Part shown: in pieces, positions 1 through 64,000 of the stretch
Numbering within the stretch: the stretch's first letter is position 1
How the letters are laid out: the number at the start of each line of letters is the position of its first letter
Source of the DNA: Tistrella mobilis
GTDB lineage: Bacteria > Pseudomonadota > Alphaproteobacteria > Tistrellales > Tistrellaceae
Direction: 5' to 3'
Length of the DNA: 64,000 nucleotides
NCBI RefSeq assembly: GCF_039634785.1
Contig: NZ_JBBIAB010000002.1
Location: 186,001 to 250,000 of the forward strand
Translations under genes and position numbers: made by a program
The notes under the pieces: model-generated
What the model was told of the DNA's origin: nothing
Seen by the model: the letters and a program-made list of their open reading frames with translations, nothing else
The model's database searches: none

Positions 1-191
1 CGCCGGCGCGAGGGCTCGTGGACCTGGTGGAACTGGATCCGCGCGCCGCTTTTCACCGCGGCATAAAGCTTCACCGGCACCGATACCAGGGCAAGCCGCA
101 TATTGCCGGTCCAGACCGGGCGTGCCGAGGGGCGATTGGCCGCCGCCTCGCCGTCATCCTGTCGTTTCGGTTTCGCCGCCTTGCGCGCCAT
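1..191 (-). CDS. ku: Ku protein, N-terminal part (runs off the window)
   Basis: Ku binds DNA double-strand ends and recruits the ligase LigD in bacterial non-homologous end joining. The first 63 codons are visible on the minus strand. After a basic, low-complexity N-terminus (MARKAAKPKRQDDG) comes the conserved first Ku strand, WTGNMRLALVSVPVKLYAAV, followed by KSGARIQFHQVHEPS. Both are characteristic of bacterial Ku. The ATG at 191 is preceded by GAGAGG. The rest of the gene, and any ligD, lie outside the window. A stress-type promoter candidate sits 37 bases upstream, which would make end joining part of the general stress response, as known for some rhizobial ku genes. Confidence 0.9.
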   Translation of the reverse strand, partial: MARKAAKPKRQDDGEAAANRPSARPVWTGNMRLALVSVPVKLYAAVKSGARIQFHQVHEPSRR

Positions 192-227
192 GGGTCGCCT
201 CTCGTCTGCTCCGGGCCTGATTCCGTC

Positions 228-253
228 AACCCGGCCGCTGCGGCAGCGGTTCC
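228..253 (-). promoter_or_regulatory. EcfG-type (general stress) promoter candidate for ku
   Basis: Read on the minus strand: GGAAC, a 17-base spacer, then GGTT, ending 37 bases before the ku ATG. The alphaproteobacterial EcfG consensus is GGAAC-N16/17-CGTT, so the -10 differs at one base. A promoter of the same form faces the opposite way at 287-312. Confidence 0.5.
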
Positions 254-286
254 CGGACCCCCGAGACCCCGGACTCCCGAGACTCC

Positions 287-312
287 GGAACCATGGGGCG
301 GGCTGCCGGGTT
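287..312 (+). promoter_or_regulatory. EcfG-type promoter candidate for the small protein at 355
   Basis: Plus strand: GGAAC at 287-291, 17 bases, GGTT at 309-312, ending 43 bases before the ATG at 355. It diverges from the matching site in front of ku. The same one-base departure from CGTT in both sites suggests a shared sigma factor tolerant at that position. Confidence 0.5.
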
Positions 313-354
313 CGCGCTGCAAGGGTAAGACCAGCCGAAGGAGGTATCCGACCC

Positions 355-468
355 ATGTCGTTCTTCCGCAAGTTCGACGAAACCGCCATCGCCTTCCTGC
401 ACCAGGACAAGACCGCCGACGGCAAGACCAGCCGCTTCTTCAAATTCGTGCGGCGCGAGGAGGGGTGA
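355..468 (+). CDS. Small basic protein of 37 residues, unknown function
   Basis: A short ORF, MSFFRKFDETAIAFLHQDKT..., directly preceded by the strong ribosome binding site AAGGAGG at 339-345 and by a stress-type promoter candidate. It ends 3 bases before the flavodoxin-family gene at 472, so the two are probably co-transcribed. It has no signal peptide or membrane segment and is rich in Lys, Arg and Phe. I do not recognise a family. The ribosome binding site and the tight spacing are the reasons to believe it is translated. Confidence 0.6.
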   Translation: MSFFRKFDETAIAFLHQDKTADGKTSRFFKFVRREEG

Positions 469-471
469 TCC

Positions 472-1116
472 ATGGCGGGGCCGAAAACGATCCGGGCGTT
501 CGGCATCAACTGCACGCTGAAGGGCGGCGATGCCGAAAGCTCGACCGATCTGCTGCTGTCGCAATTCCTGAACCGGCTTGGCCGCGACGGGGTGGAGACG
601 GCGAGCATCCGCGCGGTCGATCACGACATCAAACCCGGCATCACCGCCGATGAAGGGCCGGGCGATGCCTGGCCGGCGATCCGCCGCCAGGTGCTGGACG
701 CACAGATCCTGGTGATCGGCACACCCATCTGGCTGGGCCAGCCCTCCAGCGTCTGCAAGCGGGTGCTGGAGCGGCTGAACGCCTTCCTGACCGAAACCGA
801 CGAGGCGGGGCGGCTGCGCTCTTACGGCCGGGCGGTGGCGCTGGTGGTGGTGGGCAATGAAGACGGCGCCCATCATGTCGCGGCCGAGGTCTATCAGGGC
901 CTGGCCGATGTCGGCTTCACCATCCCGCCCAATGCCGTGGTCTATTGGGTGGGAGAGGCGATGGGCAAGACCGACTACAAGGATCTGCCCGCCATGCCCG
1001 ACAAGATCGGCACCACCATCGATCTGGCGGCGCGCAACGTGCTGCATCTGGCCCGGCTGCTGGCCGAAAACCAGTATCCGCCCGATGGCCAGCCGGCGAA
1101 GTTCCGCGATCAGTAG
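472..1116 (+). CDS. Flavodoxin/NADPH-dependent FMN reductase family protein
   Basis: A 214-residue flavodoxin-fold protein. The N-terminal strand and phosphate-loop region (IRAFGINCTLKGGDAESSTDLLLSQFL) matches FMN reductase-type proteins, in which the phosphate loop follows the first strand. A second strand, DAQILVIGTPIWLGQPSSVCKRVLERL, is the typical flavin-ring contact region. FMN-dependent NAD(P)H oxidoreduction, for example of quinones, is likely; the substrate cannot be read. It follows the small ORF at 355-468 by three bases and probably shares its stress promoter. Confidence 0.75.
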   Translation: MAGPKTIRAFGINCTLKGGDAESSTDLLLSQFLNRLGRDGVETASIRAVDHDIKPGITADEGPGDAWPAIRRQVLDAQILVIGTPIWLGQPSSVCKRVLERLNAFLTETDEAGRLRSYGRAVALVVVGNEDGAHHVAAEVYQGLADVGFTIPPNAVVYWVGEAMGKTDYKDLPAMPDKIGTTIDLAARNVLHLARLLAENQYPPDGQPAKFRDQ

Positions 1117-1145
1117 CCGCCCCGTCGTCGGTCGTCACCCCGGCG

Positions 1146-2978
1146 CTAATAGTCGATCAGGCAGGGGCTGAACACGCCCGTCTCTTCGACATGCGCCGCC
1201 CAGCTGGCGAGCCGGCCGTCGATCAGCGCGCGCCAGCTGGCCTTTTCGCCGTCGGGGCCGGTCGCCACGCGGTCGAGCTGGGCTTCCCAGGTCTCCAGCA
1301 CCCGCCGGCCGGGCTGGGGCAGGATGCGCCAGCCGCCATCCTGCCCCCGCCCGACGTCGGTAGGGGCAATGCGAGGGAGGGGGCGGCGGATGATGTCGTC
1401 GGGCTGCAGGATGCGGTTGTTGAACAGATAGACGGTGCAGGTCTCGACCAGCGGGGCGGCGAAGACCTCCACCAGATCCGCCACCAGCCCGTCCTCTGCC
1501 GTCGCCACCTCGTGGCAGGCGCCGAAGCCGGGATGCAGGCCATGGCGGGTGGCGGCGGTGCGGATTTCGCGCGCCAGCAGCGCCGTCAGCCAGTCCAGCA
1601 CCAGATTGACCGGATCGGTCGCCCCGCGTCGCAGCCGGCGGCGCAGGGTCCAGCCATGGCCGATCAGCTGGCCCAGGGCCGGCCAGTAGACCAGGGCGGC
1701 CTCGTCCGCCACCGCCAGCAGGTCGGGCACCGTATCCGCCACCCGCAGCTTGCGCCGGATGCGCTTCAGCCGCTCGGCCGCCCCCTCGACCGATACCAGC
1801 CGCTTGCGGCGGTCCAGCCGCTTCAGCAGGGCCTGCATGTTCTGCAACCGGGCATCCACCACCAGCCGCGCCAGGGCGTGGCGGCGGGCCGGGTCCAGCA
1901 GATGGCGGGCCTGGGCCAGATGGCGCGGCGCCTGATGCATCGGCGGGGGCGCCAGCCAGGCCTGAACCCCGCCCATGCCGTCCAGCAGCGCCACCGGGAT
2001 GTCGCGCGCCAGGGCGGCCCGCAGGGTGGCGGCGGCGGCCTGCACCCCCGGCGCCAGTTCGATCCGCGAGACTGCGGCCGCCGGCCGGCTGTCCAGCCGT
2101 TCGCCGGTTTCGGCCGCCTCGACCGTGAAGGCCCGATCATCGATCCCCAGCCGGTGGCCGGGGGTCAAAAGATAAAGCGGCCGCGCCGGACCCTCGGCGC
2201 CGGGGGCCGGATCTGCCGGGCGGGGTGGCGCCATCATCCGCGCCATGATCCGCCCCAGGCGCGGGCCGGCCTGGTCCAGGCGGATCATGCGCGGCAGGTC
2301 GACATCGACATACAGCCCGTGATCGGCCAGCAGCGCCAGCATGCGGCCGCGCGCGTCCTCGGCCGCCGCGGCCCCGGTCGCCAGAACCAGGATCTCGCCG
2401 GCGGCCGGCACCAGATGCACCCCAGCAGCCGCGATCCGCGCCGCCACCGCCCCCAGATGCAGCCGGGCGAGCAGGCCCGAGACCGGCAGCCCGGGCGGAA
2501 TGCCGAGCCCATCCTCCGGATCCGCCACCGCCAGCCACATCCCGAACAGATCCACCAGCCGCGCATCCCCGCCCAGCGCCGCCAGCCGCTCGCAGAGCAG
2601 ATCATGCGGCACCAGATCGGTGACATGGGTGATGGTGCCGTCCAGCAGATGCACGGCGCCCTGCTGTCCAAGTGCCGCCAGCCGTGCCATCACCGCCGCC
2701 GGATCGCCGTCGGATGAAGGATCGGGCAGCCCCGTCGCCACCGCCGTCATCACCACCCGGTCCGCAACCGGCGCCACCACGGCGCCCCCGGCGATCAGCC
2801 ACGGCCCCGGCCGATAGGTCCCGCCCAGCAGATCGGCGGCCAGCCGCGCCAGCCGCAGATCCAGCCCGGCCTGAAACGCCGCCACCCCCTCGCCATCGCC
2901 CCCGGCCCCCAGGCCATCCCGCGATACCAGATCCCAGGCGGCCCGCAGGCGATCGGGGGTGACGAGCTGATCGAACAT
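1146..2978 (-). CDS. cas1: RT-Cas1 fusion: degenerate reverse-transcriptase-like domain plus CRISPR integrase Cas1
   Basis: 610 residues. The C-terminal part (about 265-610) is a full Cas1, the integrase that inserts spacers into CRISPR arrays: E426 in VADEAALVYW, H489 in GFGACHEVA and D501 in VADLVEVFAAPL match the catalytic Glu-His-Asp set, and ILQPDD (524-529) is a typical late motif. Residues 1-250 follow the order of group II-intron-like RTs: DGLGAGGDG and LLGGTYRPGPW, then LLDGTITHVTDLVPHD aligned to the motif with the first catalytic Asp (D113), then GIPPGLPVSGLLARLHL (159-175). The YADD box is replaced by PAAG (191-194), so reverse transcription is probably lost. There is no Cas6 domain and no cas2 next to it. 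GGGAGG precedes the ATG. Known RT-Cas1 proteins belong mostly to type III systems. Confidence 0.88.
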   Translation of the reverse strand: MFDQLVTPDRLRAAWDLVSRDGLGAGGDGEGVAAFQAGLDLRLARLAADLLGGTYRPGPWLIAGGAVVAPVADRVVMTAVATGLPDPSSDGDPAAVMARLAALGQQGAVHLLDGTITHVTDLVPHDLLCERLAALGGDARLVDLFGMWLAVADPEDGLGIPPGLPVSGLLARLHLGAVAARIAAAGVHLVPAAGEILVLATGAAAAEDARGRMLALLADHGLYVDVDLPRMIRLDQAGPRLGRIMARMMAPPRPADPAPGAEGPARPLYLLTPGHRLGIDDRAFTVEAAETGERLDSRPAAAVSRIELAPGVQAAAATLRAALARDIPVALLDGMGGVQAWLAPPPMHQAPRHLAQARHLLDPARRHALARLVVDARLQNMQALLKRLDRRKRLVSVEGAAERLKRIRRKLRVADTVPDLLAVADEAALVYWPALGQLIGHGWTLRRRLRRGATDPVNLVLDWLTALLAREIRTAATRHGLHPGFGACHEVATAEDGLVADLVEVFAAPLVETCTVYLFNNRILQPDDIIRRPLPRIAPTDVGRGQDGGWRILPQPGRRVLETWEAQLDRVATGPDGEKASWRALIDGRLASWAAHVEETGVFSPCLIDY

Positions 2979-3074
2979 GGCGGACCTCCCGGCAGCGCTG
3001 ACGACAGGCCGCGACTGTTCCGGAAAACCGGCGCGGGCGCAAGGGACGGCATGACCCGCCCCACCGCGCGCCCC

Positions 3075-3926
3075 TCAGGACTGCACGATGGTCCCGCCGT
3101 TCGGGTGCAGGACCTGGCCGCTCATGTAAGACGCCTCCTCGCTCGCCAGGAAGACATGGCAGGCCGCCACCTCGTTGGGCTGGCCGGCGCGGCCCATGGG
3201 GGCGCTGCCGCCGTGTCGGGCGACCTTGTCGGGCGGGAAGCTGGCGGGGATCAGCGGGGTCCAGATGGGGCCCGGGGCGACCGCGTTGACGCGGATCTTC
3301 CGGTCGACCAGCAGCTTGGACATCGATCGGGTGAAGGCCACGATCGCGCCGCGGGTGGAGGCATAGTCCACCATGCTGGGATAGCCCTGATAGGCGGTGA
3401 TCGAGGTGGTGTTGACGATCGCGCCGCCCTCGGGCAGATGCTCCAGCGCCGCCTTGGTCATGAAGAAATAGCCGAAGACATTGGTGCGGAAGGTCCGCTC
3501 CAGCTGTTCGGCGGCCAGATCGGTGAAATCCTTTACCTCGTGCTGTTCGGCGGCATTGTTCACCAGCACGTCCAGCCGGCCGAAGGTCTTGACCACCTCG
3601 CCCACCGCGCGGCGGCAGACCGCCTCGTCGCCGACATCGCCGGCGATGTGCATGGCCTGGCGGCCTTCGGCTTCGACCAGACGCACGGTTTCCTCGGCGT
3701 CGCGATGCTCGTTCAGATACAGAATGGCGATGTCGGCGCCCTCGCGCGCCATGCCGATCGCCACCGCCCGGCCGATGCCGCTGTCGCCGCCGGTGATCAG
3801 TGCGACCTTATCCTTCAGCCGGCCGGCGCCGGGAAATCGTGGCATGTAATCGGGGGCCGGTGACATTTCATGCTCGCGCCCCGGCTGCTGATTTTGCCTT
3901 TGGGGTGGTTGAAGATGATCCGACAT
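3075..3926 (-). CDS. SDR-family oxidoreductase (YhdF/general stress protein 39-like)
   Basis: A 283-residue classical short-chain dehydrogenase with the long hydrophilic N-terminus (PPQRQNQQPGREHEM) typical of the YhdF/GSP39 group, which reduces or oxidises sugars or alcohols with NAD(P). The cofactor loop is TGGDSGIG (45-52), NNAAEQ follows, and the catalytic Ser is S175 and Tyr Y188. The catalytic Lys of YxxxK is Arg here (R192, codon CGC), which should reduce activity unless compensated. It is monocistronic and preceded by a perfect EcfG promoter at 3967-3991, in line with a stress role. Confidence 0.85.
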   Translation of the reverse strand: MSDHLQPPQRQNQQPGREHEMSPAPDYMPRFPGAGRLKDKVALITGGDSGIGRAVAIGMAREGADIAILYLNEHRDAEETVRLVEAEGRQAMHIAGDVGDEAVCRRAVGEVVKTFGRLDVLVNNAAEQHEVKDFTDLAAEQLERTFRTNVFGYFFMTKAALEHLPEGGAIVNTTSITAYQGYPSMVDYASTRGAIVAFTRSMSKLLVDRKIRVNAVAPGPIWTPLIPASFPPDKVARHGGSAPMGRAGQPNEVAACHVFLASEEASYMSGQVLHPNGGTIVQS

Positions 3927-3966
3927 ATCCGTCCCTTTCCAGGCTCTGTTGCAGACATGTCGCGTG

Positions 3967-3991
3967 AACGCTTCCAGATATATTTGGTTCC
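3967..3991 (-). promoter_or_regulatory. EcfG (general stress response) promoter of the SDR gene
   Basis: Minus strand: GGAAC (3991-3987), 16 bases, CGTT (3970-3967), a perfect match to the EcfG consensus, ending 41 bases before the ATG at 3926. The 323-base gap 3927-4249 otherwise holds no gene. On the plus strand GGAAC at 4001 with AGTT 17 bases later is a weaker candidate facing the gene at 4250. Confidence 0.75.
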
Positions 3992-4249
3992 GGCATAGGA
4001 GGAACAGTATGCCGTCCGTTCAAGTTCCGTCTCCGCGTGCCGCGTGACGTGCGGCCGCCCGATGAATTAAACTGCAACGGAGGTTGATCCACCCGATGAC
4101 GAACGACGTAAGAAAGGTCGGGTGCCCCCAATCCGACGTCTGGCTTCCGGAGACGGCCAGGCTGGTGACTGCCGAAACCGAAGCTTCGACCGGCCGGCGC
4201 CCATGCATCATGCATCATGGCCCGAGGCTGCCTTCGGCAGGATGATCCC

Positions 4250-4579
4250 ATGACGAAGGAACACCCCCTACCCATGGCTAGCGCACATCCCGGACGTCGC
4301 ATCGACGGGACCGACCCGAAACGGCAGGCCGAGCACGACGACCGTTCGCTCGACCGGGCCCTCCAGGATCTCTACGCCGCTTATGGAGACGACACATCGC
4401 CGCCCGAGGAGCTGATGGCTCTGGCGCGCGAGGCTGCTGCGGCTCTGGTCGGCAACCCCGTCTATGACGATGCCACGCCGAAGGATGCATCATCCGAGGC
4501 ATCTTCCCACCCGGACACCCCGCCGGCCGATACCGTGCAGGGCGGCGGAAAGCGCCGATCGGACGAGCACACCTCCTGA
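4250..4579 (+). CDS. Small acidic protein, possibly NepR-like
   Basis: A 109-residue hydrophilic protein. The middle segment (RSLDRALQDLYAAYGDDTSPPEELMALAREAAAAL) loosely resembles the conserved core of NepR, the anti-sigma factor that holds EcfG, where AL..LY is followed by a Pro-containing turn and a Leu-rich helix. The similarity is weak and the tail is low-complexity. The ATG at 4250 has AGGATGA upstream; another in-frame ATG lies at 4274. No PhyR or sigma gene is adjacent, which argues against NepR; the nearest EcfG-like gene is at 16.8 kb. Treat the function as unknown. Confidence 0.5.
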   Translation: MTKEHPLPMASAHPGRRIDGTDPKRQAEHDDRSLDRALQDLYAAYGDDTSPPEELMALAREAAAALVGNPVYDDATPKDASSEASSHPDTPPADTVQGGGKRRSDEHTS

Positions 4580-4643
4580 TCCGATCCGGCACCCGCAGCG
4601 GGGTGCACCGGATGTCGTCGCCGGCCCCCGATGATGCGGGGCG

Positions 4644-5357
4644 TCAGCGGCGGCGGCAGAGATAGATCTCGTCCGCCGGACGGGACAGGATCGTGAACCC
4701 GGCGCTGCGCAGCATCGCTTCCGTGCAGGCCCGGTTCGGGATCCACCAGTTGCTGGGGTCGCCCGCATAGGCGTGCTCCACGAAATGCAGCCGCGGATAG
4801 TCGTCGCGATCAAAGATCGCGTGTTCCGAGAAGTCATGATCCGCGGCGAGTGCGCCGGCCGTTCCGGCGCCCCGCTCCAGCGACTGCACCACCAGCAGAT
4901 CCGCCGCCGCATGGGCGTGGATCAGGTCCAGCGCCAGCAGCGGGTGGCGCAGGTGGTACAGCACCCCCATGAACAGCACCAGATCGAAGCGCTCGCCCAG
5001 CCGGGGCAGGTCGTAGACCGACATCTCCCGGAACTCGATCGCGACCCCGGCGACCTCTGCCGCCAGGCGCGCCTGGGCCAGATAGCGGGGGTCGTGATCC
5101 ACCGCCAGCACCCGGGCGGCACCCTCCTGCTTCAGCCGGATCGAGAAATAGCCGGCATTGCAGCCGATATCGAGCACGTTCAGACCGCCGAGATCCGCCG
5201 GCAGGGCCGGCCGCAGCCGGTCCCACTGAAAGCCCGGATAGTCGCCGAGGAAATGGTCCGGCGCGGTGCGGATGCCATCTAGTTCCATATTGTGAAACCA
5301 TGGTCCGAGTTCGTCGATGCGGCGCCTGAGATCATGGTTCGGCTTGTGGTCTGGCAT
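4644..5357 (-). CDS. SAM-dependent methyltransferase (CmoB-like, of the type found in this glycan operon)
   Basis: A 237-residue class I methyltransferase. The SAM loop is LNVLDIGCNAGYFSIRL, followed by VLAVDHDPRYLAQAR and the post-motif LVLFMGVLYHLRHPLLALD. The N-terminus (LGPWFHNMELDGIRTAPDHFLGDYPGFQWDRL) resembles the small family I remember as TIGR04290 (Rta_06860 type), which travels with B12-radical-SAM and glycosyltransferase genes like those upstream here. The acceptor is probably a sugar or nucleotide-sugar. It lies 26 bases downstream of the topoisomerase and is probably the last gene of the operon. Confidence 0.8.
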   Translation of the reverse strand: MPDHKPNHDLRRRIDELGPWFHNMELDGIRTAPDHFLGDYPGFQWDRLRPALPADLGGLNVLDIGCNAGYFSIRLKQEGAARVLAVDHDPRYLAQARLAAEVAGVAIEFREMSVYDLPRLGERFDLVLFMGVLYHLRHPLLALDLIHAHAAADLLVVQSLERGAGTAGALAADHDFSEHAIFDRDDYPRLHFVEHAYAGDPSNWWIPNRACTEAMLRSAGFTILSRPADEIYLCRRR

Positions 5358-5383
5358 GGGTCGGGTCCGTCTGTCGTCGGGAG

Positions 5384-6400
5384 TCAGCCGCCCGCGAACA
5401 GCAGCGCCACCAGCGCCTCGGCGCGGGTCCGGCGGCCGCCGGCGCGGGCGCGGGCGTAAATGCCGGCCAGGCGGCCGGATTCGAAACTGTCGATCAGCCG
5501 CCGATGGACATAGCTGCGCCGGGCGACGGCGGGGGTATTGCCCAGCATCTCGGCCACCGCACGCATCACCTGCGCGATCTGCCGGCGCCGGCGGGCGACC
5601 GATCGGGCGGGATCGGTGGCGGCAAGCGCCGCACCGGCGGCGGCGGTGGCGGAGAGGGTGCGGAAATCCTTGGCGGTGACCGGGGTTTCAGCCGGCCCTC
5701 GGCCGCGGGCGATCTCGGCCAGATAGGCGTTCACATCGGCCGCGGTCACCGTGTGCGGCCGGCCGTTGCCATCCGGATACTGGAACAGCCGCGTGCCCTT
5801 CAGCCCCGTCAGGCGGGTGAGGGCGGCGGCGAGATCGGCATCGTCCAGGGTGCAGGCGATCGCCCGGCCGCTCTTGCCGCGGAAATCCAGCGCCACCGCG
5901 CTTTCCGAGATCGACACCTGGCGCTTCAGCAGGGTGGCGGCGCCGCGGCTGCGGCCGGACTGAACATAGTCCTCGCAGCCGATCCGGATATGGGTGAGGT
6001 CGATCACCCGCACGATCGCGGCCAGCGCGCCGTCGCGGGTCCGGCCTGCCTGTTCCAGATCGCGCGCCACCCGGGCGCGGATGCGGCCGATCGCGCGGGC
6101 CAGCGTCGCCAGCCGGTCGATCTTGTCGCGCTCGCGGACCTGTTCCCAATCAGCATGATAGCGGTATTGCAGCCGCCCGGCGCGATCGCGGCCCGTGGCC
6201 TGAAGATGGGCGCGCGGGTCGGCCGCGATCCGGACCTCACGATAATCGGGCGGGATCGCCAGCGCCTTGATCCGGTCGATTTCGGCCGGGTCGGTGATCC
6301 GCCGTCCATCGCCGTCCAGATAGACGAAGCCGCGCCCGGCGCGCCTGCGGCGGATCGGCAGGGCATCGGCCGCGGCGCGGTGCAGCCCGGCAGCGCGCAT
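5384..6400 (-). CDS. DNA topoisomerase IB (eukaryotic/poxvirus type)
   Basis: A type IB topoisomerase relaxes supercoils through a 3'-phosphotyrosine intermediate. Visible family marks are RRRRAGRGFVYLDGDG near the N-terminus, IPPDYREVRI, QYRYHADWEQVRERDK, the active-site block SGRSRGAATLLKRQVS, GRPHTVTAADVNAYL, TAKDFRTLSATA, and the C-terminal ARRSYVHRRLIDSF with the nucleophilic Tyr. The start is set at the ATG at 6400, giving MRAAGLHR as in relatives. A TTG overlapping the stop of the upstream epimerase would add about 20 residues. Its position inside a sugar operon is odd and could be chance co-transcription. Confidence 0.88.
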   Translation of the reverse strand: MRAAGLHRAAADALPIRRRRAGRGFVYLDGDGRRITDPAEIDRIKALAIPPDYREVRIAADPRAHLQATGRDRAGRLQYRYHADWEQVRERDKIDRLATLARAIGRIRARVARDLEQAGRTRDGALAAIVRVIDLTHIRIGCEDYVQSGRSRGAATLLKRQVSISESAVALDFRGKSGRAIACTLDDADLAAALTRLTGLKGTRLFQYPDGNGRPHTVTAADVNAYLAEIARGRGPAETPVTAKDFRTLSATAAAGAALAATDPARSVARRRRQIAQVMRAVAEMLGNTPAVARRSYVHRRLIDSFESGRLAGIYARARAGGRRTRAEALVALLFAGG

Positions 6401-6456
6401 CCGCGCCGCCCGCCGCCGCTTGCGCCCGTGGGCGGGCGGTGCGCCGTCCTCGCGGC

Positions 6457-7590
6457 TCAATGTTCCGGCGCCGCCAGGCCCAGAGAGATCGCGGCCCCGC
6501 CGGCCGGCTCGCGCCGCCGGGCCGCGGCACCGCGCAGCTCTGCCGCGGGCTTCGCCACCAGCCGGCCCTCTTCGGCCAGCAGCTCGGCGAACCAATCGAT
6601 GGTGGCGGCAAGCCCGGTGCGCAGGGGCACCCGGGGTTCCCAGTCCAGCAGCCGGCGGGCCAGGGCGATATCGGGGCGCCGGCGGCGGGGATCGTCGGCC
6701 GGCAGCGGATCATGGGTGGTGCGGATCTGCCGGCCGGTCAGCCGGCCGATCATTTCGGCCATCTCCAGGATCGAATATTCTTCCGGATTGCCCAGATTGA
6801 CCGGGGTCTCGGGGCGCTGCCCGACCTCGATCAGCCGCACCAGCCCCTCGACCAGATCGTCGACATAGCAGAACGACCGGGTCTGACGGCCCGAGCCGTA
6901 GATGGTGAGCTTCTGCCCGGTCAGCGCCTGGGCCACGAAGTTCGACACGATCCGCCCGTCATCCAGCCGCATGCGCGGGCCATAGGTGTTGAACACCCGC
7001 GCCACCCGGACATCGGTGCCGTACTGGCGGACGAAGTCGTAGCACAGCGCCTCGGCCATGCGCTTGCCTTCGTCATAGCAGGCGCGGGGCCCGGTGGTGT
7101 TGACGCAGCCGCGATAGCTTTCGGGCTGGGGATGCACCTCCGGGTCGCCATAGATTTCCGAGGTCGAGGTCATGACGAAGCGGGCATCGGCCTGGGTCGC
7201 CAGTTCCAGAAGGTTCAGCGTGCCGACCACGCTGGTGGTGGCGGTGCGGATCGGCTGGTCCTGGTAATGCGGCGGCGAGGCCGGGCAGGCCAGATTCCAG
7301 ACCTGCGCCAGGCCCGCGATCCCGGGCAGCGGCCGGCGGATGTCGTGCTCCATGAACACGAAATCCGGATGATCGGCCAGGTGGGCCAGGTTGCGGGCAA
7401 GCCCGGTGTGGAAGTCGTCGATCCCATAGACCCGCCAGCCGTCGTCGATCAGCCGGGTGGAGAGATGCGAGCCGAGGAAGCCGGCGGCACCGGCGACCAG
7501 GGCCACCGGCCGGTTCGGCCGCGGCCCGCGGCGGTTGGTCTGCGGGGTGGGGCCGTTCATGGGGCGATGATCAGGCAGGTGAATGCGCAT
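6457..7590 (-). CDS. NAD-dependent epimerase/dehydratase, UDP-glucuronate decarboxylase-like
   Basis: A 377-residue extended SDR. Residues 34-40 (GAAGFLG) bind NAD, STSEIYGDP carries the catalytic Ser region and ACYDEGKRMAE carries the YxxxK pair. RVARVFNTYGPRMRLDDGRIVSNFVAQAL is the hallmark of the UXS group, which decarboxylates UDP-glucuronate to UDP-xylose. The ATG at 7590 with GGAG upstream overlaps the end of the glycosyltransferase gene by 20 bases; M11 is an alternative start. It would supply a nucleotide-sugar to the four glycosyltransferases encoded upstream. About 45 residues at the C-terminus extend beyond the family core and are Ala/Arg-rich. Confidence 0.85.
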   Translation of the reverse strand: MRIHLPDHRPMNGPTPQTNRRGPRPNRPVALVAGAAGFLGSHLSTRLIDDGWRVYGIDDFHTGLARNLAHLADHPDFVFMEHDIRRPLPGIAGLAQVWNLACPASPPHYQDQPIRTATTSVVGTLNLLELATQADARFVMTSTSEIYGDPEVHPQPESYRGCVNTTGPRACYDEGKRMAEALCYDFVRQYGTDVRVARVFNTYGPRMRLDDGRIVSNFVAQALTGQKLTIYGSGRQTRSFCYVDDLVEGLVRLIEVGQRPETPVNLGNPEEYSILEMAEMIGRLTGRQIRTTHDPLPADDPRRRRPDIALARRLLDWEPRVPLRTGLAATIDWFAELLAEEGRLVAKPAAELRGAAARRREPAGGAAISLGLAAPEH

Positions 7591-8731
7591 CGTCTCCGGT
7601 CCTTTCGCGCTGCCCGGCCATGGTCTGCCCCTCCATGGCCTGGATGACGGGCGGGTGGGCCTCGTGGGTCCGCACCAGCCCTGCGATCAATTCGTCTGCC
7701 CGGTGCCGCCCGGTATGGGCGCCGAGCACCGCCGCACGCGCCGCGGCGGCGATGCGCGCGCGGGCCCGGGCGTCGATGGTGGTCAGCAGGCGCACCACCT
7801 CGTCGGTGGTGTCTGCGATCAGGATTGCGTCGCTCTCAGGGAAGATCGCCTCCAGCCCGGGCTGACGGTCGCTGATCACCGGCGTGCCGCAGGCGCCGGC
7901 CTCGAACAGCCGCACGCTGGGCGACCATCCGGTCGCCATCATCTCGGCCCGTGTGACCGACAGCGTGAAGGCCGATGCGGCATAGAAGGCGGGATGGTCG
8001 GCCGGGGCGACATGGTCCACCCGCTCGACATTGGCCGGCCAGGTGATGTCGTCCGGATATTGCGGCCCGGCCACGATGAAGCGCCGGTCGGGCAGGCGGC
8101 GGGCCGGCTCGATCAGCAGCCGCTCCAGCCCCGGCTGACGGTCGGGCGAATAGGTCCCCAGATAGCTGAGATCATAGAGCGGCCGCCCGCCCGCCGGGGC
8201 GTAACGGTCGGCATCCACCGCGCAATACAGCGGCAGCGCCCGGCGTGCGCCGTAATCGCGTTCCAGCCTGTCCAGCAGCGGGCCGCCGGTGAAGCTGAAA
8301 TAGACGTCGAAAGCCGGGATCAGCATCCGCGACAGCCAGCTGCACTGGTCCTCGTCCAGCCGGGCGAGTGTGACCGGCGTGTCGATGTCGTAAAAGCCGA
8401 CCGGCCCGCCGGCGATGGTCATCACCCGGCGGATCACCTCGATCCCGTCGGGTACGTAAGACCCGATCAGCACCGCATCGGCCCCCGCGATCAGCGCGCG
8501 ATGCGTGGTCTCCAGCTCGGCCGGGCGGTCGTAGAAGACCAGCCGGCAGAAATCCGGGTCGGCCAGGTCGCGCTGGGTGGCGTACCAGGGCACGTCGCGC
8601 TCCAGAAAGGTGACGCGATGGCCGCGGGCATGGAGGCCGCGGATCAGCGCCCGGAAGGTGGTGGCATGGCCGTTGCCCCAGGACGAACTGAGCGAGAGGC
8701 CGAGAATGGTGATGTCGAGCGGGCGGGTCAT
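7571..8731 (-). CDS. CgeB-like glycosyltransferase
   Basis: A 386-residue GT-B fold protein of the CgeB type. It begins DITILGLSLSSSWGNGHATTFRALIRGLHARGHRVTFLERD, then YLGTYSPDRQPGLERLL at the start of the C-terminal domain and PSVRLFEAGACGTPVISDRQPGLEAIF, the acidic nucleotide-sugar loop. It is paralogous to the next two upstream genes: all three share the SSxWxxGxAxxxRxIxRALxxxGHxVxFLE opening. Its start codon overlaps the upstream stop as ATGA. Sugar donor and acceptor are unknown. Confidence 0.82.
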   Translation of the reverse strand: MTRPLDITILGLSLSSSWGNGHATTFRALIRGLHARGHRVTFLERDVPWYATQRDLADPDFCRLVFYDRPAELETTHRALIAGADAVLIGSYVPDGIEVIRRVMTIAGGPVGFYDIDTPVTLARLDEDQCSWLSRMLIPAFDVYFSFTGGPLLDRLERDYGARRALPLYCAVDADRYAPAGGRPLYDLSYLGTYSPDRQPGLERLLIEPARRLPDRRFIVAGPQYPDDITWPANVERVDHVAPADHPAFYAASAFTLSVTRAEMMATGWSPSVRLFEAGACGTPVISDRQPGLEAIFPESDAILIADTTDEVVRLLTTIDARARARIAAAARAAVLGAHTGRHRADELIAGLVRTHEAHPPVIQAMEGQTMAGQRERTGDDAHSPA

Positions 8732-9822
8732 GCGGCGCGTTCCCTGGCTTTCCGGTCGCTGAGCCGGCGGAGGATCTGGTCCACCTCGCGGCCGCGCCGG
8801 TCATAGGTGTGGTCCTGAACGATGCGGGCGCGGGCCCGGGCGCCGATGTCGGCCGCCCGTTCCGGCATCACCTGGCCCAGCCAGGCCAGCACGTCCCGGC
8901 CGTCCCCGGCCACCAGGATTTCGCGGCCCGGCTCGAAGAAGGTTTCGATGCCCGGCCAGTGGTCGGTGATCAGGCAGGCGCCGGCGGCGGCGGCCTCGAA
9001 GATCCGGGTGGGGGGCGAGAAACCGCGTTCGGCCATGCTGTCGCGGTTGACGTTCAGCACCATGCGCGGGGTCACGTTGAAGGCGTTGTGGTCTGCCGTA
9101 CCGACATGGCCGATCGCGCGCACATTCTGCGGCAGCTCGTCCTGCACCCAGCCGGCACCGCCCAGGATCATCCGGCAACCAGGTGCCGCGGCCGCAGGTT
9201 CCAGGAAGAAGCGCCGCACCCGCGTTTCGCGGTCGGGCAGGCGGTTGCCGAGGAAGGCGAGATCGGCGGCGAAGCGCGGATCGGGCGCCACCGGATGATG
9301 GGTGTCCAGATCGACGGCATTGTAGACCGGCAGGCAGGCGCGGGCGCCGGCCCCGGTATAGTCGGCCACGACCCCCGGCCCGCCGCCATAGGTGAGCACG
9401 GCATCCAGCCCCGGCAGCGCCGCCGCCAGCACCCGTTCGCCGCCGGTCGCCATGGCGTGCAGCGTGGCGGGGGCGTCCACGTCCCAGAACAGCCGCAGGG
9501 CATCGGGCCGGGCGGCGGTCATCACCCGGTCGAGCAGCTCATCGTCATGCACGCCGACCCCGCTCGCCTTGATCACCACATCGGCTTTGGCGGCATGGGC
9601 GACCGCCATCTCCAGCCCTTGGGCATCGGGCTGCCAGACCACCACCCGGCACCAGGCCGGCGGGTCGATGTCGCGGCGTTCCTGGCGGCCGAAGGCGTCG
9701 GGCTCAAGAAACGTCACCTCGTGGCCAAGGCCCGAGAGCGCGCGGACGATGCCGCGGTAATAGGTGGCCGCCCCGTTCCAGTAGCTGGACAGGATGCTGG
9801 AGCCGTAAAAGGCGATCTTCAT
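8728..9822 (-). CDS. CgeB-like glycosyltransferase
   Basis: 364 residues. It starts at the ATG at 9822 with MKIAFYGSSILSSYWNGAAT, overlapping the upstream stop as ATGA; the open frame continues further upstream but only as a shadow of the neighbour. The C-terminal GT-B half carries LAFLGNRLPDRETRVRRFF and PTRIFEAAAAGACLITDHWPGIETFFEPG, the usual donor-binding segment of CgeB proteins. It also shows RMVLNVNRDSMAERGFSPP, typical of the family. It works with the two neighbouring paralogues, probably adding successive sugars to one glycan. Confidence 0.82.
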   Translation of the reverse strand: MKIAFYGSSILSSYWNGAATYYRGIVRALSGLGHEVTFLEPDAFGRQERRDIDPPAWCRVVVWQPDAQGLEMAVAHAAKADVVIKASGVGVHDDELLDRVMTAARPDALRLFWDVDAPATLHAMATGGERVLAAALPGLDAVLTYGGGPGVVADYTGAGARACLPVYNAVDLDTHHPVAPDPRFAADLAFLGNRLPDRETRVRRFFLEPAAAAPGCRMILGGAGWVQDELPQNVRAIGHVGTADHNAFNVTPRMVLNVNRDSMAERGFSPPTRIFEAAAAGACLITDHWPGIETFFEPGREILVAGDGRDVLAWLGQVMPERAADIGARARARIVQDHTYDRRGREVDQILRRLSDRKARERAA

Positions 9823-10982
9823 GAGGAAACGGCCTCCGCTTCGACGGACGTGACGTGCCCGGAATGGGGGGCGTGCCCGGAATGGTGGGCGTGTCCGGCG
9901 GTCATCCGGTCGACGATCCGGAACAGCTCGTCCACCCGGTGTTCGCAGCCATGGCGGGCAAGGATGGTCTCGCGGCCGTTCCGCGCCAGCTCCCGCGCCA
10001 TCGCCGGGTCGTCGAGCACGGCCCGCATGGCGCGGCGCATGGCCGGGTCGTCCTCGACCCGAAGGTAGTCGGTGCCGGTGCGGAACAACCCCTCGCTGTC
10101 CTCCCAGGGGGCGCTGATCAGCGGGATGCCCGAGGCCAGCGCCTCGAACATGCGGATGGTCGGGATGCCGGGCAGCTCGCGCGCATAAAAGCGCCGGGGC
10201 ACATGGATGGTCATCCGGTGGCGGGCGAAGGCTTCGGGCACGTCGGCATTGGCGATCCAGCCCGGCTGGTCGATGCCGGCGCGGGCCAGCGCCACCCGCG
10301 CCGGTTCGGGATAGCGCACCCCGTGGACGGTGGCCGACAGGCCGAGCGCGCGCACCGGCTCGACCAGAAATTCGTCCAGCTCCGCGCCGCGCTCGCCATC
10401 GCCCCAATTGCCGATCCAGACCAGATCGCGGCTGCGCGGGATCTGCGGATGGGGTTTGAACAGGGTCAGATCCGCCGCCTCGTGCCAGACATGGACCTGA
10501 TCGGCCCAGCCATGGCGGCGCCAGGTTTCGGCCAGCACGGCGCCGAAGGCCAGCACGCCGTCATAGCCGTTCAGATCCAGCGCCGCCATCTCTTCGGGGG
10601 CGGAAACCGCGCGGTGATGGGTGTCGTGGAACAGCAGCAGGAAGGGCGCGCCCCGGGCCCGCATCCGGCCCAGCCTGCGGACCAGCGCCGGGTCGGTCCA
10701 TTCGTGGACCAGCACCAGCCCGGCGCCGTCGAGTGCCGCCTCGATCTCTTCGAAACCGCGATAATCGATGCGGTCGATATCGGGGAAGCGGCGGGCGAAG
10801 CCCGGGGCCGGATCCTCGCCGATCGCCTCGGCCAGGTTCGACCGGCTCCACCCGCCCACCGGTTCCAGCGCCACCGCCTGGTGGCCGCGCGCGGCCAGCG
10901 CTCTCAGGATGCCGCGCTGGAAATGGGCGTTGCCGTGGTTCCAGCACGAGACCACCGAATGGGTGAACATGACGACCTTCAT
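9819..10982 (-). CDS. CgeB-like glycosyltransferase
   Basis: 387 residues from the ATG at 10982 (MKVVMFTHSVVSCWNHGNAHFQRGILRAL), overlapping the upstream stop as ATGA. It is the third CgeB-type paralogue in a row. The C-terminal half has DLVWIGNWGDGERGAELDEFLVEP and PTIRMFEALASGIPLISAPWED. The extreme C-terminus contains a His-rich repeat (AGHAHHSGHAPHSGHVTS) not expected in the family. It is encoded by near-duplicate DNA at 9855-9898, which suggests recent slippage, and may bind metal. Confidence 0.82.
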   Translation of the reverse strand: MKVVMFTHSVVSCWNHGNAHFQRGILRALAARGHQAVALEPVGGWSRSNLAEAIGEDPAPGFARRFPDIDRIDYRGFEEIEAALDGAGLVLVHEWTDPALVRRLGRMRARGAPFLLLFHDTHHRAVSAPEEMAALDLNGYDGVLAFGAVLAETWRRHGWADQVHVWHEAADLTLFKPHPQIPRSRDLVWIGNWGDGERGAELDEFLVEPVRALGLSATVHGVRYPEPARVALARAGIDQPGWIANADVPEAFARHRMTIHVPRRFYARELPGIPTIRMFEALASGIPLISAPWEDSEGLFRTGTDYLRVEDDPAMRRAMRAVLDDPAMARELARNGRETILARHGCEHRVDELFRIVDRMTAGHAHHSGHAPHSGHVTSVEAEAVSS

Positions 10983-12136
10983 GGCACGGCGTCTCCTCTG
11001 TCGGCGGTGTGGCGGGCAAGCACGCGGCCATAGACGGCGAGCATCGCGTCGGCCTGGCGGGCATGGGAAAAGCTGGCGGCCCGCGTGGTGGCCAGCAGGC
11101 CCATGCGGCCCAGGGCCGCCGGGTCGCGGACCAGCCCGTCGAGCGCGTCGCGCACCGCTTGCGGGTCGTGCGGGTCGACGAAACAGGCGCAGTCGTCCCA
11201 AAGCTCGCGATGGGTGGGGATGTCGGACAGCACCAGCGCCGCACCGGCGCCGGCCGCTTCCAGCACCGACAGACCGAAGGGTTCATACAGCGCCAGCGAG
11301 ACGAAGATCGCGGCCTCGGCCATGCGGGCGCGGAGGGCGCGATGGGGCAGGCTGCCCAGATGGGTGACATGGACGGGGCATGGGGCCCCCCTTCCCGACC
11401 CCGAACTTCCTGGCCCCTCCAGCGGGCCGGCGATCTCCACCGGCCAGAGCGCGCCCTCGGCGGCGGCATCCAGAACGGTCAGGTTCTTGGCCGGATCCCA
11501 CCAGCGGGCGGCGGCAAGCGCCACCTGCCGCTTCCGGCCCGCCATCACCGGCACGGCGGCATTGGGCACCACCGCCAGATCGGGCAGCGCGCCATAGATC
11601 GCGGTCATGGCGGCGGCGAAGGCGTGGCTGGGGCTGATCACCGCATCGGCCGCCGCCAGGCCCCGGGCGGTTGCCGCACCATGCCAGGCGAGGTTGAGCG
11701 GCGGGGTCTCGCCCCGCACCGCCTGCCACCAGGTCGACAGGCAGGAATGGGCGGCGGCGATGCGGGGAAGCTGCGCGGGCAGGAAGGGCAGCAGCGGCGG
11801 GTTGTTGACCTGCACCAGATCGGCGCCCGCGGCGGTGACCGCGGCGGCGAGCGCCCGGCCGCTGTCGGCCAGGGCCTCGGGCCCCTCGACCTGCCAGTCG
11901 AGCGGCCGGTCGATCCAGTCCAGGGCGACACCCGCCTCACAGGCCTCGTCGCGCTGCGCCTCGGACGGGCGGGGGCCGAGGCCGATCAGCAGGGGCTCCA
12001 CCACCTGCGGCGCCTCATCGGCCACCGCCAGCGCCCGGCCCTTCAGCGTGCCGGCCAGGTCGAGCGCATAGCGCCACACACCCCCCACCGCATCGGTCGT
12101 GATCACCAGGGTGAGCGGCGGGCTCAGCGTCCGCAT
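10979..12136 (-). CDS. Glycosyltransferase family 4
   Basis: A 385-residue GT-B protein of the GT4 type: an N-terminal GGVWRYALDLAGTLKGRAL segment, the mid-protein AHSCLSTWW and ADAVISPSHAFAAAM acceptor-side segments, and a C-terminal LALYEPFGLSVLEAAGAGAALVLSDIPTHRELW with the E-x7-E motif used to hold the donor phosphate and ribose. It overlaps the radical SAM gene upstream by 13 bases. The other three glycosyltransferases here are of a different subfamily, so the product is probably an oligosaccharide with at least two linkage types. Confidence 0.85.
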   Translation of the reverse strand: MRTLSPPLTLVITTDAVGGVWRYALDLAGTLKGRALAVADEAPQVVEPLLIGLGPRPSEAQRDEACEAGVALDWIDRPLDWQVEGPEALADSGRALAAAVTAAGADLVQVNNPPLLPFLPAQLPRIAAAHSCLSTWWQAVRGETPPLNLAWHGAATARGLAAADAVISPSHAFAAAMTAIYGALPDLAVVPNAAVPVMAGRKRQVALAAARWWDPAKNLTVLDAAAEGALWPVEIAGPLEGPGSSGSGRGAPCPVHVTHLGSLPHRALRARMAEAAIFVSLALYEPFGLSVLEAAGAGAALVLSDIPTHRELWDDCACFVDPHDPQAVRDALDGLVRDPAALGRMGLLATTRAASFSHARQADAMLAVYGRVLARHTADRGDAVP

Positions 12137-13422
12137 GCCGCCTCCAGCCGGTCGAGGGGCACCGGGCGTTCGTCCTGAATGTCGCTGAACCGGTCGAAGG
12201 CCGCCAGATAATGCTCATGCGCGCGTTCCCAGGCCCGGTCGTCGGGGCGGCCCCACAGCGCGTGGTATTGCGGCGAGGCGGGATAGGGATAAAGCGGCAC
12301 GGGATCATTGGCCCAGACGCCATGGGCCTGAACATGGGCGCGCCAGGCGGCGATGTCGTCGGGGTCGTCTTCCGGCGTGCCGATCAGATTGGCCTGGACG
12401 AAGGGCACATGGCGGCGGGCCTCGATCAGCAGCGCGGTCAGCTCGTCGGTGCCGATCCGGCAGCGCTTGGCCAGGGCGTCGCGGCCGGCGACGGTCAGGC
12501 TTTCGACGCCCGCCTCGATCGACACGCAGCCCGCCCGGCCCAGCAGGTCCAGCATGTCGGGCTTCCAGAGGTCGATGCGGGTCTGGATGCCGAAGCGCAG
12601 ATCGCGCGCGACCAGCGCCTCCAGCAGCGGCTTCTGCGGCAGGAAGATCTCGTCGATGAAATAGACGTAAGTGACGCCCTGGTCGATCAGCCGGTCGATT
12701 TCCGCCAGCACCAGATCCAGCCGGCGGCGGCGATAGCCGTCGCGGAAATCCAGCTTGGCGCAGAAGCTGCAGGCATAGGGGCAGCCGCGCGACGCCTCCA
12801 CCTCGGCCCCGGGGCCGTCGGGGGCGGCGTCGAAGCGGTGGTGGTGATGGTCGTGGCGCTGCAGCCATTCGGTCGGCCAGTGCAGCGCCGGCAGATCCTT
12901 GAAGCCGCCGATATGCGGGCCGCCATTGACCAGGGTGTCGCCGCCGGTCCGCCAGGCGGTGGCGGGCACGCGACGCATGGCCTCCAGCCCGGGCGCGGCG
13001 GCGAGGCTGACGATCACCTCTTCGCATTCGCCCATCACCACCGCATCGGCGGTCAGCTTGCGCAGCGTCGCCCCCGGGGTGGACGAGCCATGGGGCCCGA
13101 CCGCGATCCGGATACCGCCGCAGCCGCCCAGGCGGTTGAGGAAGGCGGCCGGCACCCGCAATTCGGGCGGCGCACAGCGCCAGAACAGATAGCTGGGCGC
13201 GGTGGTGACCACGGTCATGGCCGGTGCGAAGGCGGCGACGCGGGCCACCGCCGCGGCCTCGTCCAGCCCTTCGAGATGGGCGTCGATCAGCAGCACCTCG
13301 TGGCCGGCCTCGGTCAGCAGCGCGCGGGCATAGCCCAGTTCCAGCGGCAGATGCGGCTCGCGGCAGCCGAAATAGATGCTGCCGTCGAAGCTCCAGGGCG
13401 GGTTGACGAGTGCGATCTTCAT
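12124..13422 (-). CDS. B12-binding radical SAM protein of a glycan operon
   Basis: 432 residues. An N-terminal cobalamin-binding-like Rossmann domain (about 1-150; LPLELGYARALLTEAGHEVLLIDAHL) precedes a radical SAM domain with C214-x3-C218-x2-C221 in RGCPYACSFC. FIDEIFLPQKP and IEAGVESLT follow as in B12-dependent radical SAM enzymes. I associate this arrangement with TIGR04295 proteins found beside Rta-type methyltransferases. Such enzymes usually methylate or rearrange an unactivated carbon. A run HDHHHH at 190-195 just before the cluster motif is unusual. The ATG at 13422 overlaps the upstream stop as ATGA. Confidence 0.85.
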   Translation of the reverse strand: MKIALVNPPWSFDGSIYFGCREPHLPLELGYARALLTEAGHEVLLIDAHLEGLDEAAAVARVAAFAPAMTVVTTAPSYLFWRCAPPELRVPAAFLNRLGGCGGIRIAVGPHGSSTPGATLRKLTADAVVMGECEEVIVSLAAAPGLEAMRRVPATAWRTGGDTLVNGGPHIGGFKDLPALHWPTEWLQRHDHHHHRFDAAPDGPGAEVEASRGCPYACSFCAKLDFRDGYRRRRLDLVLAEIDRLIDQGVTYVYFIDEIFLPQKPLLEALVARDLRFGIQTRIDLWKPDMLDLLGRAGCVSIEAGVESLTVAGRDALAKRCRIGTDELTALLIEARRHVPFVQANLIGTPEDDPDDIAAWRAHVQAHGVWANDPVPLYPYPASPQYHALWGRPDDRAWERAHEHYLAAFDRFSDIQDERPVPLDRLEAACGR

Positions 13423-15476
13423 GCGGTGAGACTCCAATCCGCCGGTGCGGTGGCATCGGTGCCGGCGATGCCTTCCGCGACCAGCCAGTCATGCAGGTGT
13501 TTCAGCCCTGCCGCCCAGTCGATCCGGCGCTGCCAGCCGGTTTCGGCCTCCAGCCGGCGGGTATCGGCCACGAACCACAGCTGGTCGCCGGTGCGCGGCC
13601 GGTCGTGTTCGAGGGTGACGGGACGGCCGGTCAGGCGCCGGATCGCGTCCAGCACCGTGGTCAGGCTGACGGCATTGGCGGGGCCGCCGCCCAGGTTGAA
13701 GGCGCGGCCGGCCAGGCGGTCGATGTTGCCGCGCACCGCCAGATAGGCGGCGACGGCATCATGGACATGCAGCACGTCGCGCACCTGAAAACCGTCGCCG
13801 AACAGGGTGATCGCCTCGCCCTTCAGTGCCCGGATCAGGAAATGGGCGACCCAGCCCTGATCCTCGGTGCCGAACTGGCGCGGGCCGTAGATGCAGCTCA
13901 TCCTGAGCACCGCGGTCTTCAGGCCGAACGAGGCGGCATAGTCCAGCACATACTGATCGGCCGCGCCCTTGGAACAGCCGTAAGGTGTCGCGAGGTCGAG
14001 CGGCCGGTCCTCGCCGATGCCGAAGCGGCGCAGCCCCGGATCGGCCGGCAGATGGCCGGCCGGGGTCAGCTCCGTCGCCACATCGCCCAGATGGCCATAG
14101 ACCTTGTTGGTGCTGGCGAAGACCAGCGGCGGCGGCACCGGGCGCGCGCGCAGCGCCTCCAGCAGATGCAGCGTGCCGCCGGCATTGATGGCGAAATCCT
14201 CGACCGGCGCCACCAGGCTTTCGGTCACCGCCACCTGGGCCGCCAGATGAAACACCGAGGCGGCATCGCCTGCGGCATCCCCCAGGGCATCCAGATCGCG
14301 GATATCGGCGGCATGCAGCGTCACCCGGTCGCCATGGCGGGCGCGCAGCCAGTCGACATTGGAGGCGACGCCCGGCCTCGACAAATTGTCGAAGAGCAGA
14401 ACTTCCTCGCCTTTCGCGAGCAGGGCATCGGCCAGATTGGCGCCGATGAACCCGGCGCCGCCGGTGATCAGCACCGGGGCGGCGGCACGCTGCGATACCG
14501 CCCCCGCCTCGCGGGTGGTGGCGATCTTGCGGCGCACCGCTTCCACCCCGCCCCGGCGCAGCAGCCGGGCCAGCAGCTTGTCGCGGCCGCGGGTGTCGAG
14601 CACGCCCATGTGATAGTGGCGGATGTCGAAGCCGCGGCCTTCCTGGATGGCGGTTTCGGCCGGCAGGTCCTGCAGCGCATACCAGTAAAGCCGGTCGGCC
14701 GGGGCATCCAGCGCATCCAGGAAGCGGCGGGCCTGTTCGCGCTGATCATGGCGCCAGGTCGAATAGCCGGCCTCGGTGATCCAGATCTGGGCGTCGGGGC
14801 GGTAGCGGTCCAGCAGCGTGCGCAGCTGGCCGACATGCGCCTCCCAGCCGCCCCAGACCCCCGCCTCGCTGTCCCAGGTGCCGGGGAAACCGTGCAGGCC
14901 CACGGCCGAGACGGTGCCCAGGATGCCGCGTTCGCCCATCAGCTCCAGCCAGGCCATGTCGAAGGGGCAGGGCCCCCCCAGCACCACCGGCCAGCCGCGC
15001 TTTTCCGCCCACCAGGCGGCGGCGCCGATCATCTCGCAGAAGATCGACCAGTCGCGATCCACCCGCCAGTCCCAGTCGAGCAGGTTGTTGGGTTCGTTCC
15101 AAAGCTCGATCCGCGGGAAATGGCGGCCGTGGCGGGTCAGGACATGGTCGACGAAATCGGCCAGATCCCGCGGCCGCCGCGGCGGGCCCGAGGCGGTGCC
15201 GGTGACCGAGAGCGAGGGCGGGGTATAGTGGATGCAGGGCAGCACCTCCACCCGGGCGGCCAGCGTCGGCAGCAGCCAGTCGTACCAGTCCTGGCCGCCC
15301 TCGGCGTGATAATCGGCCCAGGAGAGATGGGTTCTGAGCCACGACACCCCCATCGCCGCCATATGGTCCAGGCAGGCATGGACGCGGTCGTGATCGCCCG
15401 GGCGAAACCATTCGGTCAGCCCGAAGGCGGGGCTGGCAGGCAGGGGTTTGCGGTCGAGGTGGGGAAGGGCCGTCAT
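13419..15476 (-). CDS. Fusion: glycoside hydrolase-like TIM barrel plus NAD-dependent sugar epimerase
   Basis: 685 residues in one frame. Residues 1 to about 310 form a clan-A-like glycosidase domain, with putative acid/base E128 in ELWNEPNN and nucleophile E235 in IWITEAGYST. Residues about 333-680 form an extended SDR: GGAGFIG (339-345), STNKVYG, TPYGCSKGAADQYV with YxxxK, and MSCIYGPRQFG, closest to CDP-paratose/UDP-glucose 4-epimerase types. No signal peptide is visible, so the hydrolase half is cytoplasmic and may act on a lipid-linked or nucleotide-linked intermediate, or only as a binding domain. It overlaps its neighbours as ATGA at both ends. Confidence 0.85.
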   Translation of the reverse strand: MTALPHLDRKPLPASPAFGLTEWFRPGDHDRVHACLDHMAAMGVSWLRTHLSWADYHAEGGQDWYDWLLPTLAARVEVLPCIHYTPPSLSVTGTASGPPRRPRDLADFVDHVLTRHGRHFPRIELWNEPNNLLDWDWRVDRDWSIFCEMIGAAAWWAEKRGWPVVLGGPCPFDMAWLELMGERGILGTVSAVGLHGFPGTWDSEAGVWGGWEAHVGQLRTLLDRYRPDAQIWITEAGYSTWRHDQREQARRFLDALDAPADRLYWYALQDLPAETAIQEGRGFDIRHYHMGVLDTRGRDKLLARLLRRGGVEAVRRKIATTREAGAVSQRAAAPVLITGGAGFIGANLADALLAKGEEVLLFDNLSRPGVASNVDWLRARHGDRVTLHAADIRDLDALGDAAGDAASVFHLAAQVAVTESLVAPVEDFAINAGGTLHLLEALRARPVPPPLVFASTNKVYGHLGDVATELTPAGHLPADPGLRRFGIGEDRPLDLATPYGCSKGAADQYVLDYAASFGLKTAVLRMSCIYGPRQFGTEDQGWVAHFLIRALKGEAITLFGDGFQVRDVLHVHDAVAAYLAVRGNIDRLAGRAFNLGGGPANAVSLTTVLDAIRRLTGRPVTLEHDRPRTGDQLWFVADTRRLEAETGWQRRIDWAAGLKHLHDWLVAEGIAGTDATAPADWSLTA

Positions 15477-16591
15477 ACCACCAGCCCCCGCGTCTCCAGC
15501 TCGCGCCGGGCATCGGCGACGCGGTCGGCCGCCTGCTGGGTGGACACCCAGCGCACCAGTTCGAACACCGTGTCTTCCAGCGGCAATTGCGGCTCGAAGC
15601 CGAGACGGGTGCGGGCATGGGTGATGTCGGCGATGCAGTGGCGCACGTCGCCGACCCGCGATTTCTGCAGGATTTCGGGGGCCAGATCGTCGCGATCCAT
15701 GGCGCGCGCCAGCAGGCGCGCCACGCCTGACACGGTATAGACCCGGCCGCTTGCGATGTTGAACACCTCGCCGCCGATGCCGGGGGTTTCCAGCGCCAGG
15801 CGGAAGGCGCGGGCGACGTCGCGGACATGGACGAAATCGCGCTGCTGCGCGCCGTCTTCGAACACCAGCGGCGGCTGGCCGTTGAGCAGCCGGCCGGCGA
15901 AGATCGCCAGCACCCCGGTATAGGGGTTGGACAGCATCTGCCCGGGGCCGAAGGTGTTGAACAGCCGGAGCGCCACGGCATCGATGCCATAGGCGGCGCC
16001 CAGCATCAGGGTCAGCCGTTCCTGATCGTATTTGGTGAGGGCATAGACCGAATTGAGGTCGGGGCGCTTGCTCTCGGGCGTCGGCGCCGGCACGAGCGGC
16101 CGGCCGTCGGGTGCCACAGGATCCCAGCGGCCGGCCTTCACCTCGTCCGCCACCCGGCGGACGTCATCCACCGCAGCGCCATCCCCGGCCGTGCGGTACA
16201 GCCCCTCGCCGTAAATGCTCATCGACGAGGCGACGATCAGGCGGCGGATGTCCGCCTTGACCAGATGCTGCATCAGCACCGCGGTGCCGAAGCTGTTGAC
16301 CGACACATAGCGGTCGATCTCGTACATGCTCTGACCGACACCGACATCGGCGGCCAGATTGATCACCGCATCCACGCCCTCCAGCGTGCGGGCGACCAGA
16401 TCGGCATCACGGATGTCGCCCCGCACGAACGCGACCGCAGGCGGCAGGCCGCCATCCGGGGACGGATCGGGGCCATGCGCCTGGTCGATCAGGCTGTCCA
16501 GCACGCGGACACGATGCCCGGCGCCGAGCAGTTCGGTGCAGACGTGGCGGCCGATGAAACCGGCGCCACCGGTGACGAGGACTGTACTCAT
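15473..16591 (-). CDS. NAD-dependent epimerase/dehydratase (nucleotide-sugar)
   Basis: A 372-residue extended SDR and the first gene of the operon. It has GGAGFIG (8-14), SSMSIYGEG, NSVYALTKYDQERL with YxxxK, and LRLFNTFGPGQMLSNPYTGVLAIFAGRLL as in UDP-glucose 4-epimerase-like enzymes. It belongs to a different branch from the UXS-like enzyme at 6457 and from the C-terminal domain of the fusion at 13419, so the operon encodes three sugar SDRs. The promoter should lie in the 189 bases between here and the sigma factor gene; I see no clear boxes there. Confidence 0.85.
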   Translation of the reverse strand: MSTVLVTGGAGFIGRHVCTELLGAGHRVRVLDSLIDQAHGPDPSPDGGLPPAVAFVRGDIRDADLVARTLEGVDAVINLAADVGVGQSMYEIDRYVSVNSFGTAVLMQHLVKADIRRLIVASSMSIYGEGLYRTAGDGAAVDDVRRVADEVKAGRWDPVAPDGRPLVPAPTPESKRPDLNSVYALTKYDQERLTLMLGAAYGIDAVALRLFNTFGPGQMLSNPYTGVLAIFAGRLLNGQPPLVFEDGAQQRDFVHVRDVARAFRLALETPGIGGEVFNIASGRVYTVSGVARLLARAMDRDDLAPEILQKSRVGDVRHCIADITHARTRLGFEPQLPLEDTVFELVRWVSTQQAADRVADARRELETRGLVV

Positions 16592-16780
16592 GCGGCAACT
16601 TCCCGGAGGTCGTCTTCCCTGAAGGGCCGGACCGTCTGGCCCGGTGTCTGACCATCAACCGGCCGGGGAAGAAAAGGTTGCCTCTGAGGAAGATGCCGTT
16701 GAAGACGAAGCCGTCAGGTGGAGAAGAAGAGGAAGATGCCGCGGGCGCCCTCAGGCGCCGAGCCCTCAGGTGTGGGGCCC

Positions 16781-17368
16781 TCAGGCGTCGGGCCGCGCCG
16801 GCCGCCGGTCGGTGTCGTCCGCAGCGATACGGCTGCGACGGCTGCCACCGGTGATGTCGTCAAGGAAGTCGTGTTCGTCCTCGCTGTCGAGCAGGCGGAG
16901 CAGGGCCGTGCGGGCCCGGCTGACCCGGCTCTTGATCGTGCCGAGGGCGCAGCCGCAGATCTCTGCGGCCTCTTCGTAACTCATGCCGCCGCCACCCACG
17001 AGCATCAGTGCCTCGCGCTGATCGGCGGGAAGCTTGCGGACGGCCTCTTCGACCATGCGCAGCTTCATCGACCATTCCTGGGCCGGCTTGACATGCACGC
17101 CGGGCAGATCCTCCACCACCAGCACGGGTTCACGCTGCTGCTTGTGATAAAGGGTATAGAAGGTGTTGCGCTGGATGGTGAACAGCCAGGCGCGAAGGTT
17201 GGTGCCGGCGGTGAACTGCCCGGCATTGGCGATCGCCTTCATCAGCGTTTCCTGAACCAGATCATCCGCTTCGCACGGATTCCTGGTCAGCGATCGGGCG
17301 AAGGCGCGCAGGGACGGGATCAAGGCAACGATTTCATCCTGAACGACCTGTTGGTGATGTTCCATCAT
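16781..17368 (-). CDS. ECF sigma factor, EcfG (general stress response)-like
   Basis: 195 residues. Region 2 is FARSLTRNPCEADDLVQETLMKAIAN followed by GTNLRAWLFTIQRNTFYTLYHKQQRE; region 4 is KLPADQREALMLVGGGGMSYEEAAEICGCALGTIKSRVSRAR. Both are close to EcfG-type sigma factors, which read GGAAC-N16/17-CGTT promoters and are held by NepR until PhyR releases them. The start is placed at the ATG pair at 17363-17368; the frame stays open further upstream but is low-complexity there. No nepR/phyR genes are adjacent. It may drive the promoters at 228, 287 and 3967. Confidence 0.8.
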   Translation of the reverse strand: MMEHHQQVVQDEIVALIPSLRAFARSLTRNPCEADDLVQETLMKAIANAGQFTAGTNLRAWLFTIQRNTFYTLYHKQQREPVLVVEDLPGVHVKPAQEWSMKLRMVEEAVRKLPADQREALMLVGGGGMSYEEAAEICGCALGTIKSRVSRARTALLRLLDSEDEHDFLDDITGGSRRSRIAADDTDRRPARPDA

Positions 17369-18049
17369 GCGTGGCCCCTGTCCATTGTCATCGGGTCCGT
17401 GGCGGGTATCGGCTGTAGCGGGTCTGGGTGTCGGCGAAACCGGCTGGTGCCTCCGCTCCAGGGTGGGGCTCGCAGAAGGCGTAACGCGACCGGTTTCGGC
17501 GCCGCGACCCGAATGGGCGGCGCGACCGGATGCGGCCTCCCTGCCGCCGGCCTGGAGTGGATCAGTCTGCGCGCCGTGCTGTGGCATCCGTATGTCCTCC
17601 CTGTTTCAACGGGTGGTCGCGGATCGTGGCGTGGTCATGACCCGAATTTGCGTGGCATTTCAGGCAAAAGGAGCCGATCTGCACCGGTTCCTCCGCCCCT
17701 CCCGGTCTGCGGTACATCCTTCTGCAAAATGCGAGGATATTCACCGCAGCGGCGTGGAGGAATTGACCCACTCAGGAACCTTAATGCGGCCGCGGTAAGG
17801 ATTCTTTAATCTAGTTTAACCGTTCCCGTGGTCACATGTGGCGTTTCACGAATTGTTGATGTGGTTGATATCACGGGATTTTCCCAGGCCGCCCTCCCGG
17901 GGGCCCCAAATCGGGCGCAGCGGAGCGACGGGCGGGCGGGGTGCGGTTCGCCCGCAGATTGAGGGTTCGTGCCCGCCTCGGGGCAGGGGCTTCGGCCAGA
18001 TGAGAATGACAATTGCAATCGGCCACGATGTGGTTGCCCGAGGTGCTGT
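17369..18049. other. 681-base intergenic region, no convincing gene
   Basis: It contains the upstream region of the sigma factor gene and the 3' flank of the gene at 18050. The part around 17790-17880 is AT-richer (TTCTTTAATCTAGTTTAACC) and could hold a promoter. A 69-codon minus ORF at 17562-17771 contains CLKCH but lacks a ribosome binding site and has no recognisable homology. I found no GGAAC-type site in correct orientation for the sigma gene. Confidence 0.5.
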
Positions 18050-18499
18050 TCACCGCACCAACAGTTCCACGGCCACGATCATGCCCATAAATATAATCGT
18101 AATGACACCAATCAGATAAAGCCCGCGCGGCAACCGCCGCGGCTGGCCGCCGGGGGAGGGTTCCAACCGGTCGCCGTCCAGCCCGGGGGCCGAAACCGGA
18201 TGATGAACCGTCTCCGCCGCCGCCGCGGCCGCAACATCCGCCGCCCTGGGCGGCGTACCCGCCGCCTCGTCATCGGTGCCGAGCGGTGCTGCGGCGGGGT
18301 CGACCACCGGCACCTTGTCGCCCGTCTGCCCCCGATCGATCCGGTCGCGCAGCTCCGCACTGGTCGGCGGCGCATCCGGCCGCACCGGAGGCAGATCCCC
18401 CGGCGCCGGCGCAATCGGCGCCGGATGCTCGCCCGAGGGCCGGGTGTCGCGCGGGTCGCGCGCGCGGTTTCTGGCTTCGGTGTCGCGCGGGTCGGTCAT
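18050..18499 (-). CDS. Small C-tail-anchored membrane protein, unknown
   Basis: 149 residues. About 120 hydrophilic, Pro/Ala/Asp-rich residues (MTDPRDTEARNRARDPRDTRPSG...) are followed by a single C-terminal transmembrane helix (GLYLIGVITIIFMGMIVAVELLV), so the bulk probably faces the cytoplasm. GGAGATATGAC precedes the ATG. It lies 36 bases beyond the triheme cytochrome gene in the same direction and may be the last gene of the oxidase operon. I do not recognise the family. Confidence 0.6.
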   Translation of the reverse strand: MTDPRDTEARNRARDPRDTRPSGEHPAPIAPAPGDLPPVRPDAPPTSAELRDRIDRGQTGDKVPVVDPAAAPLGTDDEAAGTPPRAADVAAAAAAETVHHPVSAPGLDGDRLEPSPGGQPRRLPRGLYLIGVITIIFMGMIVAVELLVR

Positions 18500-18535
18500 G
18501 ATGTCATATCTCCGCAGACGGGGGCTCCTCGCCCG

Positions 18536-19660
18536 TCAATCCGCTGCGGGGGCGGCTGTTCCGCCGGGGAGCGTGTCACGATATCCGCGCCCCTTCTCCC
18601 CCCGCGCCAGCGCCGCCGCGACGGCCCTTATGTCCGCATCCGACAGGCCGCTGGCGGCGCGGGTCATCACCTCGGCGCGGGGGCCGCCGCCGCGGGTGCC
18701 GGCGCGCCAGAGGTGGAGCTGGCCCGCGAGATAGCCGGCATCCTGGCCGGCGAGGCGGGGAATGCCGGGTTTGGGCTCGGCGCCGCCCGGGCCGTGGCAG
18801 GCGCTGCAGGCGGGCACGCGGGCCTCAGGCATGCCGTCGGCGATGATCGCGGCACCCCGGGCCGGCTCTGCCGGACCGGCAGGGGCGGCGGGGTCCGGTT
18901 CCGGTCGCCGGCCGGCATAGTGGCGGGCGAGGCGGGCGATCATGTCGTCGTCGAGGCCGGCGGTGGCGACCTGCATGATGCCGCCGGCGCGGCGGCCGTC
19001 GCGGAAATCGGTCAGTGTCGCCGCCAGATAATCGGCCCGCTGGCCGCCGATCACCGGCACCGCGCCGCCATCGGACCCGCCATCCATGCCATGGCAGGCG
19101 ACGCAGCCGGCCCGGGCGGGCAGGCTGTCGCCGGCCTCCGCCGTGGCGGCACGGCCGGAAAGCTGCGCATAATCGGCCGCGTCCATCTGCGGCAGGGCGC
19201 GCAGGAAGGCGACCATCGCCCAGACCTCGTCGTCGCGCGCCGGCGCCGGCCAGGCGGGCATGCCGCTGAATTTGATGCCATGGCCGACGATGCGGAACAG
19301 CTCGGCCGGCCTCCAGGCCGATGCGGCGTGGCCAAGCCCGGGCGGGCGCGGGGTCATGTTGAAGGGTAGCGGCCCTGCGGTCGCGCCCGGTGCGCCATGG
19401 CAGAAGCGGCAGGCGGTTTCGAAATGGCCGGCGGCGCGGCGCACCAGCACCGGGTCGTCGACCTCGGCGGGCGTTTCGACGAACAGCGCATCGGTGCGCA
19501 CGGAATTCTGCATCACCCAATGCAGGAACCAGGCGGTGATCCGCCAATGGCCCGAACTGGCGGTGACCGGCATCAGCCCGGCCCAGAGCGCCACCAGCGC
19601 CGCGGCGGCCAGCCCGCCCAGGCCGTAGAGCAGGTGGCGCAGACGGATCCTGCGGTTCAT
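18536..19660 (-). CDS. Triheme membrane-anchored cytochrome c
   Basis: 374 residues with an uncleaved N-terminal membrane helix (LLYGLGGLAAAALVALWAGL) and three CxxCH haem c sites: CRFCHG, CVACHG and CSACHG. Distal Met candidates are in GIKFSGMPAW and in the later domains. The last two domains resemble the tandem cytochrome c4/c553 type. Located at the end of the caa3-type oxidase operon, it most likely carries electrons between donors, perhaps quinoproteins, and the oxidase. It overlaps the ctaG stop as ATGA. Confidence 0.85.
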   Translation of the reverse strand: MNRRIRLRHLLYGLGGLAAAALVALWAGLMPVTASSGHWRITAWFLHWVMQNSVRTDALFVETPAEVDDPVLVRRAAGHFETACRFCHGAPGATAGPLPFNMTPRPPGLGHAASAWRPAELFRIVGHGIKFSGMPAWPAPARDDEVWAMVAFLRALPQMDAADYAQLSGRAATAEAGDSLPARAGCVACHGMDGGSDGGAVPVIGGQRADYLAATLTDFRDGRRAGGIMQVATAGLDDDMIARLARHYAGRRPEPDPAAPAGPAEPARGAAIIADGMPEARVPACSACHGPGGAEPKPGIPRLAGQDAGYLAGQLHLWRAGTRGGGPRAEVMTRAASGLSDADIRAVAAALARGEKGRGYRDTLPGGTAAPAAD

Positions 19661-20322
19661 GGCATGGTCCCCTCACCCTGGCTGTCGCGGAACAGCCGCG
19701 CCATCAGCGCCACCCCGCCGATCAGATAGGCGAGCCCGCCGCCAAGCAGCATGATCACGCCCCCGGCCTGCTGGTCGGCGATCAGCTGCGCCGGATCGAC
19801 CCCGGTGCCGTGCAGCCCGGCAAGGCCGTGGATGTAGAGCGGCCGGCCGGCGAAGGCGATCAGCGCGCCCAGCAGGGTCATGTGCATCGAGGTCAGCAAC
19901 AGGCCGACGGTGCCGAGGGCGGCACGGCGGGACCGGCCATCCGTCTCACCGCCCGCCAGACCATGGCCGAGACAGGCGGTCCAGACCCAGAGCCCGACGA
20001 TCAGGAAGCTCAGCTGTTCGGCGGCATGGGCGACGGGATCGGTGCGGGCGGCGGCATGCAGGGCCGGCAGGTGCCAGCCCCAGACCGTCACCAGCTCCGC
20101 CGCCGAGGCGATCAGCGGCCCGAAGATCAGGGGGTGGCGCTCCGACAGGTCGAAGCGCGTGCCGGCGATGCCGGCGGCGAGCAGCGGCGCCACCACCGCG
20201 ACCAGGCCCATATGCACCGCCATATGGGCGGCGAAATCCTGCTGCGAGGCCCGCATCAGCGGCCCGCCCCAGAGCAGCGCCAGCAGGATGAGGCCCAAGA
20301 CCACCAGCACCCGGCGCATCAT
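19657..20322 (-). CDS. ctaG: Cytochrome c oxidase assembly factor CtaG (caa3 type)
   Basis: A 221-residue polytopic membrane protein of the caa3-CtaG family. The conserved His-containing membrane segments HMAVHMGLVAVVAPLLAAGIAGTR, WGWHLPALHAAA and LLTSMHMTLLGALI are characteristic. It aids assembly of the copper-containing oxidase. The ATG at 20322 overlaps the upstream stop as ATGA; another ATG at 20319 is equivalent. In the operon it sits after the structural genes, as is common. Confidence 0.82.
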   Translation of the reverse strand: MMRRVLVVLGLILLALLWGGPLMRASQQDFAAHMAVHMGLVAVVAPLLAAGIAGTRFDLSERHPLIFGPLIASAAELVTVWGWHLPALHAAARTDPVAHAAEQLSFLIVGLWVWTACLGHGLAGGETDGRSRRAALGTVGLLLTSMHMTLLGALIAFAGRPLYIHGLAGLHGTGVDPAQLIADQQAGGVIMLLGGGLAYLIGGVALMARLFRDSQGEGTMP

Positions 20323-20681
20323 CGGCAATCCGGGATGAACACGGCCGGCAGGCTGGTGAAGATCACCGCCACGAAGCTCAACGCCGCGACCAGGAAGGTG
20401 GCCGCCCCCATCTGGCGCATGCGGGCGCCCCGGGTCGGGTCGTCATGGGGGGGCGTGTCGGCGGTGAAGCCGGTATGGCGGTGGGCGGCGCGGGCCGCCA
20501 GCGCGATGAAGACCAGCGCCGCCGCGGTGGCGGCCGCGATCACCAGCCGCACGCTGCCCGGATCCCAGCCCTTGGCGCAGGCGATGGCGGCCAGGATATA
20601 GGCGGTCAGGAAATGCAGCGCCCAGACCGTGGGCGGGGCGAGCAGGGTGACGATGGTGGCGCGGTCGGGTCGGGTCAGCAT
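20319..20681 (-). CDS. Small oxidase-operon membrane protein
   Basis: 120 residues with three hydrophobic segments: IVTLLAPPTVWALHFLTAYILAAIAC, LVIAAATAAALVFIALAARA and FLVAALSFVAVIFTSLPAVFI. It lies between the fused oxidase subunit gene (13 bases away) and ctaG (overlapping). Proteins of this size and position occur in many alphaproteobacterial caa3-like operons without an assigned function; a small subunit or assembly helper is plausible. Confidence 0.65.
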   Translation of the reverse strand: MLTRPDRATIVTLLAPPTVWALHFLTAYILAAIACAKGWDPGSVRLVIAAATAAALVFIALAARAAHRHTGFTADTPPHDDPTRGARMRQMGAATFLVAALSFVAVIFTSLPAVFIPDCR

Positions 20682-20694
20682 GGATGGCTCTCCC

Positions 20695-23214
20695 TCAGCC
20701 GCTCGCCAGCGGGAACAGGCCGATCACCGCCATGGTGACGGCCAGCGTGACCCCGGCGAAATGCCAGTAGAGCGTGACGTTCTGGATGTCGATGTCATGG
20801 ACCGGCGTCATGTGGCCGGCAAGGCTGCGGGCCAGGCAGTAGAGCTGCATCAGTACGCCCGCCGCCAGATGCAGCGCGGTCCAGATCACCAGCACCCAGA
20901 CGGTCGCGTCATAGACATGGACAACGGGATCGAGGCCGGTGGTCAGGATGGCGGCGGCCCCGGCGGCGATGGATGCGATGGTGAGCCCGGCGCCGGCCAT
21001 CAGCGCCAGCCGGGCCATTGCCACCCGGCCGGTCCGGTTAGCATGGCGGGCGGCCAGCACCGCCGCCCAGGCGGCAAGCCCGGTTGCCGCCGCGATCGCA
21101 GGCCAGACGAGCCCCGGGCCGGTCGCCTGGGGCGGCGGGAATTCGGCATGGATGGTCCAGTAGAAGAAATAGCCGAAGATCAGGCTGATGAAGGCGGTGG
21201 CATCGCCGACCATGGTGATGCACATCGCCCACCACCCCACCGAGCGCGGCCCCGAGGCATAGAGTGGCAGGGTCAGCCCGCGGCCGGCATCCATGGTGGC
21301 CGCCTCGGGCGGGCGGGCGGTGCCGGTCCAGAGCCAGCCCAGGATCACGCCGATGCCGATGATCCCGCCGGCCGCCGCCAGCCACCACCATTCGAAGGTG
21401 GCGGCGATGAAGCAGGTGCCGATGAAGATGGCGGCGGCGAGCGGGCGGAAGGAATTGGCCGGCAGGCGCTGCACCTGTTCAGGCGTCGCATCCAGCACGC
21501 CGGTGATCAGGGTCTCGCGCTTGCCCGCGGCGGCATCGGGCAGATAGCCCTGGCCCCGGTCCATCTCGTCGAGCACGCCCGGCTGATCCCAGAGGGGATA
21601 GCGGCTGGAGATCTGCGGCACCGAACGCACGCCCCAATTCTCGTCGGTGGTCTCGACCGTCCATTCCAGCGTGCCGGCATTCCAGGGATTGCGCGGCGCG
21701 GGCGGGCCGTGGCGCAGGGCGCGGACCACATCCACCACCACTACAAGTACCCCGATTGCCATAATATAGGCACCAAAGGTCGAAATCAGATTCAGCCAGT
21801 CCCAGCCATGGCCGGCGGGATAGGTGAAGACCCGCCGCGGCATGCCGCGCAGCCCGGTGAAATGCATCGGCAGGAAGGTGATGTTGAAGCCGGTGAAGAT
21901 CAGCCAGAAGGCCCATGTGCCGAGCCGGGCCGACAGCATGCGCTTCGTGGCGAAGGGGAAGAAGTAATAGAGCCCGGCGATCAGCGGCAGCAGCATGCCG
22001 CCGATCAGGGTGTAGTGCAGATGGGCGACGACGAAATGGGTGTCGTGGGCCTGCCAGTCGAAGGGGGCCAGCGCCACCATCACCCCGGTCAGCCCGCCGA
22101 AGACGAAGACCGCGAGCGCGCCGGCGGCGAACAGCATCGGCACCGAAAAGATCACCCGGCCGGTGGCCATGGTGGCGATGAACACGAAGATCTGCACGCC
22201 GGTCGGGATCGCCACCGCTTCCGACGCCGCCGAGAAGAAGCCCAGCGACAGCGCCGGCAGGCCGGTGGTGTACATGTGATGGGCCCAGAGCCCGAAGCTG
22301 AGGAAGCCGGTGCCGACGGCGGCCAGCACGATCCAGCCATAGCCGGTGATCGGCACCTGAGAGAAGGTCGGCACGATCATCGCCATCAGCGCGATCGAGG
22401 GCAGGAAGATGATGTAGACTTCCGGGTGACCGAAGATCCAGAACAGATGCTGCCACAGCACCGGGTCGCCGCCGCGGTCGGGGTCGAAGAACGGCCAGTC
22501 GAACATCCTTTGCAGTTCGAACAGGATGTCGCCGGCGATCAGCGGCGGGAAGGCGAACAGGATCATCCCGGCCACGATCAGCACATACCAGCAATAAAGC
22601 GGCATCAGATGGATGCGCATGCCCGGCGGCCGGCATTTCAGCACGCCGACGATCAGCTCCACCGCCGCCGCGATCGAGGCGACCTCGATGAAGGACAGGC
22701 CGAGCAGCCAGATATCGGCGCCGATCCCGGCCAGATCCTTGTTGGTGGCGAGCGACGGGTACATGAACCAGCCGCTGGCCGGTGCGGCGTCGAAAAAGAT
22801 CGAGCCGGCGACGAAGCTTCCCCCGATCAGGAAGCACCAGAAGCCGAAGGCCGACAGCCGGGGAAAGGGCAGGTCGCGCGCCGCCAGCATCTGCGGCAGC
22901 AGCAGAATGGCCACCGCTTCAAAGATCGGCACGGCGAAGAGGAACATCATCATCGTGCCGTGCAGGGTGAAGGCCTGGTTGTAGAATTCCGGGCTGACCA
23001 GGTCGTTCTGCGGCACCGCCAGCTGGGCGCGGACGATCAGCGCCAGCACGCCCGCGAACAGGAAGAAGCCGAACGAGGTGACGATGTACCAGATGCCGAC
23101 CTCGGTATTGTTCACCGCCGACCAGTAGCGCCAGCCCCGGGGCGTGGCCCAGACCTTGCGCAGACGCGCCGCCTGTGCCTCGGCAAGCGTATCGCGGGAG
23201 AGATCGTCACTCAT
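20695..23214 (-). CDS. ctaD: Cytochrome c oxidase subunit I fused to subunit III
   Basis: 839 residues. Residues 1 to about 560 are subunit I: haem a ligand H85 (LHGTMMMF), CuB ligand H263 with cross-linked Tyr Y267 in GHPEVY, H312/H313 in AHHMYTTG, and H398/H400 in VVAHLHY. After a soluble linker (about 505-585), residues about 590-839 form a subunit III-like set of helices (GPRSVGWWAMCITMVGDATAFISLIFGYFFYW). I/III fusions are known in caa3 and SoxM-type oxidases. The product is the proton-pumping core that reduces O2. It overlaps the upstream subunit II stop as ATGA. Confidence 0.9.
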   Translation of the reverse strand: MSDDLSRDTLAEAQAARLRKVWATPRGWRYWSAVNNTEVGIWYIVTSFGFFLFAGVLALIVRAQLAVPQNDLVSPEFYNQAFTLHGTMMMFLFAVPIFEAVAILLLPQMLAARDLPFPRLSAFGFWCFLIGGSFVAGSIFFDAAPASGWFMYPSLATNKDLAGIGADIWLLGLSFIEVASIAAAVELIVGVLKCRPPGMRIHLMPLYCWYVLIVAGMILFAFPPLIAGDILFELQRMFDWPFFDPDRGGDPVLWQHLFWIFGHPEVYIIFLPSIALMAMIVPTFSQVPITGYGWIVLAAVGTGFLSFGLWAHHMYTTGLPALSLGFFSAASEAVAIPTGVQIFVFIATMATGRVIFSVPMLFAAGALAVFVFGGLTGVMVALAPFDWQAHDTHFVVAHLHYTLIGGMLLPLIAGLYYFFPFATKRMLSARLGTWAFWLIFTGFNITFLPMHFTGLRGMPRRVFTYPAGHGWDWLNLISTFGAYIMAIGVLVVVVDVVRALRHGPPAPRNPWNAGTLEWTVETTDENWGVRSVPQISSRYPLWDQPGVLDEMDRGQGYLPDAAAGKRETLITGVLDATPEQVQRLPANSFRPLAAAIFIGTCFIAATFEWWWLAAAGGIIGIGVILGWLWTGTARPPEAATMDAGRGLTLPLYASGPRSVGWWAMCITMVGDATAFISLIFGYFFYWTIHAEFPPPQATGPGLVWPAIAAATGLAAWAAVLAARHANRTGRVAMARLALMAGAGLTIASIAAGAAAILTTGLDPVVHVYDATVWVLVIWTALHLAAGVLMQLYCLARSLAGHMTPVHDIDIQNVTLYWHFAGVTLAVTMAVIGLFPLASG

Positions 23215-24254
23215 TGCAATCCCTCCAGATAGGCGGCCAGGGCCGAGAGGTCGTCATCGCCGATGCCGCCATAGGCGGGCATCAGCACGCCGGGCTTGAC
23301 CGTGGCGGTCGCCCGGATGAAATCGGCGATATGGGGGCCCGTGTTGGGCAGGATGCCGGCGCCGATGCTGTGCCGGCTGCCCAGATGGGTGAGATCGGGG
23401 CCGATCGTGCCCCGGTGCCCGGTGCCGCGGATGCTGTGGCAGGCGCCGCAGCCCTGCTCGTCGAACACCCGGGCTCCGCGCGCCGCCGCACTGCCCGGGG
23501 CGGGCGGGGCGGCATCCCGGCCTTCGGCGGCCAGCCAGCGGGCGAAATCTTCCGCCGGCATCACCTCGGCGGTGAAGGCCATCAGCGTGTGGCCGGTGCC
23601 GCAGAATTCGGCGCAGGCGCCGCGATAGAGGCCGGGCTTCACCGGCTTCAGCAGCTGGCGGGTCACGCGGCCGGGGATCATGTCGGTCTTGCCGGCGATC
23701 GCGGGGATCCAGAAGGAATGGATCACGTCGGGGCTGGTCAGCTCCAGCTCCACCACGGCACCGGCGGGCAGGCGCAGCTCGTTGGCCGAAACCACCGGCG
23801 GGCCGCCTTCGGGCAGATAGGTCACCCGCCACCAGAACTGTTCGCCCTGCACCCGGATTTTCAGATCGCCGCCGCCGGCCCGCAATTCCGGCATCAGCCT
23901 GAGACCATGGGCAAGCAGCAGGGTCAGCACGAGCGTGGGAAAGACGGCACCGGCGCCGATGATGAACCATTGCGCCCGCTTCTGGCTGACCGGCGGGCCC
24001 TTGCGGCGGGCGGTGGCGATGGCGGTGGCCATCACGCCGGTCCAGATCACGGCGGCACCGGCCAGCATGATCCAGAACAGCTCCGCGACCCGGTCGGCGG
24101 CTTCGCCGGCGGGGTCGAGCGTCGATTGCATGCCTGAGCAGCCGGCGAGTGCGGCGCCCGTGGCGGCGATGGCCCAGCCCCGCGCGGATCTGCGGGCGGC
24201 CGGGGCGCCCCGTCCGGGCGTCACGGCTCCGGGCGTCACGGCTCCGAGCGTCAC
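23211..24254 (-). CDS. ctaC: Cytochrome c oxidase subunit II with C-terminal cytochrome c domain (caa3 type)
   Basis: 347 residues from a GTG at 24254. A lipobox (GAALAGC) is followed by two membrane helices, the CuA domain with CAEFCGTGHTLM, and a cytochrome c domain with CGACH and a Met in PGVLMPAYGG. Electrons pass from the fused haem c to CuA and then to subunit I. The start region carries three GTGACG(C/T)(C/T)CGGAGC-like tandem repeats, so GTG at 24254, 24239 or 24224 are alternative starts; the first has GGAGG nine bases upstream. It follows the glucose dehydrogenase stop by five bases. Confidence 0.88.
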   Translation of the reverse strand: MTLGAVTPGAVTPGRGAPAARRSARGWAIAATGAALAGCSGMQSTLDPAGEAADRVAELFWIMLAGAAVIWTGVMATAIATARRKGPPVSQKRAQWFIIGAGAVFPTLVLTLLLAHGLRLMPELRAGGGDLKIRVQGEQFWWRVTYLPEGGPPVVSANELRLPAGAVVELELTSPDVIHSFWIPAIAGKTDMIPGRVTRQLLKPVKPGLYRGACAEFCGTGHTLMAFTAEVMPAEDFARWLAAEGRDAAPPAPGSAAARGARVFDEQGCGACHSIRGTGHRGTIGPDLTHLGSRHSIGAGILPNTGPHIADFIRATATVKPGVLMPAYGGIGDDDLSALAAYLEGLQ

Positions 24255-24259
24255 GGCGG

Positions 24260-26647
24260 TCAGCCTCCCTCGCCGCCGCCGCCGCCGGCGGCGGGCGGCA
24301 GGGCATAGGCGATGATCGCATCCCCCGCCTTTGTCCCCAGCGAGCCATGGCCGCCGGCCACCACCAGCAGATATTGCCGGCCGTCGGGGCCCTGATAGGA
24401 CATCGGCGTCGCCTGGCCGCCGGCCGGCAGCCGGTCTTCCCAGAGCCTCTGGCCGGTTTCCAGGTCGAAGCCGCGAACGTAATAATCGATATTGCCGCTC
24501 ATGAAGGCGACCCCGCCGGCGGTGACCAGCGGCCCGCCCAGATCGGGCACGCCCATTTCGAAGGGCAGCGGCACCGGGGCGCGGTCGCGGACCGTGCCGT
24601 TCAGATGCATCCAGGCGATGTCGCCGGTGCGCAGATCCGCCGCGGCGACATAGCCCCAGGGCGGCGCCTGGCAGGGCAGGCCAAGCACGGGCGAGAGCAT
24701 CGGGCCGATATCGACCGCGAAGGGCGCGCCGAAATTCTCGTTGAGCCCCGGCTCGCCATCCGAGACATAGGTCCGGTCGTCGTCGCTGCGCCGGATCAGC
24801 CGGATGACGAAGGCGAGATAAGAGGGGGTGGCCACCACCACCTGCCGTTCCGGATCGACCGCGACGCCGCCCCAGTTGAACACGCCGAAATTGCCCGGAT
24901 AGACCAGCGTGCCCCGTTCCGAAGGCGGGGTATAGGCACCCCGATAGTCCAGGCTGCGATAGCGGATCCGGCAGGCCAGCTGATCGAACATGGTGGCGCC
25001 CCACATATCGGCCTCGGCCAGCGGGGGCGGCCGGAACGACAGGGCGGAGGCGGGCTGTGTGGGGGCGGCATAATCGCCCTCTGCCGCCCCTTGAGCGGCG
25101 GGTTCTTCGGTCACCGGCAGCACCGGTTCGCCGGTGCGGCGGTCGAGCACGAACAGATCGCCCTGTTTGGTGGGCTGAACCAGCGCCGGAACGGGGCCAT
25201 TGGGCATATCGAGATCCACCAGTGTCGGCTGGGCCGGCACGTCGCGGTCCCAGAGATCGTGATGCACGGTCTGGAACACCCAGCGCACCCGGCCGCTCGC
25301 CAGATCCAGCGCCGTCACCGATGACGAAAACCGCTCCGCAGCCTCGGACCGACGGCCGCCCCACTGGTCGGGCGGCTGGTTGCCGATCGGCAGATAGACC
25401 AGCCCCAGCTCTTCATCGACCGATGCTACCGACCAGACATTGGGCGAATTGGCGGTATAGCTGGCGCCCTCTGCCAGAGGTTCGGTCGCCTCGGGATTGC
25501 CGGTGTCGAAATTCCACACCAGCGCGCCGGTTTCGATGTCATAGGCCCTGACCACGCCCGACGGCTCGGTCACCGAGACATTGTCGTTCACGGCGCCGCC
25601 GACGATCAGCAGATTGCGGGTCACCACCGGCGGCGAGGTCGAATAATAGAAGCCCGGCTCGACATTTGGCATGCCGCGCCAGAGGTCGATCTCGCCATTG
25701 TCGCCGAACCCGGTGCAGACCCGGCCGGTGGCGGCATCCAGCGCGATGAGCCGGGCATCGGCCGTGGGCATGAAGATCCGCCGCGCGCAGGGCGTCGCGG
25801 GATCCGCGCCCTCGCGGGCATGATACGACACGCCCCGGCAGGTGAGGTGCTGACGGTTGATGTTGTCGGGCACCCGGGGGTCGAAGCGCCAGCGCTCCCG
25901 GCCGGTGCCGGCATCCAGCGCGATGACGTAATTATGCGGCGTGCACAGATAGAGCGTGTCGTCGACCTTGAGCGGCGTGACCTGATAGGTGGTCTCGACC
26001 GGATCGCCCGGCCGGCGCATGTCGCCGGTGTGATAGGTCCAGGCGACCTCCAGCCGGTCGACATTGCGGGGGGTGATCTCGCCGAGCGGGCTGTAGCGCT
26101 GCCCCGCCGCGGTGCGGCCATAGGCGTGCCACTCGCCCGCCGGAACGCCGCCCTCGTCGGGCGCCAGCTCCGCCACCCGCTCCATGGACAGCCTGCCCGA
26201 AATGCCGTGAGAGGGGGTGGCCATCGCGATCCCCGCCACCACCACCGCCAGCACCAGCGATGCCGCCAGCGGCAGGCCGCCGGGGGCAAGGCTGTGCGTG
26301 CCCAGCCGCCGGGTGATCCAGGGCATCCAGAGCCAGAGGCCCAGCAGCACGATCACATCGCCGCGCGGCGCCAGCTGCCACCAGTCGAAACCCACTTCGA
26401 CCAGCGCCCAGATCAGCGTGCCGGCCACGATCGCCGCATAGACATGCAGCGCGGCCGTCCGCCGCCGGTACAGCAGCCAGGCGGTGACCAGGAAGCCCAG
26501 CCCGGCCGCGAGGTAATACCACGACCCGCCGATCGCCCCCAGCCAGCCGCCGGCGCCGATCAGCCCCAGCGCGATCAGCAGGAACAGAACAGCCGTGGCC
26601 GTGATCAGCCAGGATCGGGTGCGTGTCTGAGGCGTCGGCTCGGCCAT
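24260..26647 (-). CDS. gcd: Membrane-bound PQQ-dependent glucose dehydrogenase-like quinoprotein
   Basis: 795 residues, the usual size of membrane glucose dehydrogenases. Five N-terminal membrane helices (about 12-160) precede a periplasmic eight-bladed PQQ propeller with repeated tryptophan-docking segments (GTGRERWRFDPRV, ETGALVWNFDTGNP, LASGRVRWVFQTVHHDLWDRDVPAQ). It oxidises aldoses in the periplasm and passes electrons to ubiquinone. A strong AGGGAAC precedes the ATG at 26647. It is the first gene of the operon that continues into the oxidase, so sugar oxidation and O2 reduction may be co-regulated. Confidence 0.88.
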   Translation of the reverse strand: MAEPTPQTRTRSWLITATAVLFLLIALGLIGAGGWLGAIGGSWYYLAAGLGFLVTAWLLYRRRTAALHVYAAIVAGTLIWALVEVGFDWWQLAPRGDVIVLLGLWLWMPWITRRLGTHSLAPGGLPLAASLVLAVVVAGIAMATPSHGISGRLSMERVAELAPDEGGVPAGEWHAYGRTAAGQRYSPLGEITPRNVDRLEVAWTYHTGDMRRPGDPVETTYQVTPLKVDDTLYLCTPHNYVIALDAGTGRERWRFDPRVPDNINRQHLTCRGVSYHAREGADPATPCARRIFMPTADARLIALDAATGRVCTGFGDNGEIDLWRGMPNVEPGFYYSTSPPVVTRNLLIVGGAVNDNVSVTEPSGVVRAYDIETGALVWNFDTGNPEATEPLAEGASYTANSPNVWSVASVDEELGLVYLPIGNQPPDQWGGRRSEAAERFSSSVTALDLASGRVRWVFQTVHHDLWDRDVPAQPTLVDLDMPNGPVPALVQPTKQGDLFVLDRRTGEPVLPVTEEPAAQGAAEGDYAAPTQPASALSFRPPPLAEADMWGATMFDQLACRIRYRSLDYRGAYTPPSERGTLVYPGNFGVFNWGGVAVDPERQVVVATPSYLAFVIRLIRRSDDDRTYVSDGEPGLNENFGAPFAVDIGPMLSPVLGLPCQAPPWGYVAAADLRTGDIAWMHLNGTVRDRAPVPLPFEMGVPDLGGPLVTAGGVAFMSGNIDYYVRGFDLETGQRLWEDRLPAGGQATPMSYQGPDGRQYLLVVAGGHGSLGTKAGDAIIAYALPPAAGGGGGEGG

Positions 26648-26754
26648 GGGGTTCCCTCCGCGTCGAACTGCCGGCCTGAAGGGAACGCCGGAAACGCGCC
26701 GGGGTTCCATTCGGCCGCACAGCCCTTGCCCCGCGCCGCCCTCTCCCTTAATTT

Positions 26755-26783
26755 CCAAAGAACGGCTTGGAATAACGCTTTGG
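26755..26783. promoter_or_regulatory. Inverted repeat in the divergent gcd/regulator promoter region
   Basis: CCAAAG at 26755 and CTTTGG at 26778 form an inverted repeat with 17 bases between the arms, in the 163-base gap between two divergent genes. It could be the operator of the adjacent SufR-like regulator. The arms are short, so chance is possible. Confidence 0.3.
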
Positions 26784-26810
26784 CATGATCCCGAAAGGGC
26801 GAGGACGCGG

Positions 26811-27488
26811 GTGACCGACCCCTTGAGAGACCCTTCCCTGAGACAGGCAACGGGCACGGCCGACCGGCTGCTGACCCTGATCAAGACCGGGGGACCGGAA
26901 ACCGCTGCGGCGCTGGGCCGTGCGCTGGGCACCACGGGGGAGAATGCCCGCCAGCAGCTGGTCAAGCTGGCGGCCGAGGGGCTGGTGGAGGCGCGGGCGG
27001 AGATCCGCGGCGTCGGCCGCCCGGCCCAGATCTGGCACCTCACCGATCGCGGCCAGGCCCGGTTTCCCGACGCCCATGCCGAGTTGACCGTCGCCCTGAT
27101 CCGCCATGTCCGCGACCTGCTCGGCGAAGAGGCGCTCGACCGGCTGATCACCGCGCGCGAGGCCGAAACCCGCAGGGCTTATGACGCGGCGCTGGCCGGC
27201 GCGGCCGATCCGGAGGCCCGCCTCCAGGCGCTCGCCCGCCAGCGCAGCGCCGAAGGCTATATGGCCGAAATCCAGCCCGCCCCCGACGGCGATGGCTGGC
27301 TGCTGATCGAAAACCACTGCCCGATCTGCGCCGCCGCCACGGCCTGCCAGGGCTTCTGCCGCGCCGAACTCGCCGTCTTCCGAACGGTGCTGGGCCCCGG
27401 CTGCACGGTCACGCGCGAAGACCACATCCCGGCCGGCGGGCGGCGGTGCAGCTATCGGGTGCGGGTGGCGGCGGGCACCACCCGCTGA
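26811..27488 (+). CDS. SufR-like winged-helix regulator with a cysteine cluster
   Basis: 225 residues. The N-terminal winged helix (TADRLLTLIKTGGPETAAALGRALGTTGENARQQLVKLAAEGLVEAR, then GRPAQIWHLTDRG) is of the SufR/DeoR-ArsR mixed type. The C-terminal half has NHCPICAAATACQGFCRAEL, the Cys arrangement that holds a [Fe-S] cluster in SufR-like repressors. It starts at a GTG at 26811. It diverges from the glucose dehydrogenase/oxidase operon and probably controls it in response to iron-sulfur status, oxygen or redox state; this role is inferred from position. Confidence 0.75.
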   Translation: MTDPLRDPSLRQATGTADRLLTLIKTGGPETAAALGRALGTTGENARQQLVKLAAEGLVEARAEIRGVGRPAQIWHLTDRGQARFPDAHAELTVALIRHVRDLLGEEALDRLITAREAETRRAYDAALAGAADPEARLQALARQRSAEGYMAEIQPAPDGDGWLLIENHCPICAAATACQGFCRAELAVFRTVLGPGCTVTREDHIPAGGRRCSYRVRVAAGTTR

Positions 27489-27508
27489 GCCGCCGGAGCG
27501 CGAGCGAC

Positions 27509-27650
27509 CTGGTGGAAATGCTATCTCTCTGATAATATTCTGGAAAATCTTCCCGGAGGCCGCGTTGCATAACTTGTTATGCAGATCAGTGGGAGCCGAC
27601 GGAAATTGCCCCGTTCACAGGCCGCTTGACAATGGGTTGGAAGGAGGGGA
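27509..27650 (+). promoter_or_regulatory. CRISPR leader 1 (second repeat family)
   Basis: AT-rich for this genome and similar to the segments before the arrays at 44497 and 46586. Shared blocks are GTGGAAATGCTA, the perfect palindrome TGCATAACTTGTTATGCA at 27566-27583, GACGGAAA, and TTGACAATGGGTTGGAAGGA immediately before the first repeat. The palindrome ends 67 bases before the first repeat. TTGACA could be a -35 box for array transcription. Confidence 0.75.
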
Positions 27651-27825
27651 GTTTGAAGGCATGACCAATCGCTCCGGTCATGGAAACTTGCCCACGGTGT
27701 CGTTTGTAAAATACCCGACAGTTTGAAGGCATGACCAATCGCTCCGGTCATGGAAACATCTGGCATCAACCTAGCTAAGACCCTCTTGGTTTGAAGGCAT
27801 GACCAATCGCTCCGGTCATGGAAAC
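27651..27825 (+). CRISPR. Short CRISPR array 1, 37-nt repeat, 3 repeats and 2 spacers
   Basis: Repeats at 27651-27687, 27721-27757 and 27789-27825, identical, beginning GTTTGAAGGC and ending GGTCATGGAAAC. Each contains the stem CATGACC/GGTCATG and ends with an ATGGAAAC handle, as in Cas6-processed type I or III repeats. Spacers are 33 and 31 nt. There is no cas gene nearby; it sits between the SufR-like gene and an aldehyde dehydrogenase operon. Confidence 0.85.
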
Positions 27826-27829
27826 CGCG

Positions 27830-27850
27830 CAACCCGGTCCCCCCGGGTTG
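27830..27850 (+). terminator. Array-end hairpin
   Basis: CAACCCGG, loop TCCCC, CCGGGTTG directly after the last repeat. The same hairpin follows the last repeat of the other two short arrays and most of the duplicated units. There is no T-tract, so it may define the crRNA transcript end by structure only. Confidence 0.5.
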
Positions 27851-27935
27851 TCGGCCGATTTCAGCCCGCTGGCCATCCGCGCGCGGCGCCGTTGATGTCC
27901 GGCACTGTCGCCGCCAGTCCCGGCACACCCTCCCC

Positions 27936-28097
27936 ACCGTCATCCCGGCGAAGGCCGGGATCCAGGTTCGTCCCCCCACAAAGAACGCTGAACGCCCTGG
28001 TCCGGTGGTGATGGCCGACATGGTGGTCCGCACGCCCGGTCGCCTGTCCATTCCCGTGGAAGCCTACCTGGATCCCGGCCTTCGCCGGGATGACGGT
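27936..28097. repeat. 162-bp palindrome-ended element, copy A
   Basis: Terminal inverted repeats of 32 bases begin ACCGTCATCCCGGCGAAGGC and end with its complement GGGATGACGGT. The roughly 100-base centre is conserved in copies at 44072, 44849, 45202 and 46870. It codes for nothing and resembles a non-autonomous mobile element or REP-pair. The gap 27489-28305 holds this, array 1 and no gene. Confidence 0.75.
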
Positions 28098-28305
28098 AGA
28101 GGGGGTGTGCAGTGGGTGGCGAGGTTCGGATCGGACATAAAGGCCAGGCTTTTGGGGGTGGTTTTGCGGGGGCATCCCGGGTCGCGGGGGTGTGTGAGCC
28201 GCGGCCGGCAATGGACGGCCCGGTGGAGCCATTATCCTGTACACTCTCCCCACGGCTATGCCGCTCCGACGCCCGCCCGCCTTCGCCCGATGCGGCCCAC
28301 CCCGC

Positions 28306-29757
28306 TCAGAACACCGTGTTCTCGGCCGTGAACTTGGTCACCAGCCAGCCCTCCATCGCCTCGCTGCCGCCTTCCGAGCCGTGGCCGGAGGATTTGATGC
28401 CGCCGAAGGGGACTTCCGGGAAGCCGAGCGGGGCCTGGTTGATCGAGACCATGCCGCTTTCAAGATCGGCCGAGACCGCCGCGGCCGTGCGGGCGCTGCC
28501 GGTATAAGCATAGGCGGCGAGGCCCCAGGGCAGGCGGTTGGCTTCGGTGATGACCGCGTCGTAATCGCGGAAGGTGGTGATGGGGGCGATCGGGCCGAAG
28601 GGTTCCTCGTTCATGATCCGGGCAGTGAGGGGCACGCCGGTCAACACGGTCGGCTGGAAGAAACAGCCCTGATTGCCGATGCGGGCGCCGCCGGTGCGGA
28701 GGTCCGCGCCCGCGGCCTGAGCATCGGCCACCAGCGCCTCCATGGCCTCCACCCGGCGCATATTGGCCAGCGGACCCATGCCCACGCCGTCATCCAGGCC
28801 GTTGCCGACCCGGATCGCGGCGGCGGCGCGGGTGAAGGCGGCGGTGAAGGGCTCTGCGATGTCTTCATGGACCAGGAAACGGGTGGGCGAGATGCAGACC
28901 TGGCCGGCATTGCGGAATTTCTGCGCCGCCAGCGCCGCCGCGGCCTTCGCCGGATCGGCATCGGCGAAGACGATCGCCGGGGCATGGCCGCCCAGCTCCA
29001 TGGTGGCGCGCTTCATGTGACGCCCGGCCAGCGCCGCCAGCTCCTGCCCCACGGCGGTGGAGCCGGTGAACGAGATCTTGGCGATCACCGGATGGGGGAT
29101 CAGATAAGCCGAAATCTCGGCCGGCACGCCGAAGACCAGGTTGACCACCCCCGCCGGCACCCCGGCATCGGCGAAGGCGGCGATCAGCGCGGCGCAGCTG
29201 GCCGGGGTTTCTTCCGGCCCCTTGACGATGATCGTGCAGCCGGCGGCAAGGGCGGCCGCCACCTTGCGCACCACCTGGTTGATCGGGAAATTCCAGGGCG
29301 TGAAGGCCGCGGCCGGGCCGACCGGTTCGCGGGTGACGATCTGGACATGGCCGGGGGCGCGCGACGGGATCACCCGGCCATAGGTGCGGCGCGCCTCTTC
29401 GGCGAACCAGTCGATGGTGTCGGCCGATCCCATCGCCTCGGCGCGGGCTTCGGCCAGCGGCTTGCCCTGTTCCAGGGTGAGGATGGGGGCGATGGCGGCC
29501 GCGCGCTCGCGCATCAGTTCGGCGGCCCTGCGCATCAGCTTCGCCCGGTCGAAGGCCGGGACCCGTCGCCAGCTGCGGAAGGCGCGGTCGGCGGCCGCAA
29601 GCGCCCGGTCGAGATCGGCGGTCGAGGCATGGGCGACCCGGCCGATGGCGGTGCCGGTGGCCGGGTTCAGAACCGCCTCGTCGCGGCCGGTGCTGCCGGC
29701 GGTCCAGCTGCCGTCGATGAACAGACGGGTGTCGGGGTAGGAGAGGGCGGCGGACAT
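28306..29757 (-). CDS. NAD(P)-dependent aldehyde dehydrogenase, succinate-semialdehyde dehydrogenase-like
   Basis: A 483-residue ALDH-superfamily enzyme. It shows [34 protein letters not shown] (cofactor region), [10 protein letters not shown], general base Glu in MELGGHAP and catalytic Cys in [23 protein letters not shown] near the C-terminus is typical of the GabD group. It oxidises a semialdehyde to the acid. As last gene of the transporter/aminotransferase operon, it should act on the semialdehyde made by the aminotransferase at 34549. Confidence 0.88.
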
Positions 29758-29805
29758 GGGGGGACGTCCTCGGTCTATGAAAGCGGGGGCTTTGGTTGCG
29801 AAAGA

Positions 29806-31503
29806 TCAGGCGCTGGCCTGGTGGTTGCCGTCAGGTGCGGTCTCTTCATGGCGCCAGCGCAGCCGCACCCCGCCCGAGGGCGTGGGGTCGAGGGTCGGGA
29901 TCGCCTGGAGCAGGCGCCGGGTATAGGAGTCGGCCGGGGCGTCGAAGATCCGGTCGCGCGGGCCTTCTTCGACGATCCGGCCCTGGTTCATCACCACCAC
30001 CCGGTTGGCCAGCTGTTCGACCACCGCCAGATCATGGCTGATGAACAGGCAGGCGAAGCCGTGGCGGCGTTGCAGATCGGCGAAGAGGTCGAGGATCTGG
30101 GCGCGCACGGTGGTATCCAGCGCCGAGACCGGTTCATCGGCGATCACCAGCCGCGGCCGGCGGACGACGGCACGGGCGATCGCGATGCGCTGGCGCTGGC
30201 CGCCCGAGAGTTCATGGGGGTAACGGGCGGCATGGGTGTCGTCGAGCCCCACCTCGGCCAGAACCTCCAGCACCCGGGCGCGGATGGCGGCCCGGTCCAG
30301 CCCCGATCCGCGGAGCGCCTCGCCGATCGCCTGGGCGACGGTCATCCGCGGGTCGAGCGAGGAATAGGGGTCCTGAAACACCATCTGGCAGTTGCGGCGA
30401 TAGTCGGTCCAGGCCGGGCCCGAGCGATCGGTCACCGGCTCGCCGTCGAAGATCAGCCGGCCGCCGCCGGGCTTCTGCAGGCTGGCCAGCACACGGCCGA
30501 GCGTGGTCTTGCCCGAACCCGAGCCGCCGACCACCGCCACCACCTCGCGCGGGCGGATGGCGAGATCGATGCCGTGGAGCGCGCGCTTCTGCGCGCCGCG
30601 CCGGAAGAACCCGCCGCGGCCGCCGAAATCGACCGTCAGCCCCTGCACCTCCACCAGCGGCGGGGCGTCTGCCGCCACTTCGGGCACCGGGCGGCGGCGG
30701 GGCATGGCGCCGAGCAGTTTGCGGGTATAGGGATGGGCGGGGGCGCGCAGGATCTGGTCGGTCGGCCCCTGCTCGACGATCTCGCCCCTGCACATCACGA
30801 TGACGCGGTGGGAATAGCGCGCGACCATGGCGAGGTCGTGGCTGATCATCAGCACGGCGGTGTTGTTTTCGGCGGTCAGCGCCACCATCAACTCCAGCAC
30901 GTCGCGCTGCACCACGGCATCCAGCGCGGTGGTCGGCTCGTCGGCGACCAGCAGGGCCGGTTTGGGCAGCATCACCGAGGCGAGCATGATCCGCTGGCGC
31001 ATGCCGCCCGAGAATTCATGCGGCCAGGCCTTCAGCACCCGTTCGGGATCGCTCAACCCCACCCGGGTCAGCATGGCGAGGATGGCGGCGCGGCGGCCTT
31101 GGGCATCGAGGCCGGTGTGCAGCGCCAGCGCCTCTTCCAGCTGGCGGCCGATGGTGAGCGAGGGGTTGAGCGAGGTCATCGGCTCCTGAAAGACCATGCC
31201 GATCCGCCCGCCGCGAAGCGCCCGCAGCTCGCGCGCCGTCATGTCGTCCAGCGCCCGGCCGTCGATGCGGATGCGGCCGCCGCGGCGGCGGATGGCGGGC
31301 GGCGTCAGCCCCAGCACGGCGCGGGCGGCGAGCGTCTTGCCGCTGCCGCTTTCGCCGACCACGGCGACGATTTCACCCGCCCGGACCTGAAACCCCACCC
31401 GGTCGACCACCAGCCGGCCGGTCTCGCCGATGCCGAGCGACAGCTCCGAGACGTCGAGCAGCGGCGTGGCGGCGGTATCGCACCCGGTCATGCGCCCCGT
31501 CAT
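29806..31503 (-). CDS. Dipeptide/oligopeptide ABC transporter, two fused ATPase domains
   Basis: 565 residues with two complete ABC nucleotide-binding domains in tandem (DppD-DppF-like fusion). Domain 1 has Walker A GESGSGKT, signature LSGGM-type FSGGMRQRI and Walker B LLVADEPTTALD. Domain 2 has GGSGSGKT, LSGGQRQRI and LVIADEPVSALD. Each is followed by the family's C-terminal extension with YTRKLL/YTRRLL. It powers import through the two permeases encoded upstream. The ATG at 31503 overlaps the upstream permease stop as ATGA; an in-frame ATG at 31491 is an alternative. Confidence 0.9.
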   Translation of the reverse strand: MTGRMTGCDTAATPLLDVSELSLGIGETGRLVVDRVGFQVRAGEIVAVVGESGSGKTLAARAVLGLTPPAIRRRGGRIRIDGRALDDMTARELRALRGGRIGMVFQEPMTSLNPSLTIGRQLEEALALHTGLDAQGRRAAILAMLTRVGLSDPERVLKAWPHEFSGGMRQRIMLASVMLPKPALLVADEPTTALDAVVQRDVLELMVALTAENNTAVLMISHDLAMVARYSHRVIVMCRGEIVEQGPTDQILRAPAHPYTRKLLGAMPRRRPVPEVAADAPPLVEVQGLTVDFGGRGGFFRRGAQKRALHGIDLAIRPREVVAVVGGSGSGKTTLGRVLASLQKPGGGRLIFDGEPVTDRSGPAWTDYRRNCQMVFQDPYSSLDPRMTVAQAIGEALRGSGLDRAAIRARVLEVLAEVGLDDTHAARYPHELSGGQRQRIAIARAVVRRPRLVIADEPVSALDTTVRAQILDLFADLQRRHGFACLFISHDLAVVEQLANRVVVMNQGRIVEEGPRDRIFDAPADSYTRRLLQAIPTLDPTPSGGVRLRWRHEETAPDGNHQASA

Positions 31504-32321
31504 GCAATATTCCTCATCCGCGGGTCCAGGCGGTCGCGCAGGGCGTCGCCGAGCAGGTTGATGCCGAGCAGGGTCAACGAGATGCAAAGCCCCGGGAAGA
31601 TGCCGAGCCAGGGGGCCTGGCCCATGAAGGCGCGCCCGCCTGAGAGCATGTTGCCCCAGCTGGGCGCGGGCGGCGGCGCGCCGAGGCCCAGGAACGAGAG
31701 CGCGCTTTCCGAAAGCAGCACCCAGCCGAACATCGAGGTCGCGAGCACCGTCAGCGGCGCCACGCAATTGGGCAGGATGTGGCGGGCCATGGTATAGGCC
31801 TGGCCATGGCCCATCACGCGCGAGGCTTCGATGAAGGCGTTTTCGCGCAGCGACAGCACCGTGCCGCGCATCACCCGGGCGACCGAGGGCGTGTAGGCAA
31901 GGCCCAGCGCCAGCACGATGCCGCCGGGGCTGGCCCCCAGCACCACCAGCAGGCCGAGCGCCAGCAGAATGCCGGGGAAGGCGAGCAGGGCATCGTTGAA
32001 GGTCATCACGATCCGGTCGGTCCAGCCGCGGAAATAGCCGGCCAGAATGCCGATGATGCTGCCCGCGATCACCGCGAAGACCACGGTGGTGAGCGCAATG
32101 GTCATGCTGGAGGAGGCGCCGGCCATCAGCCGGCTGAGCACGTCGCGGCCGAATTCGTCGGTGCCGAGCAGATGGGCGCCGCCCGGGGCGGCAAGGCGGG
32201 CGCGCAGGTTCAGCGCCAGCGGATCCTGGGGCGTCCAGACCGTGGCGAGCATGGCCACCAGGATCATGACACCGACCAGCACCGCGCCTGAAAGGCCGCG
32301 CAGGGACCTGAAGATCATCAT
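31500..32321 (-). CDS. Peptide ABC transporter permease, DppC-like
   Basis: 273 residues. An N-terminal helix and LLGTDEFGRDVLSRLMAGASSS precede the binding-protein-dependent transport domain with six helices. The EAA-type loop reads ENAFIEASRVMGHGQAYTMARHILPN. The ATG pair at 32316-32321 follows GAGGGAGAC. It pairs with the DppB-like permease upstream, 11 bases away. Confidence 0.9.
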   Translation of the reverse strand: MMIFRSLRGLSGAVLVGVMILVAMLATVWTPQDPLALNLRARLAAPGGAHLLGTDEFGRDVLSRLMAGASSSMTIALTTVVFAVIAGSIIGILAGYFRGWTDRIVMTFNDALLAFPGILLALGLLVVLGASPGGIVLALGLAYTPSVARVMRGTVLSLRENAFIEASRVMGHGQAYTMARHILPNCVAPLTVLATSMFGWVLLSESALSFLGLGAPPPAPSWGNMLSGGRAFMGQAPWLGIFPGLCISLTLLGINLLGDALRDRLDPRMRNIA

Positions 32322-32332
32322 CCGGGTCTCCC

Positions 32333-33277
32333 TCACGTCAGGGTCACGCGCGGATCGAAGACCGGATAGCAGAGGTCGACGATCAGGTTGACGATCACAT
32401 AGGCGCCGGCGATGAACAGCAGGCAGCCCTGAATGACCGGGTAGTCGCGGGCGAAGATGCCGTCGACCAGCAGCCGGCCGAGACCGGGGATGGTGAACAC
32501 CGTCTCCACCACCGCAATGCCACCGAGAAGATTGCCCAGGATCAGGCCGATCAGCGTCCAGGTGGGGGCGAAGGCGTTGCGGAAGGCATGGCGCCACAGC
32601 ACCACCGGTTCCGACAGCCCCTTGGCGCGGGCATGGGTGATGTAGTCCAGCCGCTGCACCTCCAGCATGCTGGCGCGGGCCATGCGGATGATCACCCCGG
32701 TTTCGTGCAGGAACAGGGTCAGCACCGGCAAGGTGAGGTAGAGCAGCCCGGCCTGGAAATCCTCGGCCAGCGACACATAGCCGATCACCGGCAGCCAGCC
32801 GAGTTCCAGCCCGAAGAGCAGCAGCAGCAGCAGGCCCAGCCAGAAGGTCGGGATCGACAGCAGCAGGGTCGCCACCGCGATGAAACCGAGGTCGAGCGCA
32901 CTGTCCTGGCGCCAGGCGGCGATCATGCCCGCCGGCACGGCGGCGAGGGTGGCCAGCGCCACCGCGATCGCCACGATGGTGGCGCTGATCCCGAACCGGT
33001 CCAGGATCAGCGGCAGAACTGGCAGATCGGTGGTGATGGAGCGGCCGAAATCGCCGGTCAGGATCTGGCCCAGCCAGAGCACGAACTGCACCGGCAGCGG
33101 CTTGTCGAGGCCGAGTTCGCGGTGCAGGGCGGCGACCGTTTCAGGCGTCGCCATGTCGCCCAGCATCAGCGAGGCCGGATCGCCCGGGATCAGCCGGATC
33201 AGGAAAAACACCGCCGCCGCCACGATCAGCAGCGTGGGCACGCCCATGGCGATGCGTGAAAGGATGAAGCGTCCCAT
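32333..33277 (-). CDS. Peptide ABC transporter permease, DppB-like
   Basis: 314 residues with the DppB opening FILSRIAMGVPTLLIVAAAVFFLIRLIPGDP and six helices. LDYITHARAKGLSEPVVLWRHAFRNAFAP is the EAA-type loop contacting the ATPase. With the DppC-like protein it forms the membrane channel; the likely binding protein is encoded on the other strand at 40597. Confidence 0.9.
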   Translation of the reverse strand: MGRFILSRIAMGVPTLLIVAAAVFFLIRLIPGDPASLMLGDMATPETVAALHRELGLDKPLPVQFVLWLGQILTGDFGRSITTDLPVLPLILDRFGISATIVAIAVALATLAAVPAGMIAAWRQDSALDLGFIAVATLLLSIPTFWLGLLLLLLFGLELGWLPVIGYVSLAEDFQAGLLYLTLPVLTLFLHETGVIIRMARASMLEVQRLDYITHARAKGLSEPVVLWRHAFRNAFAPTWTLIGLILGNLLGGIAVVETVFTIPGLGRLLVDGIFARDYPVIQGCLLFIAGAYVIVNLIVDLCYPVFDPRVTLT

Positions 33278-33323
33278 GGCCAGCCTCCTGCCCTGAAGAT
33301 CCCGCTTGAAAAGGGGGCGCGGC

Positions 33324-34490
33324 TCAGGCGGCCGCCGCCACCGGGTCGCCGGTCAGGGTGTAGCGGGTGAAACCCTGCTGCAGCGCCGGCAGGGGGGCCA
33401 CTTCCATCACGCCGGCCGCCGGGTCCATCACCACCATGGCGACGGTGGCCGACAGATTGCCGGCCTGGTTGGGCCGGGGCGGGCGGCAGACGGCGTAAGG
33501 GGTGCCGAAATTGTCGAAGAAGGCGCGCTTCATGTCGTCGATGCCGATCTTCGGCCCGGCCTCTTCAAGCAGCCGCTTCACCCGCCAGTCGCGATACAGG
33601 CTGTCGGGCATGTTGGCGATGCCGGTGTCGCGCAGCTTGGTGCGGGCGATCGGGCTGATCCAGTGATTGGCGTGGACGATGATCTCGTTTTCGGGCAGCA
33701 CGGCGAAAGCCTCGTCGGGCGCGCATTCGAAATCGACCGCAAAGCCCTGGGCGGTGCTGATCATGATGTTGTTGGAACAGGATTTGGGCGTGGTCGCCAC
33801 CGCCCGGATCGCCTCGGCGAAATGGCTCTGTTCCAGCACCTTGCGGCGGATCAGCGACAGCGGCACGCCGGCGGTGCGGAAATCGCGCTCGCATTCCAGA
33901 TAATTGGCGGTGATCGCGATGCCGGCCGCATTCAGCCCCGATCGGGCGAGCCCGCCGGCCTCGACGAAGGTCAGCAGATCCGGGCCGTCGGTGCGGCGCA
34001 CGCGCAGCACCACGCCGGTTTCGGCGCATTCCGACCGCCAGTCCCAGTTCTGGCCATGGATCAGCCGGCCGGTCCGGCTGCGCCCGGGCAGGATGATCGC
34101 CCCGGTGCAGCCGTCTTCGGGTTCGGACGGCGCGTCGACGGCGGCGGGCGGCGCCGCCGCCAGCCGGCGGGCCTGCGCCACCACTTCGGTGCGGGCATTG
34201 ATCATCACCACGTCTTCGAACGCGGTGCCCGAGCCTTCTGCGATGCCGCGGATCTCTTCCAGGTAATGGGCGCCGAAGGCCTGGATGCGGCCGGCGAAAT
34301 CGGCGATCAGCCGGCGGCGGAAATCGGCATCGGCCCCCAGCCCGTCCAGCGCCCGGCCATAGATCTCGGCACTCCGCGCGATCCGGTCGGGCACGGCCGC
34401 GCCATAGGCGCAGCCGCGGTCATAGGGTGTGCCCTCGACGGACACGAAGGGGAAGGGTTGGATGGGGGCGTGCGGGGTGGCGGTTGTCAT
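33324..34490 (-). CDS. C45-family autoproteolytic acyltransferase/hydrolase
   Basis: A 388-residue Ntn-fold protein of the peptidase C45 (acyl-CoA:6-aminopenicillanate acyltransferase) family. Self-cleavage would occur before C128 in EDGCTGAIIL, which becomes the N-terminal nucleophile; HGQNWDWR and NYLECERDF match conserved substrate-pocket segments. Such enzymes hydrolyse or transfer amide-linked acyl groups. In this operon it probably opens an imported N-acyl or peptide-like compound before transamination. Confidence 0.82.
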   Translation of the reverse strand: MTTATPHAPIQPFPFVSVEGTPYDRGCAYGAAVPDRIARSAEIYGRALDGLGADADFRRRLIADFAGRIQAFGAHYLEEIRGIAEGSGTAFEDVVMINARTEVVAQARRLAAAPPAAVDAPSEPEDGCTGAIILPGRSRTGRLIHGQNWDWRSECAETGVVLRVRRTDGPDLLTFVEAGGLARSGLNAAGIAITANYLECERDFRTAGVPLSLIRRKVLEQSHFAEAIRAVATTPKSCSNNIMISTAQGFAVDFECAPDEAFAVLPENEIIVHANHWISPIARTKLRDTGIANMPDSLYRDWRVKRLLEEAGPKIGIDDMKRAFFDNFGTPYAVCRPPRPNQAGNLSATVAMVVMDPAAGVMEVAPLPALQQGFTRYTLTGDPVAAAA

Positions 34491-34548
34491 CGGGCGCTGG
34501 TCTCGTCTGGCAGAACGAAGAGAGGGGGGAGGGGCGGGCGCGGTGGCG

Positions 34549-35910
<1,362 letters not shown>

Positions 35911-36012
35911 GCCGCATCACTCCGCATCGGTGGGGATGACGGAACTATGATGCTACAAAAAACAAAATGCAAGAGGTGGTGTTGGGGGCGGACGGGGGGC
36001 CGTATGCCGTCG

Positions 36013-36393
36013 TCCGTTCATGTCGGGCGCCGGCTCTGCCGGGTTGGTCGTGCCCCCGCCGCCATCGCCCGCCTATGTCAGGCGCCGGCCCTCGCCGGGT
36101 TCGCCCCGCCCTCACCACCATCGCCCGTCCATGTCAGGGGCCGGCCCTGCCGGGTTCGCCCCGCCCACGCCGCCATCACCCGCCCATGTGAGGCGCCGGC
36201 CCTGCCGGGTTCGCCCTGCCCCCACCACCATCGCCCACCCATGTCAGGCGCCGGCCCTGCCGGGTTCGTCCTGCCCCCACCACCGTCACCCGTCCATGTC
36301 AGGCGCCGGCCCTCGCCGGGGTCGCCCCACCCCCACCACCTTCGCCCACCCATGTGAGGCGCCGGCCCTCGCCGGGTTCGCCCCGCCCCCACC
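36013..36393. repeat. Minisatellite, about seven units of 57-59 bp
   Basis: Imperfect tandem units with the core ATGTCAGGCGCCGGCCCTGC, followed by CCGGGTTCGCCCCGCC and a CCACCACC(A/G)TC spacer. A further partial unit lies at 36760-36800. Open frames through it are artefacts of the repeat. The whole span 35911-37085 has no credible gene. Confidence 0.8.
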
Positions 36394-36520
36394 ACCGTCA
36401 TCCCCGCGGAGGCGGGGATCCACCTTCGCGGTGGTCGGGGGCGGGTCCGGCGGTGCCTGGGCGTTCGATGTTCTTTGGCCGGAGGGCAAGGTGGATCCCC
36501 GCCTTCGCGGGGATGACAGT
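36394..36520. repeat. 127-bp palindrome-ended element, second family, copy F
   Basis: It begins ACCGTCATCCCCGCGGAGGC and ends with GCCTTCGCGGGGATGACAGT. The ends are inverted repeats, with a conserved centre (GGGGGCGGGTCCGGCGGTGC). Almost identical to 36807-36933. It is related in end sequence to, but distinct in centre from, the 162-bp family. Confidence 0.75.
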
Positions 36521-36605
36521 GTAGAGGCGGGGATGACGGTAGAGACGGGGATGACGGTGGAGACGGGGATGACGGTGGAGACGGGGATGACGGTAGAGAG
36601 GGTGT
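36521..36605. repeat. 18-bp tandem repeat, about four units
   Basis: Units of GGGGATGACGGTAGAGAC, with A or G variants at two positions, directly following copy F. The unit contains the end of the palindromic element, so it probably arose by slippage from the element's edge. A shorter run with the same unit lies at 36934-37006. Confidence 0.75.
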
Positions 36606-36806
36606 GCGGAGGTCGGCCGAGGGGGAGGCCGGACAGGGGCGCCGGGTGTGCTGCGGCGTGCGGGGTGGAGTGGCGTTCAGGTGGACCCATGGTGCCGCTG
36701 AGCGCTGCTCATGTCGGGGGCTGTCCCTGCCATGTCTGGCCCCACCCCGCCGCCGTCACCCGCCCATGTCAGGCGCCGGCCCCGCCGGGGTCGCCCCGCC
36801 CCCACC

Positions 36807-36933
36807 ACCGTCATCCCCGCGGAGGCGGGGATCCACCTTCGCGGTGGTCGGGGGCGGGTCCGGCGGTGCCTGGGCGTTCGATGTTCTTTGGCCGGAGAGC
36901 AAGGTGGATCCCCGCCTTCGCGGGGATGACAGT
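36807..36933. repeat. 127-bp palindrome-ended element, second family, copy G
   Basis: A near-identical copy of 36394-36520 including its centre, again followed by degenerate 18-bp tandem units. The two copies with their flanks suggest local duplication of a roughly 410-bp segment. Confidence 0.75.
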
Positions 36934-37085
36934 GTAAGTGTAGAGACGGGGACGACGGTAGAGGCGGGGATGACGGTAGAGGCGGGGATGACGGTAGAGA
37001 GGGTGTGCAAAGGTCGGCCGAGGGGAGGCCGGACAGGGGCGCCGTATGCCGTCGTTCGGCGATGAACGGTGTCGGGCCCGTGCGG

Positions 37086-38006
37086 TCAGTCCAGCGGGGT
37101 CGGTCGGGTCAGGCCGGCGGCCTGTTCCAGGTGGCGGCGGATCAGGGCGGCGGCGATTTCGCGCTGGTCCAGTTCCAGGCGGTCCAGGATCTCCAGATGT
37201 TCGCGGCACGAGACCTTGACCCGCTCCAGCCCGTAGACCCAGTCGTAGTTGGAAAAGCGGCGGATGCGGCTCTGCTGGCGCAGCGCGTTCAGGATGAAGC
37301 GGTTGCCCGAGGCCATGGCCAGGCCTTCATGGAAGGCGGCGTTCATTTCAAAGAGCGTGATCGACGAGGTCTCGCCCCAGGGGGCCGCCATGAAGGCCTG
37401 GTGGCGGCGGCGCATGTCTTCCACCCAGGCGGGATCGAGATGGAAGTTCTGCGCCATCACGCTGGCGGGTTCGATCAGCAGGCGGAATTCATAGCTTTCC
37501 CGCCGGGCGGCATCGTCCAGCACCGGCAGAAAGGCCCAGCCATGGCCGGGCTTGCGCTCGGCCATGCCGATTTCCGACAGCTGGGCCAGAACCCTGAGCA
37601 GCAGCGGCCGGCTGACCCCGTAGCGGCGCATCAGATCGGCTTCCGACACCTCGGCCGGCAGGCGGTTGCGCTGGCGGTCGCCGGCCAGGCGGATGCAGAT
37701 CTGGTCCACCTCTCCCGGCGGATGCGGGGCTTCCATCGCCGGCGCCCGTGGCACCGCCCGCAGGCTGTAGCCGCGCCGGGGCTGGTGGTCCAGCACGCCC
37801 TGGCGGGCCAGTTCCTCCATCACCGCCCGGACCGGCGTGCGCGAGACCTGAAGATGCTGGGCAAGGGCAAGCTCGGTCACCCGGTCGCCGGGGGCGAGGC
37901 CGTTGCTGCGCAGATAATCCAGCACCCGCGGCAGCAGATCGCGTTGCAGACGGCTTGGCCCCTCTGAATCGACAACTGGCTCTTGCGTTCCGTTTTCTTG
38001 TCTCAT
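37086..38006 (-). CDS. GntR/FCD regulator with two winged-helix domains
   Basis: 306 residues. A GntR winged helix (about 22-82; GDRVTELALAQHLQVSRTPVRAVMEELARQGVLDHQPRRGY) is followed by a second winged-helix-like domain (about 98-160; LPAEVSEADLMRRYGVSRPLLLRVLAQLSEIGMAERKPGHGW) and then an FCD ligand-binding domain (EFRLLIEPASVMA, MNAAFHEGLAMASGNRFIL). The usual FadR/FCD protein has one HTH, so the duplication is notable. It diverges from the amidase gene and probably controls the amide catabolism genes on both sides; ligand unknown. Confidence 0.82.
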   Translation of the reverse strand: MRQENGTQEPVVDSEGPSRLQRDLLPRVLDYLRSNGLAPGDRVTELALAQHLQVSRTPVRAVMEELARQGVLDHQPRRGYSLRAVPRAPAMEAPHPPGEVDQICIRLAGDRQRNRLPAEVSEADLMRRYGVSRPLLLRVLAQLSEIGMAERKPGHGWAFLPVLDDAARRESYEFRLLIEPASVMAQNFHLDPAWVEDMRRRHQAFMAAPWGETSSITLFEMNAAFHEGLAMASGNRFILNALRQQSRIRRFSNYDWVYGLERVKVSCREHLEILDRLELDQREIAAALIRRHLEQAAGLTRPTPLD

Positions 38007-38090
38007 AGCATCTCAAAATACAAACGAGGACACAAAGCGGGGCCGGGCAGACCGCGCCCCCCACCCCTCTCGAAGAAGGCCGGAGACATC

Positions 38091-39581
38091 ATGTCCGACG
38101 GGACTGCCGCCAGCTTTGCCGAAGGATCGGCACCGGATCAAGCATCCTCGACGCCGCTCCACATGCTCGACGCCGGGGCCCAGGCCCGGCTGGTGCGCGA
38201 GGGCGGGGTCACGGCGACCCGTCTGGTCGAGGCGTCGCTGGCCCGGATCGATGCGGTGAACCCCGCCGTCAACGCCATCGTCCGGCGGATGGACGACGAG
38301 GCGCTGGCGGCCGCGGCCGCGGCCGACCGGGCGGTGGCCGAGGGCCGGCCGCTGGGGCCGCTGCATGGCGTGCCGGTCACGATCAAGATCAACATCGACC
38401 AGCAGGGCCACCCCACCGACAACGGCACCGCGGTCTACCGCGACCTGATTGCGCCCGCCGACAACCCGGTGGTTGCGAACCTGAAGCGGGCCGGCGCGAT
38501 CGTGGTGGGGCGGACCAATGCGCCGGTCTATTCGATGCGCTGGTTCACCGACAACACGCTGCATGGCCCCACCTACAACCCTTGGCATCGTGATTTGACG
38601 GTAGGCGGTTCTTCCGGTGGTGCGGCGGCCTCGGTCGCGACCGGGATGGTGGCGATCGCCCATGGCAACGACATCGGCGGATCGGTGCGGTTTCCGGCGA
38701 TGTGCAACGGGCTGGTGGGCCTGCGCCCCTCTTATGGCCGGGTGCCGTCGTTCAATGCCACGGCCAAGGGGGGAGGTTCGGTCGCGGCCCAGCTGATGGC
38801 CGTGCAGGGGCCGCTGGCCCGCACCGTGCGCGACACGGAAACCGCCTTCCGGGCGATGGCCGTGCCGCATGTCGACGATCCCCGCACCAGACCCATGGTG
38901 GGGGATCATCCGGCTGGGCCGCGGCGGGCGGCCGTGGTCTCCACCGCGGGCTGGCCGGATTGTCATCCGGCCGTGCGGGACGCGGTGGACCGGGCGGCCA
39001 CGGCCCTCGCCGCTGCCGGCTGGGCGGTGGAGGAGGTGGTGCCGCCCGCGCTCGACGAGATCCACGACATGTGGGCCGAGATCTGCATTCCCGACATCAT
39101 GACCCTGCTGGCGCCCGCGATCGCGGCTGCGGGCGACGAGAATATCCGCGTCGCGGTCGACTATTGGCAGCGGGCCTGGCCGCGGGAGCTGACCCAGGGC
39201 GATGCGCTGGCCGCGGTCGCCCGGCGCCATGGCATGCTGCGGCTGTGGCAGCGGTTTTTCGAGACCTGGCCGGTGCTGGTGATGCCGGTGTCGCTGGAGC
39301 CGGCCTTTCACCGCCTGGCCGATATCCGCTCGCCGGAAGAGGCGCGGCGGATCATGCGGGCGCAGGGGCCGTTGATGGTGATTTCGGTGCTGGGCCTGCC
39401 CGGGCTGTCGGTGCCGACCGGGCTTGCCGGTTTCAACGTCGAGGGCCATGACGTCACCATGCCCACCGGCGTGCAGCTGGTGGCGGCGCCCGAACGCGAG
39501 GATCTGTGCTTCGCGGCCGGCCGTGACATCGAGGCGGCCATGCCCCGGCTGGGGGTCGTGGACCCCCGGCCCGGCTTTTGA
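38091..39581 (+). CDS. Amidase (amidase signature family)
   Basis: 496 residues with the Ser-cisSer-Lys set. The catalytic Lys lies in HGVPVTIKINIDQ, the cis-Ser in the TVGGSSGGAAASVATGM block and the nucleophilic Ser in DIGGSVRFPAMCNGLVGLRPSYGR. It hydrolyses a carboxamide to acid plus ammonia or amine. The ATG at 38091 has GGAG upstream. It overlaps the start region of the esterase-like gene and is divergent from the GntR regulator, so it is probably the first enzyme gene of the plus-strand half of this catabolic locus. Confidence 0.88.
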   Translation: MSDGTAASFAEGSAPDQASSTPLHMLDAGAQARLVREGGVTATRLVEASLARIDAVNPAVNAIVRRMDDEALAAAAAADRAVAEGRPLGPLHGVPVTIKINIDQQGHPTDNGTAVYRDLIAPADNPVVANLKRAGAIVVGRTNAPVYSMRWFTDNTLHGPTYNPWHRDLTVGGSSGGAAASVATGMVAIAHGNDIGGSVRFPAMCNGLVGLRPSYGRVPSFNATAKGGGSVAAQLMAVQGPLARTVRDTETAFRAMAVPHVDDPRTRPMVGDHPAGPRRAAVVSTAGWPDCHPAVRDAVDRAATALAAAGWAVEEVVPPALDEIHDMWAEICIPDIMTLLAPAIAAAGDENIRVAVDYWQRAWPRELTQGDALAAVARRHGMLRLWQRFFETWPVLVMPVSLEPAFHRLADIRSPEEARRIMRAQGPLMVISVLGLPGLSVPTGLAGFNVEGHDVTMPTGVQLVAAPEREDLCFAAGRDIEAAMPRLGVVDPRPGF

Positions 39582-39595
39582 CGGAGGCATTCCCC

Positions 39596-40462
39596 ATGCG
39601 CAGCACCCCCGGCCATGGCGAGATCCTGAGCTATTACGATTTCGGCCGCACCACCGTGCAGGTCTGCGCCGCCGATCCGCGGTTTTCGTATTGCGCCTAT
39701 GTGCCGGAAAGCTATGACGAGGCGGGCGACCGGCGCTATCGCCTGCTGGTGGTGGTGCACGGCACCATGCGCGACAACGCCGCCTGCCGCGATGCCTTCG
39801 TCGATCTGGCGGAGGCGCAGCAGCTGATCGTGCTGGCGCCGCTGTTTCCGGCCGGCATCACCGCCCCGCGGGAGCTTTCGAGCTATAAGCGGCTGCGCGG
39901 CCCCGGAGACACCGGTCCCGCCTACGACCTGATCCTGTTGCAGATGATCCGCGAGATGCAGGCGCTCTACCGGATCGATGCCGAACGCTTCGCCCTGTTC
40001 GGCTTTTCGGGCGGCGGGCATTTCGCCCATCGCTTCCTCTATGCCCATCCCGAGCGGCTGGCGGCGGTGTCGATCGGCGCGCCCGGCATCGTGACCCTGC
40101 TGGACGATCAGGCCGACTGGCCGGCCGGGGTGCGCGATATCGACACAGTCTTCGGCAGGCCGATCGACCTGGCGGCCATGCGCCGCGTTGCCGTGCAGAT
40201 GGTGGTGGGCGCGGAAGATACAGCCACATGGGAGATCGCGATCACGCGCGACAACCCCTGGTGGCAGCCTGCCTTCGAGAGCCACGGTGCCACCCGCATC
40301 GAGCGGCTGGCGGCCCTGAAGGCGAGTTTCGAGAGCTGCGGCATCCCGGTCACCCACGACCTGGTGCCCGGGACGGCCCACAGGCAGGAGCCCCTGCTGC
40401 CGGTGGTGAAGCGGTTCCTGTCGGAGCGGTTCGCGCAGGGAGAGCGCGAACCCGGATCCTGA
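39596..40462 (+). CDS. Alpha/beta hydrolase, esterase-like
   Basis: 288 residues. LLVVVHGTMRDNAACRD has the HG oxyanion motif, and the nucleophile elbow is FGFSGGGHFAHRFLYAHPERL; DLVPGTAHRQEPLLPVVKRFL carries the catalytic His. The start is the ATG at 39596 with GGAGG eight bases upstream, rather than the TTG at 39578, which would overlap the amidase. No signal peptide is visible, so it acts in the cytoplasm. It may cleave an ester or acyl group of the imported compound. Confidence 0.8.
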   Translation: MRSTPGHGEILSYYDFGRTTVQVCAADPRFSYCAYVPESYDEAGDRRYRLLVVVHGTMRDNAACRDAFVDLAEAQQLIVLAPLFPAGITAPRELSSYKRLRGPGDTGPAYDLILLQMIREMQALYRIDAERFALFGFSGGGHFAHRFLYAHPERLAAVSIGAPGIVTLLDDQADWPAGVRDIDTVFGRPIDLAAMRRVAVQMVVGAEDTATWEIAITRDNPWWQPAFESHGATRIERLAALKASFESCGIPVTHDLVPGTAHRQEPLLPVVKRFLSERFAQGEREPGS

Positions 40463-40596
40463 CAGGGAATACGGGAGCAGAAGACGGCCGCAGGCGACCG
40501 GCAAAGAGTCGCATCGGCCATGAGAGCAGAGGCCCGCTCGACGAGGCCCAAGATGCTCGTCAGACAAAAAAGCCGATCTGATAGGGAACTAAGGTC

Positions 40597-42180
40597 ATGA
40601 GATCATTCGCCCTGAAGGGGCTTCGCGGCGGTGCGCTCGCCGGGTCGGCCGCGCTCGCCGCCCTGCTGGCCGCGGCGCCGGCGGGGGCTGCGGACGGCCC
40701 GAAGCGCGGCGGCACGCTGGTGGTGTCGATGAACGCCGATGCCCGCAGCCTGGAGCCGGGCATCAACCGCGACTCCAATTCCGACGCGGTGGTGAACAAC
40801 CTGTTCGAAGGGCTGGTCGGCTATCGCACCGATCTGACCGTCGGCCCGGCGCTGGCCCAGGGCTGGACGATTTCCGAGGATGGCCGCAGCTATACCTTCA
40901 CGCTGCGCGACGGCGTCACCTTCCACAATGGCGACCCGCTGACCTCCGCGGCGGTGAAATGGAACTGGGACCGCAAATCCGGCCAGGAGGGCTGGCTCTG
41001 CGCCCGCTTCTTCAACGGCCAGGCCGGCGGGCTGAAGGTGGAGGCGGTGGAGGCCCCGGACCCGAAGACCGTGGTTTTCCGCCTGGCGGAACCGTCTGGC
41101 CTGTTCCTCACCCAGCTGGCCAATATCCAGTGCGGCATGCTGGTGGCGAGCCCGAAGAGCGTCGGCGCCGATGGCAGCTGGACGCCGATCGGCACCGGCC
41201 CGTTCAAATTCGGCAGCTGGAAGCATGGCGACCAGATGGTTCTGGAGCGCTATGACGGCTATGTTCCGTCATCCGAACCGGGCAGCGGCTATGCCGGGGC
41301 GCGGCAGGTGTATGTGGATGCGCTGCGCTATCAGATCATCCCCGATGCCGATGCGGCGGCCGCCGCCCTCAAGACCGGGGCGATCGACATCATCCCCCAG
41401 CTCGACACCATCAAGATCGACGAGCTGAAGGCGGCGGGCATGAAGGTGATGGCGGCGCCCGGCCTCAGCTGGTCGGCCCTGCTGATCCAGACCGAGGATC
41501 CGCTGCTCTCCAACCCCAAACTGCGCCGCGCGCTGGCCCAGGCCATCGACATCGCCCAGATCACCGAGGTGCGGACCAACGGCCTGGCCAAGCCCAACCC
41601 CTCGGGCGTGGCCGAGAGCATGCGCGCCTTTTCGGCCGATTTCCTCGACTGGCCGAAATACGACCCGGCGGCGGCCGCGACGCTGGCGAAAGAGGCGGGT
41701 TACAAGGGTGAGCCGATCAGGCTGCAGACCAACCGGCGCTATGTCGGCATGTACGACAATGCGGTGATGATCCAGGCGATGCTGTCCGCCGCCGGCTTCA
41801 ACGTGCAGCTGGAGGTTCTGGACTGGGCGGCCCAGCTGGACAATTACGTCAACGGCCGCTTTCAGCTGTCGTCGTTCAGCTATTCCGCCCGCTTCGACCC
41901 GGGGCTGATGTATGCCGCCCTGATCGCCGACAAGGCGACGGCAAAATGGGCGCAATGGGGCGACCCGGAAGCCCGCAAGCTGCTGGCCGAGAGCGGCACA
42001 TTGACCGACCAGACCGCCCGCGCCGCCATCTTCCGCCGCCTGCACGCGAAGATGAAGGAAGAGGTGCCGATCATCGGCCTCTATTATTCCCCCACCATCG
42101 AGGGCGTGAACCCGGCCCTGCACGACTACAAACCCTGGGCGGCGGCGATCCCGCTGGCCTGGGGGGTGTGGAAGGGATGA
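40597..42180 (+). CDS. Extracellular solute-binding protein, family 5 (peptide ABC transporter)
   Basis: 527 residues with a Sec signal peptide (KGLRGGALAGSAALAALLAAAPAGAAD). The SBP_bac_5 fold is shown by GGTLVVSMNADARSLEPG, NLFEGLV, LRDGVTFHNGDPLTSAAVKWNWDR, GTGPFKFGSW and the C-terminal EEVPIIGLYYSPTIEGVNP. It delivers a peptide-like or amide substrate to the permeases encoded at 31500-33277. A 134-base gap separates it from the esterase, so it may have its own promoter. Confidence 0.9.
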   Translation: MRSFALKGLRGGALAGSAALAALLAAAPAGAADGPKRGGTLVVSMNADARSLEPGINRDSNSDAVVNNLFEGLVGYRTDLTVGPALAQGWTISEDGRSYTFTLRDGVTFHNGDPLTSAAVKWNWDRKSGQEGWLCARFFNGQAGGLKVEAVEAPDPKTVVFRLAEPSGLFLTQLANIQCGMLVASPKSVGADGSWTPIGTGPFKFGSWKHGDQMVLERYDGYVPSSEPGSGYAGARQVYVDALRYQIIPDADAAAAALKTGAIDIIPQLDTIKIDELKAAGMKVMAAPGLSWSALLIQTEDPLLSNPKLRRALAQAIDIAQITEVRTNGLAKPNPSGVAESMRAFSADFLDWPKYDPAAAATLAKEAGYKGEPIRLQTNRRYVGMYDNAVMIQAMLSAAGFNVQLEVLDWAAQLDNYVNGRFQLSSFSYSARFDPGLMYAALIADKATAKWAQWGDPEARKLLAESGTLTDQTARAAIFRRLHAKMKEEVPIIGLYYSPTIEGVNPALHDYKPWAAAIPLAWGVWKG

Positions 42181-42359
42181 CGGGGGTGAATTCGGGACCG
42201 AGATGAGATGGCAGACGCCGCCCTGGGGGACCGGGGCGGTGTTTTCCTTTTGGCGGCTGCGCACATCATCGAACGTGTCAGGTTATGGTCTGATACTCGT
42301 GCCCTGGCGTGCGGCCGGCACTCGTGTCAGGTGTCTGCACTGACAAACCTCTGTACGAT

Positions 42360-42436
42360 ATTCATACCGTCATCCCCGCGAAATTTATATCGTCATCCCC
42401 GCATCTATACCGTCATCCCCGCGAAGGCGGGGATCC
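42360..42436. repeat. Broken copies of the palindromic element ends
   Basis: Three tandem starts of the motif CGTCATCCCCGC within 65 bases, the last completed by GAAGGCGGGGATCCACC. They are fragments of the second palindromic family, in the 539-base gene-free stretch between the binding protein gene and the large CRISPR array. Confidence 0.6.
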
Positions 42437-42519
42437 ACCTTTCTTTCCGCGTGAAGATTGCCTGACCTCGAACAGAAACGCCGGGGCGTCTCTATAGGAT
42501 CTTCCCGCCGCCCGTACCG

Positions 42520-42719
42520 CCTGAGAACCTGCGCCGTCTCATCCGCGAACCCCAAGCTCCCGTAAAAATCCCGGGAGGTTCGCGGACAAAATTATCCCCA
42601 TTTTCCAGGCAGTTGAATTGTACATTTTATGCATGTTCATGCCAATGCATGGCCTCCAACGGGGGTTCGCGCGGACCGCCTTTTTCCGGCGTCCGATTCA
42701 GGGTATTAAGAGGGGGTGG
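42520..42719 (+). promoter_or_regulatory. Probable leader of the type I-C-like array
   Basis: AT-richer DNA (AAAATTATCCCCATTTTCC; GAATTGTACATTTTATGCAT) immediately before the first repeat, on the side expected for I-C repeats ending ATTGAAAC. It differs from the three leaders of the other repeat family, so two acquisition specificities exist. No promoter box is certain. Confidence 0.6.
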
Positions 42720-43981
42720 GTCGCACCCTTGCGGGTGCGTGGATTGAAACCGCGTCGAACAGTCTGTCATCCGTGACAAACTGGGTCGCACCCTTGCGGG
42801 TGCGTGGATTGAAACGGCGCCGTCGACCCGGGCCGTCAGCCCGTCGATGTCGCACCCTTGCGGGTGCGTGGATTGAAACAAGCATCTCTTCGGCAAGGAG
42901 CGCGTAGGCGCGCCCAGTCGCACCCTTGCGGGTGCGTGGATTGAAACAAGGGCGTCGGCCCCACCAAGTCGGTCGTAATCCGTCGCACCCTTGCGGGTGC
43001 GTGGATTGAAACAAGCCCGCGAGGCCCCATGTAAGCGATAGCCACGGTCGCACCCTTGCGGGTGCGTGGATTGAAACGACGATGTGGAGCTTGAAGTCCG
43101 TGAAGGATTCGGTCGCACCCTTGCGGGTGCGTGGATTGAAACATTGCTTTGCCCGGCGACCACGACGATAAGATAAGTCGCACCCTTGCGGGTGCGTGGA
43201 TTGAAACTCGTGTTCCAGTTGCCGCCGCCGCGCAGGCCAACGTCGCACCCTTGCGGGTGCGTGGATTGAAACCAGCAGGTCGGTCTTGCCGCTGAGGCGC
43301 TTGCTGTCGCACCCTTGCGGGTGCGTGGATTGAAACCACGACGACATGAGCCGGTGGTGGAAGCAGACCTGTCGCACCCTTGCGGGTGCGTGGATTGAAA
43401 CGCGGCGGCGACCAGAAGGGCCGGTTTGTCGCGGTCGCACCCTTGCGGGTGCGTGGATTGAAACTGGATCAGCTTGAAAAGGTCGGTGCGCCATCGCGGT
43501 CGCACCCTTGCGGGTGCGTGGATTGAAACTCCACGCCGTCATGCTGCGTGATGAGCCGGGCGGTCGCACCCTTGCGGGTGCGTGGATTGAAACCAGATCG
43601 TGTAGGCACGGGCGCCGGTAGTGGGATAGTCGCACCCTTGCGGGTGCGTGGATTGAAACTGAGCATCTTGCTCCCCTTGGTTTATGGGTGCCGTCGCACC
43701 CTTGCGGGCGCGTGGATTGAAACTCGTGTGCCTCGCCATTCTGGGTCTGGGAGGCGCGTCGCACCCTTGCGGGTGCGTGGATTGAAACGCGTTCAACTCG
43801 CGGCGATCTGCCCCGCTAAGTTGTCGCACCCTTGCGGGTGCGTGGATTGAAACTGGCCGCGGCTGATGGGTCGCTGGGCGAGCAGTGTCGCACCCTTGCG
43901 GGTGCGTGGATTGAAACATATGTCGCGCCATCCCGAAGTGGGGCGGTCTCGTCGCACCCTTGCGGGTGCGTGGATTGAAAC
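42720..43981 (+). CRISPR. Type I-C-like CRISPR array, 20 repeats and 19 spacers
   Basis: A 31-nt repeat beginning GTCGCACCCTTGCGGGTGCG and ending TGGATTGAAAC, with stem CGCACCC/GGGTGCG. Repeats start at 42720, 42785, 42849, 42917, 42982, 43047, 43112, 43177, 43242, 43306, 43371, 43434, 43499, 43563, 43629, 43693, 43758, 43823, 43887 and 43951. One repeat (43693) has a T-to-C change in the stem; the rest are identical. Spacers are 32-37 nt and all different. The form is that processed by Cas5c in type I-C. No cas gene is adjacent on either side. Confidence 0.97.
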
Positions 43982-43982
43982 C

Positions 43983-44004
43983 GCACCCCCGGCAACGGGG
44001 GTGC
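43983..44004 (+). terminator. Hairpin directly after the I-C-like array
   Basis: GCACCCCCG, loop GCAA, CGGGGGTGC: a perfect 9-bp stem with a GNRA-type loop, starting two bases after the last repeat and followed by CTTCGCTTCTC. It probably ends the pre-crRNA. Confidence 0.6.
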
Positions 44005-44071
44005 CTTCGCTTCTCTCGCCCCGTCGTCTGATGCACAATCAAGCCCAACTCATTGTTCCTGAAAGAAAATG

Positions 44072-44232
44072 CCGTCATCCCGGCGAAGGCCGGGATCCAG
44101 GTTCGTCCCCCCACAAAGAACGCTGAACGCCCTGGTCCGGCGGTGATGGCCGACATGGTGGTCCGCACGCCCGGTCGCCTGTCCATTCCCGTGGAAGCCT
44201 ACCTGGATCCCGGCCTTCGCCGGGATGACGGT
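44072..44232. repeat. 162-bp palindrome-ended element, copy B
   Basis: Same ends and centre as 27936-28097 with few changes. The downstream flank up to about 44340 (GTGGGTGGCGAGGTTTGGATCGG and onwards) is also shared with 28110-28200, so the duplicated segment is longer than the element. Confidence 0.75.
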
Positions 44233-44351
44233 AGAAGGGGTGTGCAGTGGGTGGCGAGGTTTGGATCGGACATAGAGGCCAGGCTTTTGGGGGTGGTTTT
44301 GCGGGGGCATCCCGGGTCGCGGGGGTATGTGGGCCGCGGCCGACTGCGGAT

Positions 44352-44496
44352 AACCCAGTGGAATTATTATGCTATTGATTTTATCGTGGAAAAAGAAATA
44401 ACGGACCGAGACGCATAACCGCTTATGTAAATGGCTTGAACCCGACGGAAACGGTGCTTTTCGGAGGGCCCTTGACAAGGGCTTGGAAGGAGGGGA
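44352..44496 (+). promoter_or_regulatory. CRISPR leader 2 (second repeat family)
   Basis: Homologous to the leaders at 27509 and 46446: AGTGGAA..TTATGCTATTGAT, an imperfect palindrome CGCATAACCGCTTATGTA at 44412-44429, GACGGAAA, and TTGACAAGGGCTTGGAAGGA before the first repeat. The palindrome ends 67 bases before the repeat, as in leader 1. Confidence 0.75.
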
Positions 44497-44739
44497 GTTT
44501 AAAGGCGTGACCAATCGCTCCGGTCATGGAAACTAAATCGGCGTCTTTGTCGGCGCCCCGGAGGTCGGTTTAAAGGCGTGACCAATCGCTCCGGTCATGG
44601 AAACCGGTCGTCATAGTAGTATACTCGGGCTTTTCAGTTTGAAGGCGTGACCAATCGCTCCGGTCATGGAAACTCGTGCCCCACCACTTGTCTACACGGT
44701 GGGTTTGAAGGCGTGACCAATCGCTCCGGTCATGGAAAC
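44497..44739 (+). CRISPR. Short CRISPR array 2, 37-nt repeat, 4 repeats and 3 spacers
   Basis: Repeats at 44497-44533, 44568-44604, 44637-44673 and 44703-44739; spacers 34, 32 and 29 nt. The repeats are of the same family as array 1 but read GGCGTGACC instead of GGCATGACC, and the first two read GTTTAAAGG. The A-to-G change turns a stem pair into G-U, so the hairpin survives. The last repeat is also the start of a 353-bp tandem unit. Confidence 0.88.
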
Positions 44740-45445
44740 CGCGCAACCCGGTCCCCCCGGGTTGACGGTCGATTCAGCCCTCTGACCATCCCCGCGCCGC
44801 GCCGTTGATGTCCGGCGCTGTCGCTGCCAGTCCCGGCACATCCTCCCCACCGTCATCCCGGCGAAGGCCGGGATCCAGGTTCGTTCCCCCACAAAGAACG
44901 CTGAACGCCCTGGTCCGGTGGTGATGGCCGACATGGTGGTCCGCACGCCCGGTCGCCTGTCCATTCCCGTGGACGCCTACCTGGATCCCGGCCTTCGCCG
45001 GGATGACGGTAGAGGGGGTGTGCTGTGGGTGGCGAGGTTTGGATCGGACATAGAGGCCGGAAGGCCTGGCCATTTGCTCCGGTCATGGAAACCGCGCAAC
45101 CCGGTCTCCCCGGGTTGTCGGTCGATTCAGCCCTCTGACCATCCCCGCGCCGCGCCGTTGATGTCCGGCGCTGTCGCTGCCAGTCCCGGCACACCCTCCC
45201 CACCGTCATCCCGGCGAAGGCCGGGATCCAGGTTCGTCCCCCCACAAAGACCGCGGAACGTCCTGGTCCGGCGGTGATGGCCGACATGGTGGTCCGCACG
45301 CCCGGTCGCGTGTCCATTCCCGTGGACGCCTACCTGGATCCCGGCCTTCGCCGGGATGACGGTAGAGGGGGTGTGCAGTGGGTGGCGAGGTTTGGATCGG
45401 ACATAGAGGTTTGAGGTCATGACCATTTGCTCCGGTCATGGAAAC
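44703..45445. repeat. 353-bp tandem units bounded by CRISPR repeats
   Basis: Units start at 44703, 45056 and 45409, exactly 353 bp apart. Each consists of a 37-nt CRISPR repeat (that at 45056 degenerate, that at 45409 with one change in the stem region), the CAACCCGG/CCGGGTTG hairpin, about 80 bases, a 162-bp palindromic element (44849-45010, 45202-45363), and about 46 bases. The third unit decays after about 150 bases. Confidence 0.8.
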
Positions 45446-45720
45446 CCTGCAACCCGGCCTCCCCGGGTTGCCGGCCGCTTCAGCCCTCTGGCCATCCGCG
45501 CGCCGCGCCGTTGATGTCCGGCGCTGGCGCTGCCAGTCCCGGCACATCCTCCTTACCGTCATCGCGGCGAAAGGCCATCGTCAGCGCCCATGCCGGGTGG
45601 TGGTGTGCGGCCGGCCGGCTGCGATGCCGCCAGCTTCGACCGGCTGCATGAGCGGTTCCGGCGGGTGGCCGCGGAGCATGGGATCGGGTGGGAGGTGGGG
45701 GGCCTGTAAGGGCCGGGTGG
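45446..45720. other. Decayed third unit and unidentified 3' fragment
   Basis: The first half continues the third 353-bp unit, with a damaged palindromic end at 45556. From about 45600 the sequence changes to ordinary coding-like DNA. One plus frame reads ASFDRLHERFRRVAAEHGIG and ends at a TAA near 45709. It could be the 3' end of a gene cut off by the repeat insertion, and slightly recalls the end of the PurU N-terminal domain. No start is present. Confidence 0.3.
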
Positions 45721-46023
45721 TCAAGGCAGCAGATAGCCGGCTTCCTTCTGGTGCCGGAAAGCCAGCACATACACGGCCGTCTCGCCCGGAACATGACGGT
45801 AGAGCGCCGCATAGCCGGAGTGACCGAACGGGATCAGCAATTCCCGCAGATCCGAGCCGTCGGAGAACGGGCGACCGATATCCGGGTGAGAAGCCAGCGA
45901 CACCAGGTATCGATCTATGGTTTGGCCTGCCCGTCGCGCAGCATCGGGCGCCTTGGCCGCCAGAAAGGCCTGGCAGCGCTGGATGCCGCGAACGGCATTC
46001 CTGGTGACGATTACCTGTGGCAC
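45721..46023 (-). CDS. RelE/ParE-family toxin
   Basis: 100 residues from a GTG at 46023. The ParE fold is suggested by VIVTRNAVRGIQRCQAFLAAKAPDAARRAGQTIDRYLVSLASHPDIGRPF, then LRELLIPFGHSGYAALYRHVPGETAVYVLAFRHQKEAGY, with the C-terminal basic strand typical of RelE/ParE. ParE toxins block gyrase and RelE toxins cut mRNA; which applies is not visible. It overlaps its antitoxin by 13 bases. Confidence 0.8.
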   Translation of the reverse strand: MPQVIVTRNAVRGIQRCQAFLAAKAPDAARRAGQTIDRYLVSLASHPDIGRPFSDGSDLRELLIPFGHSGYAALYRHVPGETAVYVLAFRHQKEAGYLLP

Positions 46024-46283
46024 CGCGGCGCCGGCGTCTCGCCCTCAGTGCCCCAGCTGTTCAGCCAATCGCTGACTTCCTGGCCGGTCAGGTGCAGGCT
46101 GTCCGTCTGATACGCGGCCCAGGAGGCTTCGGCCTCCCGTCGGAAGTCGTCGCGGGCTTCCTCGCGTTCGACATATTGCCGGATCGCTTCAACCGTGACG
46201 GCATCGACGGAGCGACGGCGGCGGCCTGCTACCTCGTGGAGGCGCCGTTCGAGGTCGTCATCAATCTTGAGAGAGGTCGACAT
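46011..46283 (-). CDS. Ribbon-helix-helix antitoxin
   Basis: 90 residues. The N-terminus STSLKIDDDLERRLHEVAGRRRRSVDAVTVEAIRQYVEREE is a ribbon-helix-helix DNA-binding domain; the remainder (DDFRREAEASWAAYQ..HLTGQEVSDWLNSWG) should wrap the toxin. The ATG at 46283 has GGAAGGTGAG in front. It precedes and overlaps the toxin gene, the normal order. The pair lies between repeat-rich CRISPR segments, where such modules may stabilise the region. Confidence 0.82.
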   Translation of the reverse strand: MSTSLKIDDDLERRLHEVAGRRRRSVDAVTVEAIRQYVEREEARDDFRREAEASWAAYQTDSLHLTGQEVSDWLNSWGTEGETPAPRCHR

Positions 46284-46445
46284 GACACTCACCTTCCGGA
46301 ACGATCCCTTGATAATTTAGGCCCCTGTGGGACGGGAATCCAGCCTCTTCGCCTGCTGCCGGCGGTCCCGGCGCCGTCGCTGAACGGGCGGATGCCTTTC
46401 GGCTGTGCCGCGGCGGATGGGGCGCGTGAACGGATGGAAATCGCC

Positions 46446-46585
46446 TAGTGGAAATGCTAAGATATTGATATTATGATTGAAAACGCCGACAAGAATTGGA
46501 GTGCATAACCCGTTATGCAAATGGGTACGACCCGACGGAAACCGTGCTTTCGGAGGTCTCTTGACAAGGGTTTGGAAGGAGGGGA
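46446..46585 (+). promoter_or_regulatory. CRISPR leader 3 (second repeat family)
   Basis: Homologous to leaders 1 and 2: AGTGGAAATGCTAAGATATT, perfect palindrome TGCATAACCCGTTATGCA at 46502-46519 (ending 66 bases before the first repeat), GACGGAAA, and TTGACAAGGGTTTGGAAGGA. The gap 46284-46445 before it holds no gene. Confidence 0.75.
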
Positions 46586-46760
46586 GTTTGAAGGCATGAC
46601 CATTTGCTCCGGTCATGGAAACCAGAGAATAACCAGATGGTTTTCTGCTTCTGTTTGAAGGCATGACCATTTGCTCCGGTCATGGAAACTTCATCCTGGT
46701 CTTCATGCTTAACCCTCATTAAGGTTTGAAGGCATGACCATTTGCTCCGGTCATGGAAAC
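46586..46760 (+). CRISPR. Short CRISPR array 3, 37-nt repeat, 3 repeats and 2 spacers
   Basis: Repeats at 46586-46622, 46653-46689 and 46724-46760; spacers 30 and 34 nt. The repeat differs from array 1 only in the hairpin loop (ATTTGCTCC instead of AATCGCTCC), the stem and ATGGAAAC handle being unchanged. The degenerate repeats at 45056 and 45409 have this loop form, so they derive from an array 3-like source. Confidence 0.88.
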
Positions 46761-47109
46761 CGCGCAACCCGGTCCCCCCGGGTTGACGGTCGATTCAGCC
46801 CTCTGACCATCCCCGCGCCGCGCCGTTGATGTCCGGCGCTGTCGCTGCCAGTCCCGGCACATCCTCCCCACCGTCATCCCGGCGAAGGCCGGGATCCAGG
46901 TTCGTTCCCCCACAAAGAACGCTGAACGCCCTGGTCCGGTGGTGATGGCCGACATGGTGGTCCGCACGCCCGGTCGCCTGTCCATTCCCGTGGACGCCTA
47001 CCTGGATCCCGGCCTTCGCCGGGATGACGGTAGAGGGGGTGTGCTGTGGGTGGCGAGGTTTGGATCGGACATAGAGGCCGGAAGGCCTGGCCATTTGCTC
47101 CGGTCATGG
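46724..47109. repeat. Second copy of the CRISPR-repeat-bounded 353-bp unit
   Basis: From the last repeat of array 3 to a degenerate repeat at 47077, essentially identical to 44703-45090, including hairpin and palindromic element (46870-47031). The period is again 353 bp. The copy ends inside the degenerate repeat (CATGGAAGG), 32 bases before the end of the GNAT gene. Confidence 0.8.
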
Positions 47110-47141
47110 AAGGTGCCCGGGCCGGGCGGGCGGTCGCGTGT

Positions 47142-48149
47142 TCACGGCGGCGTCTGCGGTCGCACCCAGTGGTTGAAACTGTCCGTCAGCTGCAACCCCG
47201 CCCGTTCCAGCATGCGGCGTGAGGCGGTGTTGGTGGCGTCGGCCCAGGCGGTGATCGCCTGGCGGCCATGGGTCCAGGCGTGGGTGATCATCTCGCGGCA
47301 GACCAGGTCGGCGGCGCCGGAGCCCCAGTGGCGGCGCAGGCAGGCGCATTCGCTGCCGAGCAGGCCGTCATGGCCGGCGGTGAACAGCAGATAGGCGGCG
47401 AGGTCGTCGTTCCGGCTGGCGAGGATCAGGCCGCTGCCCGGGGGGCTGAGCGCGGCGCGGATCACCCGGCCGGTCAGGCCGGCGCCGTCGCCGCGGGCGC
47501 CGAAACAGCGGTTGTGGATATGGGCGACCCGGTCGAACAGATCGGCGCAGGCCTCCGCCTCGGCCGCGGTGATCAGCCGTGTGGCATAGCCGCGCGCCAG
47601 GGCCCGGTCGGCATGGGGCACCTCTGTGGCACGAAGCGGGGCCGGGTCGCGGCGATAGCGCACCCGGCCGGCGCGTTCCCGGAACCCCCGGGCGCGGAGC
47701 AAAGCAAGAGGCTCGGTCCGGCCGGGCAGCGGGGTGTAGCGGGTGTCGCAGGCGGCGCCTTCCGGCCTGTCCCTCTCCCTTGCCAGGGCTTCTCGGTTCA
47801 GGGCCTGGTCCAGGCAGGCGGCCAGCGCCTCGGGGTCGTCGGCCGGGCACCAGATTACCAGGTTGACGAGGCCGCGGCCGTCGGGGCGGCGGGTGCGGAT
47901 GCTGGTCAGCACCGCGCGCAGCCGGCCGTCCAGATGCCAGAATTCGTCGCGCACCGGATCCTGCGTCCGGGTGTTGCGGATGACCAGACGTTCGGCGGCG
48001 CCCGGCTCGGCGGCCATCCGGCGCGTCTCGGGGTCGGCATGGGCGGCGAGGAAGGCTGCAAGCATGGCGGCGGTGTCGGCGGTCAGCGGGGTGAAGGTTC
48101 CACGGGGGAAGGTTCCACAGGGGGAGGTTCCATGGGGGTAAACCGCCAT
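47142..48149 (-). CDS. GNAT-family acetyltransferase-like protein, paralogue 1 of a RiPP cluster
   Basis: 335 residues from the ATG at 48149. The C-terminal GNAT fold shows LSPPGSGLILASRNDDLAAYLLF, then CLRRHWGSGAADLVCREMI (acetyl-CoA loop region, altered from the usual RGxGxG) and AWADATNTASRRMLERAGLQLTDSFNHWVR. The N-terminal half resembles a second, degenerate GNAT-like domain. It is clearly paralogous to the protein at 51706 (GSGLI, ATNxASRRxxERAG). The first 17 residues are encoded by 15-bp repeats, so the real start may be further in. It diverges from the LanM gene by 94 bases and may modify or confer immunity to its product. Confidence 0.72.
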   Translation of the reverse strand: MAVYPHGTSPCGTFPRGTFTPLTADTAAMLAAFLAAHADPETRRMAAEPGAAERLVIRNTRTQDPVRDEFWHLDGRLRAVLTSIRTRRPDGRGLVNLVIWCPADDPEALAACLDQALNREALARERDRPEGAACDTRYTPLPGRTEPLALLRARGFRERAGRVRYRRDPAPLRATEVPHADRALARGYATRLITAAEAEACADLFDRVAHIHNRCFGARGDGAGLTGRVIRAALSPPGSGLILASRNDDLAAYLLFTAGHDGLLGSECACLRRHWGSGAADLVCREMITHAWTHGRQAITAWADATNTASRRMLERAGLQLTDSFNHWVRPQTPP

Positions 48150-48243
48150 CGGCGTCGTGATCCTGGGGCTGCTGCAGGGAAGGGCCGATCGTGAGTATAT
48201 GATCGCCACGCCCTGCCAACCACGAGATGGATACCGGGATGTG

Positions 48244-51200
48244 ATGGCCGTTGACCTGGACTGGTCCGCCCTGGCCGCTGCGGCGGCCAGCCTCGACGAG
48301 CGCCTGTCGGGCGGTTTCGCGCCCGTCGATGCCCCCGACGCGGCGGCGCGGGCCGCGGCGGCGCTGGATCTTTGGGTCGAGGCGGCGACCGCCGGCGACC
48401 GGGCGCGGTTCGACCGCATGCTGACCCGCCGGGGGCTGACGCTTGAGGCGGTGCTGCCGCTGCTGGGACCGGTGCGTTTGCAAGCGGGGGGCGCGCTGCC
48501 CGGCTGGACCCGCCATGCCCGGCCGCTGCTGGCGGCGCTGATCGATGGCCGGGATGGCGGCCGGCCCTGCCCGGCGGCGGCCTGGGACGAGATCCCCTTC
48601 GCCGGGCTGCTCTGGCCGGCGGTGGTGGAGGCGCGCCGGGCCCGGGGCGCGCCGCCCGTGGGGCTGATCACCGAGACGGCGCTGGCGGCGCTGGACATCG
48701 CGCTGCTGCGGGCCTTGAGCGAGGTGACCGGACAGAGCCTGTTCGAGAGTTTCGATTTCTACCGCCGCGCCGGCGGCGGGCCGGCAGAAGAGGCACCGGA
48801 AGGGTGCGGGCTGGTGGCGGGTTTTGCCGCCGCCCTGCGCGCGGGGCCGCTGCTGAACCTGATCGCCGCCCGGCCGGTGATGCTGCGCCTGGCGGCGACG
48901 ATCCGCGGCCAGTGGATCGCCGCGACCGGCGATTTCCTGGCGCGGCTGGCGGCGGATCGGGGCCGGCTCGACCGGCTGATCGGCCGCGGCGCCGGGCGGG
49001 TGGCCGCGATCGCGACCGAGCTGTCGGACCCGCATGAGGGCGGGCGGCGGGTGATGGTGCTGACCTTCGAAAACGGCGCCCGCCTGGTGTGGAAGCCGCG
49101 ATCGCTGGCCGCCGAGGCCGCCTGGCATGATCTGGTGCAATGGTGTGCGGCCAATGGCGCGCCGGTGGCGCTTGGGGCGGCCCCGGTGCTGGATTGCGGC
49201 AGCCATGGCTGGATGGGCTTCGTGCCCCAGGCGCCTGCCTTGACCGCGGCCGGAGCGCCGGATTTCTGGCGCCGGGCGGGCGGGCTGCTGGCGGTGATGC
49301 ATGTGTTGCGCGGCAGCGACCTGCATCACGAGAATGTTCACATCGTCGATGGCGTGCCGGTGCCGGTGGATCTGGAGGCGATGCTCCAGCCCGATCTGGC
49401 CCTGGTGCCGGCGGCCGCGGCCGTGCTCTGCGCCGACCAGGCGGCCCGGCGGCGGCTGGAAAGCTCGGTGCTGGCGGTGGGGCTGTTGCCGCGCGAACAG
49501 CGGCTGGCCGGGCGGCCGGTGCGGATGGGCGCGCTGGCGCCGGTGGGCGAAGAGACCGTGCGGCTGCCCGGGTGGACGGCGGTCAACCGCGACGCCATGG
49601 CCTTCGAGGTGCAGACGGTCACCCGGCCGACCGCCGGCATCCCGATCACCATCGACGGCCGGCCGGCGATGCCGGGGGCCGGGGCGGCGGATCTGGTGGC
49701 GGGCTATCGCGCGATGATCGGCTTTCTGGCCGCACATCGCGGGGCGCTGCTGGCGGCAGAGGGGCCGCTTGCCGGTTTCGCCGCCGCCCGCATCCGCCAT
49801 GTGCTGCGCCCGACCAGCTATTACGAGCAGTTGCGCCAGGCGGCGCGCCATCCCGGTGCCCAGACCGACGGCATCGCCTGGAGCCGCCATTTCGAACGCC
49901 CGATCCGGACGGCCCGCTGGGATCTGGGCGATGGACCGGGCGAGGATGCCGGCTGGGAGTTGCTCGCCCCTGAACGCGCGGCGCTGGCCCGCGACGACGT
50001 GCCGGTCTTCACCGGCACCGGCGCCACCGACGGCTGTTTCGCCGAGGGCAGAGAGGTGGCAAAGGGCCTGCTGGAGCCGGCGGTGCTGCCACGCCTGGCG
50101 GCCCGGCTGGATCGGATCTGCGCCGAGCTGGACATGCATACCGGCCTGATCCGCCAGGCGATGACCGGGGCCGATCTGCCGGCGCTGCCGCAGCCCAGGC
50201 CCTGGGCGGTGCCGGCCGGCGGTTTCGACCCGGCGGCGGCCCGGCGGATGGTCGATGCCATCGCGGCCCGGCTGGCGGAGGATGCCATCCGCACCGATGG
50301 GGCGGCGGCCTGGATCGGCACCCGGATCTCTGCCGATGGCCAGGCGCTGGAGCCGGCCGTTCTGGGTGATGATCTTTACGACGGCCGCATCGGCATCGCC
50401 CTGTTCCTGGCGGGGGCGGCGGCGACGGATGAGGCGGGCCGCAAGATGCCGGGCGGGCTGGCGCTGAAGGCACTGGCGCTGGAAGCCCTGGCACCGCTCC
50501 GCCACCGGCTGGCGGCGGGGCTGCCCGAAGCGGCCGACGGCCTGCAGGGCATCGGCGGTTTCGACGGCTGGGGCGGGGTGGTCTATGGGCTGACCCGCAT
50601 CGCCGGCCTGCTGGACCGGCCGGATCTGCTGGAGGATGCCCGCCGCGCGGCGGCCCGGATCACGCCCCAGGCCATCGCCGCCGATCGGGTGTTCGACCTG
50701 ATCGGCGGTGCGGCCGGGGCGATCTGCGGGCTGCTGGCGCTTTATCGGGCGACCGGTGACGATGCGGTGCTGGCCCGGGCGGTCGCCTGCGGCCGCCATA
50801 TCCCGGCCGATGGCCGCGCGGGCTGGCCGGGGGTGGCGGGCCGCGCGCTTGCCGGCCAGTCCCATGGTGCGGCCGGCATCGTCCAGGCCCTGGCGGCGCT
50901 GGCCGCGGCGACGGGGGAGGCGGGCTTCGCCGAAACCGCGCGTCAGGGGCTCGCTTTCGAAAACCGGCTGTTCGATGCCGGGCGGGGCAACTGGCCCGAT
51001 CTGCGCCGCCCGGACCGGATCACCTTTCCGGTGCAATGGTGCCATGGCGCCACCGGCATCGGCTTCGGGCGGCTTGCGGCACTGGCCATTCTGGACAATG
51101 GGGTTCTGGATGACGGCGCGGCGGCGCGGGATCTGGACCATGCCATCGCCTGCAGCTGCGCCACGGCCGACGGCGGGCGCGACAATCTGTGCTGCGGCCA

Positions 51201-51444
51201 GGCCGGGCGGCTGTCGCTGCTGATCCAGGCGGCGCGGGCGCGGGGGGATGGCGGGCTGATGCAGCTGGCCGACCGGCGGCTGGCGGCCTGGCTGGCGCGC
51301 GCCGCCACGCCCGACGGCTTCATCCTGGCCGGCGCCGGCCGGCATCTTCGCCCCGGGCTGATGCAGGGGCTGGCGGGGGTGGGGCAGGTGCTGCTGGAAC
51401 GGCTGTCGCCGCAGGTGATCCGCCCGGTTCTGGCCCTGGGGTGA
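48244..51444 (+). CDS. Class II lanthipeptide synthetase LanM with Cys-Cys-Cys zinc site
   Basis: 1066 residues. The N-terminal kinase-like dehydratase domain phosphorylates and eliminates Ser/Thr of a precursor: K284 in LVWKPRSL, then D359, H361 and N364 in GSDLHHENVHIVDG and DLEAML. The C-terminal LanC-like cyclase (about 700-1066) joins Cys to the dehydro residues. Its zinc ligands are C933 in WCHGATGIG and C983-C984 in NLCCGQAGR, where most LanCs have Cys-His. Cys-Cys-Cys sites are known from ProcM-type enzymes that modify many substrates. The ATG at 48244 is chosen; ATG 48199 is possible. No LanT transporter is in the window. Confidence 0.9.
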   Translation: MAVDLDWSALAAAAASLDERLSGGFAPVDAPDAAARAAAALDLWVEAATAGDRARFDRMLTRRGLTLEAVLPLLGPVRLQAGGALPGWTRHARPLLAALIDGRDGGRPCPAAAWDEIPFAGLLWPAVVEARRARGAPPVGLITETALAALDIALLRALSEVTGQSLFESFDFYRRAGGGPAEEAPEGCGLVAGFAAALRAGPLLNLIAARPVMLRLAATIRGQWIAATGDFLARLAADRGRLDRLIGRGAGRVAAIATELSDPHEGGRRVMVLTFENGARLVWKPRSLAAEAAWHDLVQWCAANGAPVALGAAPVLDCGSHGWMGFVPQAPALTAAGAPDFWRRAGGLLAVMHVLRGSDLHHENVHIVDGVPVPVDLEAMLQPDLALVPAAAAVLCADQAARRRLESSVLAVGLLPREQRLAGRPVRMGALAPVGEETVRLPGWTAVNRDAMAFEVQTVTRPTAGIPITIDGRPAMPGAGAADLVAGYRAMIGFLAAHRGALLAAEGPLAGFAAARIRHVLRPTSYYEQLRQAARHPGAQTDGIAWSRHFERPIRTARWDLGDGPGEDAGWELLAPERAALARDDVPVFTGTGATDGCFAEGREVAKGLLEPAVLPRLAARLDRICAELDMHTGLIRQAMTGADLPALPQPRPWAVPAGGFDPAAARRMVDAIAARLAEDAIRTDGAAAWIGTRISADGQALEPAVLGDDLYDGRIGIALFLAGAAATDEAGRKMPGGLALKALALEALAPLRHRLAAGLPEAADGLQGIGGFDGWGGVVYGLTRIAGLLDRPDLLEDARRAAARITPQAIAADRVFDLIGGAAGAICGLLALYRATGDDAVLARAVACGRHIPADGRAGWPGVAGRALAGQSHGAAGIVQALAALAAATGEAGFAETARQGLAFENRLFDAGRGNWPDLRRPDRITFPVQWCHGATGIGFGRLAALAILDNGVLDDGAAARDLDHAIACSCATADGGRDNLCCGQAGRLSLLIQAARARGDGGLMQLADRRLAAWLARAATPDGFILAGAGRHLRPGLMQGLAGVGQVLLERLSPQVIRPVLALG

Positions 51445-51568
51445 TGCCCGGGTGAGTCAATGACCGTCGAGACCGGCACCGCTTTCGATTGATGACGGCC
51501 TGCGACGGCGCTGAACTGGGGCCACGCCCCGCCGGCGGGCGGCGGGATGATCAGACGGGAGATGATCC

Positions 51569-51766
51569 ATGTCGATGACGGGCATGAACCAGACGACCGG
51601 GTCCGCGGCACTCGCCCTGTGGCGGCAGACCGGCGGCGCCGGTTGCGTTGCGGCGGCGCCGGGCACGGGCGGCGATGCGCCGATGGCGGCAGCGAGTGCC
51701 ACGGCCTACATCTCCGGCTGCCTGGGCGAGGATATGGCGCCGTCGGTGTCCGGCCGCCGCGGCTGA
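51569..51766 (+). CDS. Candidate lanthipeptide precursor peptide 1
   Basis: 65 residues, 124 bases downstream of LanM on the same strand, with GGGAGATGATCC before the ATG. The leader-like part MNQTTGSAALALWRQTGG matches MQTTTDMMAAWRQTGG of the second candidate at 52925. The core is rich in Ser, Thr, Ala and Gly with two Cys (C26, C51). SATAYISGC recalls one repeat unit of the larger precursor. Its 3' end overlaps the converging GNAT gene by 61 bases. A double-Gly cleavage after WRQTGG would leave a 42-residue core. Confidence 0.72.
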   Translation: MSMTGMNQTTGSAALALWRQTGGAGCVAAAPGTGGDAPMAAASATAYISGCLGEDMAPSVSGRRG

Positions 51767-52737
51767 TCGTCCGGGCGGCGGTGATCCTGTGGGCCGGGGC
51801 GGAGCGACGCCCCGGCCGCCACATGTCGTTCCCAGAGATGATGTTCGCCGGCCAATGTCATGCCGGCGCGCTCCATCGCGCGGCGCGAGGCGGCGTTGGT
51901 GACGTCGGCACAGGCCACGACGTCCAGCCCGCGCGGCGCAGAGACCCGTTCGGCCATCAGCCGGCACATGGCATCGATGGCGCCGCTTCGCCAATGGGCG
52001 CGGGCCAGACAGGCCTCGATCACCAGGATGCCGCCCGCCATCTGCTGGAACAGAATATGGCCGGCGATCTCGCCGCCCCGCCGGGCGACGATCAGCCCGC
52101 TTCCCGGCTGTGACAGACGGCCCTGAACCACATCTGCGGTCCAGTCGGCAACCGAGCCGCGCGCGCCGAGGGTATGGTTGTGGATGGCGGCCACCCGGTC
52201 CGCCACCGCCCGGTCCGGCGGCCGTGCCGGATCGTCGAACAGCGCAAGCCCATAGCCGGCGCCGAGCGCCTGGTCCGCCAGAACGAATTCCCCCGGCCGG
52301 GGCGGGCCGGCCGGGCGGCGGTATTCGCAAAGCCCGGGCATGCGGGTGAAGCCCCGGGCGGCGAGCCGCGCGGCCGGGGTCGGCTGGTGGGTCTGCTCGG
52401 TGATCCGGTAGAGCCGCGCCACCGGGGCGATCCGGTCTTCCCGGTCCAGAAACGCCTCAAGACAGGCTTCCGCCGCCGCAAGCCCGCCCCCGGCGGTCAG
52501 GATCTGCGCCGAGACGACGATGCAGCCGTCATGGCGCGGCGCCCGCGCCAGCGTCACCGCCGCCGCGGGGGCCGCGGGGGCACCCTGCAGCCAGGCCTCG
52601 GCACCCTGCCGGTCCAGAAACAGCGCCCGAAGATCGGTGGTCGCCAGATAGTCCCGCACATCCGGGGCCGCCCTGGCCATCAGGAAAGCGGCGAAGGCCG
52701 GCAGCGTGGTGTCGTCGACGCGGGTCAGGGCCGTCAT
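51706..52737 (-). CDS. GNAT-family acetyltransferase-like protein, paralogue 2 of a RiPP cluster
   Basis: 343 residues from the ATG at 52737, with CTGGAGGATC upstream. The GNAT core is LSQPGSGLIVARRGGEIAGHILFQ, then CLARAHWRSGAIDAMCRLMAERV and ACADVTNAASRRAMERAGMTLAGEHHLWERH. The N-terminal half (TLPAFAAFLMARAAPDVRDYLAT...) aligns with paralogue 1 at 47142. It lies between the two precursor candidates, on the other strand. N-terminal or Lys acetylation of the peptide, or self-resistance by acetylation, are possible roles. The last 30 residues are Pro/Arg-rich and encoded antisense to precursor 1. Confidence 0.72.
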   Translation of the reverse strand: MTALTRVDDTTLPAFAAFLMARAAPDVRDYLATTDLRALFLDRQGAEAWLQGAPAAPAAAVTLARAPRHDGCIVVSAQILTAGGGLAAAEACLEAFLDREDRIAPVARLYRITEQTHQPTPAARLAARGFTRMPGLCEYRRPAGPPRPGEFVLADQALGAGYGLALFDDPARPPDRAVADRVAAIHNHTLGARGSVADWTADVVQGRLSQPGSGLIVARRGGEIAGHILFQQMAGGILVIEACLARAHWRSGAIDAMCRLMAERVSAPRGLDVVACADVTNAASRRAMERAGMTLAGEHHLWERHVAAGASLRPGPQDHRRPDDQPRRPDTDGAISSPRQPEM

Positions 52738-52924
52738 CCCGTGATCCTCCAGAGGGGTGAGGGGCCCAGCATGACGACCCGGCCGGCGGCGGGCCAGAGG
52801 CTGGTAAACCGTCGTCGCCCGGCAGCCACGTGGCCGCTGCATCCGGCCCGGCCCCGATCGAAGATGCGCGCTGCGCAGGCGCGCAGATTTCTGCGCCCGC
52901 GCCCCTTTGTCGAACCCGGGAGTC

Positions 52925-53302
52925 ATGATGATGCAGACCACCACCGACATGATGGCCGCCTGGCGCCAGACCGGCGGCGTTCCGTCCGCCGCCGGCCGCC
53001 GGATCGGCGCAACCTGCATTGATGTCGATGCATCGGTTTCCGCCGCGGCAGTGACCTTCCGCATGCCCGGCTGCGCGGCGGAGAATTACATCGATGCCGA
53101 TGCATCTGTCTCGGCGTCGTCGTCCAGCTATCGCGGCCCGCTGTGCTGGAACATCGATGCCGATGCATCTGTTTCTGCCGCGGCAGTGACCTTCCGCGTG
53201 CCCGGCTGCGTGGCGGAGGAGTACATCGATGTCGATGCATCTGTTTCCGCCGCCGCGATCAGCTGGCATGGCGGCGTGTGCCGCCCCGCGGGCGCTGCCT
53301 GA
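52925..53302 (+). CDS. Candidate multi-core lanthipeptide precursor with four repeats
   Basis: 125 residues (start among three ATGs at 52925-52933; a GGGAG lies just before). The leader MMMQTTTDMMAAWRQTGG shares WRQTGG with the smaller candidate. After VPSAAGRRIGATC come four units starting ID(V/A)DASVSA at residues 32, 56, 77 and 101, each ending with one Cys (C50, C74, C95, C119) and rich in Ser/Thr. Units 1 and 3 are nearly identical in DNA, 135 bases apart, showing recent duplication of a two-unit block. Each unit could be dehydrated and cyclised by the LanM to give several ring peptides. The D-x-D-x-S pattern might instead bind a metal ion. Confidence 0.75.
   Translation: MMMQTTTDMMAAWRQTGGVPSAAGRRIGATCIDVDASVSAAAVTFRMPGCAAENYIDADASVSASSSSYRGPLCWNIDADASVSAAAVTFRVPGCVAEEYIDVDASVSAAAISWHGGVCRPAGAA
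53018..53299 (+). repeat. Four coding repeats in the precursor gene
   Basis: Units at 53018-53089, 53090-53152, 53153-53224 and 53225-53299 (72, 63, 72 and 75 bases). Each opens with ATCGATG(T/C)CGATGCATC or TGATG variant. Units 1 and 3 share the run GCCGCGGCAGTGACCTTCCG, at a period of 135 bases. Confidence 0.85.
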
Positions 53303-53420
53303 CCGGATCGCCCGCCGGCCCGACGACGGCGCCGGCCGTCTCGCGGGCCGCTGCCCCGATTGCGCCGTCACCGCCCGCCTGCCAGGATCGGGATCCACCC
53401 CATCCGGAGGGCCGGCATCC

Positions 53421-53591
53421 ATGACCGAGGCGCGCAAGGCGAAGCTGAAGGCACTGCGTGAGACCATCCAGGCCGCCATTGCCGAGGGCGACGGTGTCGG
53501 CGAAGACGAGATGGATCGCCTGCTGGATGCCGAACAGGAGCGGCTGCGCAAGGCGCCGGCACGAACGGCAGCAGGTCTGGCAGGCAGGTAG
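53421..53591 (+). pseudogene. ParD-like C-terminal fragment
   Basis: 56 codons, with CGGAGGG upstream of the ATG. The segment KLKALRETIQAAIAEG almost repeats RLKALRDTIQAAIAEG of the ParD protein encoded 260 bases downstream. The N-terminal DNA-binding domain is missing, so it looks like a truncated duplicate, although it could still be translated and bind ParE. It may be a decoy antitoxin or only debris. Confidence 0.5.
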
Positions 53592-53682
53592 GCGCAAGGG
53601 GCTTGCGGTTCGATGCTATTAATTGTGCAAAAACTGACATCCTGTTAGGATTGAAGGCCAATCCTCCGGAGGGTCAGCTCCC

Positions 53683-53934
53683 ATGAACGTGTCGATCGGT
53701 GCGCGCTGGGAAAGTTTCGTCGACAGCGTGGTCGAGGAAGGCCGCTATGCCTCGGCCAGTGAGGTGGTGCGCGAAGGCCTGCGCCTGGTGGAAGAGCGCG
53801 AGGCCAGGCTGAAGGCGTTGCGCGACACCATTCAGGCGGCGATCGCCGAAGGCGGAGAGAACAGTGCTGATGATGCCCGCCGGGCAATCGCTGCGGCGGT
53901 GGCGGAGATCGGATCCGATCAGGGCTCACGCTGA
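53683..53934 (+). CDS. parD: ParD-family antitoxin
   Basis: 83 residues. MNVSIGARWESFVDSVVEEGRYASASEVVREGLRLVEEREARLKAL is the ParD/CopG ribbon-helix-helix domain with the typical GRYASASEVVREGLRLLEERE core. The acidic C-terminus neutralises ParE. The ATG at 53683 follows GGAGGGTCAG. The gene ends directly before the toxin start (TGA, then GTG). An AT-rich stretch at 53615-53650 (TGCTATTAATTGTGCAAAAAC) is probably the promoter and operator. Confidence 0.88.
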   Translation: MNVSIGARWESFVDSVVEEGRYASASEVVREGLRLVEEREARLKALRDTIQAAIAEGGENSADDARRAIAAAVAEIGSDQGSR

Positions 53935-54249
53935 GTGCCGCGCCTGATTCTGTTGACCCCAGCCGTGCGGGAATTAGCGGCGATCGCGGCTTATGTGATG
54001 CAGCGAAGCCAGGATGCGGCGATGGCCGAAGCCTTCGCCGCTGATCTGGTGATGAAGTGCGAGCATCTGGCCAGCCTGCCCGGCCAGATGGGCCGGCCCC
54101 GGCCCGAGCTGGCCGCAGGCTTGCGCAGCTTTGTCCATCGCGGCTATGTCATCTTCTTCCGCTATATCGACGACCGGTTCGAGGTGGTGACCGTGCTGGA
54201 AGGCCATCGCGACATCGACGGGCATTTTTTTGAAGAGCTGCCGCTCTGA
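53935..54249 (+). CDS. parE: ParE/RelE-family toxin
   Basis: 104 residues from a GTG that immediately follows the parD stop. It has LILLTPAVRELAAIAAYVMQRSQDAAMAEAFAADL, then LASLPGQMGRPRPELAAGLRSFVHRGYVIFFRYIDDRFEVVTVLEGHRDID, the strand order of ParE toxins, which poison DNA gyrase. Co-transcribed with parD. It is a different lineage from the toxin at 45721. Confidence 0.87.
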   Translation: MPRLILLTPAVRELAAIAAYVMQRSQDAAMAEAFAADLVMKCEHLASLPGQMGRPRPELAAGLRSFVHRGYVIFFRYIDDRFEVVTVLEGHRDIDGHFFEELPL

Positions 54250-54257
54250 GGGCGCGT

Positions 54258-56081
54258 TTGGCCGCAGCCCTGATGGCGCTGGTGCTGACGGCCGGCGGTG
54301 CCGGGGCGGCCGGGACGGTGCGGCCGGAGATCTGGCCGGTGCCGGCGCGGGCGCTGGCGGCCGATCCGGTGCTGGAGGCGCGGATCGATGCCCTTCTGGG
54401 CCGGATGACGCTGGAGGAAAAGGTCGGCCAGACGATCATGGCCGATGTGGCGGAGGTGACCCCCGCCGATCTGGCGCGCTGGCCGCTGGGGGCGCTGTTC
54501 GCCGGGGGCAATTCCTCCCCCGGCGGGACCGGGCTGGTGCCGCGCGAGCGCTGGCTGGCGACGGCGGATGCCTATCATGCGGCATCGCTGGCACGCAGCG
54601 GCATTCCGGTGATCTGGGGCACCGATGCGGTGCACGGCCACAACCGGCTGATCGGCGCCACGGTCTTTCCGCACAACATCGCGCTGGGGGCCGCGGGCGA
54701 CCCTGATCTGGTGCGCCGGGTGGGCCGGGCGATCGCGGCCGAGGTGGCGGCGACCGGCCTGGACCAGAGCTTCGGCCCGACGCTGGCGGTGGCCCGCGAT
54801 GCCCGCTGGGGGCGTGCCTATGAAAGCTTCGGCAGCGACCCCGCTTTGGTCGCGCGGCTGGCGGGGGCGGCGATCGAAGGGTTACAGGGGCCGGTGGGAG
54901 CCGATTTCCTGCAAGATGGCCGGGTGATCGCCACCGCCAAGCATTTCATCGGCGATGGCGGCACCACCAAAGGCATTGATCGCGGCGATACGCAACTGCC
55001 AGAAGTTGCGCTGCGCGACATCCACGGCGCCGGCTATCCGCCGGCCCTGGCCGCCGGGGTGCAGATGGTGATGGCCTCGTTTTCATCGTGGAACGGCGCC
55101 GCGCTGCACGGCCATCACGGGCTGCTGACCCGGGTGCTGAAGGATCGGATGGGCTTCGACGGCATCCTGCTGGGCGATTGGGACGGCCATGCCGCGCTGC
55201 CGGGCTGCACCCCGGGCAGCTGCCCCGCGGCGATGACCGCCGGGCTGGACATGTTCATGGCCGCCACCGACTGGCGGGGGCTGTTTCAGGATACGGTCCG
55301 GCGCGTGCAGACCGGCGAAATCCCGGCGGCGCGGCTGGAGGATGCGGTGCGGCGGATCCTGCGGGTCAAGCTGCGCTATGGGCTGTTCGACCGGCCCGCC
55401 CCGTCGGAACGCGCCGCCGGCCTGCCCGAACCGGGGGCCGCAGCCCATCGCGCCCTGGCGCGCGAGGCGGTGCGCCGCAGCCTGGTCTTGATGAAGAATG
55501 CCGGCGATCTGCTGCCCTTGCCCGCCGATATCCGCGTGGGCGTGACGGGGCCCGGCGCCGATGATATCGGCATGCAATCCGGCGGCTGGACGCTGGACTG
55601 GCAGGGCGGCACCGGCCGCAACGACCTGTTCCCCGGCGCGACCTCGATCTTCGGCGGGATCGCGCAGGCCGTGACCCGTGCCGGCGGCAGCGCCGAACTG
55701 GCGCCCGACGGCCGCTTCGCCACCCGCCCGGACGTGGTGATCGCCGTCTTCGGCGAAACCCCCTATGCCGAAATGGCCGGCGACCGCCCGGATCTGGATT
55801 TCGGCCGCAGCGACGGCGGCCGGGCACAGGCGATGCTGCAAAATCTGAAGGCAGCGGGCCTGCCGGTCGTCAGCGTCTTCCTGTCGGGCCGGCCCCTGTT
55901 CGTGGGCCCTGAACTGGCGGCATCGGACGCCTTCGTTCTGGCCTGGCTGCCCGGCAGCGAGGGCGCGGGCGTGTCGGACGTGCTGTTCCGGACGGCCGAC
56001 GGCACCATCGCCCATCCCGTCACGGGCCGTCTGCCGATGGCCTGGCCGATGGAGGGCGAAGAGGTCCGGATTCCGGAATGA
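54258..56081 (+). CDS. Glycoside hydrolase family 3, exported beta-glucosidase/exoglucanase
   Basis: 607 residues. A signal peptide (LAAALMALVLTAGGAGAAG) suggests periplasmic export. The GH3 barrel has MTLEEKVGQTIM, IPVIWGTDAVHGHN, DQSFGPTLAVARDARWGRAYESFG, KHFIGDGGT and MVMASFSSWNGAALHGH; the nucleophile Asp is in FDGILLGDWDGH. The second domain (IRVGVTGPGADDIGMQSGGWTLDWQG) completes the active site as in exo-1,3/1,4-glucanases. The start is uncertain: the TTG at 54258 has GAGGG upstream; an ATG at 54273 would shorten the signal peptide. It follows parE by eight bases. Confidence 0.87.
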   Translation: MAAALMALVLTAGGAGAAGTVRPEIWPVPARALAADPVLEARIDALLGRMTLEEKVGQTIMADVAEVTPADLARWPLGALFAGGNSSPGGTGLVPRERWLATADAYHAASLARSGIPVIWGTDAVHGHNRLIGATVFPHNIALGAAGDPDLVRRVGRAIAAEVAATGLDQSFGPTLAVARDARWGRAYESFGSDPALVARLAGAAIEGLQGPVGADFLQDGRVIATAKHFIGDGGTTKGIDRGDTQLPEVALRDIHGAGYPPALAAGVQMVMASFSSWNGAALHGHHGLLTRVLKDRMGFDGILLGDWDGHAALPGCTPGSCPAAMTAGLDMFMAATDWRGLFQDTVRRVQTGEIPAARLEDAVRRILRVKLRYGLFDRPAPSERAAGLPEPGAAAHRALAREAVRRSLVLMKNAGDLLPLPADIRVGVTGPGADDIGMQSGGWTLDWQGGTGRNDLFPGATSIFGGIAQAVTRAGGSAELAPDGRFATRPDVVIAVFGETPYAEMAGDRPDLDFGRSDGGRAQAMLQNLKAAGLPVVSVFLSGRPLFVGPELAASDAFVLAWLPGSEGAGVSDVLFRTADGTIAHPVTGRLPMAWPMEGEEVRIPE

Positions 56082-56095
56082 GGATGCTAATTCTC

Positions 56096-56114
56096 GCTAT
56101 TGATAATCATTCTC
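56096..56114. promoter_or_regulatory. Fur box upstream of fecI
   Basis: GCTATTGATAATCATTCTC matches 16 of 19 positions of the classic Fur consensus GATAATGATAATCATTATC. It lies 55 bases before the sigma factor ATG, so iron repression of the FecI/FecR pair is expected. Confidence 0.8.
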
Positions 56115-56168
56115 AAAAGAGGCACAGTCGCTGACGGCGAGAGCCCCCATGATTACCGGAGCGGCGGC

Positions 56169-56681
56169 ATGACGCTCGATCAACTGCTCGTCGACAGCCA
56201 GACGGAACTGAGGCGCTATCTGAGACAGCGCTTCGGATGCGACATGCTGGCGGCAGAGGCCGTGCAGGACGCCTGCGTCCGGCTGTCGGGCACGGCCCGG
56301 CCGGCGATCGGGACGGTGCGTCATCCGCGTGCCTATATCTTCCGGGTCGCGACCAATATCGCACTCGACATCCTGCGTCGCGAAACGCGCGAACGCCGCC
56401 GGTTCGTTGCGCTGGACGATGCGCCCGAGGCGGTGGAGGTGCCGGTGCCGTCGGTGGAACGCAGCATCGAGCAGCGTGAACGCCTGGCCCTGCTGCGCGG
56501 TGCCATCGACGAGCTGCCGCCACGCTGTCGCGAGGTTTTCGTGCTCCACAAGCTCGACGGGCTGAGCCATACCGATGTCGCCGACCGGCTGGGGATCAGC
56601 CGCAACATGGTGGAGAAGCACGTCATCCGCGCCATGCGCCATTTCCGGGACCGTCTGGACGCCGCCGGCCATGAGAGCTGA
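56169..56681 (+). CDS. FecI-type ECF sigma factor
   Basis: 170 residues. Region 2: ELRRYLRQRFGCDMLAAEAVQDACVRLSG and HPRAYIFRVATNIALDILRRETRERRRF. Region 4: LPPRCREVFVLHKLDGLSHTDVADRLGISRNMVEKHVIRAMRHFRDRL. Both are typical FecI signatures. FecI sigma factors switch on TonB-dependent siderophore or haem receptors when released by FecR. The ATG at 56169 has GGAG upstream. A Fur box precedes it. Confidence 0.88.
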   Translation: MTLDQLLVDSQTELRRYLRQRFGCDMLAAEAVQDACVRLSGTARPAIGTVRHPRAYIFRVATNIALDILRRETRERRRFVALDDAPEAVEVPVPSVERSIEQRERLALLRGAIDELPPRCREVFVLHKLDGLSHTDVADRLGISRNMVEKHVIRAMRHFRDRLDAAGHES

Positions 56682-56803
56682 GACGGCGGCGGCCGCCCGC
56701 CGGTTGCTTGCGGTGATCCGGACCTTCCGCTAGAACTTGGAGCCGCCGGACCCGCGCCCCCCTTGCCGGGTCCGCCACCAGTAAGGGCGGCGACGACGAG
56801 GGC

Positions 56804-57823
56804 ATGGCCGGCGAGCATTCCTCTCCCCAAGGCGACGGACAAGACGGCCGGCCGGCTCCTGTCGACGAGGAGCAGGGCTGGGAACTCTATGCCCGCGCCA
56901 CCTCGGGCGATGACCCCGACGGCCGCGCAGCCCGTGCCTGGGCCGATTGGCGGCGCCTGTCTCCCGCTCACGAAACCATCGCCCGCCGCATCGAAAGCGT
57001 GTGGTCGGACGCAGACGCCCTGGCGGTGGAGGTGGCCGACCGGCCGGCAGAGGGGCGGCAGCGGCGTGCTGCCGTGGTGCTCAAGGCGCTGGCCGCATCG
57101 GTGCTGGCGGCGGCGGTGATCGGCTATGGCGCGCTCGCCACCCGCGGCCATTGGCAGGGGGCGATCCGGAGCCTGACCCATGATGTCGCAACCGGCGTGG
57201 GCGAGCGGCGCGAGCTGCTGCTGGCCGATGGCAGCCGCATGATGCTGGATGCGGCCTCGGCCGTGGATCTTGCCATGGCGGGCGAGCGGCGCGATGTGAT
57301 CCTGGCCCGTGGCCGGCTGCTGGTGGACGTGGCCCGCGATCCCGACCGTCCCTTCACCGTGACCGCCGGCACGGTTCGCGCCATGGTGCTGGGTACCAGT
57401 TTCACGGTGGAGCGCCGGCCCAGCGGCACGGTCTCGGTCGCCGTGCTTCGTGGCCGGGTACAGGTGGCGGTTCCTCACGAGCGGCCTGAAGACCCCGGCC
57501 GCTACCCGCTGGGGCCGGGGGACCGGCTGACCTTCGGGCATGGCGACGTGGCGCTGGACCGGATCGATCCCGACCGGATCGCAGCCTGGACCCGCGGCGT
57601 GCTGCTGATCGACGGCCGCCGGCTGGATGATGCGGTGGCGATGATCGATGCCTATCGCGGCGGCGCCAGTTTCATCCCCGAGGCCGATCTGGCCGGCATG
57701 CGGGTGAGCGCCAGCCTCAATCTCGACGGCGGCGGCGATGCCGCACTCGACCGCCTGGCGGCGGCGCTGGGCCTGGTGGCACACCACCTGCCGGGCGGGC
57801 CGGTGGTGATTACGCGTCGATAA
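56804..57823 (+). CDS. FecR-family anti-sigma/signal transducer
   Basis: 339 residues. The N-terminal DUF4880-like anti-sigma part (GWELYARATSGDDPDGRAARAWADWRRLSPAHETIARRIESVW) is followed by one membrane helix (VLKALAASVLAAAVIGYGALA, about 92-112) and the periplasmic FecR domain (ELLLADGSRMMLDAASAVDLAMAGERRDVILARGRLLVDVARDPDRPFTV), then a C-terminal STN-like segment. No TonB-dependent receptor follows, which is unusual for this family; the target must lie elsewhere. Confidence 0.87.
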   Translation: MAGEHSSPQGDGQDGRPAPVDEEQGWELYARATSGDDPDGRAARAWADWRRLSPAHETIARRIESVWSDADALAVEVADRPAEGRQRRAAVVLKALAASVLAAAVIGYGALATRGHWQGAIRSLTHDVATGVGERRELLLADGSRMMLDAASAVDLAMAGERRDVILARGRLLVDVARDPDRPFTVTAGTVRAMVLGTSFTVERRPSGTVSVAVLRGRVQVAVPHERPEDPGRYPLGPGDRLTFGHGDVALDRIDPDRIAAWTRGVLLIDGRRLDDAVAMIDAYRGGASFIPEADLAGMRVSASLNLDGGGDAALDRLAAALGLVAHHLPGGPVVITRR

Positions 57824-58125
57824 TTGCAGTGCTCCGACGAAATATATCGGGAATGCAGGCACTTAAGAACCTGAAATTCATGCAATGGTTCGCTTTCGGT
57901 TGCCGATACGACCCTGAGGAAATCATCCAGGCATAAATTTCTACTAAAACGGGATAATTTTCCGTTAAAATATATTATAAGGCGCATCGTGCAGGTCGCA
58001 GGAAGCCATGCAATGGTATGGTAACGTGATGACGTATGCATTTGTTCATGCGATATGGGTTTCCAAAATTACCTTTTTAGGCGATCATCCCCGAATATAC
58101 CAATGGGCTGGGGCGAAGGTTGCCG
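57824..58125. promoter_or_regulatory. AT-rich intergenic region before the tubulin-like operon
   Basis: 302 bases, markedly AT-richer than the rest of the window. A small inverted repeat (AACGG/CCGTT with AATTTT between) spans about 57946-57970 and may end fecR transcription. TATATTATAAGG right after it is a possible -10. The base composition suggests transfer or strong regulation. No gene is convincing here. Confidence 0.45.
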
Positions 58126-61122
58126 ATGGCAAATCATTTCGTAATCGGTATCGGTGGTACTGGCGGTCGCGTTATCAGATCGTTACGTAAAAGAATCTTC
58201 CAGGATTTCGGCGGCCACCGGATCCCGGATGTCGGCCTGGAGTATCTGTATGTCGACTCCAGCGACGAGATGATGAGCCTGGACGACAAGAGCTGGGTGG
58301 TGCTGGGCACCAATGTCCAGCTGCGCCCGGCCAGCCAGCTGAAGATCGGCAAGCAGGATCTGACGTCGCGCCTGGCCAGCCTGGACAATTATCCCGGCAT
58401 CCAGCCCTGGATCGGCGATCGCAAGCTGTGGGACCAGGTGCCGTCGAACGTGGTCAGTGCCGGGGCCGGCGGGCAGCGCCGGCGGCTGGGACGGTTTCTG
58501 TTCGCCTGCAATGCCGAGGCCTTCCGCGACAAGGTTCTGCACCTGACCCGCGAACTGACCGAACGGCATCAGCAGCTGGGCGTCACCTATCACGTGGTCT
58601 GCGGCCTGGCCGGCGGCACCGGCAGCGGCGCCGTGGTCGATGTGGTCGCCCAGCTGCTCGACAAATCCACCAGCCAGCAGGACCGGGTGGTGGTCTATGC
58701 GATCCTGCCCGATGCCAACCCGCAGCCCAACTGGGACAACGGCTCGTATCACGCCAACGGCTATGCCGCGCTGATGGAGCTGAACGCGATGATGCTGGGC
58801 CAGTACCGGCCCTTCGACATCTGCGGGTCGGGCAAACGCATCCTCTGCCAGGAAGACCGTTTCAAGGGCGTGTACGTCGTTACCAACGAGAACGAGCGCG
58901 GCCGGGCGGTGAATGTGCAGCAGGAGCTGCCGATGATCGTGTCGGACTATCTGTTCGACAAGATCACCGCCGTCGGCGGGTCGCCGGCCGAGACGCTGGA
59001 AAATCACGGCGCCGACCCCGAAAAGGTGCCCGGCACCGACATCCCGGCGCGGGCGCGCAACTTCTTCGCCTTCGGCATCAAACGCGTGGCGGTGCCCGAG
59101 GAAGAGATCACCGAATTCCTGAGCTACCGCTTCGCCCGGGCGGCGCTGCGCCAGCTGCGCTACAACAACTGGAGCGACGCGTTCGGTTTCCGCGACGAGG
59201 CCCCGGACCGCAATTACGACCAGATCGCCCGCAATGCCGACAACCAGGCCCGGTGGCGGGTGACCGCCGACCATTTCCTGGGCGTGGTGCCGGTGCTGGA
59301 GCAGGATATCGAGGCCGCGCGCCTGGGCTATTGGGAAAGTTCCATCGAAAGCGAATGGGGCGTGTTCAGCGCCCGCACGGCACCGGCGGTGGCCGAGCTG
59401 GAAAAATCCCGCACCTTCGACGAGCTGCGCAACCAGTTCGACGAGGAATACCGGTCCGCCTATCGCGGCGAAGGCGTGACCAAATATTACGACGTTCGCG
59501 GCAAGGGCCGTGCCGATACCGCCCGTTTCATCGTGCGCGGCATCGAGCGCGAGATGATCGCCCGCTGGCAGGACGGCACCTATTCGCTGACCGATCTCGT
59601 TTCAATCATCCAACGGTTGCGGGCGGATATCGAGGAACGTCTGTCGCGCACCGATGAGGTGCTGCGGACGCTGCGCGAGGACATCCGCGACGCCGAAAAC
59701 GAGCTGGTCGGCCTGATGGCGGGCTGGAGCAGCCTGGGGATGATCACCCGGCCGCTGCGCTGGCGGACGACCTATGAGCGCTACACCGTGGTCTGCACCC
59801 TGCTCTACCGCTTCCAGACCGAGGTGGAGGCGGTGACCTATGGCCAGGGGCTGATGCGCCAGACGGCCAACGAGCTGATCGGCCTGGAAGGGGCGATCAA
59901 CCGTGCCCTGTCGCGCTTCGACGACGAGATGGAGCAGCTGGGCAAGGAAATCGATGCCCGGCTGAACGATCGCCATGCCGGCGATCTGACCAATGTCTTC
60001 GTCAAGTTCTACGACCCCGGGCGGGTGAAGGAGGTCGTCGACCGGCTGTGCATCAACCCGGATGCGATGAAGGCGCTGGCCCAGCATGTCCGCGAGGCCC
60101 TGCTGGGGGCGGAGCGTCTGGGCGACGATCCACGCTTCGAGCTGCTGAACGAATCGCTGGTGCGCGGCGCGCTGTCGAGTGTCGTTCGCCAGGTTGCGGC
60201 CGAAGAGGCCAAGGCCGCCCATGACGCCAATGTCGAGCTGGATCGGGACCGGATCCTGAACGTGTCGCTGATCCGCCGGCTGCGCGACCGTTTCGGCGCC
60301 AACGACCACGAACTGACCAAATTCGCCGTCGATCTGGTCAATGCCGCCGGCGTCTTCGCCCCGTTCAACGCGGTGGAGCGTGGCAAGACCGGCCCGGCCG
60401 CCGGTGCCGGATCGGGCGAGATGGCGGTGCGGCCGTCGATCATCGTCAACCGCCCGGCAGCGCCCGATCATGCCGAATTCCTGAGCCGGCTGGACCAGGC
60501 CTTCCAGGCCGCCAGCACCGATCTGCTGCCGCCCCAGGCCTATAGCGCCCGGCCGCATGAACTGTCGATCATTTCGTTCGTCGGCAATTTCCCGCTCAGG
60601 CATCTGGGGATCCTGGGCCAGCTGCGCGACCGCTATAACAGGCGCATGCAGGACAAGGGCGATGTCGCCCGGCTGGAACTGCACACCGAGGACGCCGCCG
60701 CCGAACTGCCCGACCTGTTCATCGCCGAGGCCGGCGGATTGAACAGCCTGCCCTGGCTGATCCTTGCCGATCAGCTGCAGGTGATGAAGGTGGTGACCAA
60801 CAGCCGCGGCGTGGCCGAGGTGGTGGCCGAAACCAACCGACCCGACGGCCTGCCCAATGACGACATCGTGCTGGGCAAGAACCCGTTCACCGCCCATGAG
60901 CGGATCAGATATGCCGAACTGATCCAGATCCGCGACCACTGCAAGCGGCTGCTGGACACGGATTACCGCCATATGGATGCCCGCCGGGAGCTGCGTGCCG
61001 GGATCGTGAAGCGGCTGGAGGATGTGGCCGCGTCGGAACCCGACGGCCGGCGCAGCGAACTTTATCGCCTGCACCGCGCGGCGGCGCAGGAAACTTTCGA
61101 GAAGATCCTGAACGTGGAGTGA
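58126..61122 (+). CDS. Large bacterial tubulin-like (Tubulin_2 type) GTPase
   Basis: 998 residues. The N-terminal Rossmann-like GTPase has a T1 loop GIGGTGGRVIRSL (8-20), a T3-like SAGAGGQRRRLGR (111-123) and the tubulin/FtsZ signature GLAGGTGSGAVVDVV (160-174, core GGTGSG). About 600-700 further residues are mainly helical, with a likely coiled coil (RLRADIEERLSRTDEVLRTLREDI). It may polymerise or act as a GTP-dependent scaffold. It heads an operon with a zinc-ribbon membrane protein 8 bases downstream and a vWA protein. The ATG at 58126 follows GAAGG. Such proteins are known mainly from uncharacterised vWA-linked operons. Confidence 0.82.
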   Translation: MANHFVIGIGGTGGRVIRSLRKRIFQDFGGHRIPDVGLEYLYVDSSDEMMSLDDKSWVVLGTNVQLRPASQLKIGKQDLTSRLASLDNYPGIQPWIGDRKLWDQVPSNVVSAGAGGQRRRLGRFLFACNAEAFRDKVLHLTRELTERHQQLGVTYHVVCGLAGGTGSGAVVDVVAQLLDKSTSQQDRVVVYAILPDANPQPNWDNGSYHANGYAALMELNAMMLGQYRPFDICGSGKRILCQEDRFKGVYVVTNENERGRAVNVQQELPMIVSDYLFDKITAVGGSPAETLENHGADPEKVPGTDIPARARNFFAFGIKRVAVPEEEITEFLSYRFARAALRQLRYNNWSDAFGFRDEAPDRNYDQIARNADNQARWRVTADHFLGVVPVLEQDIEAARLGYWESSIESEWGVFSARTAPAVAELEKSRTFDELRNQFDEEYRSAYRGEGVTKYYDVRGKGRADTARFIVRGIEREMIARWQDGTYSLTDLVSIIQRLRADIEERLSRTDEVLRTLREDIRDAENELVGLMAGWSSLGMITRPLRWRTTYERYTVVCTLLYRFQTEVEAVTYGQGLMRQTANELIGLEGAINRALSRFDDEMEQLGKEIDARLNDRHAGDLTNVFVKFYDPGRVKEVVDRLCINPDAMKALAQHVREALLGAERLGDDPRFELLNESLVRGALSSVVRQVAAEEAKAAHDANVELDRDRILNVSLIRRLRDRFGANDHELTKFAVDLVNAAGVFAPFNAVERGKTGPAAGAGSGEMAVRPSIIVNRPAAPDHAEFLSRLDQAFQAASTDLLPPQAYSARPHELSIISFVGNFPLRHLGILGQLRDRYNRRMQDKGDVARLELHTEDAAAELPDLFIAEAGGLNSLPWLILADQLQVMKVVTNSRGVAEVVAETNRPDGLPNDDIVLGKNPFTAHERIRYAELIQIRDHCKRLLDTDYRHMDARRELRAGIVKRLEDVAASEPDGRRSELYRLHRAAAQETFEKILNVE

Positions 61123-61129
61123 CCGGCCG

Positions 61130-61834
61130 ATGGCTCCCGGAACCATGAAGTACGGCCGGTGCCTGAACACCCGGCCCTATGACGGCGGCAAAACCTGCAG
61201 CGTGGCCGCCGCAAGGAAGATCATCAGCGCGTCCGACCGCAATTTCGTCTGCCCGGAATGCGGTGCGCGGCTGGTGCCCGCGCCCAAGGGCGGCCTGCCG
61301 GTGCTGCCGATCGCCGCCGGGGTGGTGGGTCTGTTGATCCTGGTCGGCGGTGGCTATGGCGCCTGGACGATGTTCGGCGGGCCCGAGGTGGTGGACTATT
61401 GCGCCATGTCGCCCGAAGAGCGGCGTGAGACGCTGGACCGCCAGATGAAGACCGAAGCGCTGGACCCCGCGGCGGCCCGGCAGGCCGCTGCGGGTCTGCG
61501 CGACGATTGCGGCGATGTCGCCTTCGCGCTGATCCTGCTGCGCGCCGCCGCCGATCAGGGCGACCTGCAGTCGGCGCTTGAGATCGCGCAGCTTTACGAT
61601 CCGGCGCGGCCGAGCGATGTGCCGGTGCGCAACAGCCTGGTCGATGCCCGGGCCGCCCAGACCTGGTACCGGCGGGCGCTGGCCGGGCAGGAGACGGCCG
61701 GGGCGGCGGGCGAGGGGCTGCGGGATCTGAAGACCTGGGCCGAGCGCCGCGCCGCCGAGGGCGACCAGGCTGCGCGGGACCTGGTGTCGCGCTGGCAGGA
61801 GACACCGATCAGGAACGGGTCGAGCGGTGGGTGA
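61130..61834 (+). CDS. Zinc-ribbon membrane protein with Sel1-like tail
   Basis: 234 residues. An N-terminal four-Cys zinc ribbon (C11, C23, C41 and C44, the last two in FVCPECGARL) is followed by one membrane helix (about 56-80, PIAAGVVGLLILVGGGYGAWTMF) and a helical domain with Sel1/TPR-like pieces (DVAFALILLRAAADQGDLQSALEIAQLYDP, AAQTWYRRALAG). The ribbon is cytoplasmic and the helical domain periplasmic if the positive-inside rule holds. It probably links the tubulin-like and vWA proteins. I know no named function. Confidence 0.72.
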   Translation: MAPGTMKYGRCLNTRPYDGGKTCSVAAARKIISASDRNFVCPECGARLVPAPKGGLPVLPIAAGVVGLLILVGGGYGAWTMFGGPEVVDYCAMSPEERRETLDRQMKTEALDPAAARQAAAGLRDDCGDVAFALILLRAAADQGDLQSALEIAQLYDPARPSDVPVRNSLVDARAAQTWYRRALAGQETAGAAGEGLRDLKTWAERRAAEGDQAARDLVSRWQETPIRNGSSGG

Positions 61835-61841
61835 CGGACGT

Positions 61842-63893
61842 ATGACCGGATACGGATGGATAAGACGGGCGGCCAGGGGCCCGCTGGCGGCGGCACTGCT
61901 GATGGGCCTGATGGTCGCGCTGCTGCCGCCGGGCAGCGGGCGGGCGCAGGAACGCGCGCCCCTGCCCGTGGACGGCGAGACCGAATTCTATCAGCGCGTC
62001 CTGACCCTGCCGGGCGCCAGCCTGCAGGCGGCCCCCGATGCGGGCGGGCGCGTGATCGGCCGGCCGGCGGTGTTCAGCATCTATTACGTCTATGACCGCC
62101 GCCAGGCGGGCGGCCGCGACTGGGTGCAGGTCGGCGCCGATGCCTATGGCCGCGTGGATGGCTGGCTTGCCGCCGATCAGGTGCAGGACTGGTCGACCAT
62201 GCTGGTGATGGAATACACCCCCGTCGGGCAGCGCCGGCCGGTGCTGTTCTTCGACGAGGCGCCGGCATTGAGTGCGGCGGTCAATGCCGCCGACCCGCAG
62301 CAGACCGTGGCCGGCCTGCTGACGGCCGCCCGCCGGGGCACCCCCGAGGGCGGGGTGGTTTCGTTCGAAGAGGCCCGCGGCGTGACCGGCGGTGTCGGAT
62401 CCACCGAAGGCGGCTATCTGATGCCGATTCTGGATTTCGAGCGTACCGAGGTCGACGCGACCGGCGTTCCGGTCACCCTGCTGAAGATCGCCAGCCTGAA
62501 CAGCGAGGCCGAAGCCCAGCAGCGCCGGATCGACGAGGCCAACCGCCGGACTGCCGAGGCAGAGCGCGAGAGGCGGATCAAAGAAGCGTTGCCGAAGCTC
62601 CGGATCGGCATCGTCTTCGTCGTCGACACCACGATTTCGATGGGCCCCTATATCGAACGGGTGCGCGATGCGGTGCGCGTGGCGTATGAAGAACTGCGTG
62701 CCGGCGGCCTGCTGGACCGGACCAGTTTCGGCCTGGTCGCCTTTCGCAGCGACATGAGCCGGGAACCGCAGAAATCGCGGCTGGAATACGAAACCCGGGT
62801 CTTCCAGAAGCTGGAACCCGGGGCCGATCCCGGCCGGCTGGTCGCCCGGCTGGGCGAGGTGCACGAGGCGACGGTCTCCACGCATGATTTCAGCGAGGAT
62901 GCGGTCGCGGGGCTGTACGAAGCGATCACCGACATGTCGTGGGACAGCTTCGATGCGCGCTTCGTGATCCTGGTGACCGATGCCGGGGCGCTGCGGGGCA
63001 ATGATCCGCGAGCGAAATATCAGGGGGTGGATATCCTGAACATCCGCGAACTGGCCGCGCAGAAGAATATCGGCCTGTTTCCGGTACATCTGATCTCGGC
63101 CGAAGCCGAACGCGCCGGGAATGTGGCGGGTGCGCGCCAGCAGTATCAGGTGCTTGGCCAGGCAGATGGACTGACGAATTATTATACCGCCGTGCCAGCG
63201 GCTTCCGTGGATGAATTTCTTCTGAAAGCGTCACGAATCACCTCGGTCATCGCCGACACGGTGAACAACCTGGACAAGGGAAAGCTGACCCCGGAGGTCG
63301 ATCTGCCCTTGAATCCGGACCCGGAGACGGTCGATATCGGCAAGCTGATCGCCAATCACATGTTCAACGCCGAGCAGCGTTATATCGGCCGGATCGAAAA
63401 CAACAAGGTGCCGCAGTTCTTCGCGGCCTGGGCCTCGGACAAGGATCTGCAGGATCCCGACCGTCTGGCGCTGAAGGTGTCGGTGTTCCTGACCCGCAAC
63501 CAGTTGAACGAGCTGGGCCAGCGGCTGGATGCGATCATCGCCCAGGCCAAGGCGGCCTCGACCAGCCCCGAGACCTTTTTCGACCTGCTGCAGAGCCTGG
63601 CGGCCGCCACCGCCCAGGATCCCGGCCGCCACGGCGCCGATTATCGCAGCATCGCCGAACTGGGGCTGCTGCCGGCCTATCTGTCGCGGCTGCCCTATAC
63701 GACCGAGCTGCTGGACATGCGCCCTGCCGACTGGCTGAACAAGGGTTTCACCGGCCAGCAGGCGGTGATCGACGAGCTGATCTACAAATCGACCAGCTAT
63801 CGCGACATCGCGGCATCGGATGTGTGGAAGGATCTGGGGGCGGGCGATCGCGGCCTGGAGGTCCACGCGGTTCCCTTCAGCCTGTTACCCTGA
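61842..63893 (+). CDS. Exported SH3-like plus von Willebrand factor A domain protein
   Basis: 683 residues. A signal or anchor segment (GPLAAALLMGLMVALLPPGSGRAQ) comes first. Residues about 40-130 look like an SH3b domain (LPGASLQAAPDAGGRVIGRPAVFSIYYVYDRR...VDGWLAADQV). The vWA domain (about 250-450) has the metal site in VFVVDTTISMGPYIERV (Asp, Thr and Ser), FGLVAFRSD and FVILVTDAGAL. The C-terminal 230 residues are helical and unassigned. The ATG at 61842 is chosen; a GTG at 61827 overlaps the previous stop. The layout recalls PpkA/TerY-type vWA proteins in signalling modules. Confidence 0.8.
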   Translation: MTGYGWIRRAARGPLAAALLMGLMVALLPPGSGRAQERAPLPVDGETEFYQRVLTLPGASLQAAPDAGGRVIGRPAVFSIYYVYDRRQAGGRDWVQVGADAYGRVDGWLAADQVQDWSTMLVMEYTPVGQRRPVLFFDEAPALSAAVNAADPQQTVAGLLTAARRGTPEGGVVSFEEARGVTGGVGSTEGGYLMPILDFERTEVDATGVPVTLLKIASLNSEAEAQQRRIDEANRRTAEAERERRIKEALPKLRIGIVFVVDTTISMGPYIERVRDAVRVAYEELRAGGLLDRTSFGLVAFRSDMSREPQKSRLEYETRVFQKLEPGADPGRLVARLGEVHEATVSTHDFSEDAVAGLYEAITDMSWDSFDARFVILVTDAGALRGNDPRAKYQGVDILNIRELAAQKNIGLFPVHLISAEAERAGNVAGARQQYQVLGQADGLTNYYTAVPAASVDEFLLKASRITSVIADTVNNLDKGKLTPEVDLPLNPDPETVDIGKLIANHMFNAEQRYIGRIENNKVPQFFAAWASDKDLQDPDRLALKVSVFLTRNQLNELGQRLDAIIAQAKAASTSPETFFDLLQSLAAATAQDPGRHGADYRSIAELGLLPAYLSRLPYTTELLDMRPADWLNKGFTGQQAVIDELIYKSTSYRDIAASDVWKDLGAGDRGLEVHAVPFSLLP

Positions 63894-64000
63894 TGACGGC
63901 CGGGTCGCTGTTCGATCTTGCAGGTGTGGTGGTGCAGCGGCGGTCGGGCACCGCGGTCTTCGAGGTGGAGATCGGCCGGATCACGCTGGAGCAGGGCGAG
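63893..64000 (+). CDS. Start of next gene in the tubulin/vWA operon (partial)
   Basis: 36 codons to the window end (MTAGSLFDLAGVVVQRRSGT...). Its ATG shares a base with the vWA stop (TGATGA), so it is translationally coupled. The visible part is beta-rich (VVVQRRSGTAVFEVEIGRIT). The family cannot be recognised from this fragment; a kinase, phosphatase or FHA-like partner would fit the context. Confidence 0.6.
   Translation, partial: MTAGSLFDLAGVVVQRRSGTAVFEVEIGRITLEQGE

Follow-up and report, generated by a model that had tools for sequence, protein, structure and literature searches.

Genes at the locus

The window analysed here, a stretch of 64,000 nucleotides from Tistrella mobilis, carries a gene for a class II lanthionine synthetase (LanM), two small open reading frames (ORFs), A1 and A2, and, between the two, a gene for a GNAT-family acyltransferase (Table 1). 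An earlier note on this DNA, whose translations and coordinates proved correct, had described the two ORFs beside a complete LanM with their common MxQTT...WRQTGG start, which we confirm for both, but it had overlooked the GNAT gene on the opposite strand, which belongs to the system. This gene is convergent with those of LanM and A1, and its 3' end overlaps A1.

Table 1. Features of the LanM locus, in positions of the window.
Feature	Position	Strand	Evidence
LanM, class II lanthionine synthetase	48157..51444	+	TIGR03897, DUF4135, LANC_like, LicM2 alignment, WCHG and CCG motifs
A1, small precursor-like ORF with one weak unit	51569..51766 (alternative start 51584)	+	Shared leader, precursor profile
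GNAT-family acyltransferase, two GNAT-like domains in the model	51706..52737	-	PF13302 (E 1.5e-9); AlphaFold and Foldseek
A2, putative four-unit precursor	52925..53302	+	Best reading from ATG to stop, 125 aa; shared leader; two-unit homologue in G001
A2 leader, 18 aa, MMMQTTTDMMAAWRQTGG	52925..52978	+	Same amino acids in G001; the DNA differs by a single synonymous change
A2 unit 1, IDVDASVSAAAVTFRMPGCAAENY	53018..53089	+	
A2 unit 2, IDADASVSASSSSYRGPLCWN	53090..53152	+	
A2 unit 3, IDADASVSAAAVTFRVPGCVAEEY	53153..53224	+	
A2 unit 4 and C-terminal tail, IDVDASVSAAAISWHGGVCRPAGAA	53225..53299	+	

The LanM reaches 604 bits against TIGR03897 (cut-off 304) and has both DUF4135 and LANC_like, that is, the dehydratase and the LanC-like cyclase domains; LicM2, for which a structure has been solved, can be aligned with it over query residues 197-984, and the WCHG and CCG motifs are present. 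Comparison with relatives suggests that its true start lies near 48244. In a tree of 19 rows, from which G233 was left out and for which the tool warned of long branches and uneven composition, 11 LanMs from three alphaproteobacterial genera lie on one side of a branch with a support of 100/100. The positions that we take to be catalytic and zinc-binding do not vary across the alignment of these 11 proteins. The CCG zinc motif is likewise invariant within the group, but it also occurs in most non-family LanMs examined and is thus no defining mark of it; the motif has been tied to ProcM-like, substrate-tolerant LanMs in the accessible parts of PMC10783134 and PMC10027976. The window genome has a second LanM (G000 C35, L012:12000-14816), also found in G149 and G001, and this second LanM of the genus falls outside the 11-LanM group in the same tree.

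The AlphaFold model of the GNAT, the only one of its family that was modelled, has a pLDDT of 85.1 and a pTM of 0.77, and its best Foldseek matches are tandem GNATs, among them VipF and the tandem GNAT of the clavulanate pathway, with PamZ lower down.

Other features of the window were recorded alongside. A ParD/ParE pair lies at 53683-54249 (region 53400-54246), and the end of the ORF upstream of it (53425-53591) resembles a ParD C-terminus (KAKLKALRETIQAAIAEG) and is perhaps a duplicated remnant. An ECF sigma factor and FecR-like anti-sigma pair is found at 56100-57820, downstream of a GH3 glycosidase. The region 43539-47100 is rich in repeats, both short regular CRISPR-like ones (FQSTHPQGCD in translation) and dispersed ones of the TWIPAFAGMT type, of which the sister species G001 has very many similar copies.

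A1, A2 and their counterparts in the closest genomes

A2 carries four ID(V/A)DASVSA...C units, each with Ser/Thr and one Cys, just as the earlier note had read them, together with a fifth Cys directly ahead of unit 1 that it did not mention. Its claim that units 1 and 3 are almost identical in DNA also stands, with 60 of 66 nucleotides the same, and so does its remark on the short leader, for which we count 18 aa in A2 and, depending on the start, either 18 or 23 in A1. The case for A1 is weaker than the note had it: this ORF holds a single weak unit, is not preceded by a ribosome-binding-like sequence in a simple test, and matches the precursor profile described below with an E of 1.2e-6, but is itself part of that profile. 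Neither A1 nor A2 matched a Pfam or NCBIfam family, and neither has any Lys after GG.

The order to which the window genome belongs was represented by three genomes. In G001, a sister species whose LanM is 92% identical to that of the window, the A2 homologue has the identical 18-aa leader, a different linker and two units instead of four, and A1 is absent, with a block of about 370 bp that holds A1 replaced by about 30 bp. The inference that the core is being amplified is borne out by this difference in unit number and by near-identical units inside genes, the latter extending to 47 of 48 nucleotides within one gene at L139. The leader DNA of A2 is nearly unchanged although the DNA upstream has strongly diverged: its 18 codons differ by one synonymous and no non-synonymous change, and the 48 codons of units 3-4 by four synonymous and two non-synonymous changes. 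Synonymous sites, by which the earlier note had proposed to judge coding, thus point in the direction it expected, with little data and small numbers. Between the same two genomes, dN/dS is 0.21 for LanM and 0.38 for the GNAT gene. Neither this LanM nor a convincing precursor (best E 0.13) is present in G149, which is labelled as the same species as the window genome and keeps the neighbouring glycosidase gene, so that the locus is accessory; as far as DNA search shows, the ECF/FecR pair is missing there together with the LanM block.

The precursor family in other genera

A search for the LanM family in 387 genomes of the class returned nine above the cut-off, three of them from the window genus. 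Among the others is that of G366, 44% identical to the LanM of the window. A GNAT lies directly upstream of it, and the locus has two small ORFs, whose leaders end in ...MANWKINGG and ...LSAWQASGG and are followed by units such as IDQEMSAAASTQGASC and IDPELNAAAATNSRTHC. A strict leader search at the other LanM loci had missed these precursors, which were revealed by listing the ORFs of the locus. The LanM frame of G366 (L040:7952-11138) is broken toward its N-terminal part, be it real or an assembly error, and its precursors and GNAT read intact.

With a profile of three LanMs, 317 genomes of the order of G366 gave 10 matches, namely seven in genus g196, which we guess to be Thalassospira, two in genus g373 and one weaker. 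Each of the seven g196 loci has one to seven precursor-type ORFs. Neither of the g373 genomes showed a precursor beside LanM, but a precursor profile detected 10 in G648 and five in G649 away from it, with two or more, and at most six, DDGLxA...[ST]...C units; since none is adjacent, their pairing with LanM rests on the leader type and the LanM group. Precursors are scattered in G648 and G649, one is a stray in G657, and in the window genome they occur at the window locus only. A further ORF, at L011 (6065-6349, minus strand), was dropped from the list, as its WxxxGG was judged to be due to chance.

In total, 42 candidate precursors were collected from 11 genomes, with leaders of 17-26 residues ending in WxxxGG; one of them (L104:12562) has no unit of the search pattern and was counted among the 42 but omitted from the 41-row alignment. 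The earlier note had made its reading depend on conservation in related LanM loci, and the leader with its repeated, ring-competent units indeed recurs with ten further LanMs of the same group, adjacent to them or elsewhere in the genome. The exact string WRQTGG that it had suggested for the search would, however, miss the family, whose common leader is [ML]xxWxx[ST]GG-A. This also bears on the idea that the leader derives from a fragment of a cysteine synthase gene. Cysteine synthases do carry QTTGPE(I/L)WRQTGG, which is near the start of A1, and 14 of 23 QTT..WRQTGG stretches in a scan of contigs were of that kind, but the other leaders of the family share only [ML]xxWxx[ST]GG, so that the likeness is limited to A1, A2 and G001. 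We judged it to be a coincidence and regard such an origin as hardly credible. The cysteine synthases with (Q/A)TT(G/A)PE(I/L)WRQTGG or a close form lie at L058, L059, L061, L062, L064, L065, L067, L068, L070-L073, L075 and L077.

At all 11 family loci, no more than about 0.4 kb separates LanM from a GNAT of one family, which in two cases (L105 and L106) was found by profile search. Nine of the loci have the two genes in divergent orientation; in those of the window genus, two in number, the GNAT gene follows LanM on the other strand. Further copies stand divergently beside precursors away from LanM, at L137 and L139 of G648 and at L099, L102, L103 and L104 of g196. Applied to 12 further loci with a LanM or LanM-like gene, the profile of this GNAT found a single weak relative (E 5e-9), which sits with a long-leader precursor in G307. 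That locus (L045:8623-8988 and 9093-13407) comprises a LanM over two frames, a long-leader precursor-like ORF and a distant GNAT, and has a selidamide-type look.

By the counts in sampled genomes, the combination of precursor, LanM and GNAT is rare. The precursor profile was found in at least three of the 387 genomes of the class (G000, G001 and G366), a count that may be too low as at most 12 candidates per genome were scored, and a profile of the 11 LanMs matched four of 398 genomes sampled from the phylum at E 1e-80. For two of these four (G731 and G1014), the stretches fetched around LanM held no family precursor or GNAT. A scan of genome contigs with the single window LanM protein confirmed nothing, and searches of plasmids gave no DNA copy and no match for A2 or the GNAT, with three weak LanM matches on cyanobacterial plasmids.

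Properties of leaders and units

We compared the family loci with control DNA, which consisted of other LanM loci (including both g373 LanM loci), unrelated loci and the first 40 kb of the window. ORFs with ATG...WxxxGG followed by at least one unit numbered 25 in the 173,017 bases of nine family loci, against none in 469,210 bases of control DNA and two when the family loci were block-shuffled ten times; when at least two units were required, 21 remained in the family loci, with none in either the control DNA or the shuffles. Since WxxxGG was demanded by the search, Trp and GG are invariant by construction, but features beyond this demand are shared as well, namely Met or Leu three residues before Trp (41/42), Ser or Thr before GG (35/42) and Ala after it (39/42). 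At least two Cys follow GG in 38 of the 42 precursors. By the unit pattern, the number of units per precursor ranges from one to seven, with at least two in 35, at least three in 20 and fewer than two in seven.

The spacing within the units fits ring formation, for which a Ser or Thr five to six residues ahead of Cys is needed if each unit is to close one thioether ring. Among 138 Cys in the 42 precursors, 132 were usable, and 103 of these have Ser/Thr at -5 or -6, compared with a mean of 38.0 and a maximum of 52 in 1000 shuffles; the remaining 29 do not. Counted over -7 to -5 and by genus, the proportions are 8/9, 58/64 and 47/59. Counting back from 72 of the 75 Cys in the first 26 precursors, with no unit pattern imposed, Ser/Thr occupies -6 in 58% and -5 in 29% (16% overall), while Ala stands at -9 in 74% and an acidic residue at -15 in 54%. 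Lys is nearly absent after GG, making up 0, 0.9 and 0.5% of the residues there in the three genera, and is missing altogether in 27 of the 42 precursors. One and the same ring sequence, (M/L)LTRS(P/V)QTCYSI, is shared by precursors from five genomes of g196 (L103, L104, L099, L100 and L102), two of which have it several times, and one product is thus perhaps conserved across species.

Could the small ORFs be non-coding, or chance ORFs in high-GC DNA? The lack of database matches for A1 and A2 and the absence of A1 from the sister species would allow it. Among 41 precursors compared with NCBIfam and Pfam no family fell below E 0.05, the sole RiPP row being one member at 0.059. A ribosome-binding-like sequence before 33 of the 42 starts is only weak evidence, because such a sequence was favoured when the start codons were picked. 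What refutes this explanation in practice for A2, and leaves it very improbable overall, is the conservation of leader and units over three genera, the absence of pattern matches from control DNA, and the preservation of the A2 leader beside diverged upstream DNA.

Proposed mechanism

At the level of sequence, the synthetase, the leader family, the repeated ring-competent units, the association with a GNAT and the change in unit number between sister species are established. The lanthipeptide interpretation of the earlier note is supported by these observations, and we consider it probable, in the absence of expression or mass data, that A2 and its relatives form a class II lanthipeptide system with multi-core precursors.

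In the scheme that we propose, the short leader [ML]xxWxx[ST]GG would be recognised by LanM, which would dehydrate the Ser/Thr five to six residues before Cys in each unit and close one (methyl)lanthionine ring. That this LanM forms the rings is inferred rather than demonstrated, but we have little doubt of it. The product of A2 would be a chain of four single rings with acidic and Ala-rich linkers between them. The leader might then be removed by a double-glycine (C39-type) peptidase, which is not encoded nearby; removal at GG is an inference as well, if a very likely one. No transporter or protease was seen in the cluster, and two C39-peptidase ABC exporters far from it (L159:5919-8330 and L160:6486-8633, on G000 C21 and C30), each beside a second ABC protein, are candidates for GG processing in trans.

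Thereafter the linkers would probably be cut, yielding several ring peptides per precursor, although the release of units is inferred only and, in our estimate, could go either way. Alternatively, the chain of A2 stays uncut and forms a single long lanthipeptide in which four rings follow one another, the repeats lying inside a single core, which differs from the main reading only in the release step. That no protease was seen in the cluster agrees with an uncut chain, and a unit number varying from one to seven would be tolerable for a beads-on-a-string product. It is harder to reconcile with linkers that are conserved while the rings vary, most clearly in g373 with 46 D[DE]GL motifs per 61 Cys, and with different rings that stand side by side within one gene. 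The uncut chain is therefore a possibility that we take seriously but somewhat doubt, and cutting at the linkers is favoured because these are more conserved than the rings. As a conjecture by analogy, each linker could also help to hold LanM, since the pair that an acidic residue and Leu or Met form in it is reminiscent of the (E/D)(L/M) motif that PMC7268733, in the part available to us, cites for leaders of class II.

In the last step of the proposed scheme, the GNAT would acylate the product, most likely at the new N-terminus because Lys is nearly absent. The target of the enzyme has not been shown, and N-acylation remains an inference with even chances. The GNAT may instead protect the producer by acetylating the product, or act on something else. 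Its genes are found in divergent orientation next to single precursors and not merely next to LanM, an arrangement that would also suit immunity genes specific to one toxin, and the Foldseek matches include PamZ, which we take to be a self-resistance enzyme. Moreover, GNAT genes occur near 14% of class II clusters, and other roles are suspected for these genes in the accessible portion of PMC12715929. The known GNATs of lanthipeptide clusters, however, acylate the peptide, as does the tandem GNAT NpuN at Lys1 of a LanM product (PMC13060382, seen in part). A role outside tailoring thus appears unlikely to us but not negligible; with the Lys acceptor mostly missing, either the N-terminus or self-protection becomes likelier.

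Returning to cutting and N-acylation as the preferred reading, we tentatively speculate on a combinatorial system, which is compatible with the data but which we would not expect to hold as it stands. One LanM would act in trans on scattered precursors to give strings of single-ring peptides, the linkers (DDGLxA and relatives) would be cut, and each peptide would be capped by a tandem GNAT from its own cassette. A single genome would in this way give rise to a whole set of small monocyclic peptides with acylated N-termini, and tandem duplication of units would enlarge this library.

Novelty and significance

Although lanthipeptides rank among the well-studied ribosomal natural products, multi-core precursors are listed as unreported for them in the accessible part of PMC13343206 (July 2026), where the next sentence speaks of multiple precursor or core peptides in one cluster and cites cyanobacteria. 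In the literature on multi-core or repeat-core lanthipeptides, Tistrella or Thalassospira we found no report of this precursor family, most subscription papers being outside the scope of the search. It is possible that such clusters entered the totals of earlier surveys but were not described there. A survey by Zhang et al. (2014, ACS Chem Biol 9:2686) reportedly covers diverse precursors of such LanMs, and some of these peptides might already be listed there. As far as the sections available to us go, PMC13101482 reports RiPP-rich Tistrella MAGs and also 13 lanthipeptide clusters that have candidate peptides, and PMC10304266 describes a family of RiPP clusters restricted to Thalassospira.

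The family would supply natural multi-core lanthipeptide substrates, along one chain of which LanM would have to act several times, and a leader of about 18 residues would be handy for engineering. In one genus it would amount to a scattered multi-core library, and the action of a tandem GNAT on a peptide almost without lysine becomes a testable question.

Comparison with known systems

The system resembles that of the prochlorosins and ProcM in that a LanM with CCG would serve several different precursors, which in g373 are likewise scattered over the genome, though they are multi-core there. It differs in the leader, which belongs to the Nif11 family in prochlorosins (PMC10783134, in the part accessible) and here has 17-26 aa, ends in WxxxGG and mostly precedes several units; no Nif11-type family was among the Pfam or NCBIfam matches of 41 precursors up to E 0.1. 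What it has in common with the selidamides and nostolysamides is a cluster that combines LanM and precursor with a tandem GNAT, as described in the available text of PMC13060382. The GNATs of those systems acylate side chains of Lys or ornithine, unlike what can be expected for the short-leadered precursors with several units found here: A1, A2 and the 27 of 42 precursors overall that are devoid of Lys after GG do not offer the selidamide-type Lys acceptor, a comparison that does not cover a route through peptide arginase and ornithine. Multi-core RiPP precursors of the cyanobactin type also have several core-like units and conserved spacers behind one leader, but are handled by a different enzyme class. 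Measured against these systems, the family meets the criterion for class II lanthipeptide precursors, with a GG-ended leader and Ser/Thr and Cys in the core, as well as that for multi-core precursors, in which a single leader is followed by several modifiable units, four in the case of A2.
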